This document shows, piece by piece, positions 1 through 64,000 of a stretch of 64,000 bases of DNA (position 1 is the stretch's first letter; each line of letters starts with the position of its first letter). The translations under genes were made by a program, and so were the position numbers. Source of the stretch: Luteibacter flocculans (GTDB taxonomy: Bacteria > Pseudomonadota > Gammaproteobacteria > Xanthomonadales > Rhodanobacteraceae); contig NZ_CP063231.1 in assembly GCF_023612255.1 (NCBI RefSeq), forward strand, positions 1,160,001 through 1,224,000, in the 5' to 3' direction. Under the pieces are notes generated by a model. The model was given only the letters and a program-made list of their open reading frames with translations, did no database searches and had not been told where the DNA came from.

Positions 1-1
1 C

Positions 2-304
2 CGTGCCAAGGGCTACTACAACGCCCGCCGCAAGGTATTCCGCGTAGCCAACCAGGCCGTCATCAAGGCCGGTCAGTACGCCTACATCGGTCGCAAGCAG
101 CGCAAGCGCCAGTTCCGCGCGCTGTGGATCGTCCGTATCAACGCCGCCGCTCGTCAGTTCGGTCTGTCGTACAGCCGCCTGATCAATGGTCTGGCCAAGG
201 CCAACATCTCGGTCGACCGCAAGGTCCTCGCCGACCTGGCCGTGCATGACATCAAGGCGTTTGGCGCGATCGCAGAGAAGGCCAAGGCCAGTCTGGCTGC
301 GTAA
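2..304 (+). CDS. rplT: 50S ribosomal protein L20 (3' part)
   Basis: The window opens inside this gene. About 100 C-terminal residues are present, in frame from base 2 to the TAA at 302-304. The translation contains the L20 signatures [21 protein letters not shown] and [12 protein letters not shown]20 binds 23S rRNA early in assembly of the large subunit. Its position directly upstream of pheS is the usual infC-rpmI-rplT-pheST order. Only the N-terminus (about 18-20 residues) lies outside the window. Confidence 0.97.
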
Positions 305-316
305 TCCGCTTTACCA

Positions 317-338
317 CGCGCGGTAGCAATGCCGCGCG
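317..338 (+). other. Short hairpin downstream of rplT
   Basis: CGCGCGG (317-323) and CCGCGCG (332-338) form a 7-bp perfect stem with an 8-base loop. There is no T-run after it. It lies just before the stronger terminator hairpin at 353-387 and may stabilise the rplT 3' end. The function is inferred. Confidence 0.4.
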
Positions 339-342
339 ATGA

Positions 343-1407
<1,065 letters not shown>

Positions 1408-1470
1408 TCCGTCTCGCCGTATGGCCGGCACGAAGCCGGCCATCGATTCCACGTTCAACGAGTGGCTCTC

Positions 1471-3852
1471 ATGAAATTCTCCGAAAACTGGCTGCGCGAA
1501 CTGGTCACCATCGATGCGGATCGCGCCGCTCTGGTCCACGCGCTGACGATGTCGGGCCTGGAAGTCGAAGAGGTCACCCCGCTGGGTGATGGCCTCGACG
1601 GCGTCGTGGTCGCCGAGATCGTCGCCGCCACGAAGCATCCCGAAGCCGATCGCCTGCAGGTGTGCACGGTGGATGCGGGGCAGGGCGCTCCGCTGCAGAT
1701 CGTATGTGGCGCACCCAACGCCCGCGTCGGCATTCGCGTGCCGCTCGCCATGGTCGGCGCCACGCTTCCCGGTGGCATCCAGATCAAGGCAGCGAAGCTG
1801 CGCGGCGTCGAGTCGTTCGGCATGCTGTGTTCGGCGAAGGAGCTCGGCATCGATGCCGATGCGTCCGGCCTGCTCGAGCTGCCCAGCGACGCGCCGATCG
1901 GCAAGCCGCTCGCGGCGTACCTCGGTCTGCCGGACGCCAGCATCGAGCTGAAGATCACGCCCAATCGTCCGGACGTGCTCGGCCTGCAAGGGCTGGCGCA
2001 CGACGTGGCCGCGCTGTTCGGCAGCCGCGTGGAAGCCATCGGCGCGACCGATGCCGCCGTCACGATCGATACCGCGCGTGAGGTCAGGCTCGAAGCCGGC
2101 GCCGACGCGCCGCGTTATCTCGGTCGCGTCATCGAGGGCGTGGACGCCAAGGCGCGTTCGCCGCTGTGGCTGGCCGAGCGCCTTCGTCGTGCCGGCATCC
2201 GCCCGATCAGCGCCATCGTCGACATCACGCAGTACGTGATGCTCGAACTTGGCCACCCGCTGCATGCCTTCGACAACGACACGCTCAACGGCGCGGTGGT
2301 CGTCCGCCATGCCGCCGACGGTGAGCGCCTGAAGCTGCTCGACGGTAACGAAGCGAAGCTGGATACCACGTTCGTCGTGATCGCCGACGAAGCCCATCCC
2401 CTGGCCGCCGCCGGCATCATGGGTGGCTTCGATTCGCGGGTGACCGACGCCACGCAGAACATATTCCTCGAAGCCGCGCATTTCGCGCCGTCCGCCATCA
2501 TGGGGCGTGCGCGCAAGCTCGGCCTGCATACCGATGCCTCGCACCGCTTCGAACGCGGTGTGGACCCCGCCTTGCCGAAACGTGCCATCGAACGGGCGAC
2601 GCAGTTGCTGCTCGAAATCGCTGGCGGCAAGGCGGGACCGGTCACCGTGGCCGAACGCCCCGAAGACCTCCGTGAGCACGCGCCTGTGATGCTTCGCCAT
2701 GCGCGTCTGCGCCGCGTGCTGGGCATCGACGTCGCCGCCAGCGAAGTTGCACGCATCTTCGTCGCCCTGGGCATGGGTGTCGTCGAGGTGGCCGATGGCT
2801 GGCGCATCACGCCGCCCACCAGCCGCTTCGACATCGAGCGCGAGGAAGACCTCATCGAAGAGGTCGCGCGCATCCACGGCTACGAGCGCATTCCCACCCA
2901 CGTCCCCGCGGGTGAGATCGCACTGCGTGCGGAACCGGAGGCACGTCTCACCGAGATGGCGCTGCGCGACCAGTTGGCCGCGCGCGGCTACTTCGAGGCG
3001 GTGACGCTGTCCTTCGTCAACGCCGACCTGCTGCGCACCTGGGGCGTGGATCGCGATGCGGTCGCCCTGGCCAACCCGCTGTCCGCCGACCTCGCCGTCA
3101 TGCGCACGTCTCTGTTGCCGGGCTTGGTCGAGGCGCTGCGCCACAATCGCGCGCGTCAGCAGGACCGCGTGCGCCTGTTCGAAGTGGCGCGCAGCTTCCA
3201 CGCCACGGGCGCGGCCCCCGACGAGATCGGCCGCGTGGCCGTGGTCGCTTCCGGCGGCGCGCGCGCGGAGCAGTGGGGCGAGCCGTCCCGCCCCGTGGAC
3301 TTCTTCGATCTGAAGGGTGACCTCGACGCGCTGATCGCTCATACCGGTGAACCGTCGCGCTGGTCGGTGGACGCCACTGACCTGCCGTCCTGGCTACATC
3401 CCGGTCGCGGCGCCCGCGTGCTGCGCGACGGTCAGGCGGCCGGCTATCTCGGCGCTCTGCATCCGGCGCTTGCCAAGGCGCTGGACCTCGGCCCCGACGT
3501 CCACGTCATGGAGCTGGCGCTCGAACCGTTGCTCGCCCGCCGCCTGCCGAGCGCGGGGGCCGTGGCGCGTTTCCCGGCAGTTCGTCGCGACATTGCCGTG
3601 GAGCTGCCGGAAGAGGTGTCCTGGGCCGCCGTGGAAGCCGCCGTCCGCGGGGCGCTCGGCGATGTCCTCAAGGAGATTCGCCTGTTCGATCGATATGCCG
3701 GAAAAGGGATCGATGAAGGGCGAAAGAGTCTCGCTATGGGCTTGATTTTACAGGACGCTTCACGCACCCTTACCGACGACGATGCCGACGCCCGCGTGGC
3801 TGACGCGGTGGGGGCATTGGAGAAGACATGCAAGGCAAGATTGCGAGGATGA
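1471..3852 (+). CDS. pheT: Phenylalanyl-tRNA synthetase beta subunit
   Basis: 793 residues, the typical length for bacterial PheT. It is the structural and editing partner of PheS. The order is an N-terminal EMAP/tRNA-binding OB fold (about 40-150; [28 protein letters not shown]), then B3/B4 editing (about 210-385), B5 (about 400-475), and a C-terminal ferredoxin-fold anticodon-binding domain (about 700-793; [15 protein letters not shown]). ATG 1471 gives the standard [10 protein letters not shown] start; the frame is open a little further upstream through a GTG. The stop codon is one base from the ihfA start, consistent with translational coupling. Confidence 0.96.
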
Positions 3853-3853
3853 G

Positions 3854-4153
3854 ATGGCGCTGACCAAGGCGGAAATGGCCGAGCGGCTTTTCCTCGACGT
3901 AGGTCTCAACAAGCGTGAGGCCAAGGAATTCGTGGACGCGTACTTCGAAGTCGTGCGCGAAGCGCTTGAGAGGGGCGAGCAGGTGAAGCTGTCGGGTTTC
4001 GGCAACTTCGATCTGCGGCAGAAGAATCAGCGGCCCGGTCGCAATCCCAAGACCGGCGAAGAAATTCCCATCTCTGCCCGGCGGGTGGTCACCTTCCGCC
4101 CCGGCCAGAAACTCAAGGTAAGAGTCGAGGGCTATGCTGGATCCAGGGAATAA
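3854..4153 (+). CDS. ihfA: Integration host factor alpha subunit
   Basis: 99 residues ([17 protein letters not shown]...), the canonical length of IHF-alpha. With IHF-beta it forms the heterodimeric HU/IHF-fold nucleoid protein that bends DNA sharply at specific sites for recombination, replication and transcription. The beta-arm stretch [25 protein letters not shown] and the helix [16 protein letters not shown] are present. The start at 3854 follows the pheT stop by one base. The pheST-ihfA arrangement is widespread in Gammaproteobacteria. The 3' end overlaps the next gene by 20 bases. Confidence 0.96.
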
Positions 4154-4490
4154 CACCGAACTTCCCGCCATTCCGGCGAAGCGCTACTTCACCATTGGTG
4201 AGGTCAGCGAGCTTTGCGGCGTCAAGCCGCATGTCCTTCGCTACTGGGAGCAGGAGTTTCCCGCGCTCAAGCCGGTCAAGCGTCGCGGCAACCGCCGTTA
4301 CTACCAGCGCCACGACGTCCTCATGATTCGCCAGATCCGCTCGTTGCTGTACGACGAGGGCTTCACCATTACGGGCGCCCGCGCTCGCCTGGAAGGTCCG
4401 CAGGCGCGCATGGAAGCCAGCATGTCGCACCAGATCGTCCGCCAGGTTCGCCTGGAACTGGAAGAAGTCCTGACCCTCCTTCGCCGCTGA
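4134..4490 (+). CDS. MerR-family transcriptional regulator
   Basis: 118 residues with a MerR-type winged-helix DNA-binding domain at about 18-86 ([30 protein letters not shown], then [26 protein letters not shown]). A short helical tail (about 95-118) could dimerise. No cysteine cluster or effector-binding domain is present, so it is not a metal sensor. This small MerR protein immediately downstream of ihfA is a conserved neighbour in many proteobacteria; its targets are unknown. It overlaps ihfA by 20 bases and is probably cotranscribed. Confidence 0.88.
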
Positions 4491-4519
4491 TCGGCTTCCG
4501 CTGGTCGCGACGATGCTGT

Positions 4520-4525
4520 TACAAT
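4520..4525 (+). promoter_or_regulatory. Likely -10 element for tRNA-Pro
   Basis: TACAAT, 11 bases before the tRNA 5' end, resembles a sigma-70 -10 box (TATAAT). The -35 element is not obvious. The tRNA may also be read from the upstream operon. Confidence 0.45.
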
Positions 4526-4536
4526 CGTTCGCTCGT

Positions 4537-4613
4537 CGGGGTGTAGCGCAGCCTGGTAGCGCACTACGCTGGGGGTGTAGTGGTCGCGAGTTCGAATCTC
4601 GCCACCCCGACCA
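4537..4613 (+). tRNA. tRNA-Pro (anticodon GGG)
   Basis: A 77-base cloverleaf with acceptor stem CGGGGTG/CACCCCG and an encoded CCA end. The anticodon arm is CTACG-CTGGGGG-TGTAG, placing GGG at the anticodon. The T arm contains GTTCGAATC. It reads CCC (and CCU by wobble) proline codons. It sits in the conserved ihfA-merR-tRNA-Pro position. Confidence 0.95.
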
Positions 4614-4620
4614 TTATTCG

Positions 4621-4648
4621 AAAAGGCGTCCTTCGGGGCGCCTTTTTT
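4621..4648 (+). terminator. Terminator after tRNA-Pro
   Basis: AAAAGGCG(T)CC and GGGCGCCTTTT pair around a TTCG tetraloop and run into a T6 tract. This is a classic rho-independent terminator immediately after the tRNA. Confidence 0.9.
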
Positions 4649-4699
4649 CGTTGCCGATGGCGGTGGCTTCCATCGGACGAGTGCCTCAAGATGTCGTCT

Positions 4700-6130
4700 C
4701 TAACGCGAGCGGTGAAAGGTCGGTGCGACCGCCATCCCGAGCAGCGCCAGCAACGCGACGACGTCGAGCCACGCGAACCAGTTCCCCCAGCGCGCATAGA
4801 GCGTCTGCGTTTCGCGCAGCGGCAGGTTGGCCACCCGTTCGGCGTCGTCTTGTTCACTGGATGCTTCGGCAACTACCCGTCCACGGTCGTCGCTGAGCGT
4901 GAGTCGGCCGGAGCGAGCGGCGCGCGCGACGGCAAAGCCGCCCTCCACGCCACGCATGATCGCCATGCGACTGTGCAGCCAGCCGTCTTCCACGAAGTCC
5001 CACGCGGGCACGAGCAGCAGCTGCGCGTTCCTCTGCCCGTAGGCCTTCGAAAAGTCCTGAAAGTCCATGTCCTTGCAGATCGCCAGGCCGATTCGTGGCG
5101 CGCCCGTCAGCATCTGAAACGTGTTGCCTGGTGTGAACCGGCTCTCGAAACCAGGGATCAGGTGATGCTTGTGATGCATCGCAGGCGAAACCGCGCCGGG
5201 TTGGAAGACCATCGCCGTGTTGCGCTCCACGCCATGGTCTTCCTGCAGGTTGACGCCGACGTCGACAGTCATGCTGTGCTGCTGCGCGAACTCCGCAAAG
5301 GCCGGAATGGATGCGCCAGCAGCGAAGATGCCCTCCGGAAGCACTGCAATCTGCGCGCCTTGATCGACGGCACGACCGAGCGCGGCAAGGTAACGATCCT
5401 GACGCGCCTGGCCTTCCGGCGAGTCGATGGCGACCGGCTTGCCGGTCTGATCGAGCGCGATGAGCCCCACGCGAGCCTGAGACGTGGACGGCGCAGCGAG
5501 TCGCCAGATGCCGAAACCGAGGACGATGACGAGCAGCAACAACGCGCTCCCCGCCAGGGCGCGCCGCGTTCTTGCGTTCGCCTGAGAGGCGCTCAGCAAG
5601 GCCACGGCGGTCGCGACGAAAAGCATCAGCGCGCCGATACCCCAGATACCCGTGATCGCCGCCAACTGGATCACCGCCAGCGCGTCCATCTGCGTGTAAG
5701 CGATATCGAAGAAGGTGCCGTGAGGCGATATCAGGCTATTGAAGAACGCCAGCGCCACCCACGTGACCGGGACCGCCAAGGCGGCAGCGACGACGCGTCC
5801 ACGTCGCAGCAGACGCTTATGCAGGAGCACGCAAAGCGCGAAGATCACGCCGGGCCAGAGCATGGCGAAGACGACGACACCGAAGGGCAGGCCAATGTGG
5901 CCGTGCATGTAGGACCACAGATTGCCCGAACCGATCGCCATCGCGAGGAACGCGGAGGCAACAGCCCAGCGCGTTCTTACCCTCGACGCCAGCCAGAGCA
6001 CCGGCACGGGGGCAAGCCATGTGATCCACCACACGGGATGGGTACCGCTGCCGAGCCACCAGCCGATGGCGGTAAGGGCGGTCGCCATTATCCAGGCCGG
6101 CACTACGGAGCGTTCAGGGCGCAAAGGCAT
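4700..6130 (-). CDS. Nitrilase-superfamily protein, apolipoprotein N-acyltransferase-like
   Basis: 476 residues from ATG 6130 (MPLRPERSVVPAW). Several hydrophobic helices (about 10-210) are followed by a carbon-nitrogen hydrolase domain (about 220-440) and a last hydrophobic helix near the C-terminus. The nitrilase Glu-Lys-Cys triad is visible as VLPEGIF, HHKHHLIPG and LAICKDMDF. This architecture is that of Lnt, which transfers an acyl chain to the N-terminal cysteine of lipoproteins at the inner membrane. The family also holds Lnt-like acyltransferases of unknown substrate, and the housekeeping Lnt may lie elsewhere. The start overlaps the end of the tetR gene by 17 bases, so the pair is an operon; a later ATG at 6088 is possible. 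Confidence 0.72.
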   Translation of the reverse strand: MPLRPERSVVPAWIMATALTAIGWWLGSGTHPVWWITWLAPVPVLWLASRVRTRWAVASAFLAMAIGSGNLWSYMHGHIGLPFGVVVFAMLWPGVIFALCVLLHKRLLRRGRVVAAALAVPVTWVALAFFNSLISPHGTFFDIAYTQMDALAVIQLAAITGIWGIGALMLFVATAVALLSASQANARTRRALAGSALLLLVIVLGFGIWRLAAPSTSQARVGLIALDQTGKPVAIDSPEGQARQDRYLAALGRAVDQGAQIAVLPEGIFAAGASIPAFAEFAQQHSMTVDVGVNLQEDHGVERNTAMVFQPGAVSPAMHHKHHLIPGFESRFTPGNTFQMLTGAPRIGLAICKDMDFQDFSKAYGQRNAQLLLVPAWDFVEDGWLHSRMAIMRGVEGGFAVARAARSGRLTLSDDRGRVVAEASSEQDDAERVANLPLRETQTLYARWGNWFAWLDVVALLALLGMAVAPTFHRSR

Positions 6131-6695
6131 CGATCGTTCGTCCCAATGAGGCGAGGTAGAAGGTTCGGAAGCGCTTCTCGTCGAAGCTGAAGCGACCGCC
6201 CCGGTACAGCGCGATGAGTCCATGGGCATGCGCCCACAGGTCCATGGCCAGATCCCATTCGTCGAGCTTGCGCATCGCGCCCTGGACCATGCCTTCCGCG
6301 ATCGCGTCGGCGATGAGGTTCAGCGTAGGCGAGCGGCGAGCACGAAAATCTTCGGGGAAGCGCCTGGCGTCGTCACGGGGCAGTCCGAAGGCGTGGTCGA
6401 ACAGGTGCGGATGCGCGAGGGCGTAGTCGAGGTACGACTCCAGCATGGCCAGCAGACGGCGGTGCGGGTCCTGCTGGCGCGCGTGGCTCGCCCAGGTGCG
6501 CGCCGCGTCTTCGAAGCTGTCGTTCGAGAGCCGCGTCAGCAACGCTTCGCGATTGGGAAAGTGCCGGTAGATCGCCATCGCCGACAGGCCGACATCCGCC
6601 GCCACGCGACGCATGGTCACGGCCTCCGCACCGTGGGCATCGAAGAGGGCATGAGCAGCGGCGAGGATGCGTTCGGCAGTGGTGTCAGTTGGCAT
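6114..6695 (-). CDS. TetR/AcrR-family transcriptional regulator
   Basis: 193 residues. The N-terminal TetR helix-turn-helix is clear at about 5-50 (TTAERILAAAHALFDAHG...TMRRVAADVGLSAMAIYRHFPNREALL). A C-terminal ligand-binding region (about 80-190) of WHG/TetR_C type follows. ATG 6695 is chosen because it starts a canonical TetR N-terminus; the 18 extra upstream codons overlap an operator-like dyad. The overlapping downstream acyltransferase-like gene is the likely co-regulated target. The ligand is unknown. Confidence 0.87.
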   Translation of the reverse strand: MPTDTTAERILAAAHALFDAHGAEAVTMRRVAADVGLSAMAIYRHFPNREALLTRLSNDSFEDAARTWASHARQQDPHRRLLAMLESYLDYALAHPHLFDHAFGLPRDDARRFPEDFRARRSPTLNLIADAIAEGMVQGAMRKLDEWDLAMDLWAHAHGLIALYRGGRFSFDEKRFRTFYLASLGRTIDAFAP

Positions 6696-6710
6696 GTTTA
6701 CAGTGTATAC
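6696..6710 (-). promoter_or_regulatory. Candidate TetR autoregulatory operator
   Basis: On the minus strand GTATACA-C-TGTAAAC directly abuts the ATG of the tetR gene. The half-sites match at 6 of 7 positions, and the spacing is typical of TetR-family operators. It overlaps a TATACA that could serve as a -10 element. Autoregulation is inferred from position. Confidence 0.5.
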
Positions 6711-6745
6711 ATGCGTCGCGAGCGAGCGCAATGGCTCCGAATGGT

Positions 6746-6772
6746 TCAAGCTTTACCAAGCTCCGCCGATAG
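6746..6772 (+). promoter_or_regulatory. Sigma-28 (FliA) promoter for the PAS-GGDEF gene
   Basis: TCAAGCTT (6746-6753), an 11-base spacer, then GCCGATAG (6765-6772). This closely matches the sigma-28 consensus TAAAGTTT-N11-GCCGATAA with exact spacing, 52 bases before the cyclase start. The same element type precedes the chemotaxis operon in this window. Confidence 0.78.
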
Positions 6773-6824
6773 GGGGTGGACGACTATTCGCGGCTGAGGC
6801 CGCTGCCAGGGGGAGATCGCTGCC

Positions 6825-7775
6825 ATGAGCGTCGAAGACGCGCTGCTTTACGAGGATGCGGGGGTCTACAAGACCTTGCTGGAATCCACGCGCGCCATTC
6901 CCTGGAAACTCGACTGGGCGACGCTCGGCTTCGCCTACATCGGTCCGCAGATCGAAGACCTGCTTGGCTGGTCGGCGTCGTCATGGACCACCGTGCAGGA
7001 CTGGGCCGATCGCATCCATCCCGAAGATCGCGAGCGGGTCTTCAATTTCTGCGTGGCGCAGTCGCAAGCCGGCATGGATCACGAGGCCGACTACCGTGCC
7101 CTGCGCAAGGATGGCGAATTCGTCTGGATTCGCGACGTGGTGCACGTGGTGCGCAACGACGACGGCACGCCGAACGCGCTGGTCGGCTTCATGTTCGACA
7201 TCAGCGAACGCAAGCGGACCGAAGAGCGATTGTTGGACATGCAGCGCGAACTGGAAGAGCTGTCCTACAAGGACGGCCTGACCGGTGTGGCGAATCGCCG
7301 CCGCTTCGACATGATGATGACCGTGGAGTGGCGCAATGCGCAGCGACTGCGCCAGCCCTTGTCGGTGATCGTGCTCGACATCGATTACTTCAAGCAATAC
7401 AACGATCACTACGGTCACCTGGAAGGCGACGAATGCCTGAAACGCGTGGCGAAAGCGCTCCAAGGCGTGGTGCGCGGCCAGCGTGATCTGCTCTGCCGCT
7501 TCGGCGGCGAGGAGTTCGTGCTGCTGCTGCCGGATACCGACGAAGCCGCCGCGATGGCGCTCGCCTGGCGCTGCCTCGACGCTGTGGACAAGGCACTGAT
7601 TCCGCACGTCGGCCTGGGTCCGGGCAAGCGCCTCACGCTCAGCGCAGGCGTGCACACGGCCATACCCGGGGAGCACGACGAGACCACGCCCTTCATCGCC
7701 GTGGCCGATCGCCGCCTCTATCTCGCCAAGGAGCGAGGCCGCGCGCGGGTGGTATCCGACGGCGGCCTCGTCTAG
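6825..7775 (+). CDS. PAS-GGDEF diguanylate cyclase
   Basis: 316 residues. A PAS_3-type sensor domain (about 20-133; WADRIHPEDRERVF, DYRALRKDGEFVWIRDVV, MFDISERKRTEE) leads through a helix to a GGDEF domain (about 145-312). The active site reads RFGGEEFVLLLP, with the upstream metal and GTP residues LDIDYFKQYNDHYGH intact. It should therefore make cyclic di-GMP from two GTP. The inhibitory I-site is degenerate: the RxxD arginine is replaced (GQRD), although another Arg is one residue further away. There are no membrane segments, so it acts in the cytoplasm. A sigma-28 promoter precedes it, linking it to flagellar gene expression. Confidence 0.92.
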   Translation: MSVEDALLYEDAGVYKTLLESTRAIPWKLDWATLGFAYIGPQIEDLLGWSASSWTTVQDWADRIHPEDRERVFNFCVAQSQAGMDHEADYRALRKDGEFVWIRDVVHVVRNDDGTPNALVGFMFDISERKRTEERLLDMQRELEELSYKDGLTGVANRRRFDMMMTVEWRNAQRLRQPLSVIVLDIDYFKQYNDHYGHLEGDECLKRVAKALQGVVRGQRDLLCRFGGEEFVLLLPDTDEAAAMALAWRCLDAVDKALIPHVGLGPGKRLTLSAGVHTAIPGEHDETTPFIAVADRRLYLAKERGRARVVSDGGLV

Positions 7776-7791
7776 AGGCCGTGGCGCGCCC

Positions 7792-9027
7792 TCAGTAGAG
7801 AACGCGCGCCCTCAGCGTTCCGTCGATCGCGGCCAGCTCGTTGCGCAGGGCTGCCGCGTGTTCCTCGGTCGTGGTCACGTCGATGACCACGTAACCGACT
7901 TGCGGCGACGTCTGCAGGTACTGGCCATCGATGTTCACCGCTGCGCGCGAGAACACGTCGTTGACGCGCGACATCACCCCGGGGATGTTCTGGTGGATGT
8001 GCAGCAGGCGCCGGCTCGTCGGGTGGCCGGGCAGGGACACTTCCGGGAAATTCACCGCCGACAAGGTGCTGCCGTTGTCGCTGTAGCGCACCAGCTTCGA
8101 GGCAACCTCGATGCCGATGTTCTCCTGCGCCTCGGCCGTGCTGCCGCCTACGTGCGGGGTGAGGATCACGTTGTCCATGCCCACCAGCGGCGAGACGAAC
8201 GGATCACTGTTGCCTTGCGGCTCGACCGGGAAGACGTCGATCGCAGCGCCGGCCAGATGCTTCGAGCGAAGCGCGGCGGCGAGCGCATCGATGTCCACCA
8301 CCGTGCCGCGCGATGCGTTCACCAGCATGGCGCCCGGATGCATCCGGGCGAGTTCGGCGGCGCCGATGAGGTTCTTGGTCTGCGGCGTCTCGGGCACGTG
8401 CAAGGTCACGACATCCGCGCGTTCCAGCAGATCGTCCAGGCTGGCCGCGGGGCGTGCATTGCCCAGCGACAGCTTGGGTTCGATGTCGTGGAAGATCACG
8501 CGCATGCCGAGCGCTTCGGCCAGCACGCCCACCTGGGTGCCGATGTGCCCGTAGCCGACGATGCCGAGCACCTTGTCGCGGACCTCGAAGCTGCCCGCGG
8601 CCGATTTGGACCAACCGCCGCGGTGGCATTGCGCATTCTTTTCGGGGATGCGCCGTACCAGCAGGATCGTCTCAGCGATAACCAGCTCGGCGACGCTGCG
8701 GGTATTGGAATAGGGGGCGTTGAAGACGGGGACGCCGAGGCGCTCCGCTGCCGCGGCATCGACCTGGTTGGTGCCGATACAGAAGCAGCCCACGGCGATG
8801 AGCCGGCGCGCTTCGGCGAGCACTTCGGCGGTCAGGTGCGTGCGCGACCGGATGCCCACGATGTGCGCATCCGCGATCCGCTCGCGGAGTTCTTCCTCGG
8901 GCAGCGCTTTTTCGTGGAACTCGATCTGCGAGTACCCGGCCTGGCGGAAGGTGTCGAGGGCGCTTCGGCTGACGCCTTCGAGCAGCAGCACCTTGATGTC
9001 TTCCTTCGGATACGACGTACGCTTCAT
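7792..9027 (-). CDS. serA: D-3-phosphoglycerate dehydrogenase
   Basis: 411 residues, matching the E. coli-type SerA with one C-terminal ACT domain. It oxidises 3-phosphoglycerate to 3-phosphohydroxypyruvate with NAD, the first step of serine synthesis. The substrate domain (about 1-110 and 300-330) flanks a Rossmann domain (GIVGYGHIGTQVG). Catalytic residues appear in NASRGTVVD (Arg), DVFPVEP (Glu) and LTPHVGGST (His). The ACT domain (about 340-411) is the usual serine-feedback site. It is transcribed divergently from the FAD oxidase gene at 9138; the two enzymes are functionally coupled in other bacteria. Confidence 0.95.
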   Translation of the reverse strand: MKRTSYPKEDIKVLLLEGVSRSALDTFRQAGYSQIEFHEKALPEEELRERIADAHIVGIRSRTHLTAEVLAEARRLIAVGCFCIGTNQVDAAAAERLGVPVFNAPYSNTRSVAELVIAETILLVRRIPEKNAQCHRGGWSKSAAGSFEVRDKVLGIVGYGHIGTQVGVLAEALGMRVIFHDIEPKLSLGNARPAASLDDLLERADVVTLHVPETPQTKNLIGAAELARMHPGAMLVNASRGTVVDIDALAAALRSKHLAGAAIDVFPVEPQGNSDPFVSPLVGMDNVILTPHVGGSTAEAQENIGIEVASKLVRYSDNGSTLSAVNFPEVSLPGHPTSRRLLHIHQNIPGVMSRVNDVFSRAAVNIDGQYLQTSPQVGYVVIDVTTTEEHAAALRNELAAIDGTLRARVLY

Positions 9028-9137
9028 GGCGGCCCTTAAGTCCCAGGGATTGGACGATCACTATGCCAGAACGTGGCGTTCATGTTGCGGCGCACCCAAC
9101 GGAGTGGCACCCTCGGCCGACATCGAGCGAGAACCCC

Positions 9138-10517
9138 ATGACCGACCGCCTGGCCGAACTGACCCGCCTGTTTCCCGATCTCAAGCTGTCGACCGACCCG
9201 GGCGACATGGAGCACCACGGCCGCGACTGGACCCGGCGCTGGCCCCCCTCGCCGCTGGCGATCGCCTGGCCGGCGTCGATCGACGAGGTGCAGGGCATCG
9301 TGCGTTGGGCGAACCAGCAGGGCGTGGCGGTCGTGCCGTCGGGTGGCCGCACGGGCCTGTCCGGTGGCGCGGTCGCTGCGAACGGCGAGCTGGTGCTGAG
9401 CCTCGATCGCATGAACCGCGTGCTCGACTTCGACCCGATCGACCGCACGCTGACCGTGCAGGCGGGCATGGCACTGGAAGCGGTGCAGAACGCCGCCCGC
9501 GAGCACGGGCTGATCTACCCGGTGGATTTCGCCGCGCGCGGTTCCTGCCAGATCGGCGGCAACGTGGCGACCAATGCGGGCGGCATCCGCGTCATCCGCT
9601 ACGGCAACACGCGGCAATGGATCGCCGGGCTCAAGGTGGTGACCGGTACGGGCGAACTGCTCGACTTGAACCGCGGCCTGATCAAGAACGCCTCGGGCTA
9701 CGATCTTCGGCACCTGGTGATCGGCTCGGAAGGTACGCTCGGCATCGTGGTCGAAGCGACCCTCGCGCTCACGGCACCTCCGCCGCCGTCGCAGGTCATG
9801 TTGCTGGCGATTCCCGCGATGGACGCCTTGATGAAGGTCTTCGCGGAAGCGCGGCACCGGTTGCGCTTGGAGGCATTCGAGTTCTTCACCGACCGCGCGC
9901 TGCACCACGTGCTCGCCCACGGTGCGCAACGGCCATTCGACGATGCGTACCCCTTCTACGTGGTGAGCGAGTTCGACGCCGCGGACGCCGAGGCCGAGGC
10001 AGCCGGGCTAGCGTTCTTCGAGTTCTGCCTCGCCGAGGGTTGGGTGGTGGATGGCGCCATCGCGTCCAGCGATGCGCAGGCCGCAGCGCTGTGGCGGTTG
10101 CGCGAAGGCATCACCGAAAGCCTCGCGCCGCACAAGCCGTACAAGAACGACGTCTCCGTGCGGATCTCCGCGGTACCGGCGTTCATGGCGGAGATGCAGG
10201 CCTTGCTGACGCGCGAGTACCCGGACTTCGACGTCGTCTGGTTCGGGCACATCGGTGACGGCAACCTGCACATCAACGTGCTCAAGCCGACGGATATCGA
10301 CAACGCGTCGTTCGTGGAGCAATGCGAACACGTGACCTCGATGCTGGTGGACACCCTGGCCCGGCACGGCGGCAGCATCTCGGCCGAGCACGGCATCGGT
10401 CTGGTGAAGAAGCCCTGGCTGGGCAGCGTGCGCAGCGAGGCCGAGATCGCGCTCATGCGTGGCATCAAGGCCGTGTGGGACCCGAACGGCATCATGAATC
10501 CGGGCAAGTTGCTGTAA
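9138..10517 (+). CDS. FAD-linked oxidase, D-2-hydroxyglutarate dehydrogenase-like
   Basis: 459 residues. The PCMH-type FAD-binding domain (about 35-215) contains VVPSGGRTGLSGGAV and QIGGNVATNAGGIRVIRYG. The C-terminal oxidase domain (about 215-459) contains GHIGDGNLHINV and SAEHGIGLVKK, typical of the GlcD/D2HGDH/DLD group. Divergence from serA points to D-2-hydroxyglutarate: SerA homologues reduce 2-oxoglutarate to D-2-hydroxyglutarate as a side reaction, and D2HGDH reoxidises it. A D-lactate or glycolate oxidase is the alternative. ATG 9138 is chosen over upstream in-frame ATG 9063 because conserved sequence begins there. Confidence 0.86.
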   Translation: MTDRLAELTRLFPDLKLSTDPGDMEHHGRDWTRRWPPSPLAIAWPASIDEVQGIVRWANQQGVAVVPSGGRTGLSGGAVAANGELVLSLDRMNRVLDFDPIDRTLTVQAGMALEAVQNAAREHGLIYPVDFAARGSCQIGGNVATNAGGIRVIRYGNTRQWIAGLKVVTGTGELLDLNRGLIKNASGYDLRHLVIGSEGTLGIVVEATLALTAPPPPSQVMLLAIPAMDALMKVFAEARHRLRLEAFEFFTDRALHHVLAHGAQRPFDDAYPFYVVSEFDAADAEAEAAGLAFFEFCLAEGWVVDGAIASSDAQAAALWRLREGITESLAPHKPYKNDVSVRISAVPAFMAEMQALLTREYPDFDVVWFGHIGDGNLHINVLKPTDIDNASFVEQCEHVTSMLVDTLARHGGSISAEHGIGLVKKPWLGSVRSEAEIALMRGIKAVWDPNGIMNPGKLL

Positions 10518-10576
10518 CCGGCGTCCCGGGCGCGGGTCGGCCGCTGGCGTGGCGCGCCCGTGCCCGCTAGCCTTGA

Positions 10577-11560
<984 letters not shown>

Positions 11561-11598
11561 GCCAGACACAGGTGGGAGCTTGCCTGTGGGAACTAGCT

Positions 11599-11683
11599 GG
11601 TGGGAGCCAGCCTGCTGGCGATGGGAGCTTGCCTTGGGGCTACACCGCTCTGTTGGCTTATCGCCACTAGAGTGGCTCCCACC
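11599..11683. repeat. REP/MITE-like palindromic element, copy 1
   Basis: An approximately 85-bp element bounded by GGTGGGAGCCA and TGGCTCCCACC (11-bp terminal inverted repeats), with an internal CTGCTGGCGATGGGA. Partial copies flank it at 11571-11590 and near 11708-11722. Related copies lie at 23444-23528, 23556-23639 and 58038-58120, all just after gene ends. No coding capacity. This is the behaviour of REP or other non-autonomous palindromic elements. Confidence 0.8.
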
Positions 11684-11728
11684 AATGCTTCCAGCCGTGC
11701 TCTCACCGCTAGGCCGGCTCCCGTAGAA

Positions 11729-11757
11729 AAAGGGGGGCCGTAGAGGCCCCCCCCCCC
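11729..11757 (-). terminator. Terminator of the secreted nuclease gene
   Basis: Read on the minus strand, a G-rich/C-rich stem (GGGGGGCC with GGCCCCCC) around a CTACG-type loop is followed by TTTTTC. It lies directly after the stop of the nuclease gene. The C-run of 11 bases (11747-11757) makes the stem longer than needed. Confidence 0.75.
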
Positions 11758-11763
11758 TTAACA

Positions 11764-14502
11764 TCAGAGCAGAATCGTCGGCAGCGCCAGCATGTCCACC
11801 ACGAAACCGTCGTGGTCGGACGAACCCATGGCCTTCTGCACGCCGGTCGCCTTCGCTGCATCGTCCAGCGTCTGTACCGGTGCGTCGAGGTTACCGCGAC
11901 CGTACTTCATCTGCAGGAACAGGCCGCGCGCAATCGTGTTCAACAGCGCGTGGTCGAGCACCTGATGCGTCGGTACCTGACGCGGCGCCTGGCCCTGGAT
12001 GTTGCCGAAGTTCTCCGTGAAGAGGAACGAGTAACGGTCCTGCGTAGGCACGGAATCCACGGCGTTCCACAGCGTGGGCTTCACGATGTTCGTGCCGAGC
12101 TTCAGCAGGTTCTGGCTGTCGTCGTACTTGCCGGAGATAAGGCCGACCACGTCGGTGAAGCCATCCGTGAACTGATAGGCGTTGAAGTCGCCCACCACCA
12201 ACAGCGGCGCGAGGCGGTTCTTCCGGTCGGTCTGGAGGGCCTGCACCTGCGTCGCCAGCGACTTGGCCTGGAGGAAGCGCTTCTGCCGATCGCGCTCCGC
12301 CGTGGTGCCCGTCTTGTCGACGTTCTGGCGTGCCTTCGGATGCACCGCAATCACGTTGATGCGCATCCGACCCACGATCGATGGCACTTCCGCCGTCAGC
12401 AACAGCGGCGGATGGTCGTGTACGAACGCCGTCTGGCCCTGATCCTGCCAGGTCTCGTCGGCACCAAGCTGACGTACGTCGAGTACGCGCACGCGATCCG
12501 TCCGCACCAGGAAGCCGACGTTGATACCGCTGGGATCATGCCCCGGCTGCAGGAACGCTTCGTACTGGACCGGGTAATCGTCGCCGAGCTGCTTCGCGAG
12601 TCCCTGCAGCACCTGCAAGCTCTTCACTTCCTCCACCGAGAGGATGTCCGGCAGTTTCAGCACGCCACCGATGTACGCCGAGAGACGTTCGGTCTTCAGC
12701 TTCACCTGGTCCGCCGTCGGTTCGGTATCGCCGCCGCTGCAGGTAAAGGTGGTGTTGAATTCCGTGTCGCAGAAGCGCTCGGTGTTGAAGGCACCGACAC
12801 GCACCGCGTAGAACGGACGCGGATCGACGGCACGCGGCAAGGTCGCCGCTTTCTTGATGGTGAACGAGGTCGGGATGAACGTGTACGCGCCGAACGCGTA
12901 GGAGATCACACCTTCCGCGCGGAACGTGGTGCCGGCGTTGAACGGCGTGTTGGGTGCCACGGCACCGAAGTCGGCCGTGTTCATCTTGAACACCTGCGGG
13001 TTACCCGACCAGTTCGGCAGGTTCACGCCGTCCGGCACGGGCACCGTGTAACGCACGCCCGGTTCGCGCAGCGAGCGCTTGCCGTTGGCGGTGACGTACA
13101 CCTCGGCAAACGGTTCGTTGCTGAAACGCAGGTTGCCGGTCGTGATCATGCCGTTGTCGATCGACACGCGCATGCCCACGTAGCACTGGAAGTTCGTGTC
13201 GCCGCACGAGAGTGCGTTCGGATCCGATGAAGGCACGTTGTTGCCGAAAACCACAGGCTTCGGCAGACGCGCGCCGTGCATGGTCGTGGTGATCGACGCG
13301 TTCTTCAGTTCCGGCAGGTTGAAGTAGTTGTCCACCGTGGCCTCGACGTCCACGAGGTCGCCCGTCTTCACGGTCGGGGCGCTGCTGGTGAAGACATAGA
13401 TGCCGTTGGAGGTCAGACGATCGTCATCCGCGCGATTGTCCGGCGTCTGCATCGTGAAGCCCGCCGGTCCGACGGCCGTCACCACGTTGCCGTGCGTCGC
13501 TACGCGCTTGCCGACCAGCGGCGAGACCTGACCGCGGCCCGTGATCTGCCAGATCTCGGCGGCAATGGGAATCTCGTTGAGGATCGCGCCGATCGCGGAG
13601 GACTTCGCGATACGGACATCCCCACCCGTCGCATTCGACAGGTTGACGCGGAACGCCTTGTCCGGGCCCGCGGCCTTCGCACCATGCACGGTGACATTGA
13701 CCGTGGTGCTGGTGCTGCCGGCCGGAATGGTCAGTGTCGTATCGACGGCATCGTAATCGCCGGCTGCCACGGTCGCCGTGTCGTCGGCGGTCACCGCGTG
13801 CACGGAAACGTCCGCCTGTGCCGGCTGGCTCAGCGTGACCGTGAACGGCATCTGCTGGTCGTCGGCGTTGCGCACGCTGACGGTGGCATCGGCGATCGAC
13901 AGGCTGAGGCCCATCACGGCGCAGGGCGATGCACTCGAACGCGGAGCGGTCGGGGCGACCTTCACCCAATCGGCCGCATTGTTGCCGGTGGACTGCGGCA
14001 GGCCTGAGCCGTCAGTCTTGCGGCCGTAGCCCTGATCCTGGTTCGCGCTGCCGAGGCTGGCGAGCGGCGTGCCGAGCTTGTACGCGGAGCCGGCGCTGAG
14101 GCCGACCTGGTCGATGATCGTGCCCGAGGCATCGAGCATGGCGAGGCCGCCGTCATCGGTAACGCCGGTGGAATACTTCAGATCCGGCGTCACGCTACCC
14201 GAGTAACCGGAGCTGGCACCGTTGGCGAGCAAGAGGAAGCAGCCCGGCGCCACGGTGGTGCCCGCAGGAAGGGTGAAGCGCGTGCCGGTCGTGCCGCTCG
14301 CGTTGGAGGCGTTGAGCTTGTAGCCCGACACGTCCAGCGGGGCGCTGCCGGTGTTCTGCAGTTCCACGAATTCATCGTTGCCACCCGCGGGGCCGCGGAC
14401 GCGGAACTGGGTGATGGATAGATCGGCCGCCTGTAGCGGAAGCACGGCGGAGAGTCCTGCCAGCGCTGCCCACAGGGCGCGCCGTGACGTAGTCGAACGC
14501 AT
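11764..14502 (-). CDS. Secreted multidomain endonuclease (LTD plus exonuclease/endonuclease/phosphatase fold)
   Basis: 912 residues from ATG 14502, chosen because it opens a clear signal peptide (MRSTTSRRALWAALAG... cleaved after LQA). The order is a lamin-tail domain at about 25-150 (DEFVELQNTGSAPLDVSGYKL), a Calx-beta-like region at about 190-300 (IADATVSV...QPAQADVSVHAVT), a nuclease-associated OB-like region at about 310-560, and an endonuclease/exonuclease/phosphatase domain at about 565-912. The catalytic stretches VVGDFNAYQFTDGF and GSSDHDGFVVDM are present. This is the ExeM/NucH-type architecture of exported DNases used for DNA scavenging or biofilm DNA turnover. There is no C-terminal sorting tag, so the protein is probably periplasmic or type II secreted. 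Confidence 0.88.
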   Translation of the reverse strand: MRSTTSRRALWAALAGLSAVLPLQAADLSITQFRVRGPAGGNDEFVELQNTGSAPLDVSGYKLNASNASGTTGTRFTLPAGTTVAPGCFLLLANGASSGYSGSVTPDLKYSTGVTDDGGLAMLDASGTIIDQVGLSAGSAYKLGTPLASLGSANQDQGYGRKTDGSGLPQSTGNNAADWVKVAPTAPRSSASPCAVMGLSLSIADATVSVRNADDQQMPFTVTLSQPAQADVSVHAVTADDTATVAAGDYDAVDTTLTIPAGSTSTTVNVTVHGAKAAGPDKAFRVNLSNATGGDVRIAKSSAIGAILNEIPIAAEIWQITGRGQVSPLVGKRVATHGNVVTAVGPAGFTMQTPDNRADDDRLTSNGIYVFTSSAPTVKTGDLVDVEATVDNYFNLPELKNASITTTMHGARLPKPVVFGNNVPSSDPNALSCGDTNFQCYVGMRVSIDNGMITTGNLRFSNEPFAEVYVTANGKRSLREPGVRYTVPVPDGVNLPNWSGNPQVFKMNTADFGAVAPNTPFNAGTTFRAEGVISYAFGAYTFIPTSFTIKKAATLPRAVDPRPFYAVRVGAFNTERFCDTEFNTTFTCSGGDTEPTADQVKLKTERLSAYIGGVLKLPDILSVEEVKSLQVLQGLAKQLGDDYPVQYEAFLQPGHDPSGINVGFLVRTDRVRVLDVRQLGADETWQDQGQTAFVHDHPPLLLTAEVPSIVGRMRINVIAVHPKARQNVDKTGTTAERDRQKRFLQAKSLATQVQALQTDRKNRLAPLLVVGDFNAYQFTDGFTDVVGLISGKYDDSQNLLKLGTNIVKPTLWNAVDSVPTQDRYSFLFTENFGNIQGQAPRQVPTHQVLDHALLNTIARGLFLQMKYGRGNLDAPVQTLDDAAKATGVQKAMGSSDHDGFVVDMLALPTILL

Positions 14503-14678
14503 TCGAATGTCCCCTCGATCGAGTCGATTGTTGATGTGCGACTCGAAAGCGCCGCGCATCCCCTGCGTGACGTTCCCCCTGTCGAGCCCACCCGCGGAGT
14601 GTGCCGCAAATTTATGACAGAGGAATGTGACCGACCCGCCGAGACCCGCGCCGAGGGTAGGGCGCGGGCGGCTTCTCA

Positions 14679-14702
14679 GCCGGGCGCGAGACGCCCGGTG
14701 GC
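14679..14702 (-). terminator. Possible terminator hairpin after upp
   Basis: A GC-rich inverted repeat, CCGGGCG...CGCCCGG, follows the upp stop codon on the minus strand. There is no clear T-run, so intrinsic termination is uncertain. Confidence 0.35.
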
Positions 14703-14706
14703 CGTT

Positions 14707-15345
14707 TCAGGCCGATTTCTGCTTGGTGCCGAAGATCTTGTCACCGGCGTCGCCCAGACCCGGCAGGATGTAGCCGAGTTCGTTGAGCCGGTCGTCGATG
14801 GAGGCAACGTAGATCTCGATGTCCGGATGCGCCGCCTCGATGCGCTTGAGGCCTTCCGGCGCTGCGACGAGGAACAGGCCCTTGATCTTCTTCGCGCCCG
14901 CCGCCTTCAGCATGTCCACGGTGGCGACCAGGGTGCCGGCGGTCGCCAGCATCGGATCGACGATGATCGCCGTGCGCTCATCCATGCCGCCGCTGAGCTT
15001 TTCGTAGTACGCCACCGGTTCCAGGGTTTCCTCATCGCGCTGAAGGCCCACGACGCTGACCTTTGCGGCGGGGATCATTTCCAGCACGCCCGTGAGCATG
15101 CCCAGCCCTGCACGCAGAATCGGCACGATGGTGACCTTCTTGCCCTTGATGTGCGTGACTTCGACGGGGCCCGCCCATCCGTCGATCGTCTTGCACTCGG
15201 TTTCCATGTCTGCCGTGGCCTCGTAGGTCAGCAGCGCTGCGACTTCGGAGGCAAGCTCGCGGAACTCCTTCGTGCTGATATCGGCGCGGCGCATGAGGCC
15301 GAGCTTGTGCTGGATGAGGGGGTGGCGGACTTCGACGATCTTCAT
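14707..15345 (-). CDS. upp: Uracil phosphoribosyltransferase
   Basis: 212 residues, close to the 208-residue E. coli enzyme. It converts uracil and PRPP to UMP in pyrimidine salvage. The PRPP-binding loop region [16 protein letters not shown] and the uracil-binding C-terminal segment [29 protein letters not shown] are intact. ATG 15345 ([19 protein letters not shown]) matches the family start; 13 upstream codons in frame are not conserved in type. Confidence 0.96.
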
Positions 15346-15464
15346 GGGCACACTTCGTTCGGCGGTGACGATGCATTGTCGCATTGGCGCGACGCAAACG
15401 GCATGCGCTGCGGCGAGGCGTCAGAGCCTCGCCGCAGGTGGCGAAACGCATGGGAAGCGAGGCG

Positions 15465-15776
15465 TCAGCCCTTGAGGCACGTGCTCATGAACTGCTTGCG
15501 TTCGTCGCCCTTGAGGCTCTTTGCCGAGGCGTCCTTGTTGCAGGATTTCATCTTGTCCTGCTGAGAGGTCTTCGCAGGCGCTTCGCCCTTCAAGCAACTG
15601 CTCATAAAGGTCTTGCGCTCGTCGCCCTTCTTACCGGCGGCCTGCGTGTTGCATGTGCTCATGCGCTGCTGCTGCGGCGTGAGCTCTTTCTTGGCGGGGG
15701 TCTGTGGCGCGGCGACGGTAGCCGCGGCGAAGACGAGGAGGGAGACGGCGGCAAGGACACGAATCTGCGTACGCAT
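15465..15776 (-). CDS. psiF: PsiF-repeat periplasmic protein
   Basis: 103 residues with a signal peptide (about 1-22, ending VAA) and two PsiF repeats (about 35-63 and 72-103). Each repeat contains a pair of cysteines in the pattern MSTCNTQAAGKKGDERKTFMSSCLKG. In E. coli psiF is a phosphate-starvation gene of unknown biochemical function. No pho box was identified upstream. It is short, basic and probably secreted to the periplasm. Confidence 0.85.
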   Translation of the reverse strand: MRTQIRVLAAVSLLVFAAATVAAPQTPAKKELTPQQQRMSTCNTQAAGKKGDERKTFMSSCLKGEAPAKTSQQDKMKSCNKDASAKSLKGDERKQFMSTCLKG

Positions 15777-15894
15777 GGCGAACCCCTACGTGACGCCGGT
15801 GAATCCGGCCGCTGGAGCTTACCGCGATCCGGCGCGTGCTTCTGCGAACCACGCGCCGGGAGAGCCGGGGCCGCTCAGGGCCCCGGCAACCGTA

Positions 15895-17394
15895 TCAGGC
15901 GGCCTTGGTCGATTCCGCGCGGCGCGGACCGGCGGTGAGTGCGTGGCGGATCTCTTCGACGATCAGGTCCACTTCGGCGCTGGTCACGCGGAAGTGCGGC
16001 GTGAAGCGGAGCGAATTGGCACCGCCGTGGATGACGCCCACGCCGCGCTCGCGCATGTACTCCTCGGTCGAGCCTTCGCCGTAGCACTTGAATTCCGGGG
16101 CCAGCTCGCAAGAGAACAACAGGCCGGTGCCCTGCACCTTGGTGATGAGGCCGCCGAGTTCACCCTTCAGAATCTCGATCTTCTTCAGGAACTCCTGCCC
16201 GCGCTCACGGATGTTGCGGCGAACCTCGTCGGTCAGCTCGGCCAGCGTCGCCACGGCGACGTCGAGCGCACGCGGGTTCGCAGTCATCGTGTTGCCGTAG
16301 ATGCCCTTGCGATAGAGACCCGCCACGCGGTCCGTCACTGCCAGCACCGAAAGCGGGTACTGGCCGGCGTTGAGCGCCTTGGAGAAGGTCTCCATGTCCG
16401 GCGCTTCGAGTGCTTCGAAACCGGGGTAATCCACGATCGAGAGCACGCCATGCGCGCGCAGGCCGGCCTGGATGGAATCGACCAGCAACAGCGTGCCGTG
16501 CTCGCGGGTAAGTTCGCGCGCCGCCGCATAGAACTCCGGTGTCAAGGCGCGACCCGGATCGCCTTCGCCCATCACCGGCTCGAGGAACATCGCCTCGATG
16601 AACCAGCCCTGCCGGTCGGCTTCGGCGAACGCGGCCTTCAACTGCGCCACGTTGTACGGCTCGACGGTGATCAGGGTGTCTTCGTTGCGGAAGCTGGCGA
16701 GGTGCTGCTGATAGTTGCGACGCGAGGAATCGGAGTAGAGCGCCGGGCGCTCGGTGCGACCGTGGAACGCGCCCTTGACCGCCAGGCGCTTGATCGTGCG
16801 GCCCGCGTGGCGTGCGCCCGGATCGGTCATCAAGCGCGCATTGACGTCGGCAATGCGGCCGGCGAGCGTGACCGACTCGGAACCGGAATTGAGGCAGAGG
16901 AAATGCGAATAGGGGCTGCCGCCGCGCGTATGACCGAGTTCCTTCCGCAGCGCGTTCGAGAGACGCAGCTGCGAAACGTTAGCGGTCATCACGTTGGCCA
17001 TGACCTGCGGTCGCGCCATCGCTTCGAGCACGTGCTCCGGATTGTGGCCGAAGCCGAGCATGCCGTAGCCGCCATCGTCGTGGAGCACCGCGCCCTTGAG
17101 CGTCACCACCCACGGACCGCGCGCAGAGGCGGGGAGATACGGATTCACGCCGTCGTCGGGATAGAAATTGACGAGACCCGCCTGCACACGCTTGATCTGC
17201 TCGGCTTCGTCCAGGCGAAGCAGGTCGGCCATGTCCTCGCGTAGGGCGCGGTGATAGGCCACGGCTTCTTCGATGGCGCGCACCAGCAGCGGGTCGGTGG
17301 CGGCGAAGCGGACGATGACGTCGTCGGGCAGGCCCCGGGTGCGCGGCGAACCGCCAAAGTCGCGCAACTCACGCAGAAGACCGATAACGTCCAT
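15895..17394 (-). CDS. Class-III PLP-dependent aminotransferase
   Basis: 499 residues, slightly longer than ornithine/acetylornithine aminotransferases. The fold-type I core has the cofactor region LNSGSESVTLAGRIA, the conserved GAFHGRTERPALYS, the Asp-containing strand LLLVDSIQAGLRAHG, and the Schiff-base lysine in FSKALNAGQYPLSVLAV. The C-terminal RGVGVIHGGANSLRFTPHF is typical of omega-aminotransferases. An extra N-terminal stretch of about 90 residues distinguishes it. The amino donor cannot be assigned from sequence; lysine, ornithine or another omega-amine is plausible. It is divergent from the ABC exporter operon. Confidence 0.8.
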   Translation of the reverse strand: MDVIGLLRELRDFGGSPRTRGLPDDVIVRFAATDPLLVRAIEEAVAYHRALREDMADLLRLDEAEQIKRVQAGLVNFYPDDGVNPYLPASARGPWVVTLKGAVLHDDGGYGMLGFGHNPEHVLEAMARPQVMANVMTANVSQLRLSNALRKELGHTRGGSPYSHFLCLNSGSESVTLAGRIADVNARLMTDPGARHAGRTIKRLAVKGAFHGRTERPALYSDSSRRNYQQHLASFRNEDTLITVEPYNVAQLKAAFAEADRQGWFIEAMFLEPVMGEGDPGRALTPEFYAAARELTREHGTLLLVDSIQAGLRAHGVLSIVDYPGFEALEAPDMETFSKALNAGQYPLSVLAVTDRVAGLYRKGIYGNTMTANPRALDVAVATLAELTDEVRRNIRERGQEFLKKIEILKGELGGLITKVQGTGLLFSCELAPEFKCYGEGSTEEYMRERGVGVIHGGANSLRFTPHFRVTSAEVDLIVEEIRHALTAGPRRAESTKAA

Positions 17395-17522
17395 AGACCC
17401 ACTCCTCGTACTGGATGACGCGGCACTGGTGCGAAACGATCCCTTAAGAGGCCGCTAAGTATCTATATGTAAAGGGATTATTTTCCCAGCATAGCACGCG
17501 GGTTTTGGCCGCGTAACCCCCG

Positions 17523-17538
17523 GGTGACGCTTGTCACA
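17523..17538. promoter_or_regulatory. CRP/Clp-like site in the divergent intergenic region
   Basis: GGTGA-CGCTTG-TCACA matches the CRP-family consensus TGTGA-N6-TCACA at 9 of 10 positions. It contains a perfect GTGAC-N4-GTCAC palindrome. It lies between the aminotransferase gene and the ABC operon, 72 bases before the latter's start. Xanthomonads use the CRP homologue Clp, which binds this consensus; binding here is inferred. Confidence 0.5.
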
Positions 17539-17610
17539 TCCGCACAATGACGCAAACGACTGCCGCCAATGGGTTGCGAACGAATATGTTGCGTCGCAAG
17601 GAGGGGACCC

Positions 17611-18522
17611 ATGAACCAAGACACGCAAATCGCACGGCTCCAGAACGTCCGCAAGCGCTACGGCGCGGTGACCGCGCTCGACGGTATCGACCTCGAAGTG
17701 CACCGCGGTGAGGTGCTGGCGCTGCTGGGCCCGAACGGCGCCGGCAAGAGCACCAGCATCGCGATGCTGCTGGGACTGCAACGCCCCGACGTCGGATCGG
17801 CGACCTTGTTCGACAAGGACCCGCAGGCGATCGAGGCCCGCCGACGCATCGGCGTCATGCTGCAGTCGGCGACCCTGCCGGCCACACTGAAAGTCGGCGA
17901 GTTGATCCGCCTCACCGCCAGTTATTACCCGCAGCCCCGGTCGCTCATGGCGTGCGCCGAACTTGCCGGCGTGGTCGATCTGCTCGGTCGGCAGTACGGC
18001 GGGCTGTCCGGCGGCCAGCAGCGCCGTGTGCAGTTCGCGATGGCGATGGTCGGGGGCCCGGACATCCTGTTTCTGGACGAGCCCACGGTCGGCATGGATA
18101 TCGATGCCCGCCAGTCGTTGTGGGCCGCGATCCGGCACATGGTCTCGGAGGGGTGCGCCGTGGTCTTGACTACGCACTACCTCGAAGAGGCGGAGGCGCT
18201 CGCCGATCGCGTCTGCGTCGTCGCTGCCGGAAAAGTGGTGTCGCAAGGCACGGTCGATGCGCTGCGAGCGCAGGTGGCCCTGCGCAAGATCCGCTGCGTC
18301 ACCTCCGTGAGCGAAACCGTCATATCGAGTTGGGAGGGTGTCGCTTCCATCGAAATCCACCACGGCCGCAAGGTCATCGCCACCGCCGACGCCGAAGGCG
18401 TCGTGAGAAAGCTGCTCGCTGCCGACTACGCGCTTTCCGAACTCGAAGTGCAGCGCGCCGGCCTCGCCGAAGCGTTCCAGGAAATCACCCGCAGCACCGA
18501 CACCGCGAAGGAGGCCGCATGA
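17611..18522 (+). CDS. ABC transporter ATP-binding protein (export type)
   Basis: 303 residues. The nucleotide-binding domain (about 10-215) has Walker A GPNGAGKST, Q-loop MLQSATLP, signature LSGGQQRR, Walker B ILFLDEPT and the H-loop TTHY. A C-terminal extension of about 80 residues resembles those of drug- or lipid-exporter ATPases (NatA/CcmA type). ATG 17611 is chosen because a strong AAGGAGG lies just upstream. It is the first gene of a tight five-gene operon: ATPase, permease, kinase, kinase, response regulator. This is the DesKR-linked exporter layout. Confidence 0.92.
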   Translation: MNQDTQIARLQNVRKRYGAVTALDGIDLEVHRGEVLALLGPNGAGKSTSIAMLLGLQRPDVGSATLFDKDPQAIEARRRIGVMLQSATLPATLKVGELIRLTASYYPQPRSLMACAELAGVVDLLGRQYGGLSGGQQRRVQFAMAMVGGPDILFLDEPTVGMDIDARQSLWAAIRHMVSEGCAVVLTTHYLEEAEALADRVCVVAAGKVVSQGTVDALRAQVALRKIRCVTSVSETVISSWEGVASIEIHHGRKVIATADAEGVVRKLLAADYALSELEVQRAGLAEAFQEITRSTDTAKEAA

Positions 18523-19298
18523 CCACGATCGATAGCGTCGCCACGCCCGTCATGACCACGACGCAGGTCATCAACGCCTATATGCAAGAGGCCCGCGCCG
18601 AGTGCCTGCGCTACCTGCGCAATCCGGGTTTCCTTCTACCGACCCTACTGTTCCCGTCGGTGTTCTACCTGATGTTCGGCATCTTCCTTGCGCACGCGAA
18701 CAGTGCGGACGCGCCACGTTATCTGCTGGCGTCGTACGGCACGTTCGGCGTCATGGCACCGGGCTTGTTCGGCTTCGGCGTGTCGCTGGCGCTGGAACGC
18801 GACACGGGCCTGCTCACCTTGAAGCGCGCGCTGCCGATGCCGCCCGGCGCGTATCTGCTGGGCAAGATGTGCATGGCGCTCCTGGTCGCGGCCATCGTGG
18901 CTGTGCTGCTCCTGTGCATGGCGATCTTCCTGGCGGGCGTGCACCTTCCCGCCTCGCGCATCGGTGCGTTCTTCGTGGTGGAGGTACTGGGCGTGCTGCC
19001 GTTCGTCGCGCTCGGCCTGCTGTTGGGCACGCTGGTGAAGGGGCAGGGCGCGCCGGGCATCGTCAACCTCGTCTACCTGCCCATGGCGTTCCTGTCGGGC
19101 CTGTGGTTCCCGTTGTCGGTCATGCCGTCGTTCCTGCAATCGATCGCGCCGATCTGGCCGGCCTACCATCTCGACCAGCTGGCGCTCTCCGCGGTGGGCC
19201 TCGGCCAGGGGCGGGAAGGGATGCATGTGGCGGCGCTCCTTGGCTACACCGTGGTCTTCGTGACCATCGCCGCGCGTCGCCTGCGCCGCTACGGTTGA
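18519..19298 (+). CDS. ABC-2 type transporter permease
   Basis: 259 residues with about six predicted membrane helices and an ABC-2 permease layout, including RYLRNPGFLLPTLLFPSVFYLMFG at the start and GIVNLVYLPMAFLSGLWFPLSVMP near the end. ATG 18519 overlaps the ATPase stop (ATGA), so the two are translationally coupled and form one exporter. The substrate is unknown. Confidence 0.9.
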   Translation: MTTIDSVATPVMTTTQVINAYMQEARAECLRYLRNPGFLLPTLLFPSVFYLMFGIFLAHANSADAPRYLLASYGTFGVMAPGLFGFGVSLALERDTGLLTLKRALPMPPGAYLLGKMCMALLVAAIVAVLLLCMAIFLAGVHLPASRIGAFFVVEVLGVLPFVALGLLLGTLVKGQGAPGIVNLVYLPMAFLSGLWFPLSVMPSFLQSIAPIWPAYHLDQLALSAVGLGQGREGMHVAALLGYTVVFVTIAARRLRRYG

Positions 19299-19304
19299 AG
19301 TAGC

Positions 19305-20528
19305 ATGACTGCACGTCTCTCCACGGATACACCCATGTCGCTCTCGTGGTTCAAGCCGACCCCGGACTCGCTCTGGAACCGCTTCCGCGACCGACCGAGG
19401 CAGCGCATCTCTGGTCTGCTCAACCTGGTGTGGGCGGTGTATGTCTTCGGGGACCTCATCTTCGCCAATGAGCTGGGCCCTGGGTGGGGCCTGGCCACGG
19501 CCTTATCGTTTCCGATCTTCCTGCTGCTCTACGCGGCGGCGTATATCCGTCCGCTTCGTCACGTAACCTGGTATGCCGGTGCGGTGGCGTTGCTTTCGTA
19601 TGCCACGTTGAAGTTCAACCACACCGGCGGCGCGTCGTACATCATCTACGCCTGCGCCATGCTCGGATTCGAAGGCCAGCCTAAGAAATGCTTCGTCGGC
19701 ATGGCCACCGTCGTTGGCGGCTTCGTCGCCGTGACGTATCTCATGATGGACTGGTCTCTCGCCGTCGTTGCCATGATGTCCTTCATCGCCCTGTCGGTGG
19801 GAACGGTGAACGTGGTGTATCGCTTCAACGCGCAGCGCGACGTGGAACTCAAACTCTCTCACGATGAGGTCCGGCGTCTGGCCGCGACGGCGGAGCGCGA
19901 GCGCATAGGCCGCGATCTTCACGATCTGCTGGGTCATACGCTTTCCCTGATTACGTTGAAGCTCGAATTGTCGCGCCGCCTGTTCGATCGCGACGCCGAC
20001 GCCGCCCGTCGCGAAATCGAGGAAGCGGAGCAGGTCGCGCGACACGCACTGGCCGAGGTACGTTCGGCCGTCACCGGCATACGCGCCTCCGGTGTCGTGG
20101 CCGAACTGGCTTCCGCGCGTCTGCTCCTGACTGCCTCGATGATCGATTTCGTCTACCGCGCAGACGTACCCGAGCTTCCGCCGCGGGTCGACAACGAGCT
20201 TGCCCTCGTGCTGCGCGAAGCCGTGACGAACATTCATCGCCACGCTGGTGCCACGTTTGCCGAGGCGACCGTCAGCATGGACGATCGCGCTTGCACGATG
20301 ACCATCGTGGACAATGGCCGCGGCCTCGCGAACGGTGAGGGCAACGGCATCTGCGGCATGCGTGAACGTGTGCGTACCCTCGGCGGCACGCTGGCCTTCG
20401 AGTCCGCGGCGCAGAAGGGCACCGTCGTGCGCATCCATGTGCCGCTCGTACCCGCCGACCGGCTCCCGCCCGTTGATACGCGGCAGGACGAGTCGCTGCC
20501 TTCCGAACGCGACAGGCTGGCCTCGTGA
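19305..20528 (+). CDS. DesK-like sensor histidine kinase, first copy
   Basis: 407 residues (start 19305; ATG 19335 is an alternative). Roughly six hydrophobic segments (about 40-175) are followed by a HisKA_3 dimerisation/phosphoacceptor helix (ERERIGRDLHDLLGHTLSLITLKLEL; phospho-His in DLHD) and an HATPase_c domain (LVLREAVTNIHRHA, VDNGRGL, GICGMRERVRTLGG). This type typically senses membrane state and acts on a LuxR-type regulator. The soluble half closely resembles the next gene's product, so the pair looks like a tandem duplication. Confidence 0.9.
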   Translation: MTARLSTDTPMSLSWFKPTPDSLWNRFRDRPRQRISGLLNLVWAVYVFGDLIFANELGPGWGLATALSFPIFLLLYAAAYIRPLRHVTWYAGAVALLSYATLKFNHTGGASYIIYACAMLGFEGQPKKCFVGMATVVGGFVAVTYLMMDWSLAVVAMMSFIALSVGTVNVVYRFNAQRDVELKLSHDEVRRLAATAERERIGRDLHDLLGHTLSLITLKLELSRRLFDRDADAARREIEEAEQVARHALAEVRSAVTGIRASGVVAELASARLLLTASMIDFVYRADVPELPPRVDNELALVLREAVTNIHRHAGATFAEATVSMDDRACTMTIVDNGRGLANGEGNGICGMRERVRTLGGTLAFESAAQKGTVVRIHVPLVPADRLPPVDTRQDESLPSERDRLAS

Positions 20529-21664
20529 TCCGTATTCCGTCGCCGCACAGGGACTCACTTCTTGGAGTGCTCCGCTCGCCGGTCTATCTGCGCTGGCAGG
20601 CCGGCCTGCAGGTGTTCTGGCTGATCGCGCTGATCCAGGCACCGCTTGCCTTAAGGGGCTTCCAGTGGGACTGGATGGCGCCGACGCTCGCTTCCCTTCC
20701 CGTTTATCTCGTGTGCTACGTCGCGGTGTACACGGCACCCGTGGCCCGCCTTCCGTTCAATGCGATCGCCATTAGCGCGCTCGGTTTCGTCCTGTGGCCC
20801 GTCAACCCGCTCGCGCTTGGGTATGTGGTCATCGGTGTCACCTTGCTGGCTTACTCGAATCGTCCGCGCCTGTGGTTGGGTGGCGTCGCGGTCGCCACAC
20901 TCGTGACGCTTGTCTGGCGATATGCCTTCGACGTGCCGCTGGTGCACGTGGCCGTCGTTTTCGGTGCGGGGCTGGCGGCGGGCTTCAGCAATTATCTTTA
21001 CGTACGCGGCGCACGCCGCGACGCTGAGCTGCGCCTGTCGCAGTCGGAAGTGCGGCGGCTCGCCACGCTGGCGGAACGCGAGCGCATCGGACGCGATCTG
21101 CACGATCTGCTGGGTCACACGCTGTCGCTCATCACCTTGAAATCCGAACTGGCGAAGCGGCTTGCCCTGGACGATCCATCGCGGGCACGGCAAGAAATGG
21201 AAGAAGTGGAGCGCGTCGCCCGGCATACGCTGGCGGAAGTGCGTAGCGCGGTCACCGGCCTGCGGGCCGGCGATCTTTCCAGCGAACTGGTGTCGGCCCG
21301 CTTGATGCTGGAATCGTCCGGTATCGCTTTCACCGCGGAACTGCCCGCCGAACTCGAGCTGCCAGAGCAGACCGAAGCCACGCTGTGCCTCGTGCTGCGC
21401 GAGGCTGTCACCAACATCCACCGTCATTCGCGCGCCACGGAGGCGCGCGTTGTCATCGCCCGGAACGGGCAGGAGTTTTCGATGCGTATCACGGACAACG
21501 GCTGCGGCGGTCTCGCGGCGCACGGTAATGGCGTTTCCGGCATGCGTGAGCGCATGCGCCAGATCGGCGGCCGCCTCGCCATCGATTCCCCTGCACGACA
21601 CGGCACGGCTTTGGAGATCGGGGTGCCTTTCGCGGCGACTCATCGCATGGAGCGCCGCGCATGA
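20525..21664 (+). CDS. DesK-like sensor histidine kinase, second copy
   Basis: 379 residues starting at GTG 20525, overlapping the previous stop by four bases (GTGA). N-terminal hydrophobic segments (about 25-160) differ from those of the first kinase, while the HisKA_3/HATPase half is very similar (ERERIGRDLHDLLGHTLSLITLKSEL; LVLREAVTNIHRHSRATEA; GVSGMRERMRQIGG). Two diverged sensors in one operon with a single response regulator suggest two inputs, or a heterodimeric sensor. The stop overlaps the regulator start by ATGA. Confidence 0.9.
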   Translation: MIRIPSPHRDSLLGVLRSPVYLRWQAGLQVFWLIALIQAPLALRGFQWDWMAPTLASLPVYLVCYVAVYTAPVARLPFNAIAISALGFVLWPVNPLALGYVVIGVTLLAYSNRPRLWLGGVAVATLVTLVWRYAFDVPLVHVAVVFGAGLAAGFSNYLYVRGARRDAELRLSQSEVRRLATLAERERIGRDLHDLLGHTLSLITLKSELAKRLALDDPSRARQEMEEVERVARHTLAEVRSAVTGLRAGDLSSELVSARLMLESSGIAFTAELPAELELPEQTEATLCLVLREAVTNIHRHSRATEARVVIARNGQEFSMRITDNGCGGLAAHGNGVSGMRERMRQIGGRLAIDSPARHGTALEIGVPFAATHRMERRA

Positions 21665-22263
21665 TCCGCGTGCTGCTGGCAGAGGACCAGGCCATGGTGC
21701 GCGGCGCGCTGTCTGCGCTGCTCAACCTCGAATCGGACATCGAGGTCCTGGGATCGGCTGCTGACGGTGAAACCGCGTGGCGCGAGCTGCAACGGCTGAA
21801 GCCCGATGTGCTGGTGACCGACATCGAAATGCCCGGCCTCACCGGTCTGGAGCTCGCCCAGCGGATACGCCGCCACGAGATGCCGATCAAGGTCATCATC
21901 GTGACCACGTTTGCGCGCCCAGGCTTTTTGCGCCGTGCGTTGGATGCCGGCGTCGGTGGGTATCTGTTGAAGGATGCTCCCGCGGAAAACCTCGCCGAGG
22001 CACTGCGCACGGTGCATCGCGGCGGTCGTGCCATCGATCCGCAGCTCGCGCTCGAAGCCTGGTCGGACGCCGACCCGCTCAACGATCGCGAACGCCAGGT
22101 GCTGCGTCTGGCGGGCGAGGGTCAGTCCGCCAGCGATATCGGCGCTCAGTTGAATCTCTCGCACGGCACCGTCCGCAACTACCTTTCCGAGGCCATCGGC
22201 AAACTCGGTGCGGCGAATCGCATCGAGGCCTATCGTCTCGCCAGGCAGAAGGGCTGGCTCTAG
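21661..22263 (+). CDS. LuxR/NarL-family response regulator
   Basis: 200 residues. The receiver domain (about 1-120) has acidic pocket AED, phospho-Asp54 in LVTDIEMPG, and Lys in LLKDAP. The C-terminal LuxR-type HTH (about 135-197) reads [43 protein letters not shown]. It is the DesR-type partner of the two preceding kinases and probably controls the ABC exporter operon. The ATGA start overlap with the second kinase gene indicates coupling. Confidence 0.93.
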
Positions 22264-22348
22264 TCCCCAAGCGACACCGGAGGCGCCGTCGCCTCCGGTG
22301 CCGGGGATCGGCGATAATCCGCCATCCACCGCTTTCCCCGGCCGTACC

Positions 22349-23398
22349 GTGAAGAAATCCGATTTCGACTTCGACCTGCCGCCCGAGCTGATTGCGCAGG
22401 CGCCGCTGGCTCGCCGTTCCGCGAGCCGGCTGCTGGTGCTCGACGTTGACGCGCAGAGCAAGCAGGACCGTCAGTTCAGCGACCTGCCGGAGATGCTGCA
22501 ACCGGGCGATCTCCTGATCTTCAACGACACGCGTGTGCTGCCCGCACGACTCTACGGCCGCAAGGAATCCGGCGGTGCCGTGGAAATCCTCATCGAGCGC
22601 GTTACGGGTGCGCACGAGGCGCGCGCGCAACTGGGCGTGAGCAAGAAGCCCAAGGAAGGCGGGCGCATCGAACTCGCTGACGGCAGCATGGTGACGGTGC
22701 TGGGTCGCGAGGGCGAGTTCTTCCTGCTCCGCTTCGATATCGACGAGCCGCTGGAACGTCTTTTGTCGCGCCTCGGCGAAATGCCGCTGCCGCCGTACAT
22801 CGAACGCGGTGCCGGCGAAGCCGACAAGGAGCGTTATCAGACCGTGTTCGCGCGCGAGCCCGGCGCCGTCGCAGCGCCGACAGCCGGCCTGCACTTCGAC
22901 GAGGAATTGCTCGAACGCCTGCGCGCACGCGGAGTGGAAACGGGTTACGTCACCTTGCACGTGGGCGCAGGCACGTTCCAGCCGATGCGCGCGGACGACG
23001 TCCGCGACCACGTCATGCATCGCGAGTGGCTCAACGTCGGCGCGGCGCTTGTCGAGAAGATCCGCGCGACACGTGCCGCCGGAGGTCGCGTCGTTGCCGT
23101 GGGAACCACCGTGGTGCGCGCACTGGAAAGCGCCACGGTCGAGGGCGTGCTGCGCCCCTTTGCCGGCGAAACCCAGATCTTCATCTTCCCCGGCTACAAG
23201 ATCACGAGCATCGACGCACTGATCACCAACTTCCACCTGCCGCAATCCACGCTGCTGATGTTGGTCTCGGCGCTGGCAGGCAAGGAGGCCATCCTCGACG
23301 CCTACCGCCACGCCGTGCAACAACGCTACCGTTTCTTCTCCTATGGCGACGCGATGCTGATCCTTCCGCCGAAGCAGAACGTTTCCGCAAATCCCTAG
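22349..23398 (+). CDS. queA: S-adenosylmethionine:tRNA ribosyltransferase-isomerase
   Basis: 349 residues, near the 356 of E. coli. It transfers the ribosyl moiety of SAM to preQ1 in tRNA to make epoxyqueuosine. Family stretches [51 protein letters not shown] and [19 protein letters not shown] are intact. GTG 22349 is the start because conservation begins there. tgt, the usual next gene in this order, is absent; instead a REP pair and the CDI locus follow. Confidence 0.96.
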
Positions 23399-23443
23399 CG
23401 GCGATCTTCTGGGAGCCGCCATGGCGGAGAGGGGAAGCTTGCC

Positions 23444-23528
23444 GGTGGGAGTCAGCCTGCTGGCGATGGGAACTTGCCTCATGGCTACACCGCTTCGTTG
23501 GCATATCGCCACTAGAGTGGCTCCCACC
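23444..23528. repeat. REP/MITE-like palindromic element, copy 2
   Basis: The same approximately 85-bp layout as at 11599: GGTGGGAGTCAGCC at the left and AGAGTGGCTCCCACC at the right, with CTGCTGGCGATGGGA inside. It sits in the gap after queA and is followed 27 bases later by another copy. Confidence 0.8.
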
Positions 23529-23555
23529 TATCTTCATAGCCTTTCGGAAGCTGCC

Positions 23556-23639
23556 GGTGGGAGCCAGCCTGCTGGCGATGGGAACCTGCCTCATGGCTTC
23601 GTCGCTTCGTTGGCTTCTCGCCGCTATAGCGGCTCCCAC
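23556..23639. repeat. REP/MITE-like palindromic element, copy 3
   Basis: Direct repeat of copy 2, starting GGTGGGAGCCAGCCTGC and ending AGCGGCTCCCAC. Tandem pairs of such elements (BIME-like) are common at REP clusters. The pair marks the boundary between queA and the CDI locus. Confidence 0.8.
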
Positions 23640-23759
23640 ATGCGGCAGGCATGTTGGCTTATCGCCGCCATGGCGACTACCGAGACCTACGAAGCAGACC
23701 CTCATAGGACTACCGCGAGGCAAGACCAGCGCGGACTGCCCGAATGTCCGCGAAGAACC

Positions 23760-23786
23760 TAAAGTTTCCGCGTCACCTGCCGATTA
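23760..23786 (+). promoter_or_regulatory. Sigma-28 (FliA) promoter for cdiB-cdiA
   Basis: TAAAGTTT (23760-23767), an 11-base spacer, and GCCGATTA (23779-23786). The -35 is identical to the E. coli sigma-28 consensus; the -10 differs at one base. It points toward cdiB, with an expected transcript start near 23793 and a leader of about 75 bases. The same element type at 48539 precedes the chemotaxis operon. Confidence 0.8.
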
Positions 23787-23869
23787 GGGGCACTTGAAGA
23801 GCCGGGCCGCGGCACCCGAGAGTGTTCCCGCGCGCCCTTGAACCAGGACGGTTAGGAGTACCAGGACTA

Positions 23870-25561
23870 ATGAGGGTTACAGGGGAGAGCCGTTGGCGCA
23901 CAACGGTCTGCGCGCTCGCGTCGCTGCTTGCATTAGGTGTCGGCGGCGCGGCGATGGCGCAGCAGAGCACGCTCGACAAGCAGGAACAGTTGCGTCGCGC
24001 TCAGCAGCTTGATGAGAAGGAGGAGGCGCGCCGTGACGCGCCCTTCCAGCCCGGACAACCCGCACCGGCCGAGCGGCTCGATGCGCCGTTGCCGAAGGAC
24101 ACCCCTTGCTTTCCGCTGCAGAGCCTTCGCCTCGAAGGCGCCCGCGTGGCGGATTTCGCCTGGGCGCAGCGCTATCTCGATCGCTTCGTCGGCCAGTGCG
24201 TGGGCCGGAACGGGCTGGAAGCCTTGCAGCGCCGTCTGTCCAACCTGGTGATCGCGCGCGGCTTCGTCACCACCCGCGTGGGCGTGCCGGCGCAGGACAT
24301 TTCCAACGGTCAACTGCGCATGCTGCTGGTGCCCGGCATCCTGCGCCGTATCCGCTTCGCCGCCGGCTCGCCGGAACTCGACTGGCGTACGGCCTTCCCG
24401 ATCCGCGAAGGCGATCTGCTCAATCTCCATGCGATCGAGCAGGGGCTCGAGCAGCTCAAGCGCGTGCCGTCGCAAGACGTGACGATGGACATCGCGCCCG
24501 CCGAGAAAGTGGGCGAGTCCGATGTGGTGCTGACCGTTCACACCACGCGTCGTTGGCACGTGGTGGTGGATACGAGCGACGCTGGCCTCAAGGGGACGGG
24601 GCGCAACCAGGGCAACCTCAACGTCTCGTACGACAACCCGCTCGGGCTCAACGACCTGTTCTCGATCGGCGCGGGCCACGCCTTGTTCACGCACGCTGAC
24701 GGTGGCAGCACGTTCAGCGAGAACGCGACATACAGCATCCCCTGGGGCTGGTGGACCTTCAGCGGGTCGATCTCCACCTACCGCTACCGGCAGTGGATCG
24801 AAGGTTTCCAGAGTCGATTCCGTTCCACCGGCACGTCCACGTCGAGCGACATCACCGTGCAGCGTCTGTTGACCCGCGGCACGTCGAGCAAGACTTCGCT
24901 GGAAATGCGGCTGGCCGGACGCAGCGCGCACAGCTACATCCAGGGCGTGGAAGTCGGCATCCAGCGCCAACGTGTCGCCAGTGCGGAGCTGGCCCTGGTG
25001 CATCGCCACTACATCGGTCAGGCGCAGCTCGACGCGCGCCTGGGCTACCAGCGCGGCACGCCATGGTTCGGCAGCCAGTGGAACGGTTACGACCCATCCA
25101 TTGGATTTCCGACCAATCGCTACGGGCTGACCACGCTCGATCTGTCGCTGAGCCAGCCTTTGAAGCTGGGTACGCACCAGGCGATCTGGGACAGCAGCCT
25201 GCGCGTGCAGCGCTCCACCGACCATCTTCCCGCCGCCGAACTCATCACGATCGGCGGGCGCTACTCGGTGCGCGGCTATGACGGCGAGCAGACGCTCGCT
25301 GGCGAACGCGGCGCCTACCTGCGCAACACGCTCACGTTGCCGCTGGGCGTGTTGGCGCCTTACCTCGGCGTGGACGTCGGTCGCGTCTCCGGACCATCCA
25401 CGCAGGCAGGGCATCGCCAGTTGACCGGCGGCGTCATCGGCTTGCGTGGCAGCTACAGCGGCTTGAGCTGGGATCTCTTTGCGGGGCGGCGGATCCATGC
25501 GCCGCGCGGCTTCGACACCGCACACCCGACCACGGGCTTCCAGTTGATCTACCAGTACTGA
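23870..25561 (+). CDS. cdiB: Two-partner secretion outer-membrane transporter CdiB
   Basis: 563 residues, ShlB/FhaC/HecB family. ATG 23870 opens a signal peptide (MRVTGESRWRTTVCALASLL... cleaved near AMA). An N-terminal plug/linker, two POTRA domains (about 75-225; CFPLQSLRLEGARV, GFVTTRVGVPAQDISNGQLRMLLVPG) and a 16-strand beta-barrel (about 240-563) follow. The loop-6 motif essential for secretion is intact as GGRYSVRGYDGEQ. The protein ends with aromatic FQLIYQY, a typical BAM signal. It exports CdiA encoded 46 bases downstream. A perfect-match sigma-28 -35 lies upstream. Confidence 0.94.
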   Translation: MRVTGESRWRTTVCALASLLALGVGGAAMAQQSTLDKQEQLRRAQQLDEKEEARRDAPFQPGQPAPAERLDAPLPKDTPCFPLQSLRLEGARVADFAWAQRYLDRFVGQCVGRNGLEALQRRLSNLVIARGFVTTRVGVPAQDISNGQLRMLLVPGILRRIRFAAGSPELDWRTAFPIREGDLLNLHAIEQGLEQLKRVPSQDVTMDIAPAEKVGESDVVLTVHTTRRWHVVVDTSDAGLKGTGRNQGNLNVSYDNPLGLNDLFSIGAGHALFTHADGGSTFSENATYSIPWGWWTFSGSISTYRYRQWIEGFQSRFRSTGTSTSSDITVQRLLTRGTSSKTSLEMRLAGRSAHSYIQGVEVGIQRQRVASAELALVHRHYIGQAQLDARLGYQRGTPWFGSQWNGYDPSIGFPTNRYGLTTLDLSLSQPLKLGTHQAIWDSSLRVQRSTDHLPAAELITIGGRYSVRGYDGEQTLAGERGAYLRNTLTLPLGVLAPYLGVDVGRVSGPSTQAGHRQLTGGVIGLRGSYSGLSWDLFAGRRIHAPRGFDTAHPTTGFQLIYQY

Positions 25562-25571
25562 ATACGGGCAG

Positions 25572-25590
25572 GGGTACCGGCGCGGTGCCC
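25572..25590 (+). other. Hairpin between cdiB and cdiA
   Basis: GGGTACCG and CGGTGCCC form an 8-bp stem (one G-T wobble) with a 3-base loop. There is no T-run. It may adjust the cdiB:cdiA expression ratio; this is inferred from position. Confidence 0.4.
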
Positions 25591-25607
25591 GACAAAGGGA
25601 CAAGGTC

Positions 25608-28600
25608 ATGACGATCAAGGCAACGATGGGCCACCGGTACGGTGCGGTAGCGATCTCGACAGTGCGCTCGCTGGCCCTTGCGGTCGCGCTCGCGACGCTG
25701 GGCATTCCCGTGGTGTCGTGGGCACAGCAGGTGCCGGACGCGGCGGCGGGAGCGCATCGCCCGACGATGGATTCGGCGGCCAATGGCGTGCCGGTGGTCG
25801 ATATCGTCGCGCCGAACGCGGAGGGCGTATCGCACAACAAATACCAGCGCTTCGACGTCGACCAGCGCGGCGTGATCCTCAACAACAGCGCCAACATCGT
25901 GCGTACCCAGCTCGGCGGCTATGTCGCCGGCAACGACAACCTCAAGGGTGGCGAAGCGTCGCTGATCCTCAACGAGGTGACGTCTGCGTTGCCGAGCAGC
26001 CTGCGCGGCTACATCGAGGTGGGCGGCAAGGCTGCGCCGGTCGTGATCGCCAACCCCTATGGCATCACCTGCGACGGTTGCGGCGTCATCAACAGCCAGC
26101 GCTTCACGCTGACAACGGGCACGCCCGTCTTTGGTGGCAGCGGCAGCCTGGACGCCTTCCACGTTACCGGCGGCAGCATCGCCATCGGCAGCGGCGGCCT
26201 CGACGGTTCAGTCGCGGATCGCACCGATCTGATCGCGCGCGCCGTGCAGTTGAACGGTCAGCTGTGGGCGAAGGATCTGTCCGTCGTCGCGGGTAGCAAT
26301 GACGTCAATTACGCCGATGCCGGTGTGCGCGTGAACGCTACGGACGCTGCCCACCCGGCGGTCGCGATCGACGTGGCCGCACTCGGTGGTATGTACGCGG
26401 AGAAGATCCGTCTTGTCGGCACGGAAGCAGGTGTCGGCGTGGTCAGCAGCGGCGCGATCGCTGCGCAGGCCGGTGACCTGACGCTGAGCAACGCCGGTGA
26501 AGTGCGTTTGGGCGGCACGACCGTGGCGCTCGGCAATGCCTCGCTCGATGCCAGCGGTCCGGTGACCGTCGACGGCACGTTCGGCACGCAGAATGGCGCG
26601 GCGTCCCTGACCAGCGGCAGCACACTCACCGTTCCCGGCCGCGTGATTGCGGGCGGTTCGCTCACGGTGAATGCCGCGGGCGACGTGGTCTCGTCCGGCC
26701 GGTTTAGTGCGGGAGGGAATCTTGCGGTCTATGCCGCAGGCGCCGTGCGCAATGCAGGACTCATCTACTCCGATCAGGCGTTCGACCTGCGTGCGAATGC
26801 GCTGCACAACGAAGGCACGATCTACGGGCTTGGCGGCGGCTCGATTCTCGCCAACGGTCTCTTCGATGCCACGGCGGCGAGCACGCTGCATGCTGGCGGC
26901 GCGTTGGCGATTGACGCGGGTGGCGTCGCCACGAACGGCATCGTGGATGCAGGCGGTGCATTGACGCTGTCCAGCCGTAGCGATGCCAACTTGGCGGGTG
27001 CGGTACAGGGCGCCGGCAGCGTCGCCGTACGCGCGACGAACCAATTGAACAACGGCGCGACGATCGTCTCGGGCGGTCGCCTCGATCTGCAGGCCGCCCG
27101 GGTCAGCAACCTCGCTTCGGGCATCGTGTCCTCGGGCAGCGATCTGGTGGTGAACGCGGCAGGCGACGCCTTCAACCAGGGCACGCTCTACGCCGCCGGT
27201 GGCGTGGTGGTCAATGCAGCGTCGCTCACACAAGCGGCAGCGGCTCAGCTCCATGGCGTCGCCAGTGCGCAGGTGACGTTGGCCGGGAACCTGGTCAATA
27301 GCGGCACGCTCGTCGGTGGCGGTGGGCTTGCGGTGAACGCGCGCTCCATCGCCAGCGATGGCGAGTTGGGCACGCAGCAGGGCGATGCGGCGCTCGTTAG
27401 CGGCTCGGATATCACCCTCACCGGCACGACGGTAGTCGACGGCAGCTTGAGCCTGCGGGCGCCGGGCACCGTCACGCAGCAGGGCCAGCTCACGACCGCG
27501 AACCTCGACGCCGAGGTCGGTTCGCTCGCAAACAACGGCGAAACATATGCGCGCGGCGATGCACGACTGCATGCCTCGCACGACCTATCCAACACGGGTT
27601 CGTTGTATGCCGACGGGCAGCTCACGCTCGGTGCGGACGGCACGCTGACCAACAGCGGCACGCTTCACGCAGGCACGGAACTCGCGCTCCACGCCGCGTC
27701 GATCGACAGCTCCAAGCAGATCGACGCGACCCGCGACGTCACCCTCGACGCGCAGACGATGCGTCTTGCTGGCAACGTGCAGGGCGGTCGCGATGTGGCG
27801 TTGACCGTGGCGGGTGGCGTAGATAACGCGGCAGCCGTCGTTGCGGGGCGTGACGTTACCGTACAGGCAGGCTCGCTGACGAACAGCGGTGCGATCTCGG
27901 CGACACATGACCTCGCCCTCGATGTTCAGGGCGACGTCGACAACGCCGGTCAGCTGTACGCGGGTCACGGACTCGACATCAGCGCCCATGCACTGACCGT
28001 CGGCACTGCTGGGGCGGTCAGTGCCGTGGATACCGCGACGCTGACACTTCAGGACGCGCTCCGCAATGCCGGCAGTGTGGTGGGTGTGCAGTCGCTGGCC
28101 GTCGATGCGCAGAGTATCGATTCCACCGGCTCGGTGGGCAGCAGCATGGGCAGCGCGGCGCTGACGACGCGCGGTGATCTTCACCTTGGCGGCGTGGCGT
28201 CAGCTGCAAGCGCGTTCTCCGCTCATGCAGCGGGCAACGTACTTCTCGACGGTACGCTCACGGGCACGTCGTTGGATCTGGCTGCACAATCGATGACGCT
28301 CGCTGGCGCGATCCATGCCACCGGCGACGCCGTACTCGACGCTGCGCAGAGCATCGCCCTCGGTGGCGATGCCTATGCCGATGGTGCGCTGACGGTTCAT
28401 GCGGCCAGCATCGACCAGTCCGGTACGACGCACGCCGGTGGCGACCTTGCACTGAAGGCGGCGAGCATCGTCACGCACGGTACGCTCGACGCCGGCAACG
28501 ATCTGCTGTTGACCGTCGACGCCGCGTCGCTGGCAGGTCGCCTGCAGGCAGCGCGCGATGTGCATGTCCAGGCGAGCGGCACGATGACGCAGGCCGCGAC

Positions 28601-31600
28601 CGTGGTTGCGGCACGCGATGTCACGCTGGGTACGGCGCACTTCGATGGCGCCAAGGAGGCCGCGGTCAGCGCGGGGCGCAACCTCACGCTCACCGCATCG
28701 CAGGACGTCGTCAATGCGGGTGTGCTCTATGCGGGCAATCTGCTCGCATTGAACGCCGCCAGCTTTACTCAGACGAGCGACGGACAGGTTCATGCGGCCG
28801 ATCATGTATCGCTGGATGTGTCGGGTGCGCTCGACAGCGCAGGCGCCATCATCGGTGGCAACGGTCTCGCGATCAATGCGGGTAGCCTGAGCAGCACGGC
28901 GCAGCTGGGCAGCACGGCCGGCGACGTGTCGATCGCGACGACACTGGGCGATCTCTCGCTGGTGGGTACCACGGTCTCGGCAGGTCGACTGGATGCGACA
29001 TCCGCAGCTGCGTTTGCTCAGTCGGGTGCGCTGAGTACTGCCGCCGCGACACTGACCGCCGCCACGGACATGACCCTGGCCGGCGACGTGTCGGCCAACG
29101 GCGCGGTGGGGTTGAACGCGGGGCGCGACCTTCACAACACCGGCAGCGTCTACACGTCCGGCACGTTGAGCCTGCAGTCGACGGGCAATCTCGATAATCG
29201 CGGCAGCCTGGCGTCGGAGCAGGGCCTTACCGTCGATGCGGGCGCGTTGACGCAGGCCACGAACGGCGCCTTGCAGACGAACGGCAATCTGGCCGTCACG
29301 GCCGGCAGTATCGACAGCAAGGGCACGCTGGCGAGCGCACATGACGTCTCGGTGGCCGCGCAGGACGACGTCAGCCTGTCCGGAACCACGCAGGCCGGCG
29401 GTGCGCTGGGCATCGCCACGACCGGTGCGGTGAACAACGCCGGCAAACTGCTGGCCTCGACCTCGCTGGCGGTAACGGCGGCGAACATTAGCAACACCGG
29501 TGCACTGTCGACCGACGGCACGCTCGACCTCCACGCCACCGATGCGCTGGACAACCAAGGCACCGCTTACGCGGGCCGCAAGATCACTCTCGGAGCGAAC
29601 GGCCTCACGCAGGGCGCCTCGGCCGAACTCACGGGCGCGGACGATATCGCCATCGACGTGGTCGGTGCGGTGAACAACGCCGGCAAGATCGTCGCCGCGA
29701 AATCGCTCGACGTGAAGGGCGGCAGCGTATCCAGCACCGGCACGCTCGGCACGCAGCAGGGCGACCTGGATCTTCAGGCGCGCCGGGGCGATCTCGTGCT
29801 GGGCGGCACGGTCGTGTCGGCAGCGGCATTGAATGGATCGGCCTCAGGCGCGATCCGCCAGAGCGGCCAGTTGTCCGCCAACGCGCTGGGCTTGCATGCC
29901 GACGGTGACCTCAATGCGCAGGGCGACATCAGCGCGCTCACGGCATCCCTCACCAGCGGCGCCACGCTGACGCAGAACGGCACACTGTCCGCGAACACGA
30001 TCACGCTCGATGGCGCCGCTGTGAGCAACGGCGGCAAGACATTGTCGTCGGGCGATCTCACCGTGCATGGCGGCACGGTCGACGCCTCCGGTGTACTGGC
30101 GGCAGGCGTGAAGGCCGACGGTACGCTCGACAGCGTCGGCGACCTTCGCGTGTCCGCCGATGGCGCGTTGACCGCGCACGGCAGCCTGCTTGCCGGCCAC
30201 ATGCTCGACACGAGGGCGAATGCGCTCGACCTGTCGTATGGCACGCAGCGGGCCGGGACCGATGCCACGTTCGTGGCGCGCGCAGGCAACATCGACCATA
30301 CGGCCGGCGATCTCGCCGTCGGCGGCGCGTTGACCGCGCAGGCCTCCGGAACGCTGCTGAATCGCGGTGTGGATGGTCGCGCTGCGCGGATGCAGGCAAA
30401 CACACTGCTGCTCAGCGCCGCGTCGATCGACAATGGCCACGGCCAGTTGCTGCAAACGGGCAACGCGGCGTGGGCGCTGACCACCGGCACGCTGGACAAC
30501 ACCGGCGGCACGATCGCCACGAACGGCAACGATCTGACCGTGCATGGCACGCGCGTCGTCAATCGCGGCGGCGGCATTCAACTGGCCGGCACGGGGCTGC
30601 TCGACGTCAAGGCCGACCAGGACATCGACAACACCCAGGGCACCCTCGCAGGCAATGGCGCGACCCGCGTCACCGCGACGACCAACCTGCTCAATGATGG
30701 CGGTCTGATCAACGCGCATGGCGCCACTACGATCGCCGCCGCATCGCTCAGCAATACGGCGAACGGCGCGATATCGGGCAGCGCGCTTGGCGTGACCGTC
30801 GGCAACGGAGTGAACAACGCGGGTGGCCTGCTCCAGGCCACGGCAGGCGACCTCACGCTGTCTGCGGCCGGTCTGTCCAATGCCGGCGGCACGATCCAGT
30901 CCGCACCTGCTGCCGTGACGCTTGGCGTCAACGGTACGCTCGACAACGCGACAGGCACCATCGCGGCCGGCACGCTGGCCAAGCTCACGGCGGCCCAGGT
31001 GAACAACGCCGGTACCGTCACGGCCGGCCAGCTCAGTGTGCAGGCAACCAACACGATCGCCAACGTCGGCGGTCGTCTGCAGAGCCGCGGCGCGCTCGAC
31101 CTTCGCGGCACCAACGGCATCAACAACAACGCGGGCAGCATCGAGGCGAACGGTGCCACCACGCTGACCTCGGCATCCGTCTCCAACGTCGGCGGGCGCA
31201 TCGCGAACGCCAGCGGCGTATCGACCCAGGTCACCTCAGGTGGCGGCATCGACAACCGTGGCGGCACGCTCGGCGGCCAGGGCGACGTCACCCTTTCCGG
31301 TACGTCGATCTCGAATGCCCAGGGCGGCACGCTCGTGGCGGCGGGAAGCATGACGCTCGGCACCGGCCAGTTGGACAACAGCAACGGCACGGTCTACGCC
31401 GGCAACACCTTCAACTTCGTCAATGCCGGCGCATCGGCAATCAACGCGGGCGGCAAGATCACCGCGGGGCAGCAGCTCAACCTCACGCTGGCGAGCCTGA
31501 ACAACAGTGGCGGCACCGTGCAGGCCGGCATCGATGGTGTGGGTGGTGTCGGCAACGTCATGCTCGATATCCGCAGCCTCGTCGGCCAGGGCACCATCGT

Positions 31601-34600
31601 CGCCAACAACACGCTCGGCATGCACCTGGTGGGCGACTACGTCCAGGCAGCAGGATCGAGCATCAAGGCCAGCGGAGGCTTCAGCCTCGCGGTGGACGGG
31701 CAGTTCGTCAACAACGGCAGCATCCAGGCCGTGAACGGGCTGACGATCAGCGCGGCGAACATCACCAACAACGCGGGTGCGCTGCTCAACTCCGCCAATA
31801 CGCAGCTCAACACGGGCGGCACGATCACCAACGCCGGCAGCATCCAGGGCAATACGGTCGGCATGACGGCCGGTGCGGTGAACAACACCGGCACGATCAT
31901 GGGCGGCAACGTCACGATCCAGGCCGGTAGCGTGGTCAACGGTGCCGACTTCGGCCAGGCGACCGGCAACGCGGCTTATCAGAGCGGGACGATCGCCGCG
32001 ACGGGCAGCGTGGACATCTACACGAGCTACCTGCTCAACCGCGACGCGCAGATCTTCAGCCTCGGCAACATCAACGTCGCGGGGGCGCGCCGTAACGGCC
32101 AGGGTTTGTTCGATACACGCGCGGGTCAGATCGACAATATCTCCGGTTCGATCCAGGCGCAGGGGAGCATCCTGCTCGCTGCGAACCAGATCAATAACGT
32201 ACGCCGTGTGTTGAACACGACCGACCACGTGCTGACGGCCGAGGAATCGGCCGCTTCGCAGCCCTTGCCGGTTTCGGACTATAAGCACTCGGTCAACAAG
32301 GTGCAGGAGTACGAGACCTACACCGAGTACCACACCATCCAAGAGACCGTGGTCAATGCGGCCAGCGCGCAGTCGCAGATCCTGGCCGGCGGAAACATCT
32401 CGCTCTACGGTTCGGTGACGAACAGCACCTCCACCATCGCGGCCAACGGCTTTCTCGCCGTGAACCAGCAGGGCGCCGGTGGCGGGACCGGCATGGTGCT
32501 CGGTAACGAAAACGTCGCCAACCAGTCGCTCGCAGCGGGCCGCACCATTCAACAGGTGGCCGTGACCCATCACATTCGTTGCGGATGGGATCCCAGCCTG
32601 TGCGACCCGGAAGACGAAAAGGAGTACTACACCTACCGACCCAACACGGATCCCTCGACCTACCTGCACGACAACTACACCGCACTCGGCGCGGTGATGA
32701 CGGGCTCCGGTGGTGTCGCCATCAGCGGTGTGAACGTCTCCAACGGCGGTGTCACGCCGGATGGCCGTTCGGTTGGTAACACGCGCCTGGACCCCAATGC
32801 GCAGGCCATCGGCCTCGCATCGTTGAACAAGGGCAGCGCGCAGGGTGCGGCGGGTCTGCCGGTCGGTGCGCAAGTCGATCCGGCAACCGGCCACGCGCCG
32901 CAGGTGCTTGGTGGCGCAGGACAACCGTTGGCCGGCGTGACGCTTCCCACGGGGGGTATCTACAGTGTTCGCGGTGCGAGCGGCAGTGACAGCGTAGCCG
33001 TCGATGGGCCGTCCGCAGGCGGCCAGATTACCGCCGCCAGTGCCGGCGAACGCACGGCCGTCGGCAATGTCGGCGCGGATCAGCTCTCCGCACTGGCGGG
33101 CGGTGTCTCGGCGCGCAACGTCGGCCTGATGGGTAATGCGTACCTCACCGCATTGCTGGGCCATCCGCCTAGCGGCAACTACCTCATCGAAACCAATTCG
33201 CGCTTCGTCGACTACAGCCAGTTCATCAGCAGCGACTACCTGCTGGACAAGCTAGGCGTCGACCCGGCACGCACGATGATGCGTCTCGGCGACGGCTTCT
33301 ATGAGCAGCAGCTGGTGACCCAGCAGGTGACGCAGCTCACTGGCCGCACCTATCTCTCCGACTATTCGAGCGGGTTGCAGGAATACCAGTCGCTGATGAA
33401 CAACGCCACGCACGTGGCGCAGGCGATGAACCTGAGCGTGGGCGTGGCACTGACGGCGGAACAGGTCAGCGCACTCACCCAGGACATGGTCTGGATGGTG
33501 CAGCAGAACGTGGACGGCCACGAGGTGCTGGTTCCGGTGGTCTACCTGGCGAACGGCACCCTGGCCCTCACGGCGCAAGGCGCGGTGATCGCGGGCAAGG
33601 ACGTGAGCATCGAGGCGTCGGGCACTCTGTCCAACGGTGGCTTGATCCGCGGCGAAAACAGCACGCTGCTCACCGCGCAGGATCTGCTCAACAGCGGTCG
33701 CATTTCCAGCGGCGGCCTCACGGCGATCAGCGCTACCGGGAATGTAACCAACCTCAACGGTCGCATCGACGGTGCTGGCGTCAGCGTGATCGCGGGAGGC
33801 GATATTCGCTCCGAGAACGTGGGCGGACTGATCGGTCGCGGCATGGATGGTGCAAGCATCACCGCCACGCAAGGCCTGCAGATCAGCGCAGGACATAACC
33901 TTTCGCTCGATCACACGGCGGTTACCGCAGGCGGCGACGCGCTGCTGACGGCGGGCCATGACCTGAGCTTGGCCGGGCAGGGCGTGTCGGCGGGCGGAAG
34001 CCTGGCGCTGGCCGCGGGGCACGATCTGTCGATCGCGTCGAGCGTGACCACGACCCACCCGTACGCGTGGAGCAACACGCTCACCGGCACCACGGCCAAC
34101 GGGCTCACGCTCAGTGCCGGAAAGGACCTGTCGCTGGTCGCCGGCAACGACATGACCCTGTCCGCCACCACCTTGAAGGCGGGCGGCAACGCCGCCTTGC
34201 AGGCAGGCAACGACCTCACCCTGGGGGCGGTGCAGAGCGGCACGCGCTGGTCGACCCAGACGACCGCGGGCGCCATCGACGCAGGCGGTTCGTTGTCGCT
34301 GCAAGCGGGGCACGACCTCGCCGTGCAAGCCGGCACGCTGAAAGCCGGCGGCGACATGGCCCTGCTGGCAGGCCACGACCTGTCGCTGACTGCGACCAGC
34401 AACGGCACGTCGACCAAGGTCACCCACGATGTGACCACCCTCGACGCAGGCGGCAACCTTGCGGTGGCCGCGGGAAACAACGCGCTGCTCGAAGGCACGC
34501 AGATCAAGGCAGGCGGCACGGCGGCGCTCCAGGCCGGCAACGATCTCGACCTCACCACGGTAACCGACAGCACGACGAAGACGGCGAGCTGGAAGGAGGG

Positions 34601-37600
34601 GAAGAAGCGCGTTACGGAGACGACGACGGATGAGACCGTTCGCGGCGTGACGATCGACGCCGGTACGGGGGTGCAGATCGCCGCCGGTCACGACGCCACC
34701 CTGGATGCGACGACCGTCGCCACCAAGACCGGCGACATCACCTTGGCCGCGGGACACGACCTCACGCTTGGCGCTGAGGACGAAACGCATACCGTCGTCA
34801 CGGACACCAAGAAAAAGAAAAGCGGCCTCTTCAGCAGCAAGACGACCACGACCCACGACACCAGCGAGCAGACGTTGGCCGTCGGCACGTCGCTCAGTGG
34901 CGACAACATCCACATGGTGGCCGGAAACGACCTCACTGCCATGGGTGCGACGGTCCAGGCAACCGGCGGCATCGCCGTGGCGGCAGGCCACGACGTGAAC
35001 CTGCTAGCGACGACGGACACCTATAACGAGACCCACGACAAGACCGTCAAGAAGTCTGGCTTCACGCTCAACCGCGGCGGCGGCATCGTCCAGGCAGGCA
35101 AGAAGACGGTGACGAACGACGACACCGCACAGCATGTCGCCAATGGCACCCTGCTCAGTGGCGATTCGATCTCTGTCGCTGCAGGCCACGACGTGCTCGG
35201 CGAAGGCGCGAAGATCGCCGGTACACACGATGTAGTGGTGGCAGCGGGTAACAACCTGACCCTCACCACGGCCGTCGACATCTACGACGACAGCCATAGC
35301 AAGACGGTCACCAAGACGGGCTACTCCAAGAGCGGGATGAACGAGCTTTACGGGCAGGCGAAGGACAGCCGCTCGGATAGCTCGCACCAGGTGACCCACA
35401 CGGGAAGCGTCGTCGGTTCCACCGATGGACAGGTAACGTTGACGGCGGGTGGTGACCTCCACCTGACGGGCACGGACGTCATCAGTAAGACCAGCACGAC
35501 GATCGTCGGCAAGAACGTCACGATCGACGCTGGGCTGGACACGCTGGATACGACGCAGTCGCAGAAGCATAGCGAGGGGGGCATCACCGGAGGATTGGGC
35601 GGAGCCGCCTACGAGTTCGCCATGGGCGCACGGGACTCAGTGAGGCAGGCCAGCAGCAGCGACGATGACCGCTTGAAGGCGCTCTATGCCGTGAAGGCCG
35701 CCTATCAGGTGCATGACGCCCTTGCAGCAACAGGCAACTTCGGCAGTGTGACCGATGCTCAGAGTGCGGCGGGAGCGGCAGGCATCAACATCCAGGTCGG
35801 GATTGGTGGAAGCAGCGCGAGCAGCAAGACCACGACGCATGACAGTACGTCCTATGGCGGTCACATCACTAGCGGTGGCAACGTCACCATCGGCGCGACG
35901 GGCGGCGACCTGACCATCATCGGCGGCGAGGTTACGGGCAAGAACGTTGCCCTTGCCGCGACCAACGACATCAATCTCCTTAGCCAGTCGGAAGAGCACA
36001 GCCTCAAGAACGACTCGAAGAACTCGGCCGGTAGCATTGGCGTCAGCTTCGGCTCGGACGGCTTTGGCATCTACGCATCCGCCAGCGTCGGTAGTGGCAA
36101 GGCTCACGGCAACGGAAGCACGCACGCCGAAACAACGATCAACGCGGACGATAAGCTTACGATCGTCAGCGGCCACGACACCACCATTGAAGGCGCCCAG
36201 CTGAAGGGCAATCAGGTAGCGGCCGACATCGGCAACAACCTGACCATCCGCAGCGAGCAGGACACCGACGACTACGCCAGCAAGACCATGCAGGCTGGCG
36301 GCAAGCTCATGGTCGGCATCACCCAGAGCGGGTTTGTCAGCGGTAGCGCCTACTACGCTGCAAGCAAGATCGACAGCCACTACACCAGCGTCAACGAAGT
36401 CAGCGGCATCAAGGCGGGTGATGGTGGCTTTCAGATCGACGTTGGTGGCACGACCCACCTAGTGGGTGGACAGATCGCCAGCGCGGCCGATGCCTCCAAG
36501 AACGTGCTCAGCACGGGCGATCTGGTCTGGGAGGATCTGCACAATGAGTCGAAGTACAACGCCAGCCAAGTCAGCTTTAGTGGCGGCAGCACGATGTCAA
36601 GCAATGTTGCCGGAGCCATTGGCGCGGCGATATCCATGGCTACGCCGCACAAAGGGAACAGCAGCAGCGACACTCATTCGGGCATTGCTGAGGGCACCAT
36701 CATTGTTCGGAATGATCCGGGCAAGGAGCTCAGCAGCTTAGATCGAAATCCGACGCTTGATGACGAAGCGTTGAAGAATAGTTACGACCCCAAAAAGGTG
36801 TCCGAGCAGCAGGAGTTGGCTACGCAGGCTGGCTATGTCGGAATGCGCACCGTCGGAGCTATTGCGGAGTACATGCAGTACAACGCAACGACGGACGAGC
36901 AGCGTGCGGCGTGGGCGGACGGGAGTCGAAACAAGGTAATTCTTCACGGTGTCGTCGGCGCGGCGATGGCGTCGCTTGGAGGCGGCAATGCGCTGCAGGG
37001 TGCTCTCGGAGCGGGGGGCGCCGAAGCCGCCTCGAAGGCCATGCAAGATTATTTGGCTACGACGGACGCGACGCCAGAAGAGAAGAAGACCTATATGGAG
37101 CTCGGCGCCGCCGCCATCGGCGGCGCCATCGGCGGCTCGCGTGGTGCCGCTGCCGCCCTGGACGGTGAACTGAACAATCGCCAGCTTCACCCCGACGAAA
37201 CCGCGTGGATCAAACAGCACGCGACGGACTTCGCGCGGCAGGAGTGCGGCGGATGCGATCCGTCGCAAGAGCAAGTCGAAACTGCCACGGCACGGCTCGG
37301 TCAGCAGGCATCCAAGGACGTCGACTTCATCTGGAAGAGTGTTCTTGGCTCGGGGGACGATTCCGCAGCGCAGGCATACCTTGCGTCGACTGATGCAACG
37401 TTTATGAACGATCTCGGCAAGCAGCAGACGATGTTCACTGCTGAACGAGGGCAATTCTTTGCCCCAGCGCAAAACGCGCCTGACGCTGACCTGGACTTTA
37501 TTGGGAAATATGTTCGCCCAGGGGCCACTCGCGACCTCACCACCGGGATGGCTCAGGAGTCGGAGAAATTCGCTTCCACCATTGGAGGGGCAATCAAGGA

Positions 37601-38447
37601 TGATCCCTTTGGAGTGGGTAAGAACGTAGTGATCGGCTTGGGTTCCGCAATTGGCGGTGTGTTTGCGCACCCGATAGATACCTACTACGGACTGAAGGAC
37701 GGATTCGTTTCGGGCGCTCAGAATATGGGCGAGGGCGCTGCCGTAAGTTTTAACCAGTCCCTTCAAGATCGGATGCAGCTGATCTATGGGCAGGACGTAA
37801 GCGGTGCGATCCAGACGGTGACGGCATTGCAAGTTACCGCCGCCCTGGGAAATGCTGTTGGTGCTGGCAAGATTGTTGGTGCTGGCGTGAAGGTCGCGGG
37901 TAAGGCTGTCGAGGCCACAGCAGAGAAGGTTGCGGTGTCTCTTGAGAAGGAGGCAGCGAAGTCGGCAGTCGACGACGCGTCGAAGATATTGGCGTCGACA
38001 GGGGACGTCGCGCCGTCAGCCGAGGCATCCGGAAGTATTGGTGCGACCAAGGGCGCGTTAAAGGGCGAGCCGGAGGTGCCTCCGAAGAATGCATCGCTGG
38101 ACCAAGTGCGTGCAATCACAAGGCAGAACGAAGCGGCTGAGCTGCTCGCTGATTCGGGCTTTGATGTCGAGCAACTCCCAAATACGCGCAAGAGCGTAAG
38201 TCCTGATCTCAAGATCAACGGAATCGAGGCGGACGTGGCGTCTCCCACAACGTCCAGTCCGTACTCGGTGCGTCTGACTATTCAGAACAAAGTTGAAAGG
38301 CAAGCGGACACTGTCGTGATCAATCTCGCCGACTCACCGCTAGTGCCGGAGGATATTCAGAAGGTTGTAGAGTCCAATCCTGTAGAGGGGCTGAAGCGTG
38401 TTTATGTTATAAAAAACGGAAAGATCACGGTCATTGAGGGTTCCTGA
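25608..38447 (+). CDS. cdiA: Contact-dependent inhibition effector CdiA (giant hemagglutinin-repeat toxin)
   Basis: 4279 residues. An extended signal peptide (about 1-40, cleaved near SWA) leads to the TPS secretion domain (about 60-300; YQRFDVDQRGVILNNS, NPYGITCDGCGVIN). FHA-1 repeats follow (about 300-2180; repeated units like GTLxNSGxI). A non-repetitive central region (about 2200-2670; LGDGFYEQQLVTQQVTQLTG, LTAEQVSALTQDMVWMVQQNV) matches the receptor/periplasmic-transfer region of FHA/CdiA proteins. FHA-2 repeats run about 2680-3500, then a pretoxin segment (NNRQLHPDE near 3852, in the position of VENN/ELYN motifs). The last ~120 residues (from about 4160; RQNEAAELLADSGFDVEQ, SPDLKINGIEADV, RQADTVVINLADSPL) resemble the CdiA_C tRNase-type PD-(D/E)xK nuclease. 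GC content falls in the toxin end. The stop overlaps the immunity gene (TGATG). Confidence 0.93.
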   Translation: MTIKATMGHRYGAVAISTVRSLALAVALATLGIPVVSWAQQVPDAAAGAHRPTMDSAANGVPVVDIVAPNAEGVSHNKYQRFDVDQRGVILNNSANIVRTQLGGYVAGNDNLKGGEASLILNEVTSALPSSLRGYIEVGGKAAPVVIANPYGITCDGCGVINSQRFTLTTGTPVFGGSGSLDAFHVTGGSIAIGSGGLDGSVADRTDLIARAVQLNGQLWAKDLSVVAGSNDVNYADAGVRVNATDAAHPAVAIDVAALGGMYAEKIRLVGTEAGVGVVSSGAIAAQAGDLTLSNAGEVRLGGTTVALGNASLDASGPVTVDGTFGTQNGAASLTSGSTLTVPGRVIAGGSLTVNAAGDVVSSGRFSAGGNLAVYAAGAVRNAGLIYSDQAFDLRANALHNEGTIYGLGGGSILANGLFDATAASTLHAGGALAIDAGGVATNGIVDAGGALTLSSRSDANLAGAVQGAGSVAVRATNQLNNGATIVSGGRLDLQAARVSNLASGIVSSGSDLVVNAAGDAFNQGTLYAAGGVVVNAASLTQAAAAQLHGVASAQVTLAGNLVNSGTLVGGGGLAVNARSIASDGELGTQQGDAALVSGSDITLTGTTVVDGSLSLRAPGTVTQQGQLTTANLDAEVGSLANNGETYARGDARLHASHDLSNTGSLYADGQLTLGADGTLTNSGTLHAGTELALHAASIDSSKQIDATRDVTLDAQTMRLAGNVQGGRDVALTVAGGVDNAAAVVAGRDVTVQAGSLTNSGAISATHDLALDVQGDVDNAGQLYAGHGLDISAHALTVGTAGAVSAVDTATLTLQDALRNAGSVVGVQSLAVDAQSIDSTGSVGSSMGSAALTTRGDLHLGGVASAASAFSAHAAGNVLLDGTLTGTSLDLAAQSMTLAGAIHATGDAVLDAAQSIALGGDAYADGALTVHAASIDQSGTTHAGGDLALKAASIVTHGTLDAGNDLLLTVDAASLAGRLQAARDVHVQASGTMTQAATVVAARDVTLGTAHFDGAKEAAVSAGRNLTLTASQDVVNAGVLYAGNLLALNAASFTQTSDGQVHAADHVSLDVSGALDSAGAIIGGNGLAINAGSLSSTAQLGSTAGDVSIATTLGDLSLVGTTVSAGRLDATSAAAFAQSGALSTAAATLTAATDMTLAGDVSANGAVGLNAGRDLHNTGSVYTSGTLSLQSTGNLDNRGSLASEQGLTVDAGALTQATNGALQTNGNLAVTAGSIDSKGTLASAHDVSVAAQDDVSLSGTTQAGGALGIATTGAVNNAGKLLASTSLAVTAANISNTGALSTDGTLDLHATDALDNQGTAYAGRKITLGANGLTQGASAELTGADDIAIDVVGAVNNAGKIVAAKSLDVKGGSVSSTGTLGTQQGDLDLQARRGDLVLGGTVVSAAALNGSASGAIRQSGQLSANALGLHADGDLNAQGDISALTASLTSGATLTQNGTLSANTITLDGAAVSNGGKTLSSGDLTVHGGTVDASGVLAAGVKADGTLDSVGDLRVSADGALTAHGSLLAGHMLDTRANALDLSYGTQRAGTDATFVARAGNIDHTAGDLAVGGALTAQASGTLLNRGVDGRAARMQANTLLLSAASIDNGHGQLLQTGNAAWALTTGTLDNTGGTIATNGNDLTVHGTRVVNRGGGIQLAGTGLLDVKADQDIDNTQGTLAGNGATRVTATTNLLNDGGLINAHGATTIAAASLSNTANGAISGSALGVTVGNGVNNAGGLLQATAGDLTLSAAGLSNAGGTIQSAPAAVTLGVNGTLDNATGTIAAGTLAKLTAAQVNNAGTVTAGQLSVQATNTIANVGGRLQSRGALDLRGTNGINNNAGSIEANGATTLTSASVSNVGGRIANASGVSTQVTSGGGIDNRGGTLGGQGDVTLSGTSISNAQGGTLVAAGSMTLGTGQLDNSNGTVYAGNTFNFVNAGASAINAGGKITAGQQLNLTLASLNNSGGTVQAGIDGVGGVGNVMLDIRSLVGQGTIVANNTLGMHLVGDYVQAAGSSIKASGGFSLAVDGQFVNNGSIQAVNGLTISAANITNNAGALLNSANTQLNTGGTITNAGSIQGNTVGMTAGAVNNTGTIMGGNVTIQAGSVVNGADFGQATGNAAYQSGTIAATGSVDIYTSYLLNRDAQIFSLGNINVAGARRNGQGLFDTRAGQIDNISGSIQAQGSILLAANQINNVRRVLNTTDHVLTAEESAASQPLPVSDYKHSVNKVQEYETYTEYHTIQETVVNAASAQSQILAGGNISLYGSVTNSTSTIAANGFLAVNQQGAGGGTGMVLGNENVANQSLAAGRTIQQVAVTHHIRCGWDPSLCDPEDEKEYYTYRPNTDPSTYLHDNYTALGAVMTGSGGVAISGVNVSNGGVTPDGRSVGNTRLDPNAQAIGLASLNKGSAQGAAGLPVGAQVDPATGHAPQVLGGAGQPLAGVTLPTGGIYSVRGASGSDSVAVDGPSAGGQITAASAGERTAVGNVGADQLSALAGGVSARNVGLMGNAYLTALLGHPPSGNYLIETNSRFVDYSQFISSDYLLDKLGVDPARTMMRLGDGFYEQQLVTQQVTQLTGRTYLSDYSSGLQEYQSLMNNATHVAQAMNLSVGVALTAEQVSALTQDMVWMVQQNVDGHEVLVPVVYLANGTLALTAQGAVIAGKDVSIEASGTLSNGGLIRGENSTLLTAQDLLNSGRISSGGLTAISATGNVTNLNGRIDGAGVSVIAGGDIRSENVGGLIGRGMDGASITATQGLQISAGHNLSLDHTAVTAGGDALLTAGHDLSLAGQGVSAGGSLALAAGHDLSIASSVTTTHPYAWSNTLTGTTANGLTLSAGKDLSLVAGNDMTLSATTLKAGGNAALQAGNDLTLGAVQSGTRWSTQTTAGAIDAGGSLSLQAGHDLAVQAGTLKAGGDMALLAGHDLSLTATSNGTSTKVTHDVTTLDAGGNLAVAAGNNALLEGTQIKAGGTAALQAGNDLDLTTVTDSTTKTASWKEGKKRVTETTTDETVRGVTIDAGTGVQIAAGHDATLDATTVATKTGDITLAAGHDLTLGAEDETHTVVTDTKKKKSGLFSSKTTTTHDTSEQTLAVGTSLSGDNIHMVAGNDLTAMGATVQATGGIAVAAGHDVNLLATTDTYNETHDKTVKKSGFTLNRGGGIVQAGKKTVTNDDTAQHVANGTLLSGDSISVAAGHDVLGEGAKIAGTHDVVVAAGNNLTLTTAVDIYDDSHSKTVTKTGYSKSGMNELYGQAKDSRSDSSHQVTHTGSVVGSTDGQVTLTAGGDLHLTGTDVISKTSTTIVGKNVTIDAGLDTLDTTQSQKHSEGGITGGLGGAAYEFAMGARDSVRQASSSDDDRLKALYAVKAAYQVHDALAATGNFGSVTDAQSAAGAAGINIQVGIGGSSASSKTTTHDSTSYGGHITSGGNVTIGATGGDLTIIGGEVTGKNVALAATNDINLLSQSEEHSLKNDSKNSAGSIGVSFGSDGFGIYASASVGSGKAHGNGSTHAETTINADDKLTIVSGHDTTIEGAQLKGNQVAADIGNNLTIRSEQDTDDYASKTMQAGGKLMVGITQSGFVSGSAYYAASKIDSHYTSVNEVSGIKAGDGGFQIDVGGTTHLVGGQIASAADASKNVLSTGDLVWEDLHNESKYNASQVSFSGGSTMSSNVAGAIGAAISMATPHKGNSSSDTHSGIAEGTIIVRNDPGKELSSLDRNPTLDDEALKNSYDPKKVSEQQELATQAGYVGMRTVGAIAEYMQYNATTDEQRAAWADGSRNKVILHGVVGAAMASLGGGNALQGALGAGGAEAASKAMQDYLATTDATPEEKKTYMELGAAAIGGAIGGSRGAAAALDGELNNRQLHPDETAWIKQHATDFARQECGGCDPSQEQVETATARLGQQASKDVDFIWKSVLGSGDDSAAQAYLASTDATFMNDLGKQQTMFTAERGQFFAPAQNAPDADLDFIGKYVRPGATRDLTTGMAQESEKFASTIGGAIKDDPFGVGKNVVIGLGSAIGGVFAHPIDTYYGLKDGFVSGAQNMGEGAAVSFNQSLQDRMQLIYGQDVSGAIQTVTALQVTAALGNAVGAGKIVGAGVKVAGKAVEATAEKVAVSLEKEAAKSAVDDASKILASTGDVAPSAEASGSIGATKGALKGEPEVPPKNASLDQVRAITRQNEAAELLADSGFDVEQLPNTRKSVSPDLKINGIEADVASPTTSSPYSVRLTIQNKVERQADTVVINLADSPLVPEDIQKVVESNPVEGLKRVYVIKNGKITVIEGS

Positions 38448-38830
38448 TGTCTCTTGATTTCTCACTTGAGATCGAAGAGGGGGTCGATATCCCTTCACTA
38501 TTTCGGTTGGGCGAATCTCTTGGTGGTGAGATCCGCGATAGACACTTATGGTTCCCACAATCGTGGATGACATTATTCATCAGGGACAACCGTGGAAATC
38601 CTGCACCGGGAGTAGAAGATCCGGCGCTTAGTTGGCGGGTTGGCGCACGTTGCGTTGCTGTTATGCATCCGCAGAACTATGACGCTTGCTGGTATGAACT
38701 TGAACGATTCATAAGGTCACTCGCCGGACGTTTCAGCCAGCGATTCGTCCTATCGTTCGAGTATTCCTCCATCTACGCGATACGAGATGAGAGTGGGCTG
38801 CACTTTCTGAAGTCGGGTCTTGCCTCATGA
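38447..38830 (+). CDS. cdiI: Cognate CDI immunity protein
   Basis: 127 residues with no signal peptide and no membrane segment, so cytoplasmic. ATG 38447 shares its first base with the cdiA stop (TGATG), the coupling expected of an immunity gene. GC content is lower than in the chromosome core, as in the toxin end. It should bind and neutralise the CdiA_C-type nuclease domain. I do not recognise its family; the assignment rests on position, size and coupling. Confidence 0.8.
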   Translation: MSLDFSLEIEEGVDIPSLFRLGESLGGEIRDRHLWFPQSWMTLFIRDNRGNPAPGVEDPALSWRVGARCVAVMHPQNYDACWYELERFIRSLAGRFSQRFVLSFEYSSIYAIRDESGLHFLKSGLAS

Positions 38831-38846
38831 CTTCGGTCGAATCGGG

Positions 38847-38870
38847 TCCGGCATTTGGCCGGATCATCTT
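38847..38870 (+). terminator. Weak terminator-like hairpin after cdiI
   Basis: TCCGGC (38847-38852) and GCCGGA (38858-38863) pair around a 5-base loop, followed by TCATCTTT. Stem and T-run are modest. Confidence 0.4.
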
Positions 38871-38891
38871 TGCTGAGTCGTACAGAGGCAA

Positions 38892-39038
38892 ATGACTGAT
38901 TCGATTTCAGAATTTGAGCATAGATTGATTCGAATCGCGCTGCGCGGTGAAGAGCCATCGACTCACGGTCTTGGACCGCAGATACCGCATCTCAAGATCG
39001 TGTGGTCTGCATCCGGGGCAAATGCTGAAGGATTCTAG
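38892..39038 (+). CDS. Small ORF, possible toxin-tail remnant
   Basis: 48 codons (starts MTDSISEFEHRLIR, ends GANAEGF). The middle has a His-rich HGLGPQIPHLKI stretch of the kind found at the ends of HNH-like toxin domains, but this is too short for a family call. It sits between the first immunity gene and the orphan cdiA module, two bases before another tiny ORF that could be the start of an immunity gene. It is best read as the 3' scrap of an older toxin module. It may not be expressed. Confidence 0.3.
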   Translation: MTDSISEFEHRLIRIALRGEEPSTHGLGPQIPHLKIVWSASGANAEGF

Positions 39039-39040
39039 TT

Positions 39041-39127
39041 ATGACTCACATCGTGGTTGAAACCGCCGAAGACCTCGCTGTTTTGCTGGACAGACTGATC
39101 GAAGAATTGGCAGATCGCCCGTCTTGA
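39041..39127 (+). pseudogene. Possible truncated immunity gene remnant
   Basis: 28 codons (MTHIVVETAEDLAVLLDRLI...) ending at TGA 39125-39127. The strand-then-helix pattern with EDLxxLLDRL resembles the start of Imm1-like immunity proteins. It immediately follows the 48-codon ORF, mirroring toxin-immunity order. The family suggestion is weak and based on pattern only. Confidence 0.3.
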
Positions 39128-39163
39128 CGGGCTATGGTTGAGGAAGCAGCCGGGTAGGTGATT

Positions 39164-39187
39164 AAGCCGATCGCGGCTTCTTTGAGT
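39164..39187 (+). other. Hairpin at the 5' edge of the orphan cdiA module
   Basis: AAGCCG and CGGCTT form a 6-bp stem around ATCG, followed by CTTTG. It lies about 15-20 bases upstream of the start of homology to cdiA. It could be a weak terminator or mark an old junction. Confidence 0.3.
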
Positions 39188-39190
39188 TGA

Positions 39191-42100
39191 CGCAGTGCCG
39201 GCGGAGGCAATCTCGCGGTGGCCGCCGGAAACAACGCGCTGCTCGAAGGCACGCAGATCAAGGCAGGCGGCACGGCGGCGCTCCAGGCCGGCAACGATCT
39301 CGACCTCACCACGGTAACCGACAGCACGACGAAGACGGCGAGCTGGAAGGAGGGGAAGAAGCGCGTTACGGAGACGACGACGGATGAGACCGTTCGCGGC
39401 GTGACGATCGACGCCGGTACGGGGGTGCAGATCGCCGCCGGTCACGACGCCACCCTGGATGCGACGACCGTCGCCACCAAGACCGGCGACATCACCTTGG
39501 CCGCGGGACACGACCTCACGCTTGGCGCTGAGGACGAAACGCATACCGTCGTCACGGACACCAAGAAAAAGAAAAGCGGCCTCTTCAGCAGCAAGACGAC
39601 CACGACCCACGACACCAGCGAGCAGACGTTGGCCGTCGGCACGTCGCTCAGTGGCGACAACATCCACATGGTGGCCGGAAACGACCTCACTGCCATGGGT
39701 GCGACGGTCCAGGCAACCGGCGGCATCGCCGTGGCGGCAGGCCACGACGTGAACCTGCTAGCGACGACGGACACCTATAACGAGACCCACGACAAGACCG
39801 TCAAGAAGTCTGGCTTCACGCTCAACCGCGGCGGCGGCATCGTCCAGGCAGGCAAGAAGACGGTGACGAACGACGACACCGCACAGCATGTCGCCAATGG
39901 CACCCTGCTCAGTGGCGATTCGATCTCTGTCGCTGCAGGCCACGACGTGCTCGGCGAAGGCGCGAAGATCGCCGGTACACACGATGTAGTGGTGGCAGCG
40001 GGTAACAACCTGACCCTCACCACGGCCGTCGACATCTACGACGACAGCCATAGCAAGACGGTCACCAAGACGGGCTACTCCAAGAGCGGGATGAACGAGC
40101 TTTACGGGCAGGCGAAGGACAGCCGCTCGGATAGCTCGCACCAGGTGACCCACACGGGAAGCGTCGTCGGTTCCACCGATGGACAGGTGACGTTGACGGC
40201 GGGTGGTGACCTCCACCTGACGGGCACGGACGTCATCAGCAAGACCGGCACGACGATCGTCGGCAAGAACGTCACGATCGACGCTGGGCTGGACACGCTG
40301 GATACGACGCAGTCGCAGAAGCATAGCGAGGGGGGCATCACCGGAGGATTGGGCGGTGGTCTATACGACCTGGCGATGGACGTTCGTAACTCAGCCACCC
40401 GCGCAAACGACACCGACGACGACCGTTTGAAAGCGCTGTATGCCGCCAAGGCAGCATACGAAATCAAGGATGGTGTTCAGGCGATTCAGGGTATCAGTGG
40501 CGTGACCGATGCCCAGAGTGCGGCGGGCGCGACGGGCATCAACATTCAGGTCGGGATTGGTGGAAGCAGCGCAAGCAGCAAGACAACGACACACGACAGC
40601 ACCTCCTTCGGCGGTCATATCACCAGTGGCGGGAACGTCACCATTGGCGCAACCGGTGGCGACCTGACCATCATCGGCGGCGAGGTGACCGGCAAGAACG
40701 TTGCCCTAGCTGCGACGCACGACATCAACCTGCTCAGCCAGTCCGAGGAACACAGCCTAAAGAACGACTCGAAGAATTCCGCGGGGAGTATTGGCGTCAG
40801 CTTCGGCTCCGATGGTTTCGGCATCTATGCATCGGCTAGCGTCGGCAGTGGCAAGGCCCACGGCAACGGCAGCACTCATGCCGAAACCACGATCAACGCC
40901 GACGACAAGCTGACCATCGTCAGTGGTAACGACACGACCATCGAAGGCGCCCAGCTGAAGGGCAATCAGGTTGTCGCCGACATCGGCAACAACCTGACCA
41001 TCCGCAGCGAGCAGGACACCGACGACTACGCCAGCAAGACCATGCAGGCTGGCGACAAGCTCATGGTCGGTATTACCCAGAGTGGATTTGTCAGCGGTAG
41101 TGCGTACTACGCCGCAAGCAAGGTCGACAGCCACTACACCAGCGTCAACGAAGTCAGCGGCATCAAGGCCGGCGACGGCGGCTTCCAGATCGACGTTGGC
41201 GGCACGACTCATCTGGTGGGTGGGCAGATCGCCAGCTCGACCGATGCCTCCAAGAACGTGCTCATCACGGGCGATCTGGTCTGGGAGGATCTGCACAACG
41301 AGTCGAAGTACAACGCCAGCCAGGTGAGCATTAGCGGGGGCAGCACTGTATCGAGCAATGTCGTGGGCGCGATCGGTGCGGCGATTTCCATGGCAATGCC
41401 ACAGCGTGGAAACAGCAGCAGCGAAACCCGATCAGGGGTGGCTAATGGGACGATCACAATACGCAACGATCCAGCCAAGGATCTGACTGGACTCGACCGA
41501 AATCCAACTCTTGACAACGCCTCGCTGAAGAATTCCTTCGACCCCGAGATGATTGCCGACAGGCAAGAGCTTTCCGAGGTCGCGGCGCACGTAGGCTTTC
41601 GTGCTGCTGGTGATATCGCCAACAAGATGAAATGGGCCGAAGGAAGCCCGCAACGCGCTGCGCTTCACGGCGCGGTGGCCGCCGCTGTGGCATCTTTGGG
41701 TGGCGGGGACGTTGGCAAGGCAGTCACGGGTGCGGTAGCCAACCAGGTCGTCATGACCACGATGTCTGACTACCTTCTAAGTCACGGTTATGAGGCCAAG
41801 GATCCCGAATACAGCGCCCTTATGCAGGCAGGGAGCGCTGCGGTTGGTGCAGTTGTGGGTGGAGGTTCTGGCGCGGTGGCAGCTCTGGATGCGACCAAGT
41901 ACAACCATCTCACACATAAGCAGATTGATGATCTAAACCAAGCGCTGGGGAGCTGTGCGACAGAACAATGTCGCTCGGATGCGATCAGTTCGGCTAAACA
42001 GCAATCTCAGTTGAATGACGTGGCCTTGGCCATTGTTTGCAATGCCGGAGCATCAACGGCTTGCTACCAGGGTCTCGGCGCGCTGGAATCGTATTACGAC

Positions 42101-42913
42101 AGCCCCGTCGTGCCGCTCGGCTTGCAGGGCGATCAAGTACGTGATCGGCAGTTGGAGCAATCTCAATACTTTGGAGATATAGGATTCTTCGGTGGCCTTG
42201 CTGCATCGTACTACGCCAACACCCCTCAGGAGGGTGAGCTAGGCAGGTTCCTGTCCGGGGCCGGCGCCGCCTACGGGAACAGAATTCTCCCGTTTATCGG
42301 TAACGACGAGGGGCAAAATCGCGACAACCCATTTATTCCCGCGCAATCAGGGGGTGCGGCACCGCAATTTACGGATGGAATGTCCGCGAGTGCAGCACAG
42401 GGGGTGTGGCTTGGTCGGGTCGCAGGTGATGCCACCTGGGCGCTCGTTGGAAACGAAGGAAATGCCGGTTCAAGTGCTAGACCGTCAAACACCGTTCCAA
42501 ACACAGAAGTGCCATTTAGCCCCATAGTTGACGGTGGTGGACTGCAAGCTCACGAAGATGCCGGTGGACATCTCTTGAAGAAACACGTTGGGCAGTCGGA
42601 GCAGGACCTTGTGGATCGGTTGGCTGCAGAACCAAACATCAGCGGCTCTTCGTCCTTCTATAATCGGGCTGCGGCAGAAAATGCCGTTTCGCAAACCATT
42701 GACGCGAACCAGAAGGCAGTGACAAATTGGTTGAATAATGGATCTTCAGGTCGCTTGCGTCTTGACTATTCCTTGTCTGATCCCGTCGGCATTTCCGTCT
42801 CTCGCGGTGCAACGAGCGCGCTCGACGTCAATTCCGTTCGTATGATTTTGGTGAGAGATGCATCCATGCCAACCGGGTACAAAATCCTTACTGGGTTTCC
42901 GACAAAACCATGA
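39191..42913 (+). pseudogene. Orphan cdiA 3' module with RNase A-like toxin
   Basis: The open frame runs from 39191 (after TGA 39188-39190) to 42913. It has no ATG near its start and lacks the signal peptide, TPS domain and FHA-1 region. From about 39200 to 40356 it is nearly identical to cdiA 34446-35602 (constant offset 4754, same reading frame). It stays similar to about 41500 and then diverges. A pretoxin segment with KYNHLTHKQ near 41900 leads to a different toxin at 42541-42913 (LQAHEDAGGHLLKKHVGQSE, SSSFYNRAAAENAV, VRMILVRDASMPTGYKI). The HE...GGH...KKHVG pattern is that of the bacterial RNase A-like CdiA-CT family. It is silent as it stands, but recombination with cdiA would activate it. 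Known CDI loci carry similar orphan cdiA-CT/cdiI pairs. Confidence 0.88.
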
Positions 42914-43209
42914 CCTACGAAAAACTCGACGCACTAGGACAATTGTTAGGCTGCTATTTTCATCAAGATTGGCCCGACGAGTTTGAGAGTGACGAGGCCG
43001 CCTTGCGGGCGATCGTTGAAGCTGAGCCAAAGGAGCAAATTTCCATGGCGGTAAGCGAGATTGATGAAATCTTGGCTAGGCCGCCTTCTGAAAGTGCTTT
43101 GAGGGAAATTCTTGTTGATAAGGTTGGATGCTATTTTGATCCAAGCTCGCAGGGATTGAGCTATGAGCGATGGCTGCGACATGTCCGCGATGTGTTTTCT
43201 AAGGCATGA
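42910..43209 (+). CDS. CDI immunity protein of the orphan module (CdiI_2-like)
   Basis: 99 residues starting at an ATGA overlap with the orphan toxin's stop. The pattern LLGCYFHQDWPDEF...KVGCYFDPSSQGLSYERWL fits the CdiI family paired with RNase A-like CdiA-CTs. It is cytoplasmic, acidic and lower in GC than the core. It may be expressed alone and protect against kin carrying the active form of this toxin. Confidence 0.82.
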   Translation: MTYEKLDALGQLLGCYFHQDWPDEFESDEAALRAIVEAEPKEQISMAVSEIDEILARPPSESALREILVDKVGCYFDPSSQGLSYERWLRHVRDVFSKA

Positions 43210-43227
43210 TTGCTTCTATCGAGAAGC

Positions 43228-43255
43228 GCCCGACCTGAGCGGGCATTTCTCTTTA
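43228..43255 (+). terminator. Terminator after the orphan immunity gene
   Basis: GCCCG (43228-43232) and CGGGC (43240-43244) pair around a 7-base loop, followed by ATTTCTCTTT. It lies 19 bases after the stop codon. Confidence 0.65.
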
Positions 43256-43489
43256 TGATGGTCATTGCTTATCGACCAGTGGCGGTGTGGCGGTCGTTGA
43301 TGATCTACGCGTTAGACGGGTCCTGCAGGCCGCCGAGGCGATATCGGGTGATCGCGGTAAAGCGGTTGTCTGGCTGCAGGAGCCGATTGCCACGTTTGGC
43401 GGCAAGACTGCACTAGAGCTTGTCGCCGCAGGTGCACCGATGACTTGTTGGGTTACCTTGCCTCGATCGAATCCGGTTACGTCGGTTGA
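43239..43489 (+). pseudogene. Truncated, frameshifted Xre/MbcA/ParS-type antitoxin remnant
   Basis: The frame is open without ATG from 43239 and reads RVLQAAEAISGDRGKAVVWL...FGGKTALELVAAG, the C-terminal toxin-binding (DUF2384-type) pattern of MbcA/ParS/Xre antitoxins. A frameshift near 43437 continues the family ending in another frame (DDLLGYLASIESGYVG, stop 43487-43489). The N-terminal HTH half and any RES-type toxin are missing. In the unshifted frame an 81-codon ORF (43287-43532) results, whose last 30 residues are unrelated. This marks a decayed toxin-antitoxin locus beside the IS. Confidence 0.62.
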
Positions 43490-43510
43490 TCTGCCGGCCC
43501 TCGACGAGCA

Positions 43511-43550
43511 CGTGACATCGGTAGCGCGATGATCCGCTACCGATGTCACG
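43511..43550. repeat. Perfect 16-bp inverted repeat
   Basis: CGTGACATCGGTAGCG (43511-43526) and CGCTACCGATGTCACG (43535-43550) are exact reverse complements separated by 8 bases. The repeat lies between the antitoxin remnant and the IS left end. There is no T-run, so it could be a strong RNA hairpin, a protein-binding site, or the end of a former element. Confidence 0.85.
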
Positions 43551-43641
43551 CACGGAGAAGTTGATGAGCTATGGCCACTGACCTGCTCCCACTGAGCCGT
43601 ACCACATGACGCTGTAAAGTCCGTCAACCACGAGGACGGAT

Positions 43642-43908
43642 ATGAAGAAAAGTCGTTTCACCACCGCGCAGATCATTGGCTTCATCAAGCAAGCCGACGC
43701 AGGGATGGCGGTTGCGGAGCTAGCCCGGCAACATGGCTTCAGCCCCGCGAGCTTCTACGCCTGGCGGGCCAAGTTCGGTGGCATGGAGGCCAAAGACGCC
43801 AAGCTGCTGAAGGACTTGGAGTCCGAGAACAGTCGGCTCAAACGCTTGTTGGCGGAGGCGCATCTGGACATCGAGGCGCTGAAGGTCGGATTCGGGATAA
43901 AACGCTAG
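43642..43908 (+). CDS. IS3-family transposase OrfA
   Basis: 88 residues. The N-terminal HTH_Tnp_1 domain (KSRFTTAQIIGFIKQADAGMAVAELARQHGFSPASFYAWRAKFGGM) is followed by a leucine-zipper helix (LLKDLESENSRLKRLLAEAHLDIEAL). It binds the IS ends. Near its 3' end, ATAAAACGC offers an A-rich slippage site, from which -1 frameshifting would fuse it to OrfB to make the full transposase. Confidence 0.93.
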   Translation: MKKSRFTTAQIIGFIKQADAGMAVAELARQHGFSPASFYAWRAKFGGMEAKDAKLLKDLESENSRLKRLLAEAHLDIEALKVGFGIKR

Positions 43909-43940
43909 CCCCGCAACGCAAGCGTGAGGCAATCCGGCGC

Positions 43941-44774
43941 ATGTGCGAACTGACAGTGATCAGTGAGCGCCGGGCTTGCCGCCTTGCGGGGGTATCCCGC
44001 GATGCGTTCCGTCATGAACCGGTACCCACGCCTGCCACGCAGGCGCTGTCGCTGCGGCTGGTCGAGTTGGCGCAGGTACGCCACCGCTTCGGTTACCGCC
44101 GCCTGCATGACCTGTTGAAGCCGGAATTCCCGGTGGTGAACTACAAGAAAGTCTATCGCCTGTATCGGGAGGCCAAACTGGCCGTGCGTCGCCCGCGCAA
44201 GGCGAAGCGCTCGGTCGGCGAGCGTCAAAAGCTGCGGGCGTCGTCCCGACCGAACGATACCTGGAGCATGGACTTTGTTTTCGATGCGCTGGCCAACGGG
44301 CGTCGGATCAAATGCTTGACCATGGTCGATGACTTCACGCGCGAGAGAGTGGATATCGCAGTGGATCACGGTATCAGCGGTGCGTACGTCGTGCGGCTTC
44401 GCGATCAGGCCGCCTGCTTCCGTGGCTATCCACGCGCCGTCCGCACCGACAATGGGCCCGAGGTCACCAGCCGCGCCTTCATCGCCTGGACGCGGCAGCA
44501 CGGTGTCGAGCACATCCTGATCGAGCCGGGCTGCCCCACGCAGAACGGTTACATCGAAAGTTTCAACGGCAAGTTCCGCGACGAATGCCTCAACGAGTAC
44601 TGGTTCACCTCACTGACCCAAGCGCGTGACGTTATCGGAAGCTGGCGTCGTGACTACAACGAGGTTCGACCCCATAGCAGCTGTGGTCGCATCGCACCGT
44701 CGCAATTCGCTGCCCACCATCGCGCACAACAGGACAACAACGCAGTAACCTTCAACCCCGGACTTTCGCAGTAA
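43941..44774 (+). CDS. IS3-family transposase OrfB (rve integrase core)
   Basis: 277 residues from the first ATG; the -1 frame is open further upstream to the OrfA overlap. An HTH_21 segment (FGYRRLHDLLKPEFPVVNYKKVYRLYREAKL) precedes the DDE integrase core. The acidic triad is visible in TWSMDFVFDAL (D), VRTDNGPEV (D) and YIESFNGKFRDECLNE (E). It is intact, so the element may still be mobile. Confidence 0.94.
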   Translation: MCELTVISERRACRLAGVSRDAFRHEPVPTPATQALSLRLVELAQVRHRFGYRRLHDLLKPEFPVVNYKKVYRLYREAKLAVRRPRKAKRSVGERQKLRASSRPNDTWSMDFVFDALANGRRIKCLTMVDDFTRERVDIAVDHGISGAYVVRLRDQAACFRGYPRAVRTDNGPEVTSRAFIAWTRQHGVEHILIEPGCPTQNGYIESFNGKFRDECLNEYWFTSLTQARDVIGSWRRDYNEVRPHSSCGRIAPSQFAAHHRAQQDNNAVTFNPGLSQ

Positions 44775-44804
44775 TCATCGGTAGGGCAGTTGGGGGCAGG
44801 TCAG

Positions 44805-45107
44805 AACTCTAAAGGCTCAAAAAAATGAAACTAAGTAGACCGGTACGTATTCTAATGGTGGGCGGCTTCTTTGCGATTGTTTTTTTTTATGCTTATCGTA
44901 GCCGTCGTATTCGTCCGCTGCCTCATTGCGGGAATTGCTTTCAATTTTGAAGCCATCTGACTTACCGCGTTTAAGAACAGCATTTTTATCGGAATCGTAG
45001 CAATACTTCTGACGGCGGTGGGGGGGCTAGGCCACGGCAGAAGCATTGAAATTTTGTTTGCTACATCGACACGTCATCACCACGTGGCGGGTGAGCGGCG
45101 AGTGCAA
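44805..45107. other. Low-GC stretch with decayed membrane-protein-like frames
   Basis: About 300 bases, markedly AT-richer than the surroundings. A 41-codon ORF (44825-44950; MKLSRPVRILMVGGFFAIVFF...) has one hydrophobic segment. A T9 run near 44880 joins it, in another frame, to MLIVAVVFVRCLIAGIAF (44889-44960). Past a TGA that frame continues as FIGIVAILLTAVGGLG. Three hydrophobic stretches split over frames suggest a frameshifted membrane-protein remnant, possibly brought in with the adjacent IS. No family is recognisable. Confidence 0.35.
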
Positions 45108-45380
45108 CTAGTATGCAGAACGATACGCACAACCTGCATCACGACCCATCTGCCGCCACGTACTAGGAAACGGCACGACACGGCTCCCCGCAAATTGCTC
45201 CGCAAGAGCACGACGAAGAAAGCGGATAACGCGATCGCCTCTGCCCGCAAACAGCAAGTCGCAAGCGGTTTGCTCGCCTGTACCGGGTAGCGGTGTGCTC
45301 ATGAACCACTGCCATGTCGCCGAGGGATCGGGCTCGATGAGGCTCGCCAGGGCGAAGATGCGGCGGGTGACGGTGCTCAT
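45108..45380 (-). CDS. Small protein with antitoxin-like C-terminal pattern
   Basis: 90 codons from ATG 45380, two bases after the mipA-like gene's stop. The stretch ATWQWFMSTPLPGTGEQTACDLLFAGRGDRVIRFLRRAL resembles the toxin-binding part of ParS/MbcA antitoxins (W....P....G.TA.DLL..GR.D.V..FL). No HTH is present and no partner toxin is adjacent. The last 25 residues look non-conserved. It could be a remnant; function unassigned. Confidence 0.4.
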   Translation of the reverse strand: MSTVTRRIFALASLIEPDPSATWQWFMSTPLPGTGEQTACDLLFAGRGDRVIRFLRRALAEQFAGSRVVPFPSTWRQMGRDAGCAYRSAY

Positions 45381-45382
45381 GC

Positions 45383-46144
45383 TCAGAAGCGGTACGAGAG
45401 CGCGACGAGGTAGCTGCGGGTGCTGCTGCCCGTCACCATGGGGCTGTCTTTCACGGCGTCGGGAAGGCGGCTGAGGCGTAGCGTGGTGAGCAGGTTCCAT
45501 CGCGTGCCGAGCTTCGCGTTCGCCGTCACGCCCGCGTACGGCGCGGTGCCGGAGCCCGCCCGGTAGGCTGGCAGGCCGCTTTTGAGCGCCTCTTTGTCGG
45601 TAATGCCGTAGTAGTAATCGTTGAGCGCGTCGCTGGTATACGTGGCGCCGACCATCGGTATCAGTACCAGCCCGCCCCCGAACGGCAACGGGTAGCCGTA
45701 GTTTGCATCGAAGACATGACCGCCGCCGTGTCCGGTCACTTCCTTCTGCGCCGCGAACTGCACCACGCCCTACGTGCCTCTCGATCGCCATTGCACGCCC
45801 AATTGCCCTGAGATATCGCGGTCGGACAGGCGGCGTAGGCGGGTGTCGTCGGTGTCGTCGTGGCGGAATCGGTTGCCGATCGGCGAAACGACCAGCGACA
45901 GTTCGTTACCTTCATCGCGCCACAGACGCATGCCCACGCCGACGCCACGGATGAAGAAACGCTCGCCTTCGTAGTTCGCCACGGGCAGTGGCCATGCCTT
46001 GTTGTCGTACGAGCGATAAGGGCTGGGGCTCCATGCGAACCCGACGCCGAGGCTGAATTGAGATGTCGATGGGGCTGCCATCGGCACACTGGGTATCAGC
46101 AAGGCGCCTGCCAGAGCGAGGCAGGGGAAGGTCATCTTTGCCAT
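45383..46144 (-). pseudogene. mipA/ompV-like outer-membrane protein gene with amber codon
   Basis: 253 in-frame codons interrupted by one TAG at 45770-45772 (minus strand). The upstream part (124 residues) has a signal peptide (MAKMTFPCLALAGALL...PMA) and the MipA/OmpV stretch SLGVGFAWSPSPYRSYDNKAWPLPVANYEGERFFIRG. The downstream part continues as GVVQFAAQKEVTGHGGGHVFDANYGYPL and ends in a barrel-type SYLVALSYRF. Family members have PWG at the break, so a single TGG-to-TAG change fits. It lies downstream of an OmpR-type two-component system, the usual partner of such mipA genes. Confidence 0.82.
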
Positions 46145-46246
46145 CGGGACATCCGTTCAAGATCCGGTCCCGTCATGCTGCGCCAGCGAAGTTGTCTGAA
46201 CATTGCGCCGCGTGCATCCAGTGCGGCGATCTGTGAGCTTGTTCCG

Positions 46247-46921
46247 TTAATCGAGCTCCTTCAGCAGATAACCCACGCCGCGGATGACACTGATCTCCAC
46301 GCCGGCACCGGCTTCATCCAGCGCGCGGCGCAGCTTGGAAATGTGCGCGTCCAGCGCATTCGATTGGATGGCATCGTCGAATCCGTAGACGGCTTCGCGC
46401 AGGGCTTCGCGACGCACCGTGCGCCCTTGCCGATAGATCAGGGTTTCCAGGATGAGCAACTGGCGACGCGGCAGCCGCAGCATGCGCCCGCCGACGGCGG
46501 CCTCCCGGGCGCCGAAGTCGTACGTCAGCGCGCCCATCGCCGCCTGGGGCAGCGCGATGGTGGCGGGGCGGCGTGCCACGGCACGGATGCGCGCGAGCAA
46601 CTCGTCCGTGGCGACGGGTTTCACCAGGTAATCGTCGGCCCCTTCGTCCAGGCCCTCGATACGCTCGGGCAGTTCGCCCCGCGCCGTCAGCACGATGATG
46701 GGTAAGCCCGGCAGCATCCTGCGTGCCTGTGCGATCAGATCCACGCCATCGCCGTCGGGTAGCGAGCGGTCCAGTACCAGCAGGTCGTGAACACCGGAGC
46801 GCAAGGCCGCCGCGGCGACAGACAGCGATCCGGCGATGTCTACCAGGAGACCATGGCGCTGCAGTGCGCTCCGCATCAACAGCGCCAGTGGTTCGTCGTC
46901 TTCGACCAGCAATAGGCGCAC
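46247..46921 (-). CDS. OmpR-family response regulator
   Basis: 224 residues. Receiver domain (about 1-115) with acidic pair VEDDE, phospho-Asp51 in LVLDRSLPDGDG and Lys in YLVKPV. The C-terminal winged helix (about 125-222) reads LPRRQLLILETLIYRQGRTVRREAL...ALDAHISKLRRAL, ending with VIRGVGYLL. It is transcribed after the kinase gene at 47025-48383. The broken mipA-like gene downstream is a plausible target. Confidence 0.93.
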   Translation of the reverse strand: MRLLLVEDDEPLALLMRSALQRHGLLVDIAGSLSVAAAALRSGVHDLLVLDRSLPDGDGVDLIAQARRMLPGLPIIVLTARGELPERIEGLDEGADDYLVKPVATDELLARIRAVARRPATIALPQAAMGALTYDFGAREAAVGGRMLRLPRRQLLILETLIYRQGRTVRREALREAVYGFDDAIQSNALDAHISKLRRALDEAGAGVEISVIRGVGYLLKELD

Positions 46922-46974
46922 GTGTGTCGGCTCCGTCCTGCAAAGGGCAGCATGCTAGCCGATCGATCCGGAGT

Positions 46975-47005
46975 CACCGGCAACGTTCCGGCAATGTTGC
47001 CGGTG
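46975..47005 (-). promoter_or_regulatory. Tandem-repeat/hairpin site upstream of the response regulator gene
   Basis: CACCGGCAAC (46975-46984) and GTTGCCGGTG (46996-47005) are perfect 10-bp inverted repeats. The same bases form two tandem 11-bp units, CCGGCAACGTT and CCGGCAATGTT. OmpR-type regulators bind tandem repeats with about 11-bp period, so this is a candidate autoregulatory site between kinase and regulator genes. Confidence 0.45.
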
Positions 47006-47024
47006 GGGCCGGGCAGGGTAGACG

Positions 47025-48383
47025 TCAGGCTGGCTCGGGAGCGGGGAGCTGGGGCTGCGACAGCGCTTCGAACGTGACGGCGAAGCACGCACCGCCTTCC
47101 GCCAGGTTCTCCACCGTGATGTGCCCGTTTTGCCTGCGCACCAGTTCCAAGGCGAGATGGAGACCGAGGCCGTGCCCCGGGTCGCCCGTCTGCGCGCGGT
47201 AGAACGGCTCGAAGATGCGCTCGCGGTCCTGTTCGGCCACGCCGGGCCCCTGATCGCAGACCCGCAACGTGTTTGGCGCGACCACGCGCAGGCTGATGGT
47301 GCCTGCACCGCCGCCATGGACCACCGCGTTCTGCACAAGATTGGTCACCACGCGGCCGAGCGAGAGGGGTTCCGCGGATACCCACACGGGATCGTCCGGC
47401 GCATCTACTTCCAGGCAGTAACCCTGCGCGGACGCCAATGGCGCCACGTCAGACGCCACGTCTCTCGCCACTTCACACAGGTTTACCGGCGTCCGTTGGA
47501 CGCCTTGCGCCTGGATGCGTTGAAGATCGAGCAACTGTTCCGCGAGCGTGGCGAGCCTGCTGACGTCAGCCCGCAGCAGGGCCTTGTCGGGCCCCTTGGG
47601 CATGGTGTCGATGCGCGCCATCAGCACGGCGATGGGCAGACGCAGTTCGTGCGCGGCGTCGCGCAGGAACTGGTCGCGGGCCACGTAGGTCGTGCGAAGG
47701 CGATCGATCGCTTCGTTGAACGCCGCCACCAGGGGGTGGATCTCGCGTGGCACCGTGTCCAATTCCAGTTGCACGGCCCGGTGCGACAGGTCGATGGCCG
47801 CCGCCGACTGTGCGAGCTTGCGCACCCCCGCCATGCTGCGCCAGATCAGCAGGGGCGCAATCACGAGCGTCGAGAGGATCAGCGGCACCGACACGATGGG
47901 GCTGACGACACCACTGACCACGGCCACCCAGCGTCCGAGGTCGTCGCGAGACGCGCCGCCGGTCATGATGTGGATGCGCCGGCCATCGACCTTTTTCACG
48001 TCGATGCGTACGCCGTAGGGCGCGCGCTCTTCATAGGCGTGGATCTCGGAGGGCCCGATCCAGGCGAGCTGCTGCGACAGCTCCGTGTAATAGGAGGGCG
48101 GGTTGCCATAACGCGCGGAGTGCCCATCGGCGTCCGCCACCATGAGCCAGAACGACGGATATTGGCGGCGCAAGTCTTCCAGCCGTTCCGTGTGCTCGAT
48201 CGAAAGGCCTGCCGGGCTGGTGCGGACTGCCTGCGCGGCCGTCTTGATCACGCCGTCCGAAATATAGGTATTGCGGCCGTCCAGCAGCAGATAGAGCAGG
48301 CCGCCGAAGGCGAAGAACAGCACCACGGTCTGCACCACGGAAAGCGACACGAACAACTGCCACAGGAGCGATTTACGTTTCAC
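47025..48383 (-). CDS. Sensor histidine kinase (EnvZ/QseC type)
   Basis: 452 residues from GTG 48383 (KRKSLLWQLFVSLSVVQ). TM1 (about 8-38), a periplasmic loop (about 39-165), TM2 (about 170-200), then HAMP, HisKA (FLRDAAHELRLPIAVLMARI; phospho-His in AAHELR) and HATPase_c (LVQNAVVHGG, DQGPGV, HGLGLHLALELV) domains. Upstream in-frame ATGs (48485, 48608) would add a Pro/Arg-rich stretch, and the longest one overlaps the opposing sigma-28 promoter, so the shorter start is preferred. The start is not certain. Confidence 0.85.
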   Translation of the reverse strand: MKRKSLLWQLFVSLSVVQTVVLFFAFGGLLYLLLDGRNTYISDGVIKTAAQAVRTSPAGLSIEHTERLEDLRRQYPSFWLMVADADGHSARYGNPPSYYTELSQQLAWIGPSEIHAYEERAPYGVRIDVKKVDGRRIHIMTGGASRDDLGRWVAVVSGVVSPIVSVPLILSTLVIAPLLIWRSMAGVRKLAQSAAAIDLSHRAVQLELDTVPREIHPLVAAFNEAIDRLRTTYVARDQFLRDAAHELRLPIAVLMARIDTMPKGPDKALLRADVSRLATLAEQLLDLQRIQAQGVQRTPVNLCEVARDVASDVAPLASAQGYCLEVDAPDDPVWVSAEPLSLGRVVTNLVQNAVVHGGGAGTISLRVVAPNTLRVCDQGPGVAEQDRERIFEPFYRAQTGDPGHGLGLHLALELVRRQNGHITVENLAEGGACFAVTFEALSQPQLPAPEPA

Positions 48384-48538
48384 CGGAGGTCTCGGAGGGC
48401 TGCGGACGGCGCGGTACGCTGAACCGAAGCGTGACCAGAGCGACGTCGCTGCACGAAGCGGGTAGGGAGGCTGACCGGCTCGCATGGTGGCACAGCTCGT
48501 ATCGCCGTCGCCTTCCCTCGGTGGAGCGCCACCTCCCC

Positions 48539-48565
48539 TAAAGCTTTCCCCGACAGGGCCGATAA
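48539..48565 (+). promoter_or_regulatory. Sigma-28 (FliA) promoter for the chemotaxis operon
   Basis: TAAAGCTT (48539-48546), 11-base spacer, GCCGATAA (48558-48565). The -10 equals the consensus and the -35 differs by one base. It lies 54 bases before the STAS gene that heads the operon. Confidence 0.88.
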
Positions 48566-48619
48566 GCCCATCGAACGACCCCAAGGCGATGTGCGCCAAG
48601 GGTCCCAACGGTACGGACG

Positions 48620-48937
48620 ATGGCGAAGAAATCCTCCAAAGACGCCCCTCGCGCCCCGCTGGCGCTGGATGCCGACCTGCGCATCGGCGCTGCGCCCGCG
48701 CTGCGCGAAGCCCTGCTGGGTGCGCTGGCCGCGGGCGAGGCCATTCAGCTGGACGGCAAGGCGGTGACCCAGATCGATACGGCCGGGTTGCAGGTGCTCG
48801 CGGCGTTTTCGCGCGATGCCCGTGCCGCCGGTCTGCCGGTCGCCTGGACCGGTGTCAGCGATCCCCTCCGGCGCGGCGTGTCCGTGCTGGGTCTTCATGC
48901 TTTGATCGAACTGCCGGCCGAAGCCGGCGTGAACTGA
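48620..48937 (+). CDS. STAS-domain protein heading the chemotaxis operon
   Basis: 105 residues, mostly one STAS domain (LALDADLRIGAAPALREAL...IQLDGKAVTQIDTAGLQVLAAF). The usual phospho-serine position is in IDTAGL, a variant also found in MlaB-like STAS proteins. STAS genes at the front of che operons are seen in several proteobacteria. The role is unclear, possibly a regulatory or scaffold protein. It ends 10 bases before cheY. Confidence 0.85.
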   Translation: MAKKSSKDAPRAPLALDADLRIGAAPALREALLGALAAGEAIQLDGKAVTQIDTAGLQVLAAFSRDARAAGLPVAWTGVSDPLRRGVSVLGLHALIELPAEAGVN

Positions 48938-48947
48938 AGGTGCTCCC

Positions 48948-49310
48948 ATGGCAAAGATTCTTGCGGTAGACGATTCGGCTTCCATGCGCAGCATGGTCGC
49001 CTTCACCTTGCGTGGCGCGGGCCACGACGTGGAAGAGGCCGAGAACGGCCAGGCCGCGCTCGATACCGCCGGTAACCACAAGTTCGACCTGATCCTCGCC
49101 GACGTGAACATGCCGGTGATGGACGGTATCTCGATGGTTCGCGAGATTCGCACGCGTCCGGGTTACAGCGGCGTGCCGATCCTCATGCTGACGACCGAGT
49201 CGAACCCCGAGAAGAAGATGGAAGGCAAGGCGGCCGGTGCGACCGGCTGGCTGGTGAAGCCGTTCGATCCCGACCAGCTGCTGGCCACCGTCGCCCGCGT
49301 GCTCGGTTAA
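48948..49310 (+). CDS. cheY: Chemotaxis response regulator CheY
   Basis: 120 residues, a single receiver domain. The acidic pair VDDS, phospho-Asp52 (ILADVNMPVMDG), the Thr in LTTES and Lys in WLVKPFDP are all present. Phosphorylated by CheA, it would bind the flagellar switch, or act as a phosphate sink. It has a good Shine-Dalgarno context and is followed 38 bases later by cheA. Confidence 0.93.
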   Translation: MAKILAVDDSASMRSMVAFTLRGAGHDVEEAENGQAALDTAGNHKFDLILADVNMPVMDGISMVREIRTRPGYSGVPILMLTTESNPEKKMEGKAAGATGWLVKPFDPDQLLATVARVLG

Positions 49311-49348
49311 TTCCCTTCGCAAGACGTTCCGGTAATCCAGGGTCCACC

Positions 49349-51325
49349 ATGTCCAAAGTCGATCTGGCGCAATTCCACAAGGCGTTCCATGAAGAGAGCC
49401 TCGACGGTCTCGACGCCATGGAGCAGGCCCTCCTCGCGCTGGACGAGGGCTCCGACGATCCGGAACTGATCAACGTCGTGTTCCGCGCTGCCCATTCGAT
49501 CAAGGGCGGCGCGGCCACGTTCGGTTTCACCGACGTTGCCGCGTTCACCCACGTGGCCGAGAACCTGATGGACGAGGTCCGCAGCGGCCGCCGTCCGATG
49601 GAAAAGGCCGTGGTGGAACTGCTGCTCCGCTCGGGCGACACCGTGCGCGACATGCTGTCCCTGTCCATGGCAGGCCAGCCGGCCGCCACGGCAGAGAGCC
49701 AGGCCTTGCTCGCCGAACTGTCGGCGATGGTGTCCGGCGGCTCTGCCGCGCCGGTCGCCGCCGCGAAGGCGGCCGCTCCCGCAGAAACCGTCGAGGGCTG
49801 GGACATCACGTTCCGTCCGTTCGATTACTTGCTCAAGACGGGCAACGATCCGGCGCGCATGTTCCGCGAGCTTGGTGCCCTCGGCCCGCTGCGTGTCGAA
49901 TGCGACCCCAGCAAGCTTCCCTCGCTGGCCGACATGGACGCCTCGTCGTCCTACCTCGGCTGGTCGCTTCATCTGGACGCCGGCGCCAAGCGCGCCGCCG
50001 TCGAAGGCGTGTTCGACTGGGTGGACGGCGATTGCGAGCTGAATCTCGCTCCTCGTATCGCTGCCCCGGCACCCGCATCGGCCCCTGTCGCCGCGCCCGC
50101 GGCACCGGCCGCGCCGCGTGCCGTGCGCGATCCGGCTGCCAACAGCGAGGCCAGTTCGGTCCGCGTCGGCATCGAAAAGATCGACACGCTGATCAACCTC
50201 GTGGGCGAGCTGGTCATTACCCAGTCCATGCTCAGCCAGTTCCAGGACGGCGTGGACGAGTCGCAGCTGGAAATGCTGCGCGATGGTCTGGCCCAGCTCG
50301 GTCGCCACACGCGCGAGCTGCAGGAAAGCGTGATGAGCATCCGCATGCTGCCCATCAGCACGGTGTTCAACCGCTTCCCGCGCCTCGTGCGCGACCTGGC
50401 GCAGAAGCTCGACAAGAAAGTGGTGCTCGACCTGCGCGGCGAGACCACCGAACTCGACAAGACCGTGCTCGAGAAGATCGGCGATCCGCTGGTCCATCTC
50501 GTCCGCAACGCCATCGATCATGGCCTGGAAGTACCGGCCAAGCGCCTTGCCGCCGGCAAGGGCGACACCGGCACGCTGCGCATGGAAGCCTTCCATCGTG
50601 GCGGTGCCATCGTGGTTGAAGTGGCGGACGACGGCGCTGGCCTGAATCGCGAGGCCATCGTCGCCAAGGCCGTGCAGCGCGGCATCATCGCCTCGGGCGA
50701 CGGTATGTCCGACGACGCTGTGGCGGAACTGATCTTCGAGGCCGGCTTCTCCACGGCCGCCGCCACCACCGATCTTTCGGGGCGTGGTGTGGGCATGGAC
50801 GTGGTCCGGCGGAACGTGATGGATCTGGGCGGCACCGTCGCCATCCGCAGCACGCATGGCAGCGGCACCACCTTCACCATCACGCTGCCACTCACTCTCG
50901 CCATCATCGACGGCCTTACGGCGGCGGTGGCGGAAGAAACCTACATCGTGCCGCTGGTTTCCATCGTGGAATCGGTGCAGGTGCAGCCCGACAGCGTGCG
51001 CAGCGTGGTCGGCGGCGGCGAACTGTTCCGCTTCCGTGACCAGTGGTTGCCGATCGTCCGCCTGTTCGACGTGTTCGGCTGCGAGGGCAAGCGTCCTCCG
51101 GTGGACGAGGGCATCGTCATCGTGGTGGAGGGTGAGGGCACGCGCATCGGCCTGTTCGTGGACGAGTTGATCGGCCAGCAGCAGGCGGTGGTGAAGTCCC
51201 TGGAGGCCAACTATCGACGTGTGGCGGGCGTGTCCGGGGCGACGATTCTCGCCGACGGCTCCGTGGCGCTCATCGTCGACGTGGCCGGCCTCGTACGCAT
51301 GCAGGCGCGTCGCAAGGCCGCCTGA
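49349..51325 (+). CDS. cheA: Chemotaxis histidine kinase CheA
   Basis: 658 residues. The P1/HPt domain has phospho-His49 (FRAAHSIKGGAATFGF). A divergent P2-like region (about 150-230) is followed by an Ala/Pro linker, the P3 dimerisation domain (about 265-330), the P4 kinase (LVHLVRNAIDHGLE, VADDGAGLNREAI, GRGVGMDVVRRN) and the P5/CheW-like domain (about 525-655). It autophosphorylates in complex with CheW and receptors and passes phosphate to CheY and CheB. Confidence 0.96.
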   Translation: MSKVDLAQFHKAFHEESLDGLDAMEQALLALDEGSDDPELINVVFRAAHSIKGGAATFGFTDVAAFTHVAENLMDEVRSGRRPMEKAVVELLLRSGDTVRDMLSLSMAGQPAATAESQALLAELSAMVSGGSAAPVAAAKAAAPAETVEGWDITFRPFDYLLKTGNDPARMFRELGALGPLRVECDPSKLPSLADMDASSSYLGWSLHLDAGAKRAAVEGVFDWVDGDCELNLAPRIAAPAPASAPVAAPAAPAAPRAVRDPAANSEASSVRVGIEKIDTLINLVGELVITQSMLSQFQDGVDESQLEMLRDGLAQLGRHTRELQESVMSIRMLPISTVFNRFPRLVRDLAQKLDKKVVLDLRGETTELDKTVLEKIGDPLVHLVRNAIDHGLEVPAKRLAAGKGDTGTLRMEAFHRGGAIVVEVADDGAGLNREAIVAKAVQRGIIASGDGMSDDAVAELIFEAGFSTAAATTDLSGRGVGMDVVRRNVMDLGGTVAIRSTHGSGTTFTITLPLTLAIIDGLTAAVAEETYIVPLVSIVESVQVQPDSVRSVVGGGELFRFRDQWLPIVRLFDVFGCEGKRPPVDEGIVIVVEGEGTRIGLFVDELIGQQQAVVKSLEANYRRVAGVSGATILADGSVALIVDVAGLVRMQARRKAA

Positions 51326-51338
51326 CGAACGATGTAAG

Positions 51339-51358
51339 GAAGCGCCGCAAGGCGCTTC
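51339..51358 (+). other. Hairpin between cheA and cheW
   Basis: GAAGCGCC-GCAA-GGCGCTTC is a perfect 8-bp stem with a stable GCAA tetraloop, 14 bases after the cheA stop. A second stem ACCCCTT-GAG-AAGGGGT lies at 51394-51410. Neither has a T-run. They may stabilise the cheA 3' end or reduce readthrough. Confidence 0.55.
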
Positions 51359-51368
51359 ATATTCCCCC

Positions 51369-51395
51369 TCAAGTCCCCACGGCCACGGCCGATAC
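51369..51395 (+). promoter_or_regulatory. Probable internal sigma-28 promoter for cheW
   Basis: TCAAGTCC (51369-51376), 11-base spacer, GCCGATAC (51388-51395). The -10 matches 7 of 8 consensus bases and the -35 5 of 8. It lies 48 bases before cheW, so cheW onward may be transcribed independently of cheA. Confidence 0.6.
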
Positions 51396-51443
51396 CCCTT
51401 GAGAAGGGGTCCCGGACCGCCACTGATCCGACGTGGGAACGAC

Positions 51444-51959
51444 ATGAACCAGCCATCCAGCACCAATACCGCCACGCCCGAAGAGGCTGCGCAGTACCTC
51501 ACCATCAACCTCGGCAACGAGGAATACGGCATCGATATCCTTGCCGTTCGCGAGATCCGTGGTTGGACCGCGGTCACGCGCATCCCGCAGGCGCCGACTT
51601 ACGTGCTCGGCGTGCTGAATCTCCGCGGCGCCATCGTCCCCGTCCTCGACCTGCGCCTGCGCTTCGGTCTGCCGCGCGAGGAATACACCGTCACCACCGT
51701 CTGCGTCATCGTCATGGTCGCCGGCCGCCAGTTCGGCGTGGTGGTCGATGCGGTGTCCGACGTGGTCGATGTCCTGCCTGGCGCGGTGCGTCCGGTGCCC
51801 GACATGGGTACCACGGTCGACACCGAGTATCTGAAGGGCCTGACCTCCGTGGGCGAGCGCATGGTGCTGCTCCTCGACGTGGATCGCCTCCTGCAGCCGC
51901 AGGACGCTCAGATGCTCGAAGCCGCCCTGGCCTCGTCGGATGTGAAGGCCGTCGCCTGA
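51444..51959 (+). CDS. cheW: Chemotaxis coupling protein CheW
   Basis: 171 residues, a single CheW domain (about 20-160): YLTINLGNEEYGIDILAVREI, LGVLNLRGAIVPVLDLRLRFGL, and the C-terminal strand. It links receptors to CheA. ATG 51444 is chosen over upstream frames because conserved sequence begins just after it. Confidence 0.94.
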   Translation: MNQPSSTNTATPEEAAQYLTINLGNEEYGIDILAVREIRGWTAVTRIPQAPTYVLGVLNLRGAIVPVLDLRLRFGLPREEYTVTTVCVIVMVAGRQFGVVVDAVSDVVDVLPGAVRPVPDMGTTVDTEYLKGLTSVGERMVLLLDVDRLLQPQDAQMLEAALASSDVKAVA

Positions 51960-52029
51960 GCTGTCGAACGCCGATAGCCGCCAAACCCTCACTGGCTTGC
52001 CCTTGTCGCCCTTGCCGATTGGAATCGTG

Positions 52030-53742
52030 ATGAAGAAGTTCAAGTTCAAGATCCCCGCCTTGACTGTCCGTGGCCGCCTGTACGGCGTCGTCGGCATGCT
52101 CTCCTTGATGCTCATTGGCGGCGCCGCCATCGGCCTGGGCGCGCTGCACTTCCAGAACGAAGGCATGCGCCGTATCTACGAGGAAGAAGTCGTCCCGGCG
52201 GAGATGCTCGCACGCATCAATCAGATGTCGCTGATGTCGTTCGTGGTGCTCGGCGAGGCTGCCGCCAAGGTGGGCAGCCCCGACCAGGTGAAGCAGAAGG
52301 TCGCCGAATTCCAGAAGTTCCAGGACGAGACGAACAAGGCCAAGGCCGAGTTCGTGAAGGTGCCGATGTCGGCCGACGTGAAGAAGCTCTACGACAAATG
52401 GCAGGCCACCAATAGCGACTATGATCAGGCCAAGTCGGACATGGTCGATGCGCTGAACGAGGGCGACCAGGGCGCATCCGACGTGCTCGAACTGCAGGTT
52501 CGTCCGTTGTTGATGGACCGCCAGTCTCATCTTGGTGCGTTGATCAAGATGAAGGGCGACGAGGCATCCAGCATCTATGCCGCGGAGTCCTCGCAGTACA
52601 AGATGGTCCGCGCGATCTGCGTCGCTGCGTTGTCGATCGGCCTCGCGCTGTCGCTGCTGATCGCGGTGCTGGTCGTTCGCTCGATTCTGCGCACGCTGGC
52701 TCAGACCGTCGCCGTCGCCCACCTGATTGCCGAGGGCAAGCTCGGTCACGACATCCAGGTCACGCGCAACGACGAACTCGGCCAGTTGCAGGGGGCGTTC
52801 CGCGCGATGGACGAGCGCCTCAGCGCCATCGTGTCCGAAGTGCGCCACGGCGCAGGCTCGGTCAGCACGGCCGCGCAGCAGATTTCCCGCGGTAACGACG
52901 ATCTGTCGCAGCGTACGCAGGAACAGGCGTCGAGCCTCGAGGAAACGGCCTCGTCGATGGAGGAAATGACCTCCACGGTGAAGCAGAACGCCGAGAATGC
53001 CAGCCACGCGAACCAGCTGGCGCGCGGTGCCCGCGAGCAGGCAGAGCAAGGTGGCGCGGTGGTCGCGCAGACGGTCGTCGCCATGCGCGAGATCAACACC
53101 TCCAGCAAGAAGATTTCCGACATCGTCAGCCTGATCGACGAGATCGCCTTCCAGACCAATCTGCTGGCGCTGAACGCGGCGGTGGAAGCGGCGCGTGCGG
53201 GCGAGCAGGGTCGCGGCTTTGCGGTGGTCGCGACCGAGGTGCGCAACCTCGCGCAGCGTTCGGCGAATGCGGCCAAGGAGATCAAGGGTCTCATCAACGA
53301 CAGCGCGAGCAAGGTCAAGACGGGCTCGGAGCTGGTCGACCAGTCGGGCAAGGCGCTCGCCGAAATCGTGGAGAGCGTGAAGAAGGTGACCGACATCGTC
53401 GCCGAGATCGCTGCTGCCAGTTCGGAACAGTCGGCCGGTATCGATCAGGTCAACCACGCCGTGCTGCAGATGGACGAGATGACACAGCAGAACGCGGCGC
53501 TGGTGGAAGAATCCGCCGCCGCGGCGCGCGCCATGCACGAGCAGGCGACCGAGCTGAGCCGTCAGGTCGCGTTCTTCCAGATCTCGGGCCATGCGTCCCA
53601 GGCGCCGGCTGCCAAGGCCGCGCGCAAGGATGCCGCCAAGGAAGAAATGGAAACCGTCTTCGCTGCCGTGCGCAGCGCCCCGGCGCCTCGTGCGTCGCGC
53701 CAGGCGGAACCGGCCGACGCCGGCGCCTGGAAGGAGTTCTGA
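52030..53742 (+). CDS. Methyl-accepting chemotaxis protein
   Basis: 570 residues. TM1 (about 15-40), a four-helix-bundle (Tar/MCP_N-type) periplasmic domain (about 41-195), TM2 (about 197-222), HAMP (about 223-275), then a signalling domain with the hairpin tip [41 protein letters not shown]. The C-terminus AWKEF fits the xWxxF pentapeptide that tethers CheR, and cheR is the next gene. ATG 52030 is preferred over the upstream TTG. Confidence 0.94.
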   Translation: MKKFKFKIPALTVRGRLYGVVGMLSLMLIGGAAIGLGALHFQNEGMRRIYEEEVVPAEMLARINQMSLMSFVVLGEAAAKVGSPDQVKQKVAEFQKFQDETNKAKAEFVKVPMSADVKKLYDKWQATNSDYDQAKSDMVDALNEGDQGASDVLELQVRPLLMDRQSHLGALIKMKGDEASSIYAAESSQYKMVRAICVAALSIGLALSLLIAVLVVRSILRTLAQTVAVAHLIAEGKLGHDIQVTRNDELGQLQGAFRAMDERLSAIVSEVRHGAGSVSTAAQQISRGNDDLSQRTQEQASSLEETASSMEEMTSTVKQNAENASHANQLARGAREQAEQGGAVVAQTVVAMREINTSSKKISDIVSLIDEIAFQTNLLALNAAVEAARAGEQGRGFAVVATEVRNLAQRSANAAKEIKGLINDSASKVKTGSELVDQSGKALAEIVESVKKVTDIVAEIAAASSEQSAGIDQVNHAVLQMDEMTQQNAALVEESAAAARAMHEQATELSRQVAFFQISGHASQAPAAKAARKDAAKEEMETVFAAVRSAPAPRASRQAEPADAGAWKEF

Positions 53743-53745
53743 TCG

Positions 53746-54621
53746 ATGAATGCGCTCGTCAACCACGGCGAAGCCGCCGGAATGGCGGGCGCCGGAGGGC
53801 CTAACCTCGGCGAAGCCGAGTTCGCCTTCCTTCGTGAATTCGTACTGCAACACTGCGGCATCGCGCTCGGCGATCACAAGCGGCAATTGGTCCAGGGGCG
53901 TCTGCTACGCCGCCTGCGCGCGCTGGGTCTTCCCGGTTTCGGCGCGTACTGCGACCTCCTGCGCCGCGATCCGGCATCGGAGCTGGGCGAGTTGGCGAGC
54001 TGCATCAGCACGAACGTCACCTCGTTCTTCCGCGAGATGCATCACTACGACATGCTCGTGGACGAACTGCTGCCGCGTTGGCTCGAAGAGAAGCGCGGCG
54101 GTGGCCGGCTGCGCATCTGGTCCGCCGGTTGCTCCACGGGCGAGGAACCGTACGCCATCGCGATGGTGCTCGCCGAAGCGATCGAGCGAACAGGCAGCAG
54201 CGTGGATGCGAAGATCCTCGCCACCGATCTGTCGCCGCAGGCACTGGAAGCCGCGCGCAAGGGCGTCTATCCGGTGGATCGCCTCGGCGGTGTGAGCGAT
54301 GCGCGTCGCAAGCGCTGGTTCCTGCGTGGCGAAGGCTCGTTCGACGGGTATGCGCAGGTGCATCCACGTCTGCGCGAGCTGGTCACCATCCAGCCGCTGA
54401 ACCTTCTGCACGAGTGGCCGATGCAGGGTCGCTTCGATGCGATCTTCTGCCGCAACGTCGTTATCTATTTCGACAAGCCCACCAAACAGCGTCTGTTCTC
54501 GCGCTATGCGGGCATGCTGGAAAGTCGCGGTTACCTGTTCCTCGGGCATTCGGAGTCGATGTACGGCCTGTCCGACGACTTCGACCTCATCGGCCGCACC
54601 GTCTACCGGAAACGCACATGA
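53746..54621 (+). CDS. cheR: Chemotaxis methyltransferase CheR
   Basis: 291 residues. An N-terminal helical domain (about 25-80) is followed by a Rossmann SAM-binding domain with RIWSAGCSTGEEPYAIAM, ILATDLSPQALEAARKGVYP, FDAIFCRNVVIYFDK and YLFLGHSESM. It methylates glutamates of receptors for adaptation. The start is 3 bases after the MCP stop. A beta-subdomain for xWxxF binding is present near residues 195-215. Confidence 0.95.
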   Translation: MNALVNHGEAAGMAGAGGPNLGEAEFAFLREFVLQHCGIALGDHKRQLVQGRLLRRLRALGLPGFGAYCDLLRRDPASELGELASCISTNVTSFFREMHHYDMLVDELLPRWLEEKRGGGRLRIWSAGCSTGEEPYAIAMVLAEAIERTGSSVDAKILATDLSPQALEAARKGVYPVDRLGGVSDARRKRWFLRGEGSFDGYAQVHPRLRELVTIQPLNLLHEWPMQGRFDAIFCRNVVIYFDKPTKQRLFSRYAGMLESRGYLFLGHSESMYGLSDDFDLIGRTVYRKRT

Positions 54622-55277
54622 GCGATGCGTACGCGATTCAGCCTCGTACCTTCGCCGGATTCGATCCGAAGAGCGTGCTGCCGGGCTTCGAACACGTGCG
54701 CCGTTTCTGGGATCCGGCGCAGGAAGTGGTCACGGTCAAGATCCTGCCGGGCGAGTACTACGTCAGCGTGCAGGAGGAAATGATCTCCACCGTGCTGGGC
54801 TCGTGTGTCTCTGCCTGCGTGCGCGATGCGCGCCGCCGCATCGGTGGCATGAATCACTTCATGCTGCCCGAGCCGGCAGGCGAGCGGGACGGCTGGAGTT
54901 CCACCGTGGGTCGTGCCGCACGCTACGGCAACGACGCCATGGAGCAATTGATCAACGCGATCCTCAAGGCCGGCGGCAAGCGCGACGACCTCGAGGTAAA
55001 GATCTTCGGCGGCGGGCGTGTGCTCGCCACCATGACGGACATCGGCCAGCGCAACATCGCTTTCGTGCAGCGCTACATCGCCACGGAAAAGCTGAAGCTC
55101 TGCGCGGCCGACGTGGGCGACATCTACCCGCGCCAGGTCCAGTTTTTTCCGGTGAGCGGCAAGGTGCGCGTGCGCCAGCTTCGCTCCATGCACGACCACA
55201 GTCTGGCCGATCGCGAGAAGCGATACCTCAAGCGATTGGCTGACGATCCGATAACGGGAGAGGTGGAACTGTTTTGA
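54618..55277 (+). CDS. cheD: Chemoreceptor glutamine deamidase CheD
   Basis: 219 residues. The catalytic Cys and His are in STVLGSCVSACVRD and RIGGMNHFMLP, with the Thr in the usual downstream position. It deamidates specific receptor glutamines. ATGA overlap with cheR. It ends in GEVELF, an acidic-hydrophobic tail that resembles the GDIDLF end of the MCP-like protein downstream. A weak sigma-28-like element (TCAAGCGA-N11-TCCGATAA, 55228-55254) overlaps its 3' end. Confidence 0.94.
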   Translation: MSDAYAIQPRTFAGFDPKSVLPGFEHVRRFWDPAQEVVTVKILPGEYYVSVQEEMISTVLGSCVSACVRDARRRIGGMNHFMLPEPAGERDGWSSTVGRAARYGNDAMEQLINAILKAGGKRDDLEVKIFGGGRVLATMTDIGQRNIAFVQRYIATEKLKLCAADVGDIYPRQVQFFPVSGKVRVRQLRSMHDHSLADREKRYLKRLADDPITGEVELF

Positions 55278-55361
55278 CGCGTCGCGTCGGCAGACCACCT
55301 TGTCATTGTCATCCTGTCGGTTCGCCGACGTGACCGTCCTTCCACCGAGTTGCTAGAACCC

Positions 55362-56459
55362 ATGCAGAAAGTACGCGTTCTCATCGTCGACGATTCGGCC
55401 CTGGTGCGTAAGGTGCTGTCGACCATGCTCGAGTCCGATCCGGGCATCGAGGTGGTGGGCACGGCCGCGGACCCGCTGATCGCGCGGGAGAAGATCAAGC
55501 AGCTCAATCCCGACGTGCTCACGCTGGACGTCGAGATGCCGCGCATGGACGGTCTCACCTTCCTAGAAAACCTGATGCGCCTGCGCCCGATGCCGGTGGT
55601 GATGGTGTCCACGCTCACCGAGCGCGGCGCCGACGTCACGCTGCGCGCGCTGGAACTCGGTGCGGTCGATTTCTTCACCAAGCCGTCGGCCGACCTCGCC
55701 AACACGTTCATGGAGCACGCGCCGGAGATCTGCGCGAAGGTGCGCCTGGCCGCCGGTGCGAAGCCGCGCGAGCGCAGCTCCGTTGCCAAGCTGGACGTGG
55801 CGCCGCGCCTTTCGGCCGACGCCGTGTTGCCGCGTGCTCAGACCGCAGGCAGTCGCGGTGGTACGCGCATCATCGCGATCGGTGCATCCACCGGCGGTAC
55901 CGAGGCCATCCGTGTCGTGCTGGAGGCCATGCCGCCGACCGCACCGCCGATCGTCATCACCCAGCACATTCCCGCCGCCTTCAGTGGCCCGTTCGCGGCA
56001 CGCATGGACACCTGCTCCGCGATGCGCGTCTGCGAAGCACGCGACGGCCAGCCCATTCAGCCCGGCCACGCGTACATCGCCCCCGGCAGCCAGCATCTGC
56101 TGGTGATGTGGGACGGTGCGCGTCACGTGTGCCGTCTCCATGACGGCCCGCCCGTGAACCGGCACAAGCCGGCCGTGGACGTGCTGTTCCGCTCCATGGC
56201 CGCCAGTGTCGGCGCCGCCACCATCGCCTGCCTGCTGACCGGCATGGGCGACGATGGCGCGCGCGGCCTCGGTGAGCTGAAAGAGATCGGCGCGCCGACC
56301 CTCGTCCAGGACGAAGCCAGTTCCGTGGTGTGGGGCATGCCCGGCGCCGCCTGGAAGGCCGGTGCCGCGAGCGAGATGTTGCCGCTGGACGCCATTGCCG
56401 CGCGCCTTCTCGCGCTTGCCCAAACCCCCGTGTCCGCCGCCGCCCGCGTCGGCACCTGA
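55362..56459 (+). CDS. cheB: Chemotaxis methylesterase CheB
   Basis: 365 residues. The receiver domain (about 1-125; phospho-Asp56 in [12 protein letters not shown]) is joined by a linker to the methylesterase domain (about 165-355). The Ser-His-Asp triad is in [25 protein letters not shown] and [12 protein letters not shown]. It demethylates receptors when phosphorylated by CheA. ATG 55362 gives the standard length. Confidence 0.96.
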
Positions 56460-56475
56460 TCACCGAGACGTCATC

Positions 56476-57654
56476 ATGCAGATACCAAAAAACGAACGAA
56501 CCATCGGCTTCGCCGCCAGCGCCGTGGCGCTCGTGCTGGTGCTGGTGTTCCACTCGCCCTGGGTTGCCCCGGTCGTGGTGGCCCTGCTGACGGCGACCTG
56601 GATCGCGATCAGCCTGATTCCCGCGCCGTTGCCGGCGGTGGAAGTGGTGCTCAATTCCACGTCCAGCGACGAAGCGTCGGTGCGCGAAGCGATGGAAGAC
56701 GTGCGCAGCGCGATTGTCGATGAACTGGGTCACGCGAGCCGTGAACTCAACCAGGCACTTGATCTGTTGCGCGACGCCGTCGCGGAATTGGGCGGCGGCT
56801 TCAACGGCCTGTCGCACAAGACCGGCAAGCAGCAGAAGCTGCTCAGCGAAATCATCGAGGGTGGCGGCAAGGGCATTTCGGTGCAGGACTTCGCCGACCG
56901 TACCGCTGGCCTGCTCGAACACTTCGTCGGCCTGATTGTGCAGCTCTCGCGTGAAAGCCTCCGCATTGTCTACCGCATCGATGGCATGGCGAAGGAAATG
57001 GACGCCGTGTTCGCGCTGCTGAAGAACGTGAACACCATCGCTGAAGAAACCAACCTCCTGGCGCTGAACGCAGCCATCGAAGCGGCCCGTGCAGGCGAGT
57101 CCGGTCGTGGCTTCGCGGTGGTGGCCGGCGAGATCCGCAACCTTGCGCAGCACAGCAACCAGTTCAACGAGAAGATCGGTACCCACGTCGAGCGTTCGCG
57201 CACGGCCATGGAGCAACTCCGCGAGCTGGTCGGCAACATGGCGTCGCAGGACATGAACGTGGCGCTGTCGGCCAAGGGCGGCATCGACGAGATGATGGCC
57301 ACCATCACCGAGTCCAATGCGCGCACCAGCGCGGCGGCGGACGAAGCGGCCTCCATCAACCGCGGTCTGGGCAACGACGTCTCGACCACGATCCGTTCGC
57401 TGCAGTTCGAGGACATCCTGAGCCAGTTGCTACATCAAACCCGTTCGCGCCTGGTGGAACTGCAGGAGATCACCGCCGACTGCACGCGCGATATCGAGGA
57501 ACTGGCTTGCGTGCCCGCCGACGCCGCCGATCTCGGTGCGCGTGCCCAGCGCGTCCGCTCCCGCCTTGCCGAGCAGCGCGAGCGCGCCCGGCTCCGTGCG
57601 CGTGGCCCCGCCTTGCAGCAGTCGATGGCTGCTGGCGACATCGACCTGTTCTAA
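56476..57654 (+). CDS. Atypical MCP-like signalling protein
   Basis: 392 residues. Two closely spaced hydrophobic helices (about 10-55) leave almost no periplasmic domain and there is no HAMP. The cytoplasmic part includes an MCP signalling tip ([38 protein letters not shown]) and then [29 protein letters not shown]. The C-terminus GDIDLF lacks a CheR-tether motif. It may be an energy- or cytoplasm-sensing receptor, or an adaptor or CheY-phosphatase-associated protein. Clearly part of the operon; role uncertain. Confidence 0.82.
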
Positions 57655-57666
57655 AGGAAAGCTCTC

Positions 57667-57972
57667 ATGGCCATCAACGTCCACCACGATTCCGAACAGG
57701 GCTGCCTCACCCTCCACCTGGGCGAGCGTTTCGATTTCTCTATCCACCGCGCTTTCCACGATGCCTGCCTGGGCGACATCGCGCCGGTACGCAGCTATGT
57801 GCTCGACCTGGAGCAGGTCACCGGCATGGACAGCTCGGCGCTCGGCATGCTCATGCTGCTCCGCGAACACGCGGGCGGCGACCGCGCCGAGATCCGCATC
57901 GTCAACGCGAGCGCGGACCTTCGCAACACGCTGCGCATCGCAGGCTTCGATAAGCTTTTCACCGTGCACTGA
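57667..57972 (+). CDS. STAS-domain anti-sigma-factor-antagonist-like protein
   Basis: 101 residues, one STAS domain (CLTLHLGERFDFSIHRAFHDAC, VLDLEQVTGMDSSALGMLMLLREHAG). The phosphorylatable Ser in DSSALG is present, unlike in the STAS protein that heads the operon. No RsbW-type kinase is encoded nearby. Last gene of the chemotaxis operon, followed by a strong terminator. Confidence 0.9.
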   Translation: MAINVHHDSEQGCLTLHLGERFDFSIHRAFHDACLGDIAPVRSYVLDLEQVTGMDSSALGMLMLLREHAGGDRAEIRIVNASADLRNTLRIAGFDKLFTVH

Positions 57973-58002
57973 AACGGCATTTCGACCGCCAAGGTTTCAC
58001 GG

Positions 58003-58032
58003 AAACGCCCCGAGTGATCGGGGCGTTTTTTT
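58003..58032 (+). terminator. Terminator of the chemotaxis operon
   Basis: AAACGCCCCG (58003-58012) and CGGGGCGTTT (58019-58028) form a 10-bp stem with a 6-base loop, running into T7. A textbook rho-independent terminator. Confidence 0.93.
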
Positions 58033-58037
58033 GTGGT

Positions 58038-58120
58038 GGTGGGAGCCACCTGGTGGCGACGGGATCAGCCTCACCGCTACACCGCTTCGTTGGTTTTTCG
58101 CCATCAGGATGGCTCCCACC
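58038..58120. repeat. REP/MITE-like palindromic element, copy 4
   Basis: Starts GGTGGGAGCCACC and ends ATGGCTCCCACC, with the internal CACCGCTACACCGCTTCGTTGG core shared with the copies near 11.6 and 23.5 kb. Located just after the operon terminator. Confidence 0.78.
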
Positions 58121-58306
58121 GTTGAGCCCACCTCGCCGCCATGGCGGCGCCTACAACCGCATCGGGCACAGGTTGAATCTTTCATGCGATCTCGCCGTGG
58201 GCGTCACATGGCTTCGACAATTGGCCGAAATCACAGGCATCTCATGATTCAACTTGCCGCTTTTGCCTAACACGAAACGGCAGTGTCGCGTCTCATGACA
58301 CCGTGG

Positions 58307-58324
58307 ATGTGACCGACGTCACAT
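58307..58324. promoter_or_regulatory. CRP/Clp-type binding site
   Basis: ATGTGAC-CGAC-GTCACAT is a perfect 7+4+7 palindrome and an exact match to TGTGA-N6-TCACA. It lies 65 bases before the lipoprotein ATG, a position suited to control of that gene. In xanthomonads the CRP homologue Clp binds this sequence and is antagonised by c-di-GMP; its presence here is inferred. Confidence 0.7.
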
Positions 58325-58389
58325 CCAGCCGTTCGGCTCCCTTGGCAGGGGGCTTTGCCCTTCGGGGCATCGTCGGAGGAGTGTTCATC

Positions 58390-59901
58390 ATGAGCGAACA
58401 GCAGTTCGGAAGCGTCCTTACTCGTACGTTGCTGGCAACGTGCATCGCTGCGGCGGCCATCTCGGTCACCGCGTGCAGCGGCCACGGGTCAACCCGTTCG
58501 GGTGGCAGTTCGGGCGGCACGGTCCAGCCAGGCGGCGCCGGAGACACGGGCGGCGGTGGTGGTAGTGGCGACGGCGGCGGAGGCAGTACGGGTGGGACGG
58601 GCACCGGATCGGGTGGCACAGGCGGCTCAGGCACTGGCACAGGCGGCACCGGTGGCGGTACTGGCGGCACCGGTGGCGGTACTGGCGGGACGGGCGGCGG
58701 TGGCACGGGCGGCGATGGCGGCACTGGTGGTGGTACCGGTGGCGGTACGGCCGCGCCGAGCAACGCTGTCGGCGCCGTGGCAACAGGCGCCGGGAACATC
58801 ATCGCCGCTGTCGGCGGTACGGTGTCCGGCGTCGGTGCACAGTTGCCGGCGACCACCGTGCTCGGTGGCACGAGCGGTCTCGCCGAAGGGACGGGCAGCG
58901 CGGTCGATGGCCTGGGCAACGCGATCACGACGCTGGGCAACGGCATCAGCGATGGACTCGGGCAGACGGGCAACATCGCCAATCCGGTAGGCACGACCAC
59001 GGATAGCCTCGGCAACGTCGTAACGCAGGTGGGCGGCGCGGTGAACGATCTTGGCGGCGGCGTCAGTACCGTTGGTGCCGGAACGCCGATCACACCGATC
59101 ACCGCCGCCGTCGGCACCACGGTAGCGCTTGTCGGAACCGGCGTGGAACAGGTCGGCACGCGCCTGGACGGTGCACTGGAATCGTCGACGGCCCACAGCC
59201 TGACCCAAGCCGTCAGTGACGTCGTTTCGCCCTTGGCCGGGGTGCTCGGTGACAGTGCCTCGCCGATCGCGTCCGGCAACCTCGTGGCTGCGGTGGGCAA
59301 CGCCGCGGGTGGTCTCGTGGGTGGAGGCAGTGGGGCCGTCGCTGGACTGGGTGCAAATATCGCCAACGCGCCGATACCGGGAGCAGGAGGCGACCTGACC
59401 GCATCGCTCGGTACCACGGTGCAGAACGCAGGCAATGCGCTTGCGCCGCTGAGCACGGGGTTGCACAGCGGTCTCGGCACGGCTGCCCCGGGTGCGGGAG
59501 ATACCGTCGGGACCACGCTCTCGGGCGCGACGACCACGGTGTCGGCGCTCGGCAGCACGGTGACGGCGGCGGCTTCAGGCCCGCTGGCCCCGCTCTCGCC
59601 GCTGACGTCAGCGGTCGGGAACACGGTTAGCGGTATCGGTAACGGCGCAACAGCGGCCGTCGGCTCGGGCGGTGCACTCTCGGGCGTGACCGGTACGGTA
59701 AGCACCGTGGTCAACGGCGTGGCCGGCGCTACCGGGACGGGTGGCACCGGCAGTGGTGCCGGCGCGAGCGTGGGTGGTGTCGTCGCAGGCGTGACCAACA
59801 CGGTGGGCGGCGTCGTCGGCGGGCTCGTGGGTGGCGTCACGGGCGGTACGGCAGAGGCAGACAACCGGCCGCTCAAGGGGCTGCTAGGTTCGCGCCGCTA
59901 A
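58390..59901 (+). CDS. Gly-rich repeat lipoprotein (collagen-like N-terminal region)
   Basis: 503 residues from ATG 58390 after a GGAGGAG ribosome-binding site. The signal sequence ends in lipobox VTAC (Cys near 26). Residues about 30-120 are almost all Gly/Thr/Ser (GGTGGG repeats). Residues about 125-490 repeat a small-residue pattern such as VGNTVSGIGNGATAAVG and TVLGGTSGL, predicting a long elongated fold. The C-terminus ends NRPLKGLLGSRR. Likely anchored in the outer membrane. The TpsB-like porin downstream (67 bases) is the obvious partner, but no TPS secretion domain is present. Confidence 0.75.
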   Translation: MSEQQFGSVLTRTLLATCIAAAAISVTACSGHGSTRSGGSSGGTVQPGGAGDTGGGGGSGDGGGGSTGGTGTGSGGTGGSGTGTGGTGGGTGGTGGGTGGTGGGGTGGDGGTGGGTGGGTAAPSNAVGAVATGAGNIIAAVGGTVSGVGAQLPATTVLGGTSGLAEGTGSAVDGLGNAITTLGNGISDGLGQTGNIANPVGTTTDSLGNVVTQVGGAVNDLGGGVSTVGAGTPITPITAAVGTTVALVGTGVEQVGTRLDGALESSTAHSLTQAVSDVVSPLAGVLGDSASPIASGNLVAAVGNAAGGLVGGGSGAVAGLGANIANAPIPGAGGDLTASLGTTVQNAGNALAPLSTGLHSGLGTAAPGAGDTVGTTLSGATTTVSALGSTVTAAASGPLAPLSPLTSAVGNTVSGIGNGATAAVGSGGALSGVTGTVSTVVNGVAGATGTGGTGSGAGASVGGVVAGVTNTVGGVVGGLVGGVTGGTAEADNRPLKGLLGSRR

Positions 59902-59968
59902 GTCGTGATGGGCGGGGGCGGCGCATGTGCGTCGCCCCCGCGAGATCCGTGCCACCCAAGGAGTGTTC

Positions 59969-61633
59969 ATGAATCGATGGCTCGGTTGCCTCCTGGGCAT
60001 GACCGTCGTGTGTTCCACCCAGGCGCAGGTTCGCGCGCCAGCTAACCCATTGCAAACCCTCCCACGCACCGAAACGCCTAAGCAGGCACCGTCGGTGAAG
60101 GTGAGCGTGCAGGCGCCGAACCCGGCACTGGAAGCCTTGCTTGCCACGCACCTCACGCCATCGCGCTTCGACGTCGTCGGCGTAAAGTCCATCCCCTTTG
60201 CGGATGTCGCGGCGATCTTTGCGCCCATGCGCGGAAAGGACTGCACCGTGCGCGATCTCGTGGCGGCGTCCGACCGTGTGACGGCGCTTTACAAGGGGCG
60301 CGGTTACGCACTGTCGTTCGCGTTCGTGCCCAACCAGACGCTGGCGGGCGGTGTCGTGACGATCCAGGTGGTGGAAGGCTATGTCGCTGACGTGGCGATC
60401 CGCGGCGATGCCGGAAACCTCGAGCCGCGCATCAAGGCGATGGCAGCTCACATCGTTGGCGAACGTCCGTTACGACAGGACACGTTCGAACGCTACACCC
60501 AATTGCTGGGGCAACTGCCCGGCCTGAAGGTGGCGGCGAACGTACCTCCGCCCACGACGACGGACGGCGCCACCCGGTTGGAACTCGACGTCTCGCGGCA
60601 GCGTTACGACATGAGTTACGGCCTCGATTTCAACCACCCGGGAACGCAGGGCGTGATGTCGCTGATCGAAAACGGCGCCACGCCGTTGGGCGAACAGTTG
60701 AGCGTTTCCACGCTGTACCCCAATGGCGGTGGTCAGCGCCTTTACTCCGCGGCGTACGTGCAACCGATCGGGTCGCGGGGTTGGCAGGGCAAGGTGGACG
60801 CCAGCCGCTACTGGGGGCGACCGGATACGGACGACCCGTTGCCGTCGTACCTCGATCATCGGCTGACACAGGACCGCCTCGCATTGACCGCGACCTATCC
60901 GCTGGTGCTTGCCAACCAACGCCGCGTCAACCTGTCGATGGGCGTCTATGCATCCCGCCAGGACGACCGCTACAGGAACGTCGATACCGGCGCGATGATC
61001 GCGTTGCAATCCAGCGTGCGCGTGCTCAACGCCGAGCTCTCGTCGCTGAGCGTGGAGAAGGCGCGCACGCTTCAGTTCGCCTTTGCCGTGGCGCACGGCT
61101 TCGATGGCATGGGCGCTTACTCGCGTGCCGTAAGCAATCTCGGGGTACTCGGCATCGCGATGCCGGACGTGGCATTCACACGCTACACCGCGAACGCCAT
61201 GTGGTCGCAGCAGTGGGCGCACAAGTTCGGAACGGTCATGCGAGCCACTGGCCAATACAGCCACGATGCCTTGCCGTCGACCGAGCAGATCAACTTTGGC
61301 GGGCAGAATTTCGCGCTCGCCTATGACCCCGGCGACGCGGCAGGCGACAGTGGCTGGGCGGCGTCGGCGGAACTGAATCGGGCGTTCTCACCGGGGGCTA
61401 AATGGATCGCTTCGGTCACGCCTTACGTTGCCTACCAGGCAGCACGCGTCTATCTCAACGGAGCCCGGCCGCTTATCGATCGGCTCGATTCCGCCGCTGT
61501 TGGCGTGCGTGCCTCCGACAACAAGCACTATGCGATCGACTTCGCTCTCGCCTGGCCGACGGGCGACAAACCGCCCGAAAGCAAGGATCGAGACATGCGG
61601 TGGAATCTCACGTTCAGCTACAAGCTCATGTGA
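59969..61633 (+). CDS. TpsB/FhaC-like outer-membrane protein with degenerate loop 6
   Basis: 554 residues from ATG 59969, with AAGGAG upstream and a signal peptide (MNRWLGCLLGMTVVCSTQAQ). Two POTRA domains (about 55-195; KSIPFADVAAIFAPMRGKDCTV, YKGRGYALSFAFVPNQTLAGGVVTIQVVEGYV) and a barrel (about 210-554) ending FSYKLM follow. The conserved VRGY of loop 6 is replaced by ALAY (449-452) within NFALAYDPGDAAGDSG, so the arginine needed for secretion in FhaC is absent. It forms a two-gene unit with the Gly-rich lipoprotein. Confidence 0.86.
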   Translation: MNRWLGCLLGMTVVCSTQAQVRAPANPLQTLPRTETPKQAPSVKVSVQAPNPALEALLATHLTPSRFDVVGVKSIPFADVAAIFAPMRGKDCTVRDLVAASDRVTALYKGRGYALSFAFVPNQTLAGGVVTIQVVEGYVADVAIRGDAGNLEPRIKAMAAHIVGERPLRQDTFERYTQLLGQLPGLKVAANVPPPTTTDGATRLELDVSRQRYDMSYGLDFNHPGTQGVMSLIENGATPLGEQLSVSTLYPNGGGQRLYSAAYVQPIGSRGWQGKVDASRYWGRPDTDDPLPSYLDHRLTQDRLALTATYPLVLANQRRVNLSMGVYASRQDDRYRNVDTGAMIALQSSVRVLNAELSSLSVEKARTLQFAFAVAHGFDGMGAYSRAVSNLGVLGIAMPDVAFTRYTANAMWSQQWAHKFGTVMRATGQYSHDALPSTEQINFGGQNFALAYDPGDAAGDSGWAASAELNRAFSPGAKWIASVTPYVAYQAARVYLNGARPLIDRLDSAAVGVRASDNKHYAIDFALAWPTGDKPPESKDRDMRWNLTFSYKLM

Positions 61634-61690
61634 CCGGGTCTTCACAAGTTCGGCGGCAAGATCGTGCGTCCGCACGTATCGAGTCTTGTC

Positions 61691-62797
61691 ATGCCCCTGT
61701 CGCTGGTTCCCCCACCCATACGCTTCGACCAATCCCTTGAGCGCGTGGAGGCGGACGAAGCCGAGACGGTAGAGCAGTTGATCGAAACGTTGACGCGAAT
61801 CAACGAGACGACGCTCGCGCACGAGAAGCACGCGCATCGGTCCGTGCATGCAAAGAGCCACGCGTTGCTGACAGGCGAACTCATCGTTCCCGATGATCTT
61901 CCACGTGAGCTTGCCCAGGGCATCTTCGGCAGGGCGGGACGCTACCCGCTGGTCATGCGCCTGTCGACCGTGCCGGGTGACCTTTTGGATGACTCTGTGT
62001 CCACACCGCGCGGCATGGCGGTCAAGATCATTGGTGTGGAAGGCGAGCGTCTGCCCGGCAGCGAAGGTGACGTGACCCAGGACTTCGTACTGGTGAACGG
62101 CCCGGTATTCGCTGCCCCAAATGCGAAACGATTTGCGGCGTCGCTCAAGCTGGTGGCGGCGACGACGGACCGCGCCGAGGGCGCGAAGAAGGCTTTGTCC
62201 GCTGTATTGCGTGGTACGGAGCGGGTGATCGAGGCACTCGGTGGAAAGAGCACCACGTTGTTGAGCCTCGGTGGTCAGCCCGAGACGCATCCGCTCGGCG
62301 ACACGTATTACTCGCAGGTGCCGCTGCGCTTCGGCGATTACGTGGTGAAGTTTTCCATTGCGCCGCATTCGCCGAACCTCACCGCGTTGACGGATGCCGA
62401 ACTCAACGTCAACGGCAAGCCGAACGGTCTGCGCGAGGCGATGGTCGAGCACTTCGCGATGCAGGGCGGTGAATGGGACGTACGCGTGCAGTTCTGTACC
62501 GATCCCGAGAGCATGCCCATCGAGGATGCCTCAGTGGCATGGCCCGAAGAGAAAAGCCCGTACATCGACGTGGCACGCATCGTGGTGCCGCCGCAACCGG
62601 CATGGAATGCGACGCGGCGTGAAGCGATCGAGGATGGCCTCGCCTTCAGTCCGTGGCACGGCGTCGCCGCGCATCGCCCGCTAGGTTCGGTGATGCGCGC
62701 ACGTCGGGTTGTGTACAAGGTGATGGCGAAGTTTCGCGCGCACCACAATGGTGTGGACATCCGCGAGCCGCGGTCGATGTTGGAGCTTGGCCTGTAG
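61691..62797 (+). CDS. Catalase-family (catalase-related) heme protein
   Basis: 368 residues, shorter than typical monofunctional catalases (about 480). The core barrel pattern GRYPLVMRLSTVPGDLLDDSVSTPRGMAVKIIGVEG and DFVLVNGPVFAAPNAKRF matches catalase-related proteins of the SrpA-like group. A His in HAHRSVHAKSHALLTGEL is the likely distal residue. The classical proximal-Tyr motif is not obvious, so peroxidase or other heme activity is as likely as true catalase activity. There is no signal peptide. ATG 61691 is preferred over 61664. Confidence 0.8.
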   Translation: MPLSLVPPPIRFDQSLERVEADEAETVEQLIETLTRINETTLAHEKHAHRSVHAKSHALLTGELIVPDDLPRELAQGIFGRAGRYPLVMRLSTVPGDLLDDSVSTPRGMAVKIIGVEGERLPGSEGDVTQDFVLVNGPVFAAPNAKRFAASLKLVAATTDRAEGAKKALSAVLRGTERVIEALGGKSTTLLSLGGQPETHPLGDTYYSQVPLRFGDYVVKFSIAPHSPNLTALTDAELNVNGKPNGLREAMVEHFAMQGGEWDVRVQFCTDPESMPIEDASVAWPEEKSPYIDVARIVVPPQPAWNATRREAIEDGLAFSPWHGVAAHRPLGSVMRARRVVYKVMAKFRAHHNGVDIREPRSMLELGL

Positions 62798-62825
62798 CCG
62801 GTATCGCTCAGGCGGAGCCGGCTGA

Positions 62826-63566
62826 TTACCAGCCCATGTAGTGGCCGCCATTGATCGCCAGGTTGGAGCCTGTGATCCAGCTGGATTCCTCGGCGGTGAG
62901 GAAGGCGACGGCATGGGCGATTTCCTCGGGGCGACCGAGGCGACCGACCGGAATCTGCGCGACGATCTTCGCGCGGACATCTTCGGGCACGGCCATCACC
63001 AGATCGGTGCCGACATAGCCGGGCGACACCGTGTTCACGGTGATGCCGAAGCGCGCGTTTTCCTGCGCGAGCGAAATCGTGAAGCCATGGACGCCGGCCT
63101 TGCTTGCCGCGTAGTTGGCCTGACCGTACTGGCCCTTCTGCCCGTTGATCGAGCTGATCTGCACGATGCGGCCCCACTGCCGCGAGCGCATGCCTTCGAT
63201 CACCGGGCGGGTGACATTGAAGCAGGCATTGAGGTTGGTGTTCACCACCTCGATCCACTGCTGGTAGTCCATCTTGTGGAACGTGGTATCGCGGGTGATG
63301 CCGGCGTTGTTGATGAGGATCTCGATCGGGCCGGCCAGTTCCTCGACGCTGCGGATCATGGCTTCGGCCGAGACCGGGTCCGCGACGTCGCCGGGGACCA
63401 TCACGACGTCGATGCCGTCACGGATCATGTCCTCGCGCCAGGCGGCTGCCCGCGCATCGTCGCGGTAATTGGTCGCCACACGGTGACCCTGGCGGGCGAG
63501 GTAGCGGACGATCGCCGTACCGATGCCGCCGGTGCCACCGGTCACCAGTGCCGTGCGTTGCGTCAT
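62826..63566 (-). CDS. phbB: Acetoacetyl-CoA reductase (PhaB-like SDR)
   Basis: 246 residues, the usual PhaB length. Short-chain dehydrogenase with NADPH-binding TGGTGGIGTA, NNAG (INNAGITRDTTFHKMD), catalytic Ser in ISSINGQKGQYGQ and YAASK. The GQKGQYGQANYAASKAG stretch is characteristic of PhaB/PhbB rather than FabG. It reduces acetoacetyl-CoA to (R)-3-hydroxybutyryl-CoA for polyhydroxyalkanoate synthesis; no phaC is in the window. ATG 63566 is chosen; ATG 63578 four codons upstream is possible. Confidence 0.85.
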   Translation of the reverse strand: MTQRTALVTGGTGGIGTAIVRYLARQGHRVATNYRDDARAAAWREDMIRDGIDVVMVPGDVADPVSAEAMIRSVEELAGPIEILINNAGITRDTTFHKMDYQQWIEVVNTNLNACFNVTRPVIEGMRSRQWGRIVQISSINGQKGQYGQANYAASKAGVHGFTISLAQENARFGITVNTVSPGYVGTDLVMAVPEDVRAKIVAQIPVGRLGRPEEIAHAVAFLTAEESSWITGSNLAINGGHYMGW

Positions 63567-63623
63567 GCCTTGCTTCATCCTCACCAGCTTCCGATAGGGG
63601 CCCGGGCGCCGGGCAAACGATTC

Positions 63624-64000
63624 TTATAACGTCGGGCTGGCGCCAAGACTACTGCGGCGAAGCGCCGCAGGGGCGAATCCCCGCAGCGCCTCATCCAGCA
63701 AGGCGGCGGGCGTGCCTCCGCGGGACGGCACAGCGAGCCCCAAGCGGTCGAGTGCAAGGCGCAAGGCGGGCATCGGATCGGCAGCGTCCACGGGCAGGGC
63801 GGCGGCGGACTTGGAGAGCTTTCGCCCCTCGGCGTCCAGGACCAGCGGTAGATGCAGATAGCCGGGCGTGGGAAGCCCGAGTAGGTGCTGGAGATGGATT
63901 TGCCGGGCCGTGGAATCGAGCAGGTCCGCGCCGCGAACGACGTGGCTGATGCCTTGCTCGGCGTCGTCCACCACGCAGGCCAACTGATACGCCCAGAGGC
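63624..64000 (-). CDS. gluQ: Glutamyl-Q tRNA(Asp) synthetase (3' part)
   Basis: About 125 C-terminal residues of the YadB/GluQ-RS family; the gene starts outside the window. [27 protein letters not shown] and the KLSKS-type motif ([14 protein letters not shown]) are diagnostic. The enzyme attaches glutamate to queuosine-34 of tRNA-Asp and lacks the anticodon-binding domain of GltX. Confidence 0.9.

What the first reader, a model, noticed from the sequence alone, without database searches (positions are those of the whole stretch)
23760..23786. CDI operon appears to be driven by a flagellar sigma-28 promoter
TAAAGTTT-N11-GCCGATTA upstream of cdiB matches the FliA consensus at 15 of 16 positions with exact spacing and correct orientation. 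The chemotaxis operon in the same window carries the same element (48539-48565), an internal control that this organism uses it. If functional, contact-dependent killing would be expressed with swimming motility rather than with sessile growth.
Basis: partly seen in the sequence, partly recalled or inferred. Interest (0 to 1): 0.82.

Follow-up and report, generated by a model that had tools for sequence, protein, structure and literature searches.

The report
Flagellar promoter drives contact-killing operon
In Luteibacter bacteria the genes for a contact-dependent killing system carry a conserved switch of the kind used for flagella, which suggests that cells make this weapon as part of the swimming programme.

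Summary
TAAAGTTT-N11-GCCGATTA lies at 23760-23786, 83 bp before the cdiB ATG (23870), and matches the sigma-28 (FliA) consensus at 15 of 16 positions. It is one of seven sites within one mismatch in the 4.3-Mb genome; five others precede a che operon, FlgM, FliK, a chemoreceptor and a diguanylate cyclase.

All 8 close cdiB orthologs found in 23 Luteibacter genomes, and the one in another genus of the family, keep a site of at least 13 of 16 with exact 11-bp spacing. Meanwhile the upstream DNA has diverged and the spacer varies. The 8 distant cdiB homologs of the same genus lack it. Across 125 upstream regions the count is 19 sense against 0 antisense. On a CdiB tree the site needs five changes, so it was probably gained or lost repeatedly.

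The leader also has an ACCAGGACGGT element, identical in 7 of 7 aligned orthologs, that resembles a CsrA/RsmA hairpin. FliA control is therefore very likely. 'Killing while swimming' is only a guess; transcription in motile cells with translation released on landing also fits. No expression data were tested.

The parts
23760..23786 (+). FliA (sigma-28) promoter: -35 TAAAGTTT (23760-23767), 11-bp spacer, -10 GCCGATTA (23779-23786)
   Evidence: conserved in 8 of 8 close orthologs
23793..23793 (+). expected transcription start (7 nt after the -10), inferred from known FliA promoters (recalled), not mapped
   Evidence: inference
23793..23869 (+). 5' leader of about 77 nt, partly conserved in 7 of 8 orthologs
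23841..23853 (+). AACC-AGGAC-GGTT, can form a hairpin with GGA in the loop, CsrA/RsmA-like; core ACCAGGACGGT identical in 7 of 7 aligned orthologs
   Evidence: csrA gene present; fold support weak
23854..23858 (+). AGGAG, probable ribosome-binding site and second GGA
23870..25561 (+). cdiB (TpsB transporter: POTRA_2, POTRA_3, ShlB)
   Evidence: start
25608..38447 (+). cdiA, 4279 aa: TPS domain, haemagglutinin repeats, CdiA_C toxin tip
38447..38830 (+). probable cdiI (127 aa, no Pfam match; immunity role inferred from position)
39218..42913 (+). displaced cdiA C-terminal module (1231 aa) with haemagglutinin repeats and RNase A-type toxin
42910..43209 (+). its immunity gene (CdiI_2)
48539..48565 (+). 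FliA promoter of the che operon (internal control)

Best explanation
The cdiBAI operon is a class III gene of the flagellar cascade. After the hook is finished and FlgM is exported, free FliA directs RNA polymerase to 23760-23786 and transcribes cdiB, cdiA and cdiI from about 23793. The weapon is thus made in cells that have built a flagellum. Shown here: the site, its spacing, its conservation and its independence from neighbouring DNA. Inferred: that FliA binds and is needed, the start point, that the operon is read to cdiI, and the physiological timing.
For: The site has exact spacing and 15 of 16 matches. It is one of 7 genome-wide sites within 1 mismatch; five of the other six precede a STAS/che operon, FlgM, FliK, an MCP and a PAS-GGDEF gene. 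fliA is in 23 of 23 Luteibacter genomes. All 8 close cdiB orthologs have a site of 13-15 of 16 with exact N11; in 7 of 8 it ends 80-83 bp before a shared ATG. Seven of 8 -35 columns and 5 of 8 -10 columns are invariant, against 0 of 11 spacer, 0 of 38 upstream and 0 of 10 downstream columns. Of 3200 shuffled 300-bp regions 1 reached 13. In 125 homolog upstream regions 19 sense and 0 antisense reach 13. queA lies within 1.5 kb upstream in only 3 of 8. No sigma-70-like promoter was found at 23350-23950.
Against: No expression data. None of the 8 orthologs has a perfect GCCGATAA, and 3 of 8 have GCCGAA, so the promoter may be weak. The 8 orthologs are related species. In L040 the cdiB start is uncertain: the first in-frame ATG is 36 bp after the site and its N-terminus does not align. 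The sigma-70 scan is a consensus search and cannot rule out a second promoter. The 8 distant cdiB homologs in the genus and most homologs elsewhere lack the site, so it is not a general rule for CDI.
Confidence: 0.88

Rival explanations
1. Two-key control: FliA makes the cdi message in motile cells, but CsrA/RsmA bound to the GGA hairpin and the ribosome-binding site holds back translation until CsrA is titrated, for example on surface contact. The killer protein then appears when swimmers land, not while they swim. This adds to the best explanation and does not exclude it.
For: ACCAGGACGGT is identical in 7 of 7 aligned orthologs and is followed by GGAG; mean column identity of the whole aligned leader is 79%. 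csrA is present. RsmA lowers mRNA of both P. aeruginosa PAO1 cdiA genes, and putative RsmA sites overlap their ribosome-binding sites (passages of PMC4725963).
Against: The eighth ortholog (L040) lacks the element. It has another predicted hairpin with GGA in the loop, but its cdiB start and frame there are uncertain, so this counts for nothing. RNAalifold gives a covariation term of +0.28 and only one pair of this hairpin with a change on both sides. 5 of 7 single folds are no better than shuffles, and in the window's own lowest-energy fold the hairpin does not form. GGA near a ribosome-binding site is common.
Confidence: 0.36
2. The site is a real FliA promoter, but CdiA serves mainly as a surface adhesin or kin-recognition factor of motile cells (for example along fungal hyphae), with killing secondary.
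For: CdiA is a 4279-aa filamentous adhesin-like protein. The P. syringae cdiA and cdiB homologs are listed among genes with fitness differences in motility selections (passages of PMC11813219).
Against: Toxin tips differ between orthologs (of seven Luteibacter tips given, CdiA_C in one, a peptidase C39-like domain in one, no Pfam match in five), as expected of a competition system. An RNase A-type toxin with its own CdiI_2 follows in the window.
Confidence: 0.2
3. Chance match, or an ancestral sequence without function.
For: A near-perfect match alone occurs a few times per genome: 7 sites within 1 mismatch against 2 for the reversed control pattern in the own genome.
Against: 8 of 8 conservation with unalignable upstream flanks and a variable spacer; 19 sense against 0 antisense in 125 regions.
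Confidence: 0.03
4. A housekeeping or other promoter elsewhere drives most cdi transcription and FliA only adds a little in motile cells.
For: The imperfect -10 in all 8 orthologs. [quoted passage not shown]
Against: No sigma-70-like site at 23350-23950. No conserved block upstream of the FliA site.
Confidence: 0.25

Closest known systems
Serratia marcescens ShlBA haemolysin (two-partner secretion) under FlhDC/FliA
   Same: A two-partner secretion operon tied to the flagellar cascade; [quoted passage not shown]
   Different: A haemolysin, not a CDI system; another bacterial group; there a partial dependence is reported, here a conserved sigma-28 site is seen and no mutant exists
Pseudomonas aeruginosa PAO1 CDI loci PA0041/PA2462
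   Same: CDI operons; putative RsmA boxes in the leader overlapping the ribosome-binding site (passages of PMC4725963)
   Different: Reported as lowered by RsmA, with mRNA raised 4.5- to 8-fold in static culture; no FliA promoter is described in the passages seen
Class III flagellar promoters (flgM, che, MCP genes) of the same genome
   Same: Same -35/-10 layout and spacing
   Different: the own che and flgM sites have GCCGATA; the 8 cdiB orthologs all deviate within the last three bases of the -10, as does the fliK-like gene's site (GCCGATT)
Xenorhabdus FliAZ regulon with haemolysin genes
   Same: Haemolysin genes in a FliA/FliZ regulon (seen only as a reference title in PMC5131962)
   Different: Not CDI; whether FliA acts directly was not read here

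Membership tests
FliA (sigma-28) promoter | -35 close to TAAAGTTT and -10 close to GCCGATAA | tested here: met
   15 of 16 in the window; 13-15 of 16 in 8 of 8 orthologs
FliA (sigma-28) promoter | 11-bp spacing, correct orientation and distance to a gene start | tested here: met
   exact N11 in 8 of 8; site ends 80-83 bp before ATG in 7 of 8, start uncertain in L040
FliA (sigma-28) promoter | organism has fliA and a flagellar regulon with the same element | tested here: met
FliA (sigma-28) promoter | transcription lost without FliA | not testable with these tools
   needs a mutant or RNA data
CDI (cdiBAI) two-partner system | CdiB with POTRA and ShlB/FhaC-type barrel | tested here: met
CDI (cdiBAI) two-partner system | very large CdiA with TPS domain, haemagglutinin repeats and variable C-terminal toxin | tested here: met
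CDI (cdiBAI) two-partner system | small immunity gene directly after cdiA | tested here: inconclusive
   127-aa ORF at 38447 without a Pfam match; CdiI_2 after the second module
CDI (cdiBAI) two-partner system | VENN motif before the toxin tip (E. coli class; other classes differ, passages of PMC4725963) | tested here: not met
   no VENN in CdiA or in the second module; not required of all CDI classes
CDI (cdiBAI) two-partner system | contact-dependent growth inhibition in an assay | not testable with these tools
   experiment needed
CsrA/RsmA-regulated leader | GGA in a hairpin loop plus GGA at the ribosome-binding site, conserved | tested here: inconclusive
   sequence conserved in 7 of 7 aligned orthologs; the fold is weakly supported

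The most novel reading that the evidence does not exclude
Contact-dependent inhibition is wired into the flagellar cascade as an 'arm while swimming, fire on landing' device: sigma-28 transcribes the operon after hook completion and CsrA/RsmA gates translation. The sigma-28 wiring has been gained more than once by different CdiB lineages in the order (Luteibacter with genus g13, genus g6, genus g38).
Probability: 0.3. Interest if true: 0.76.

Novelty: new variant of a known kind. Interest (0 to 1): 0.62.

Why it matters
In the one CDI-regulation paper whose passages I read, cdi mRNA rises in static culture (PMC4725963). A conserved sigma-28 promoter would put CDI under the opposite programme, where kin and rivals meet after dispersal. 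It gives a cheap, exact test (a fliA or flgM mutant, a -10 change) in a genus with fungus-associated members (PMC11165876, PMC9040847; passages), and one study reports that fungal hyphae raise contact-dependent killing in a way that depends on flagellar motility (passages of PMC12448445). It also offers a comparative set (clades with and without the site) for asking why a weapon's regulation changes.

Tried and rejected
Rejected: chance match. Rejected: the site as part of the queA neighbourhood; queA was found in the 1.5-kb upstream flank of only 3 of 8 orthologs. Not found: a sigma-70-like promoter or a terminator at 23350-23950. Not found: a known RNA family in the leader; three matches at 23390-24000, all far below the gathering scores.

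Errors made and corrected: (a) I read minus-strand loci from the genome search in the wrong orientation and scored two orthologs (L037, L039) as lacking the site. Searches showed that both have it; six distant homologs on the minus strand were re-read at the same time and still lack it. (b) One search counted 126 regions, one of them (L216) at a wrong place because its flank is cut; one search drops it and gives 125, with the same 19 against 0. (d) The first ORF listing left out minus-strand genes starting further downstream, which is why FliK was found only; for the seventh site (2044897) two ORFs starting 181 and 191 bp downstream have no Pfam match.

Results against a wide reading: most cdiB homologs lack the site. 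Of the 36 homologs fetched from the second family 2 reach 13. Of 12 distant homologs from a sample of 369 genomes of the class, 11 could be scored and none reaches 13. Eleven of the 43 matches in genus g38 were never scored (no locus). One antisense site of 15 of 16 lies upstream of L138, outside the 350-bp window. The 125 regions are not independent: four of the positives (L121, L157, L158, L159) share one identical site. The tree is of the quick kind, holds a selection of 80 proteins, leaves out the partial L047, and one row (L164) is cut short at its end.

Literature: ten searches showed no paper stating that FliA or sigma-28 drives a CDI operon. I saw listings with starts of abstracts (some lists were cut: 20 of 28, 10 of 20, 10 of 178, 10 of 24) and passages of seven papers; no whole paper. 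Subscription papers are mostly not held, so this is not proof of absence.

Full report
1. The observation. One search shows TAAAGTTT-CCGCGTCACCT-GCCGATTA at 23760-23786, 15 of 16 to the sigma-28 consensus (the consensus itself is recalled). One search found three sites in the window within 3 mismatches against a shuffle mean of 0.02. The che control at 48539-48565 is real: it lies 54 bp before a STAS gene that heads cheY-, cheA-, cheW-, MCP- and cheR-like genes.

2. Organism and operon. Five cdiB relatives at 82-88% identity lie in named Luteibacter records, whose contigs match in length those of the unnamed same-genus genomes G004, G005, G006, G013 and G015, so the window is Luteibacter by inference. 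cdiB (probable start ATG 23870) has POTRA_2, POTRA_3 and ShlB. cdiA (4279 aa) has a TPS domain, haemagglutinin repeats and a CdiA_C tip. A 127-aa ORF without a Pfam match follows, then a second module with an RNase A-type toxin and CdiI_2. In the orthologs the toxin tips differ.

3. The regulon. The own genome has 7 sites within 1 mismatch of TAAAGNTT-N11-GCCGATA (2 for the reversed pattern). Six precede the STAS/che operon, a FliK-like gene, a PAS-GGDEF gene, cdiB, an MCP and FlgM. The seventh (2044897) has no recognised gene; two ORFs starting 181 and 191 bp downstream have no Pfam match. The FliK-like site has the same GCCGATT as cdiB. Over 23 Luteibacter genomes my sums of the rows are 132 sites against 27 control sites. 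fliA is in 23 of 23.

4. Conservation. One search found cdiB matches in 15 of 23 Luteibacter genomes, 16 matches in all: 8 at 82-100% identity (the window's own included) and 8 at 45-52%. After correcting orientation, 8 of 8 of the first group have a site of 13 to 15 of 16 with exact N11, and 0 of 8 of the second reach 12. In 7 of 8 the site ends 80-83 bp before a shared ATG; in L040 the start is uncertain. Alignment shows the upstream DNA unalignable, CC-TAAAGTT and GCCGA invariant, and the spacer variable. One search gives invariant columns 7 of 8 (-35), 5 of 8 (-10), 0 of 11 (spacer), 0 of 38 (upstream, leaving out the two C next to the -35, which are both invariant) and 0 of 10 (downstream); 1 of 3200 shuffled 300-bp regions reached 13. 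queA was found in the 1.5-kb upstream flank in 3 of 8, so the site stays with the operon where its surroundings differ.

5. Wider survey. Family search: 50 of 233 genomes, 56 matches, all 56 scored. Order: 65 of 398 genomes; all 36 matches in the second family were fetched and scored. Genus g6: 11 of 20 genomes, 14 matches, all scored. Genus g38: 35 of 91 genomes, 43 matches, of which 30 were held as loci and 2 more had been fetched before; 11 were not scored. Class sample: 13 of 369 genomes, the window's own included. Sites of at least 13 were found in genus g13 (L049, 65% identity; the other cdiB there, L054, had only 70 bp upstream and gave none), in 4 of 14 in g6, and in g38 in four with one identical site (L157-L160; L160 is the locus of L121) plus L127 and L174. 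In one uniform tally of 125 regions of 350 bp (one of only 70 bp), 19 sense and 0 antisense reach 13; the antisense maximum is 11. A tree of 80 CdiB proteins, a selection of those found, needs at least 5 changes of the label: Luteibacter plus g13 9 of 9, a g6 clade 4 of 4 with the other 10 g6 rows without, a g38 clade 4 of 4, and two single rows (quick method). The g6 sites begin about 250-270 bp before the start, so a long leader or another start is possible there.

6. The leader. From the expected start (about 23793) to ATG are about 77 nt. ACCAGGACGGT is identical in 7 of 7 aligned orthologs and can pair as AACC-AGGAC-GGTT with GGA in the loop, directly before AGGAG in the window. The eighth, L040, lacks it. 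Such an arrangement is typical of CsrA/RsmA targets (recalled), csrA is present, and RsmA lowers P. aeruginosa cdiA mRNA (passages of PMC4725963). Against it: weak covariation, 5 of 7 folds no better than shuffles, and in the window's own lowest-energy fold the hairpin does not form.

7. Mechanism. Most likely FliA, freed by FlgM export, transcribes cdiBAI late in flagellar assembly. The imperfect -10 in all 8 orthologs suggests a weak or graded promoter. Whether killing happens while swimming, or is made ready then and released after landing, cannot be told from sequence.

8. Known or new. Flagellar control of a two-partner secretion haemolysin is known: Serratia shlA depends partially on FlhD and FliA (passages of PMC6687942). 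In P. syringae, cdiA/cdiB homologs are listed among genes with fitness differences in motility selections (passages of PMC11813219). I found no report of a sigma-28 promoter for CDI in ten searches of the held library. I call it a new variant of a known kind.

9. Context. In Luteibacter sp. 9143 fliA, flgM and other flagellar genes fall in coculture with a fungus, while T6SS genes rise; the text has no occurrence of 'hemagglutinin' or 'contact-dependent'. Hyphae raise contact-dependent killing by V. cholerae, and this depends on flagellar motility (passages of PMC12448445). Both make a motility-linked contact weapon plausible in this genus; neither shows it.

Noticed in passing
6746-6772: A weaker FliA-like site (TCAAGCTT-N11-GCCGATAG) stands 52 bp before a PAS-GGDEF diguanylate cyclase gene; it could link c-di-GMP to the motile state.
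   Followed up: partly
23420-23700: Repeated palindrome-rich stretches (CTGCTGGCGATGGGAAC..., CGCCGCTATAGCGGCTCCCAC) between queA and cdiB look like REP-type elements (read by eye).
   Followed up: no
39218-44774: A displaced cdiA C-terminal module with RNase A-type toxin and CdiI_2, followed by a transposase gene with integrase core (43941-44774, IS3-like by recall), suggests a toxin-module reservoir.
   Followed up: partly
L044, L045, L048 about 150 bp before the distant cdiB homologs: A shared TA(A/G)GGTTTCCCCTAC-N6-GTCGGGCA element in three Luteibacter cdiB genes that lack a FliA site; possibly another regulator's site.
   Followed up: no
L110 and L111, upstream of cdiB homologs of genus g58: A shared AAGTGATATCCATCACAT palindrome resembling a CRP/Clp site (family recalled) in the sister CdiB clade without a FliA site.
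   Followed up: no
L174, L179, L182-L185 (genus g38), about 160-220 bp before the start: A shared TA(A/T)AGAA(G/A)-N11-GCCGATA(A/C/G) element with a poor -35, maybe a decayed or variant sigma-28 site.
   Followed up: partly
L138, antisense to the cdiB homolog: A 15 of 16 FliA-like site in the upstream region pointing away from the cdiB homolog, presumably for another gene.
   Followed up: no
L040 (1300-1500): The N-terminus of this cdiB ortholog does not align and its likely signal-peptide start lies in another frame; the start, or the reading of the record, is uncertain there.
   Followed up: partly
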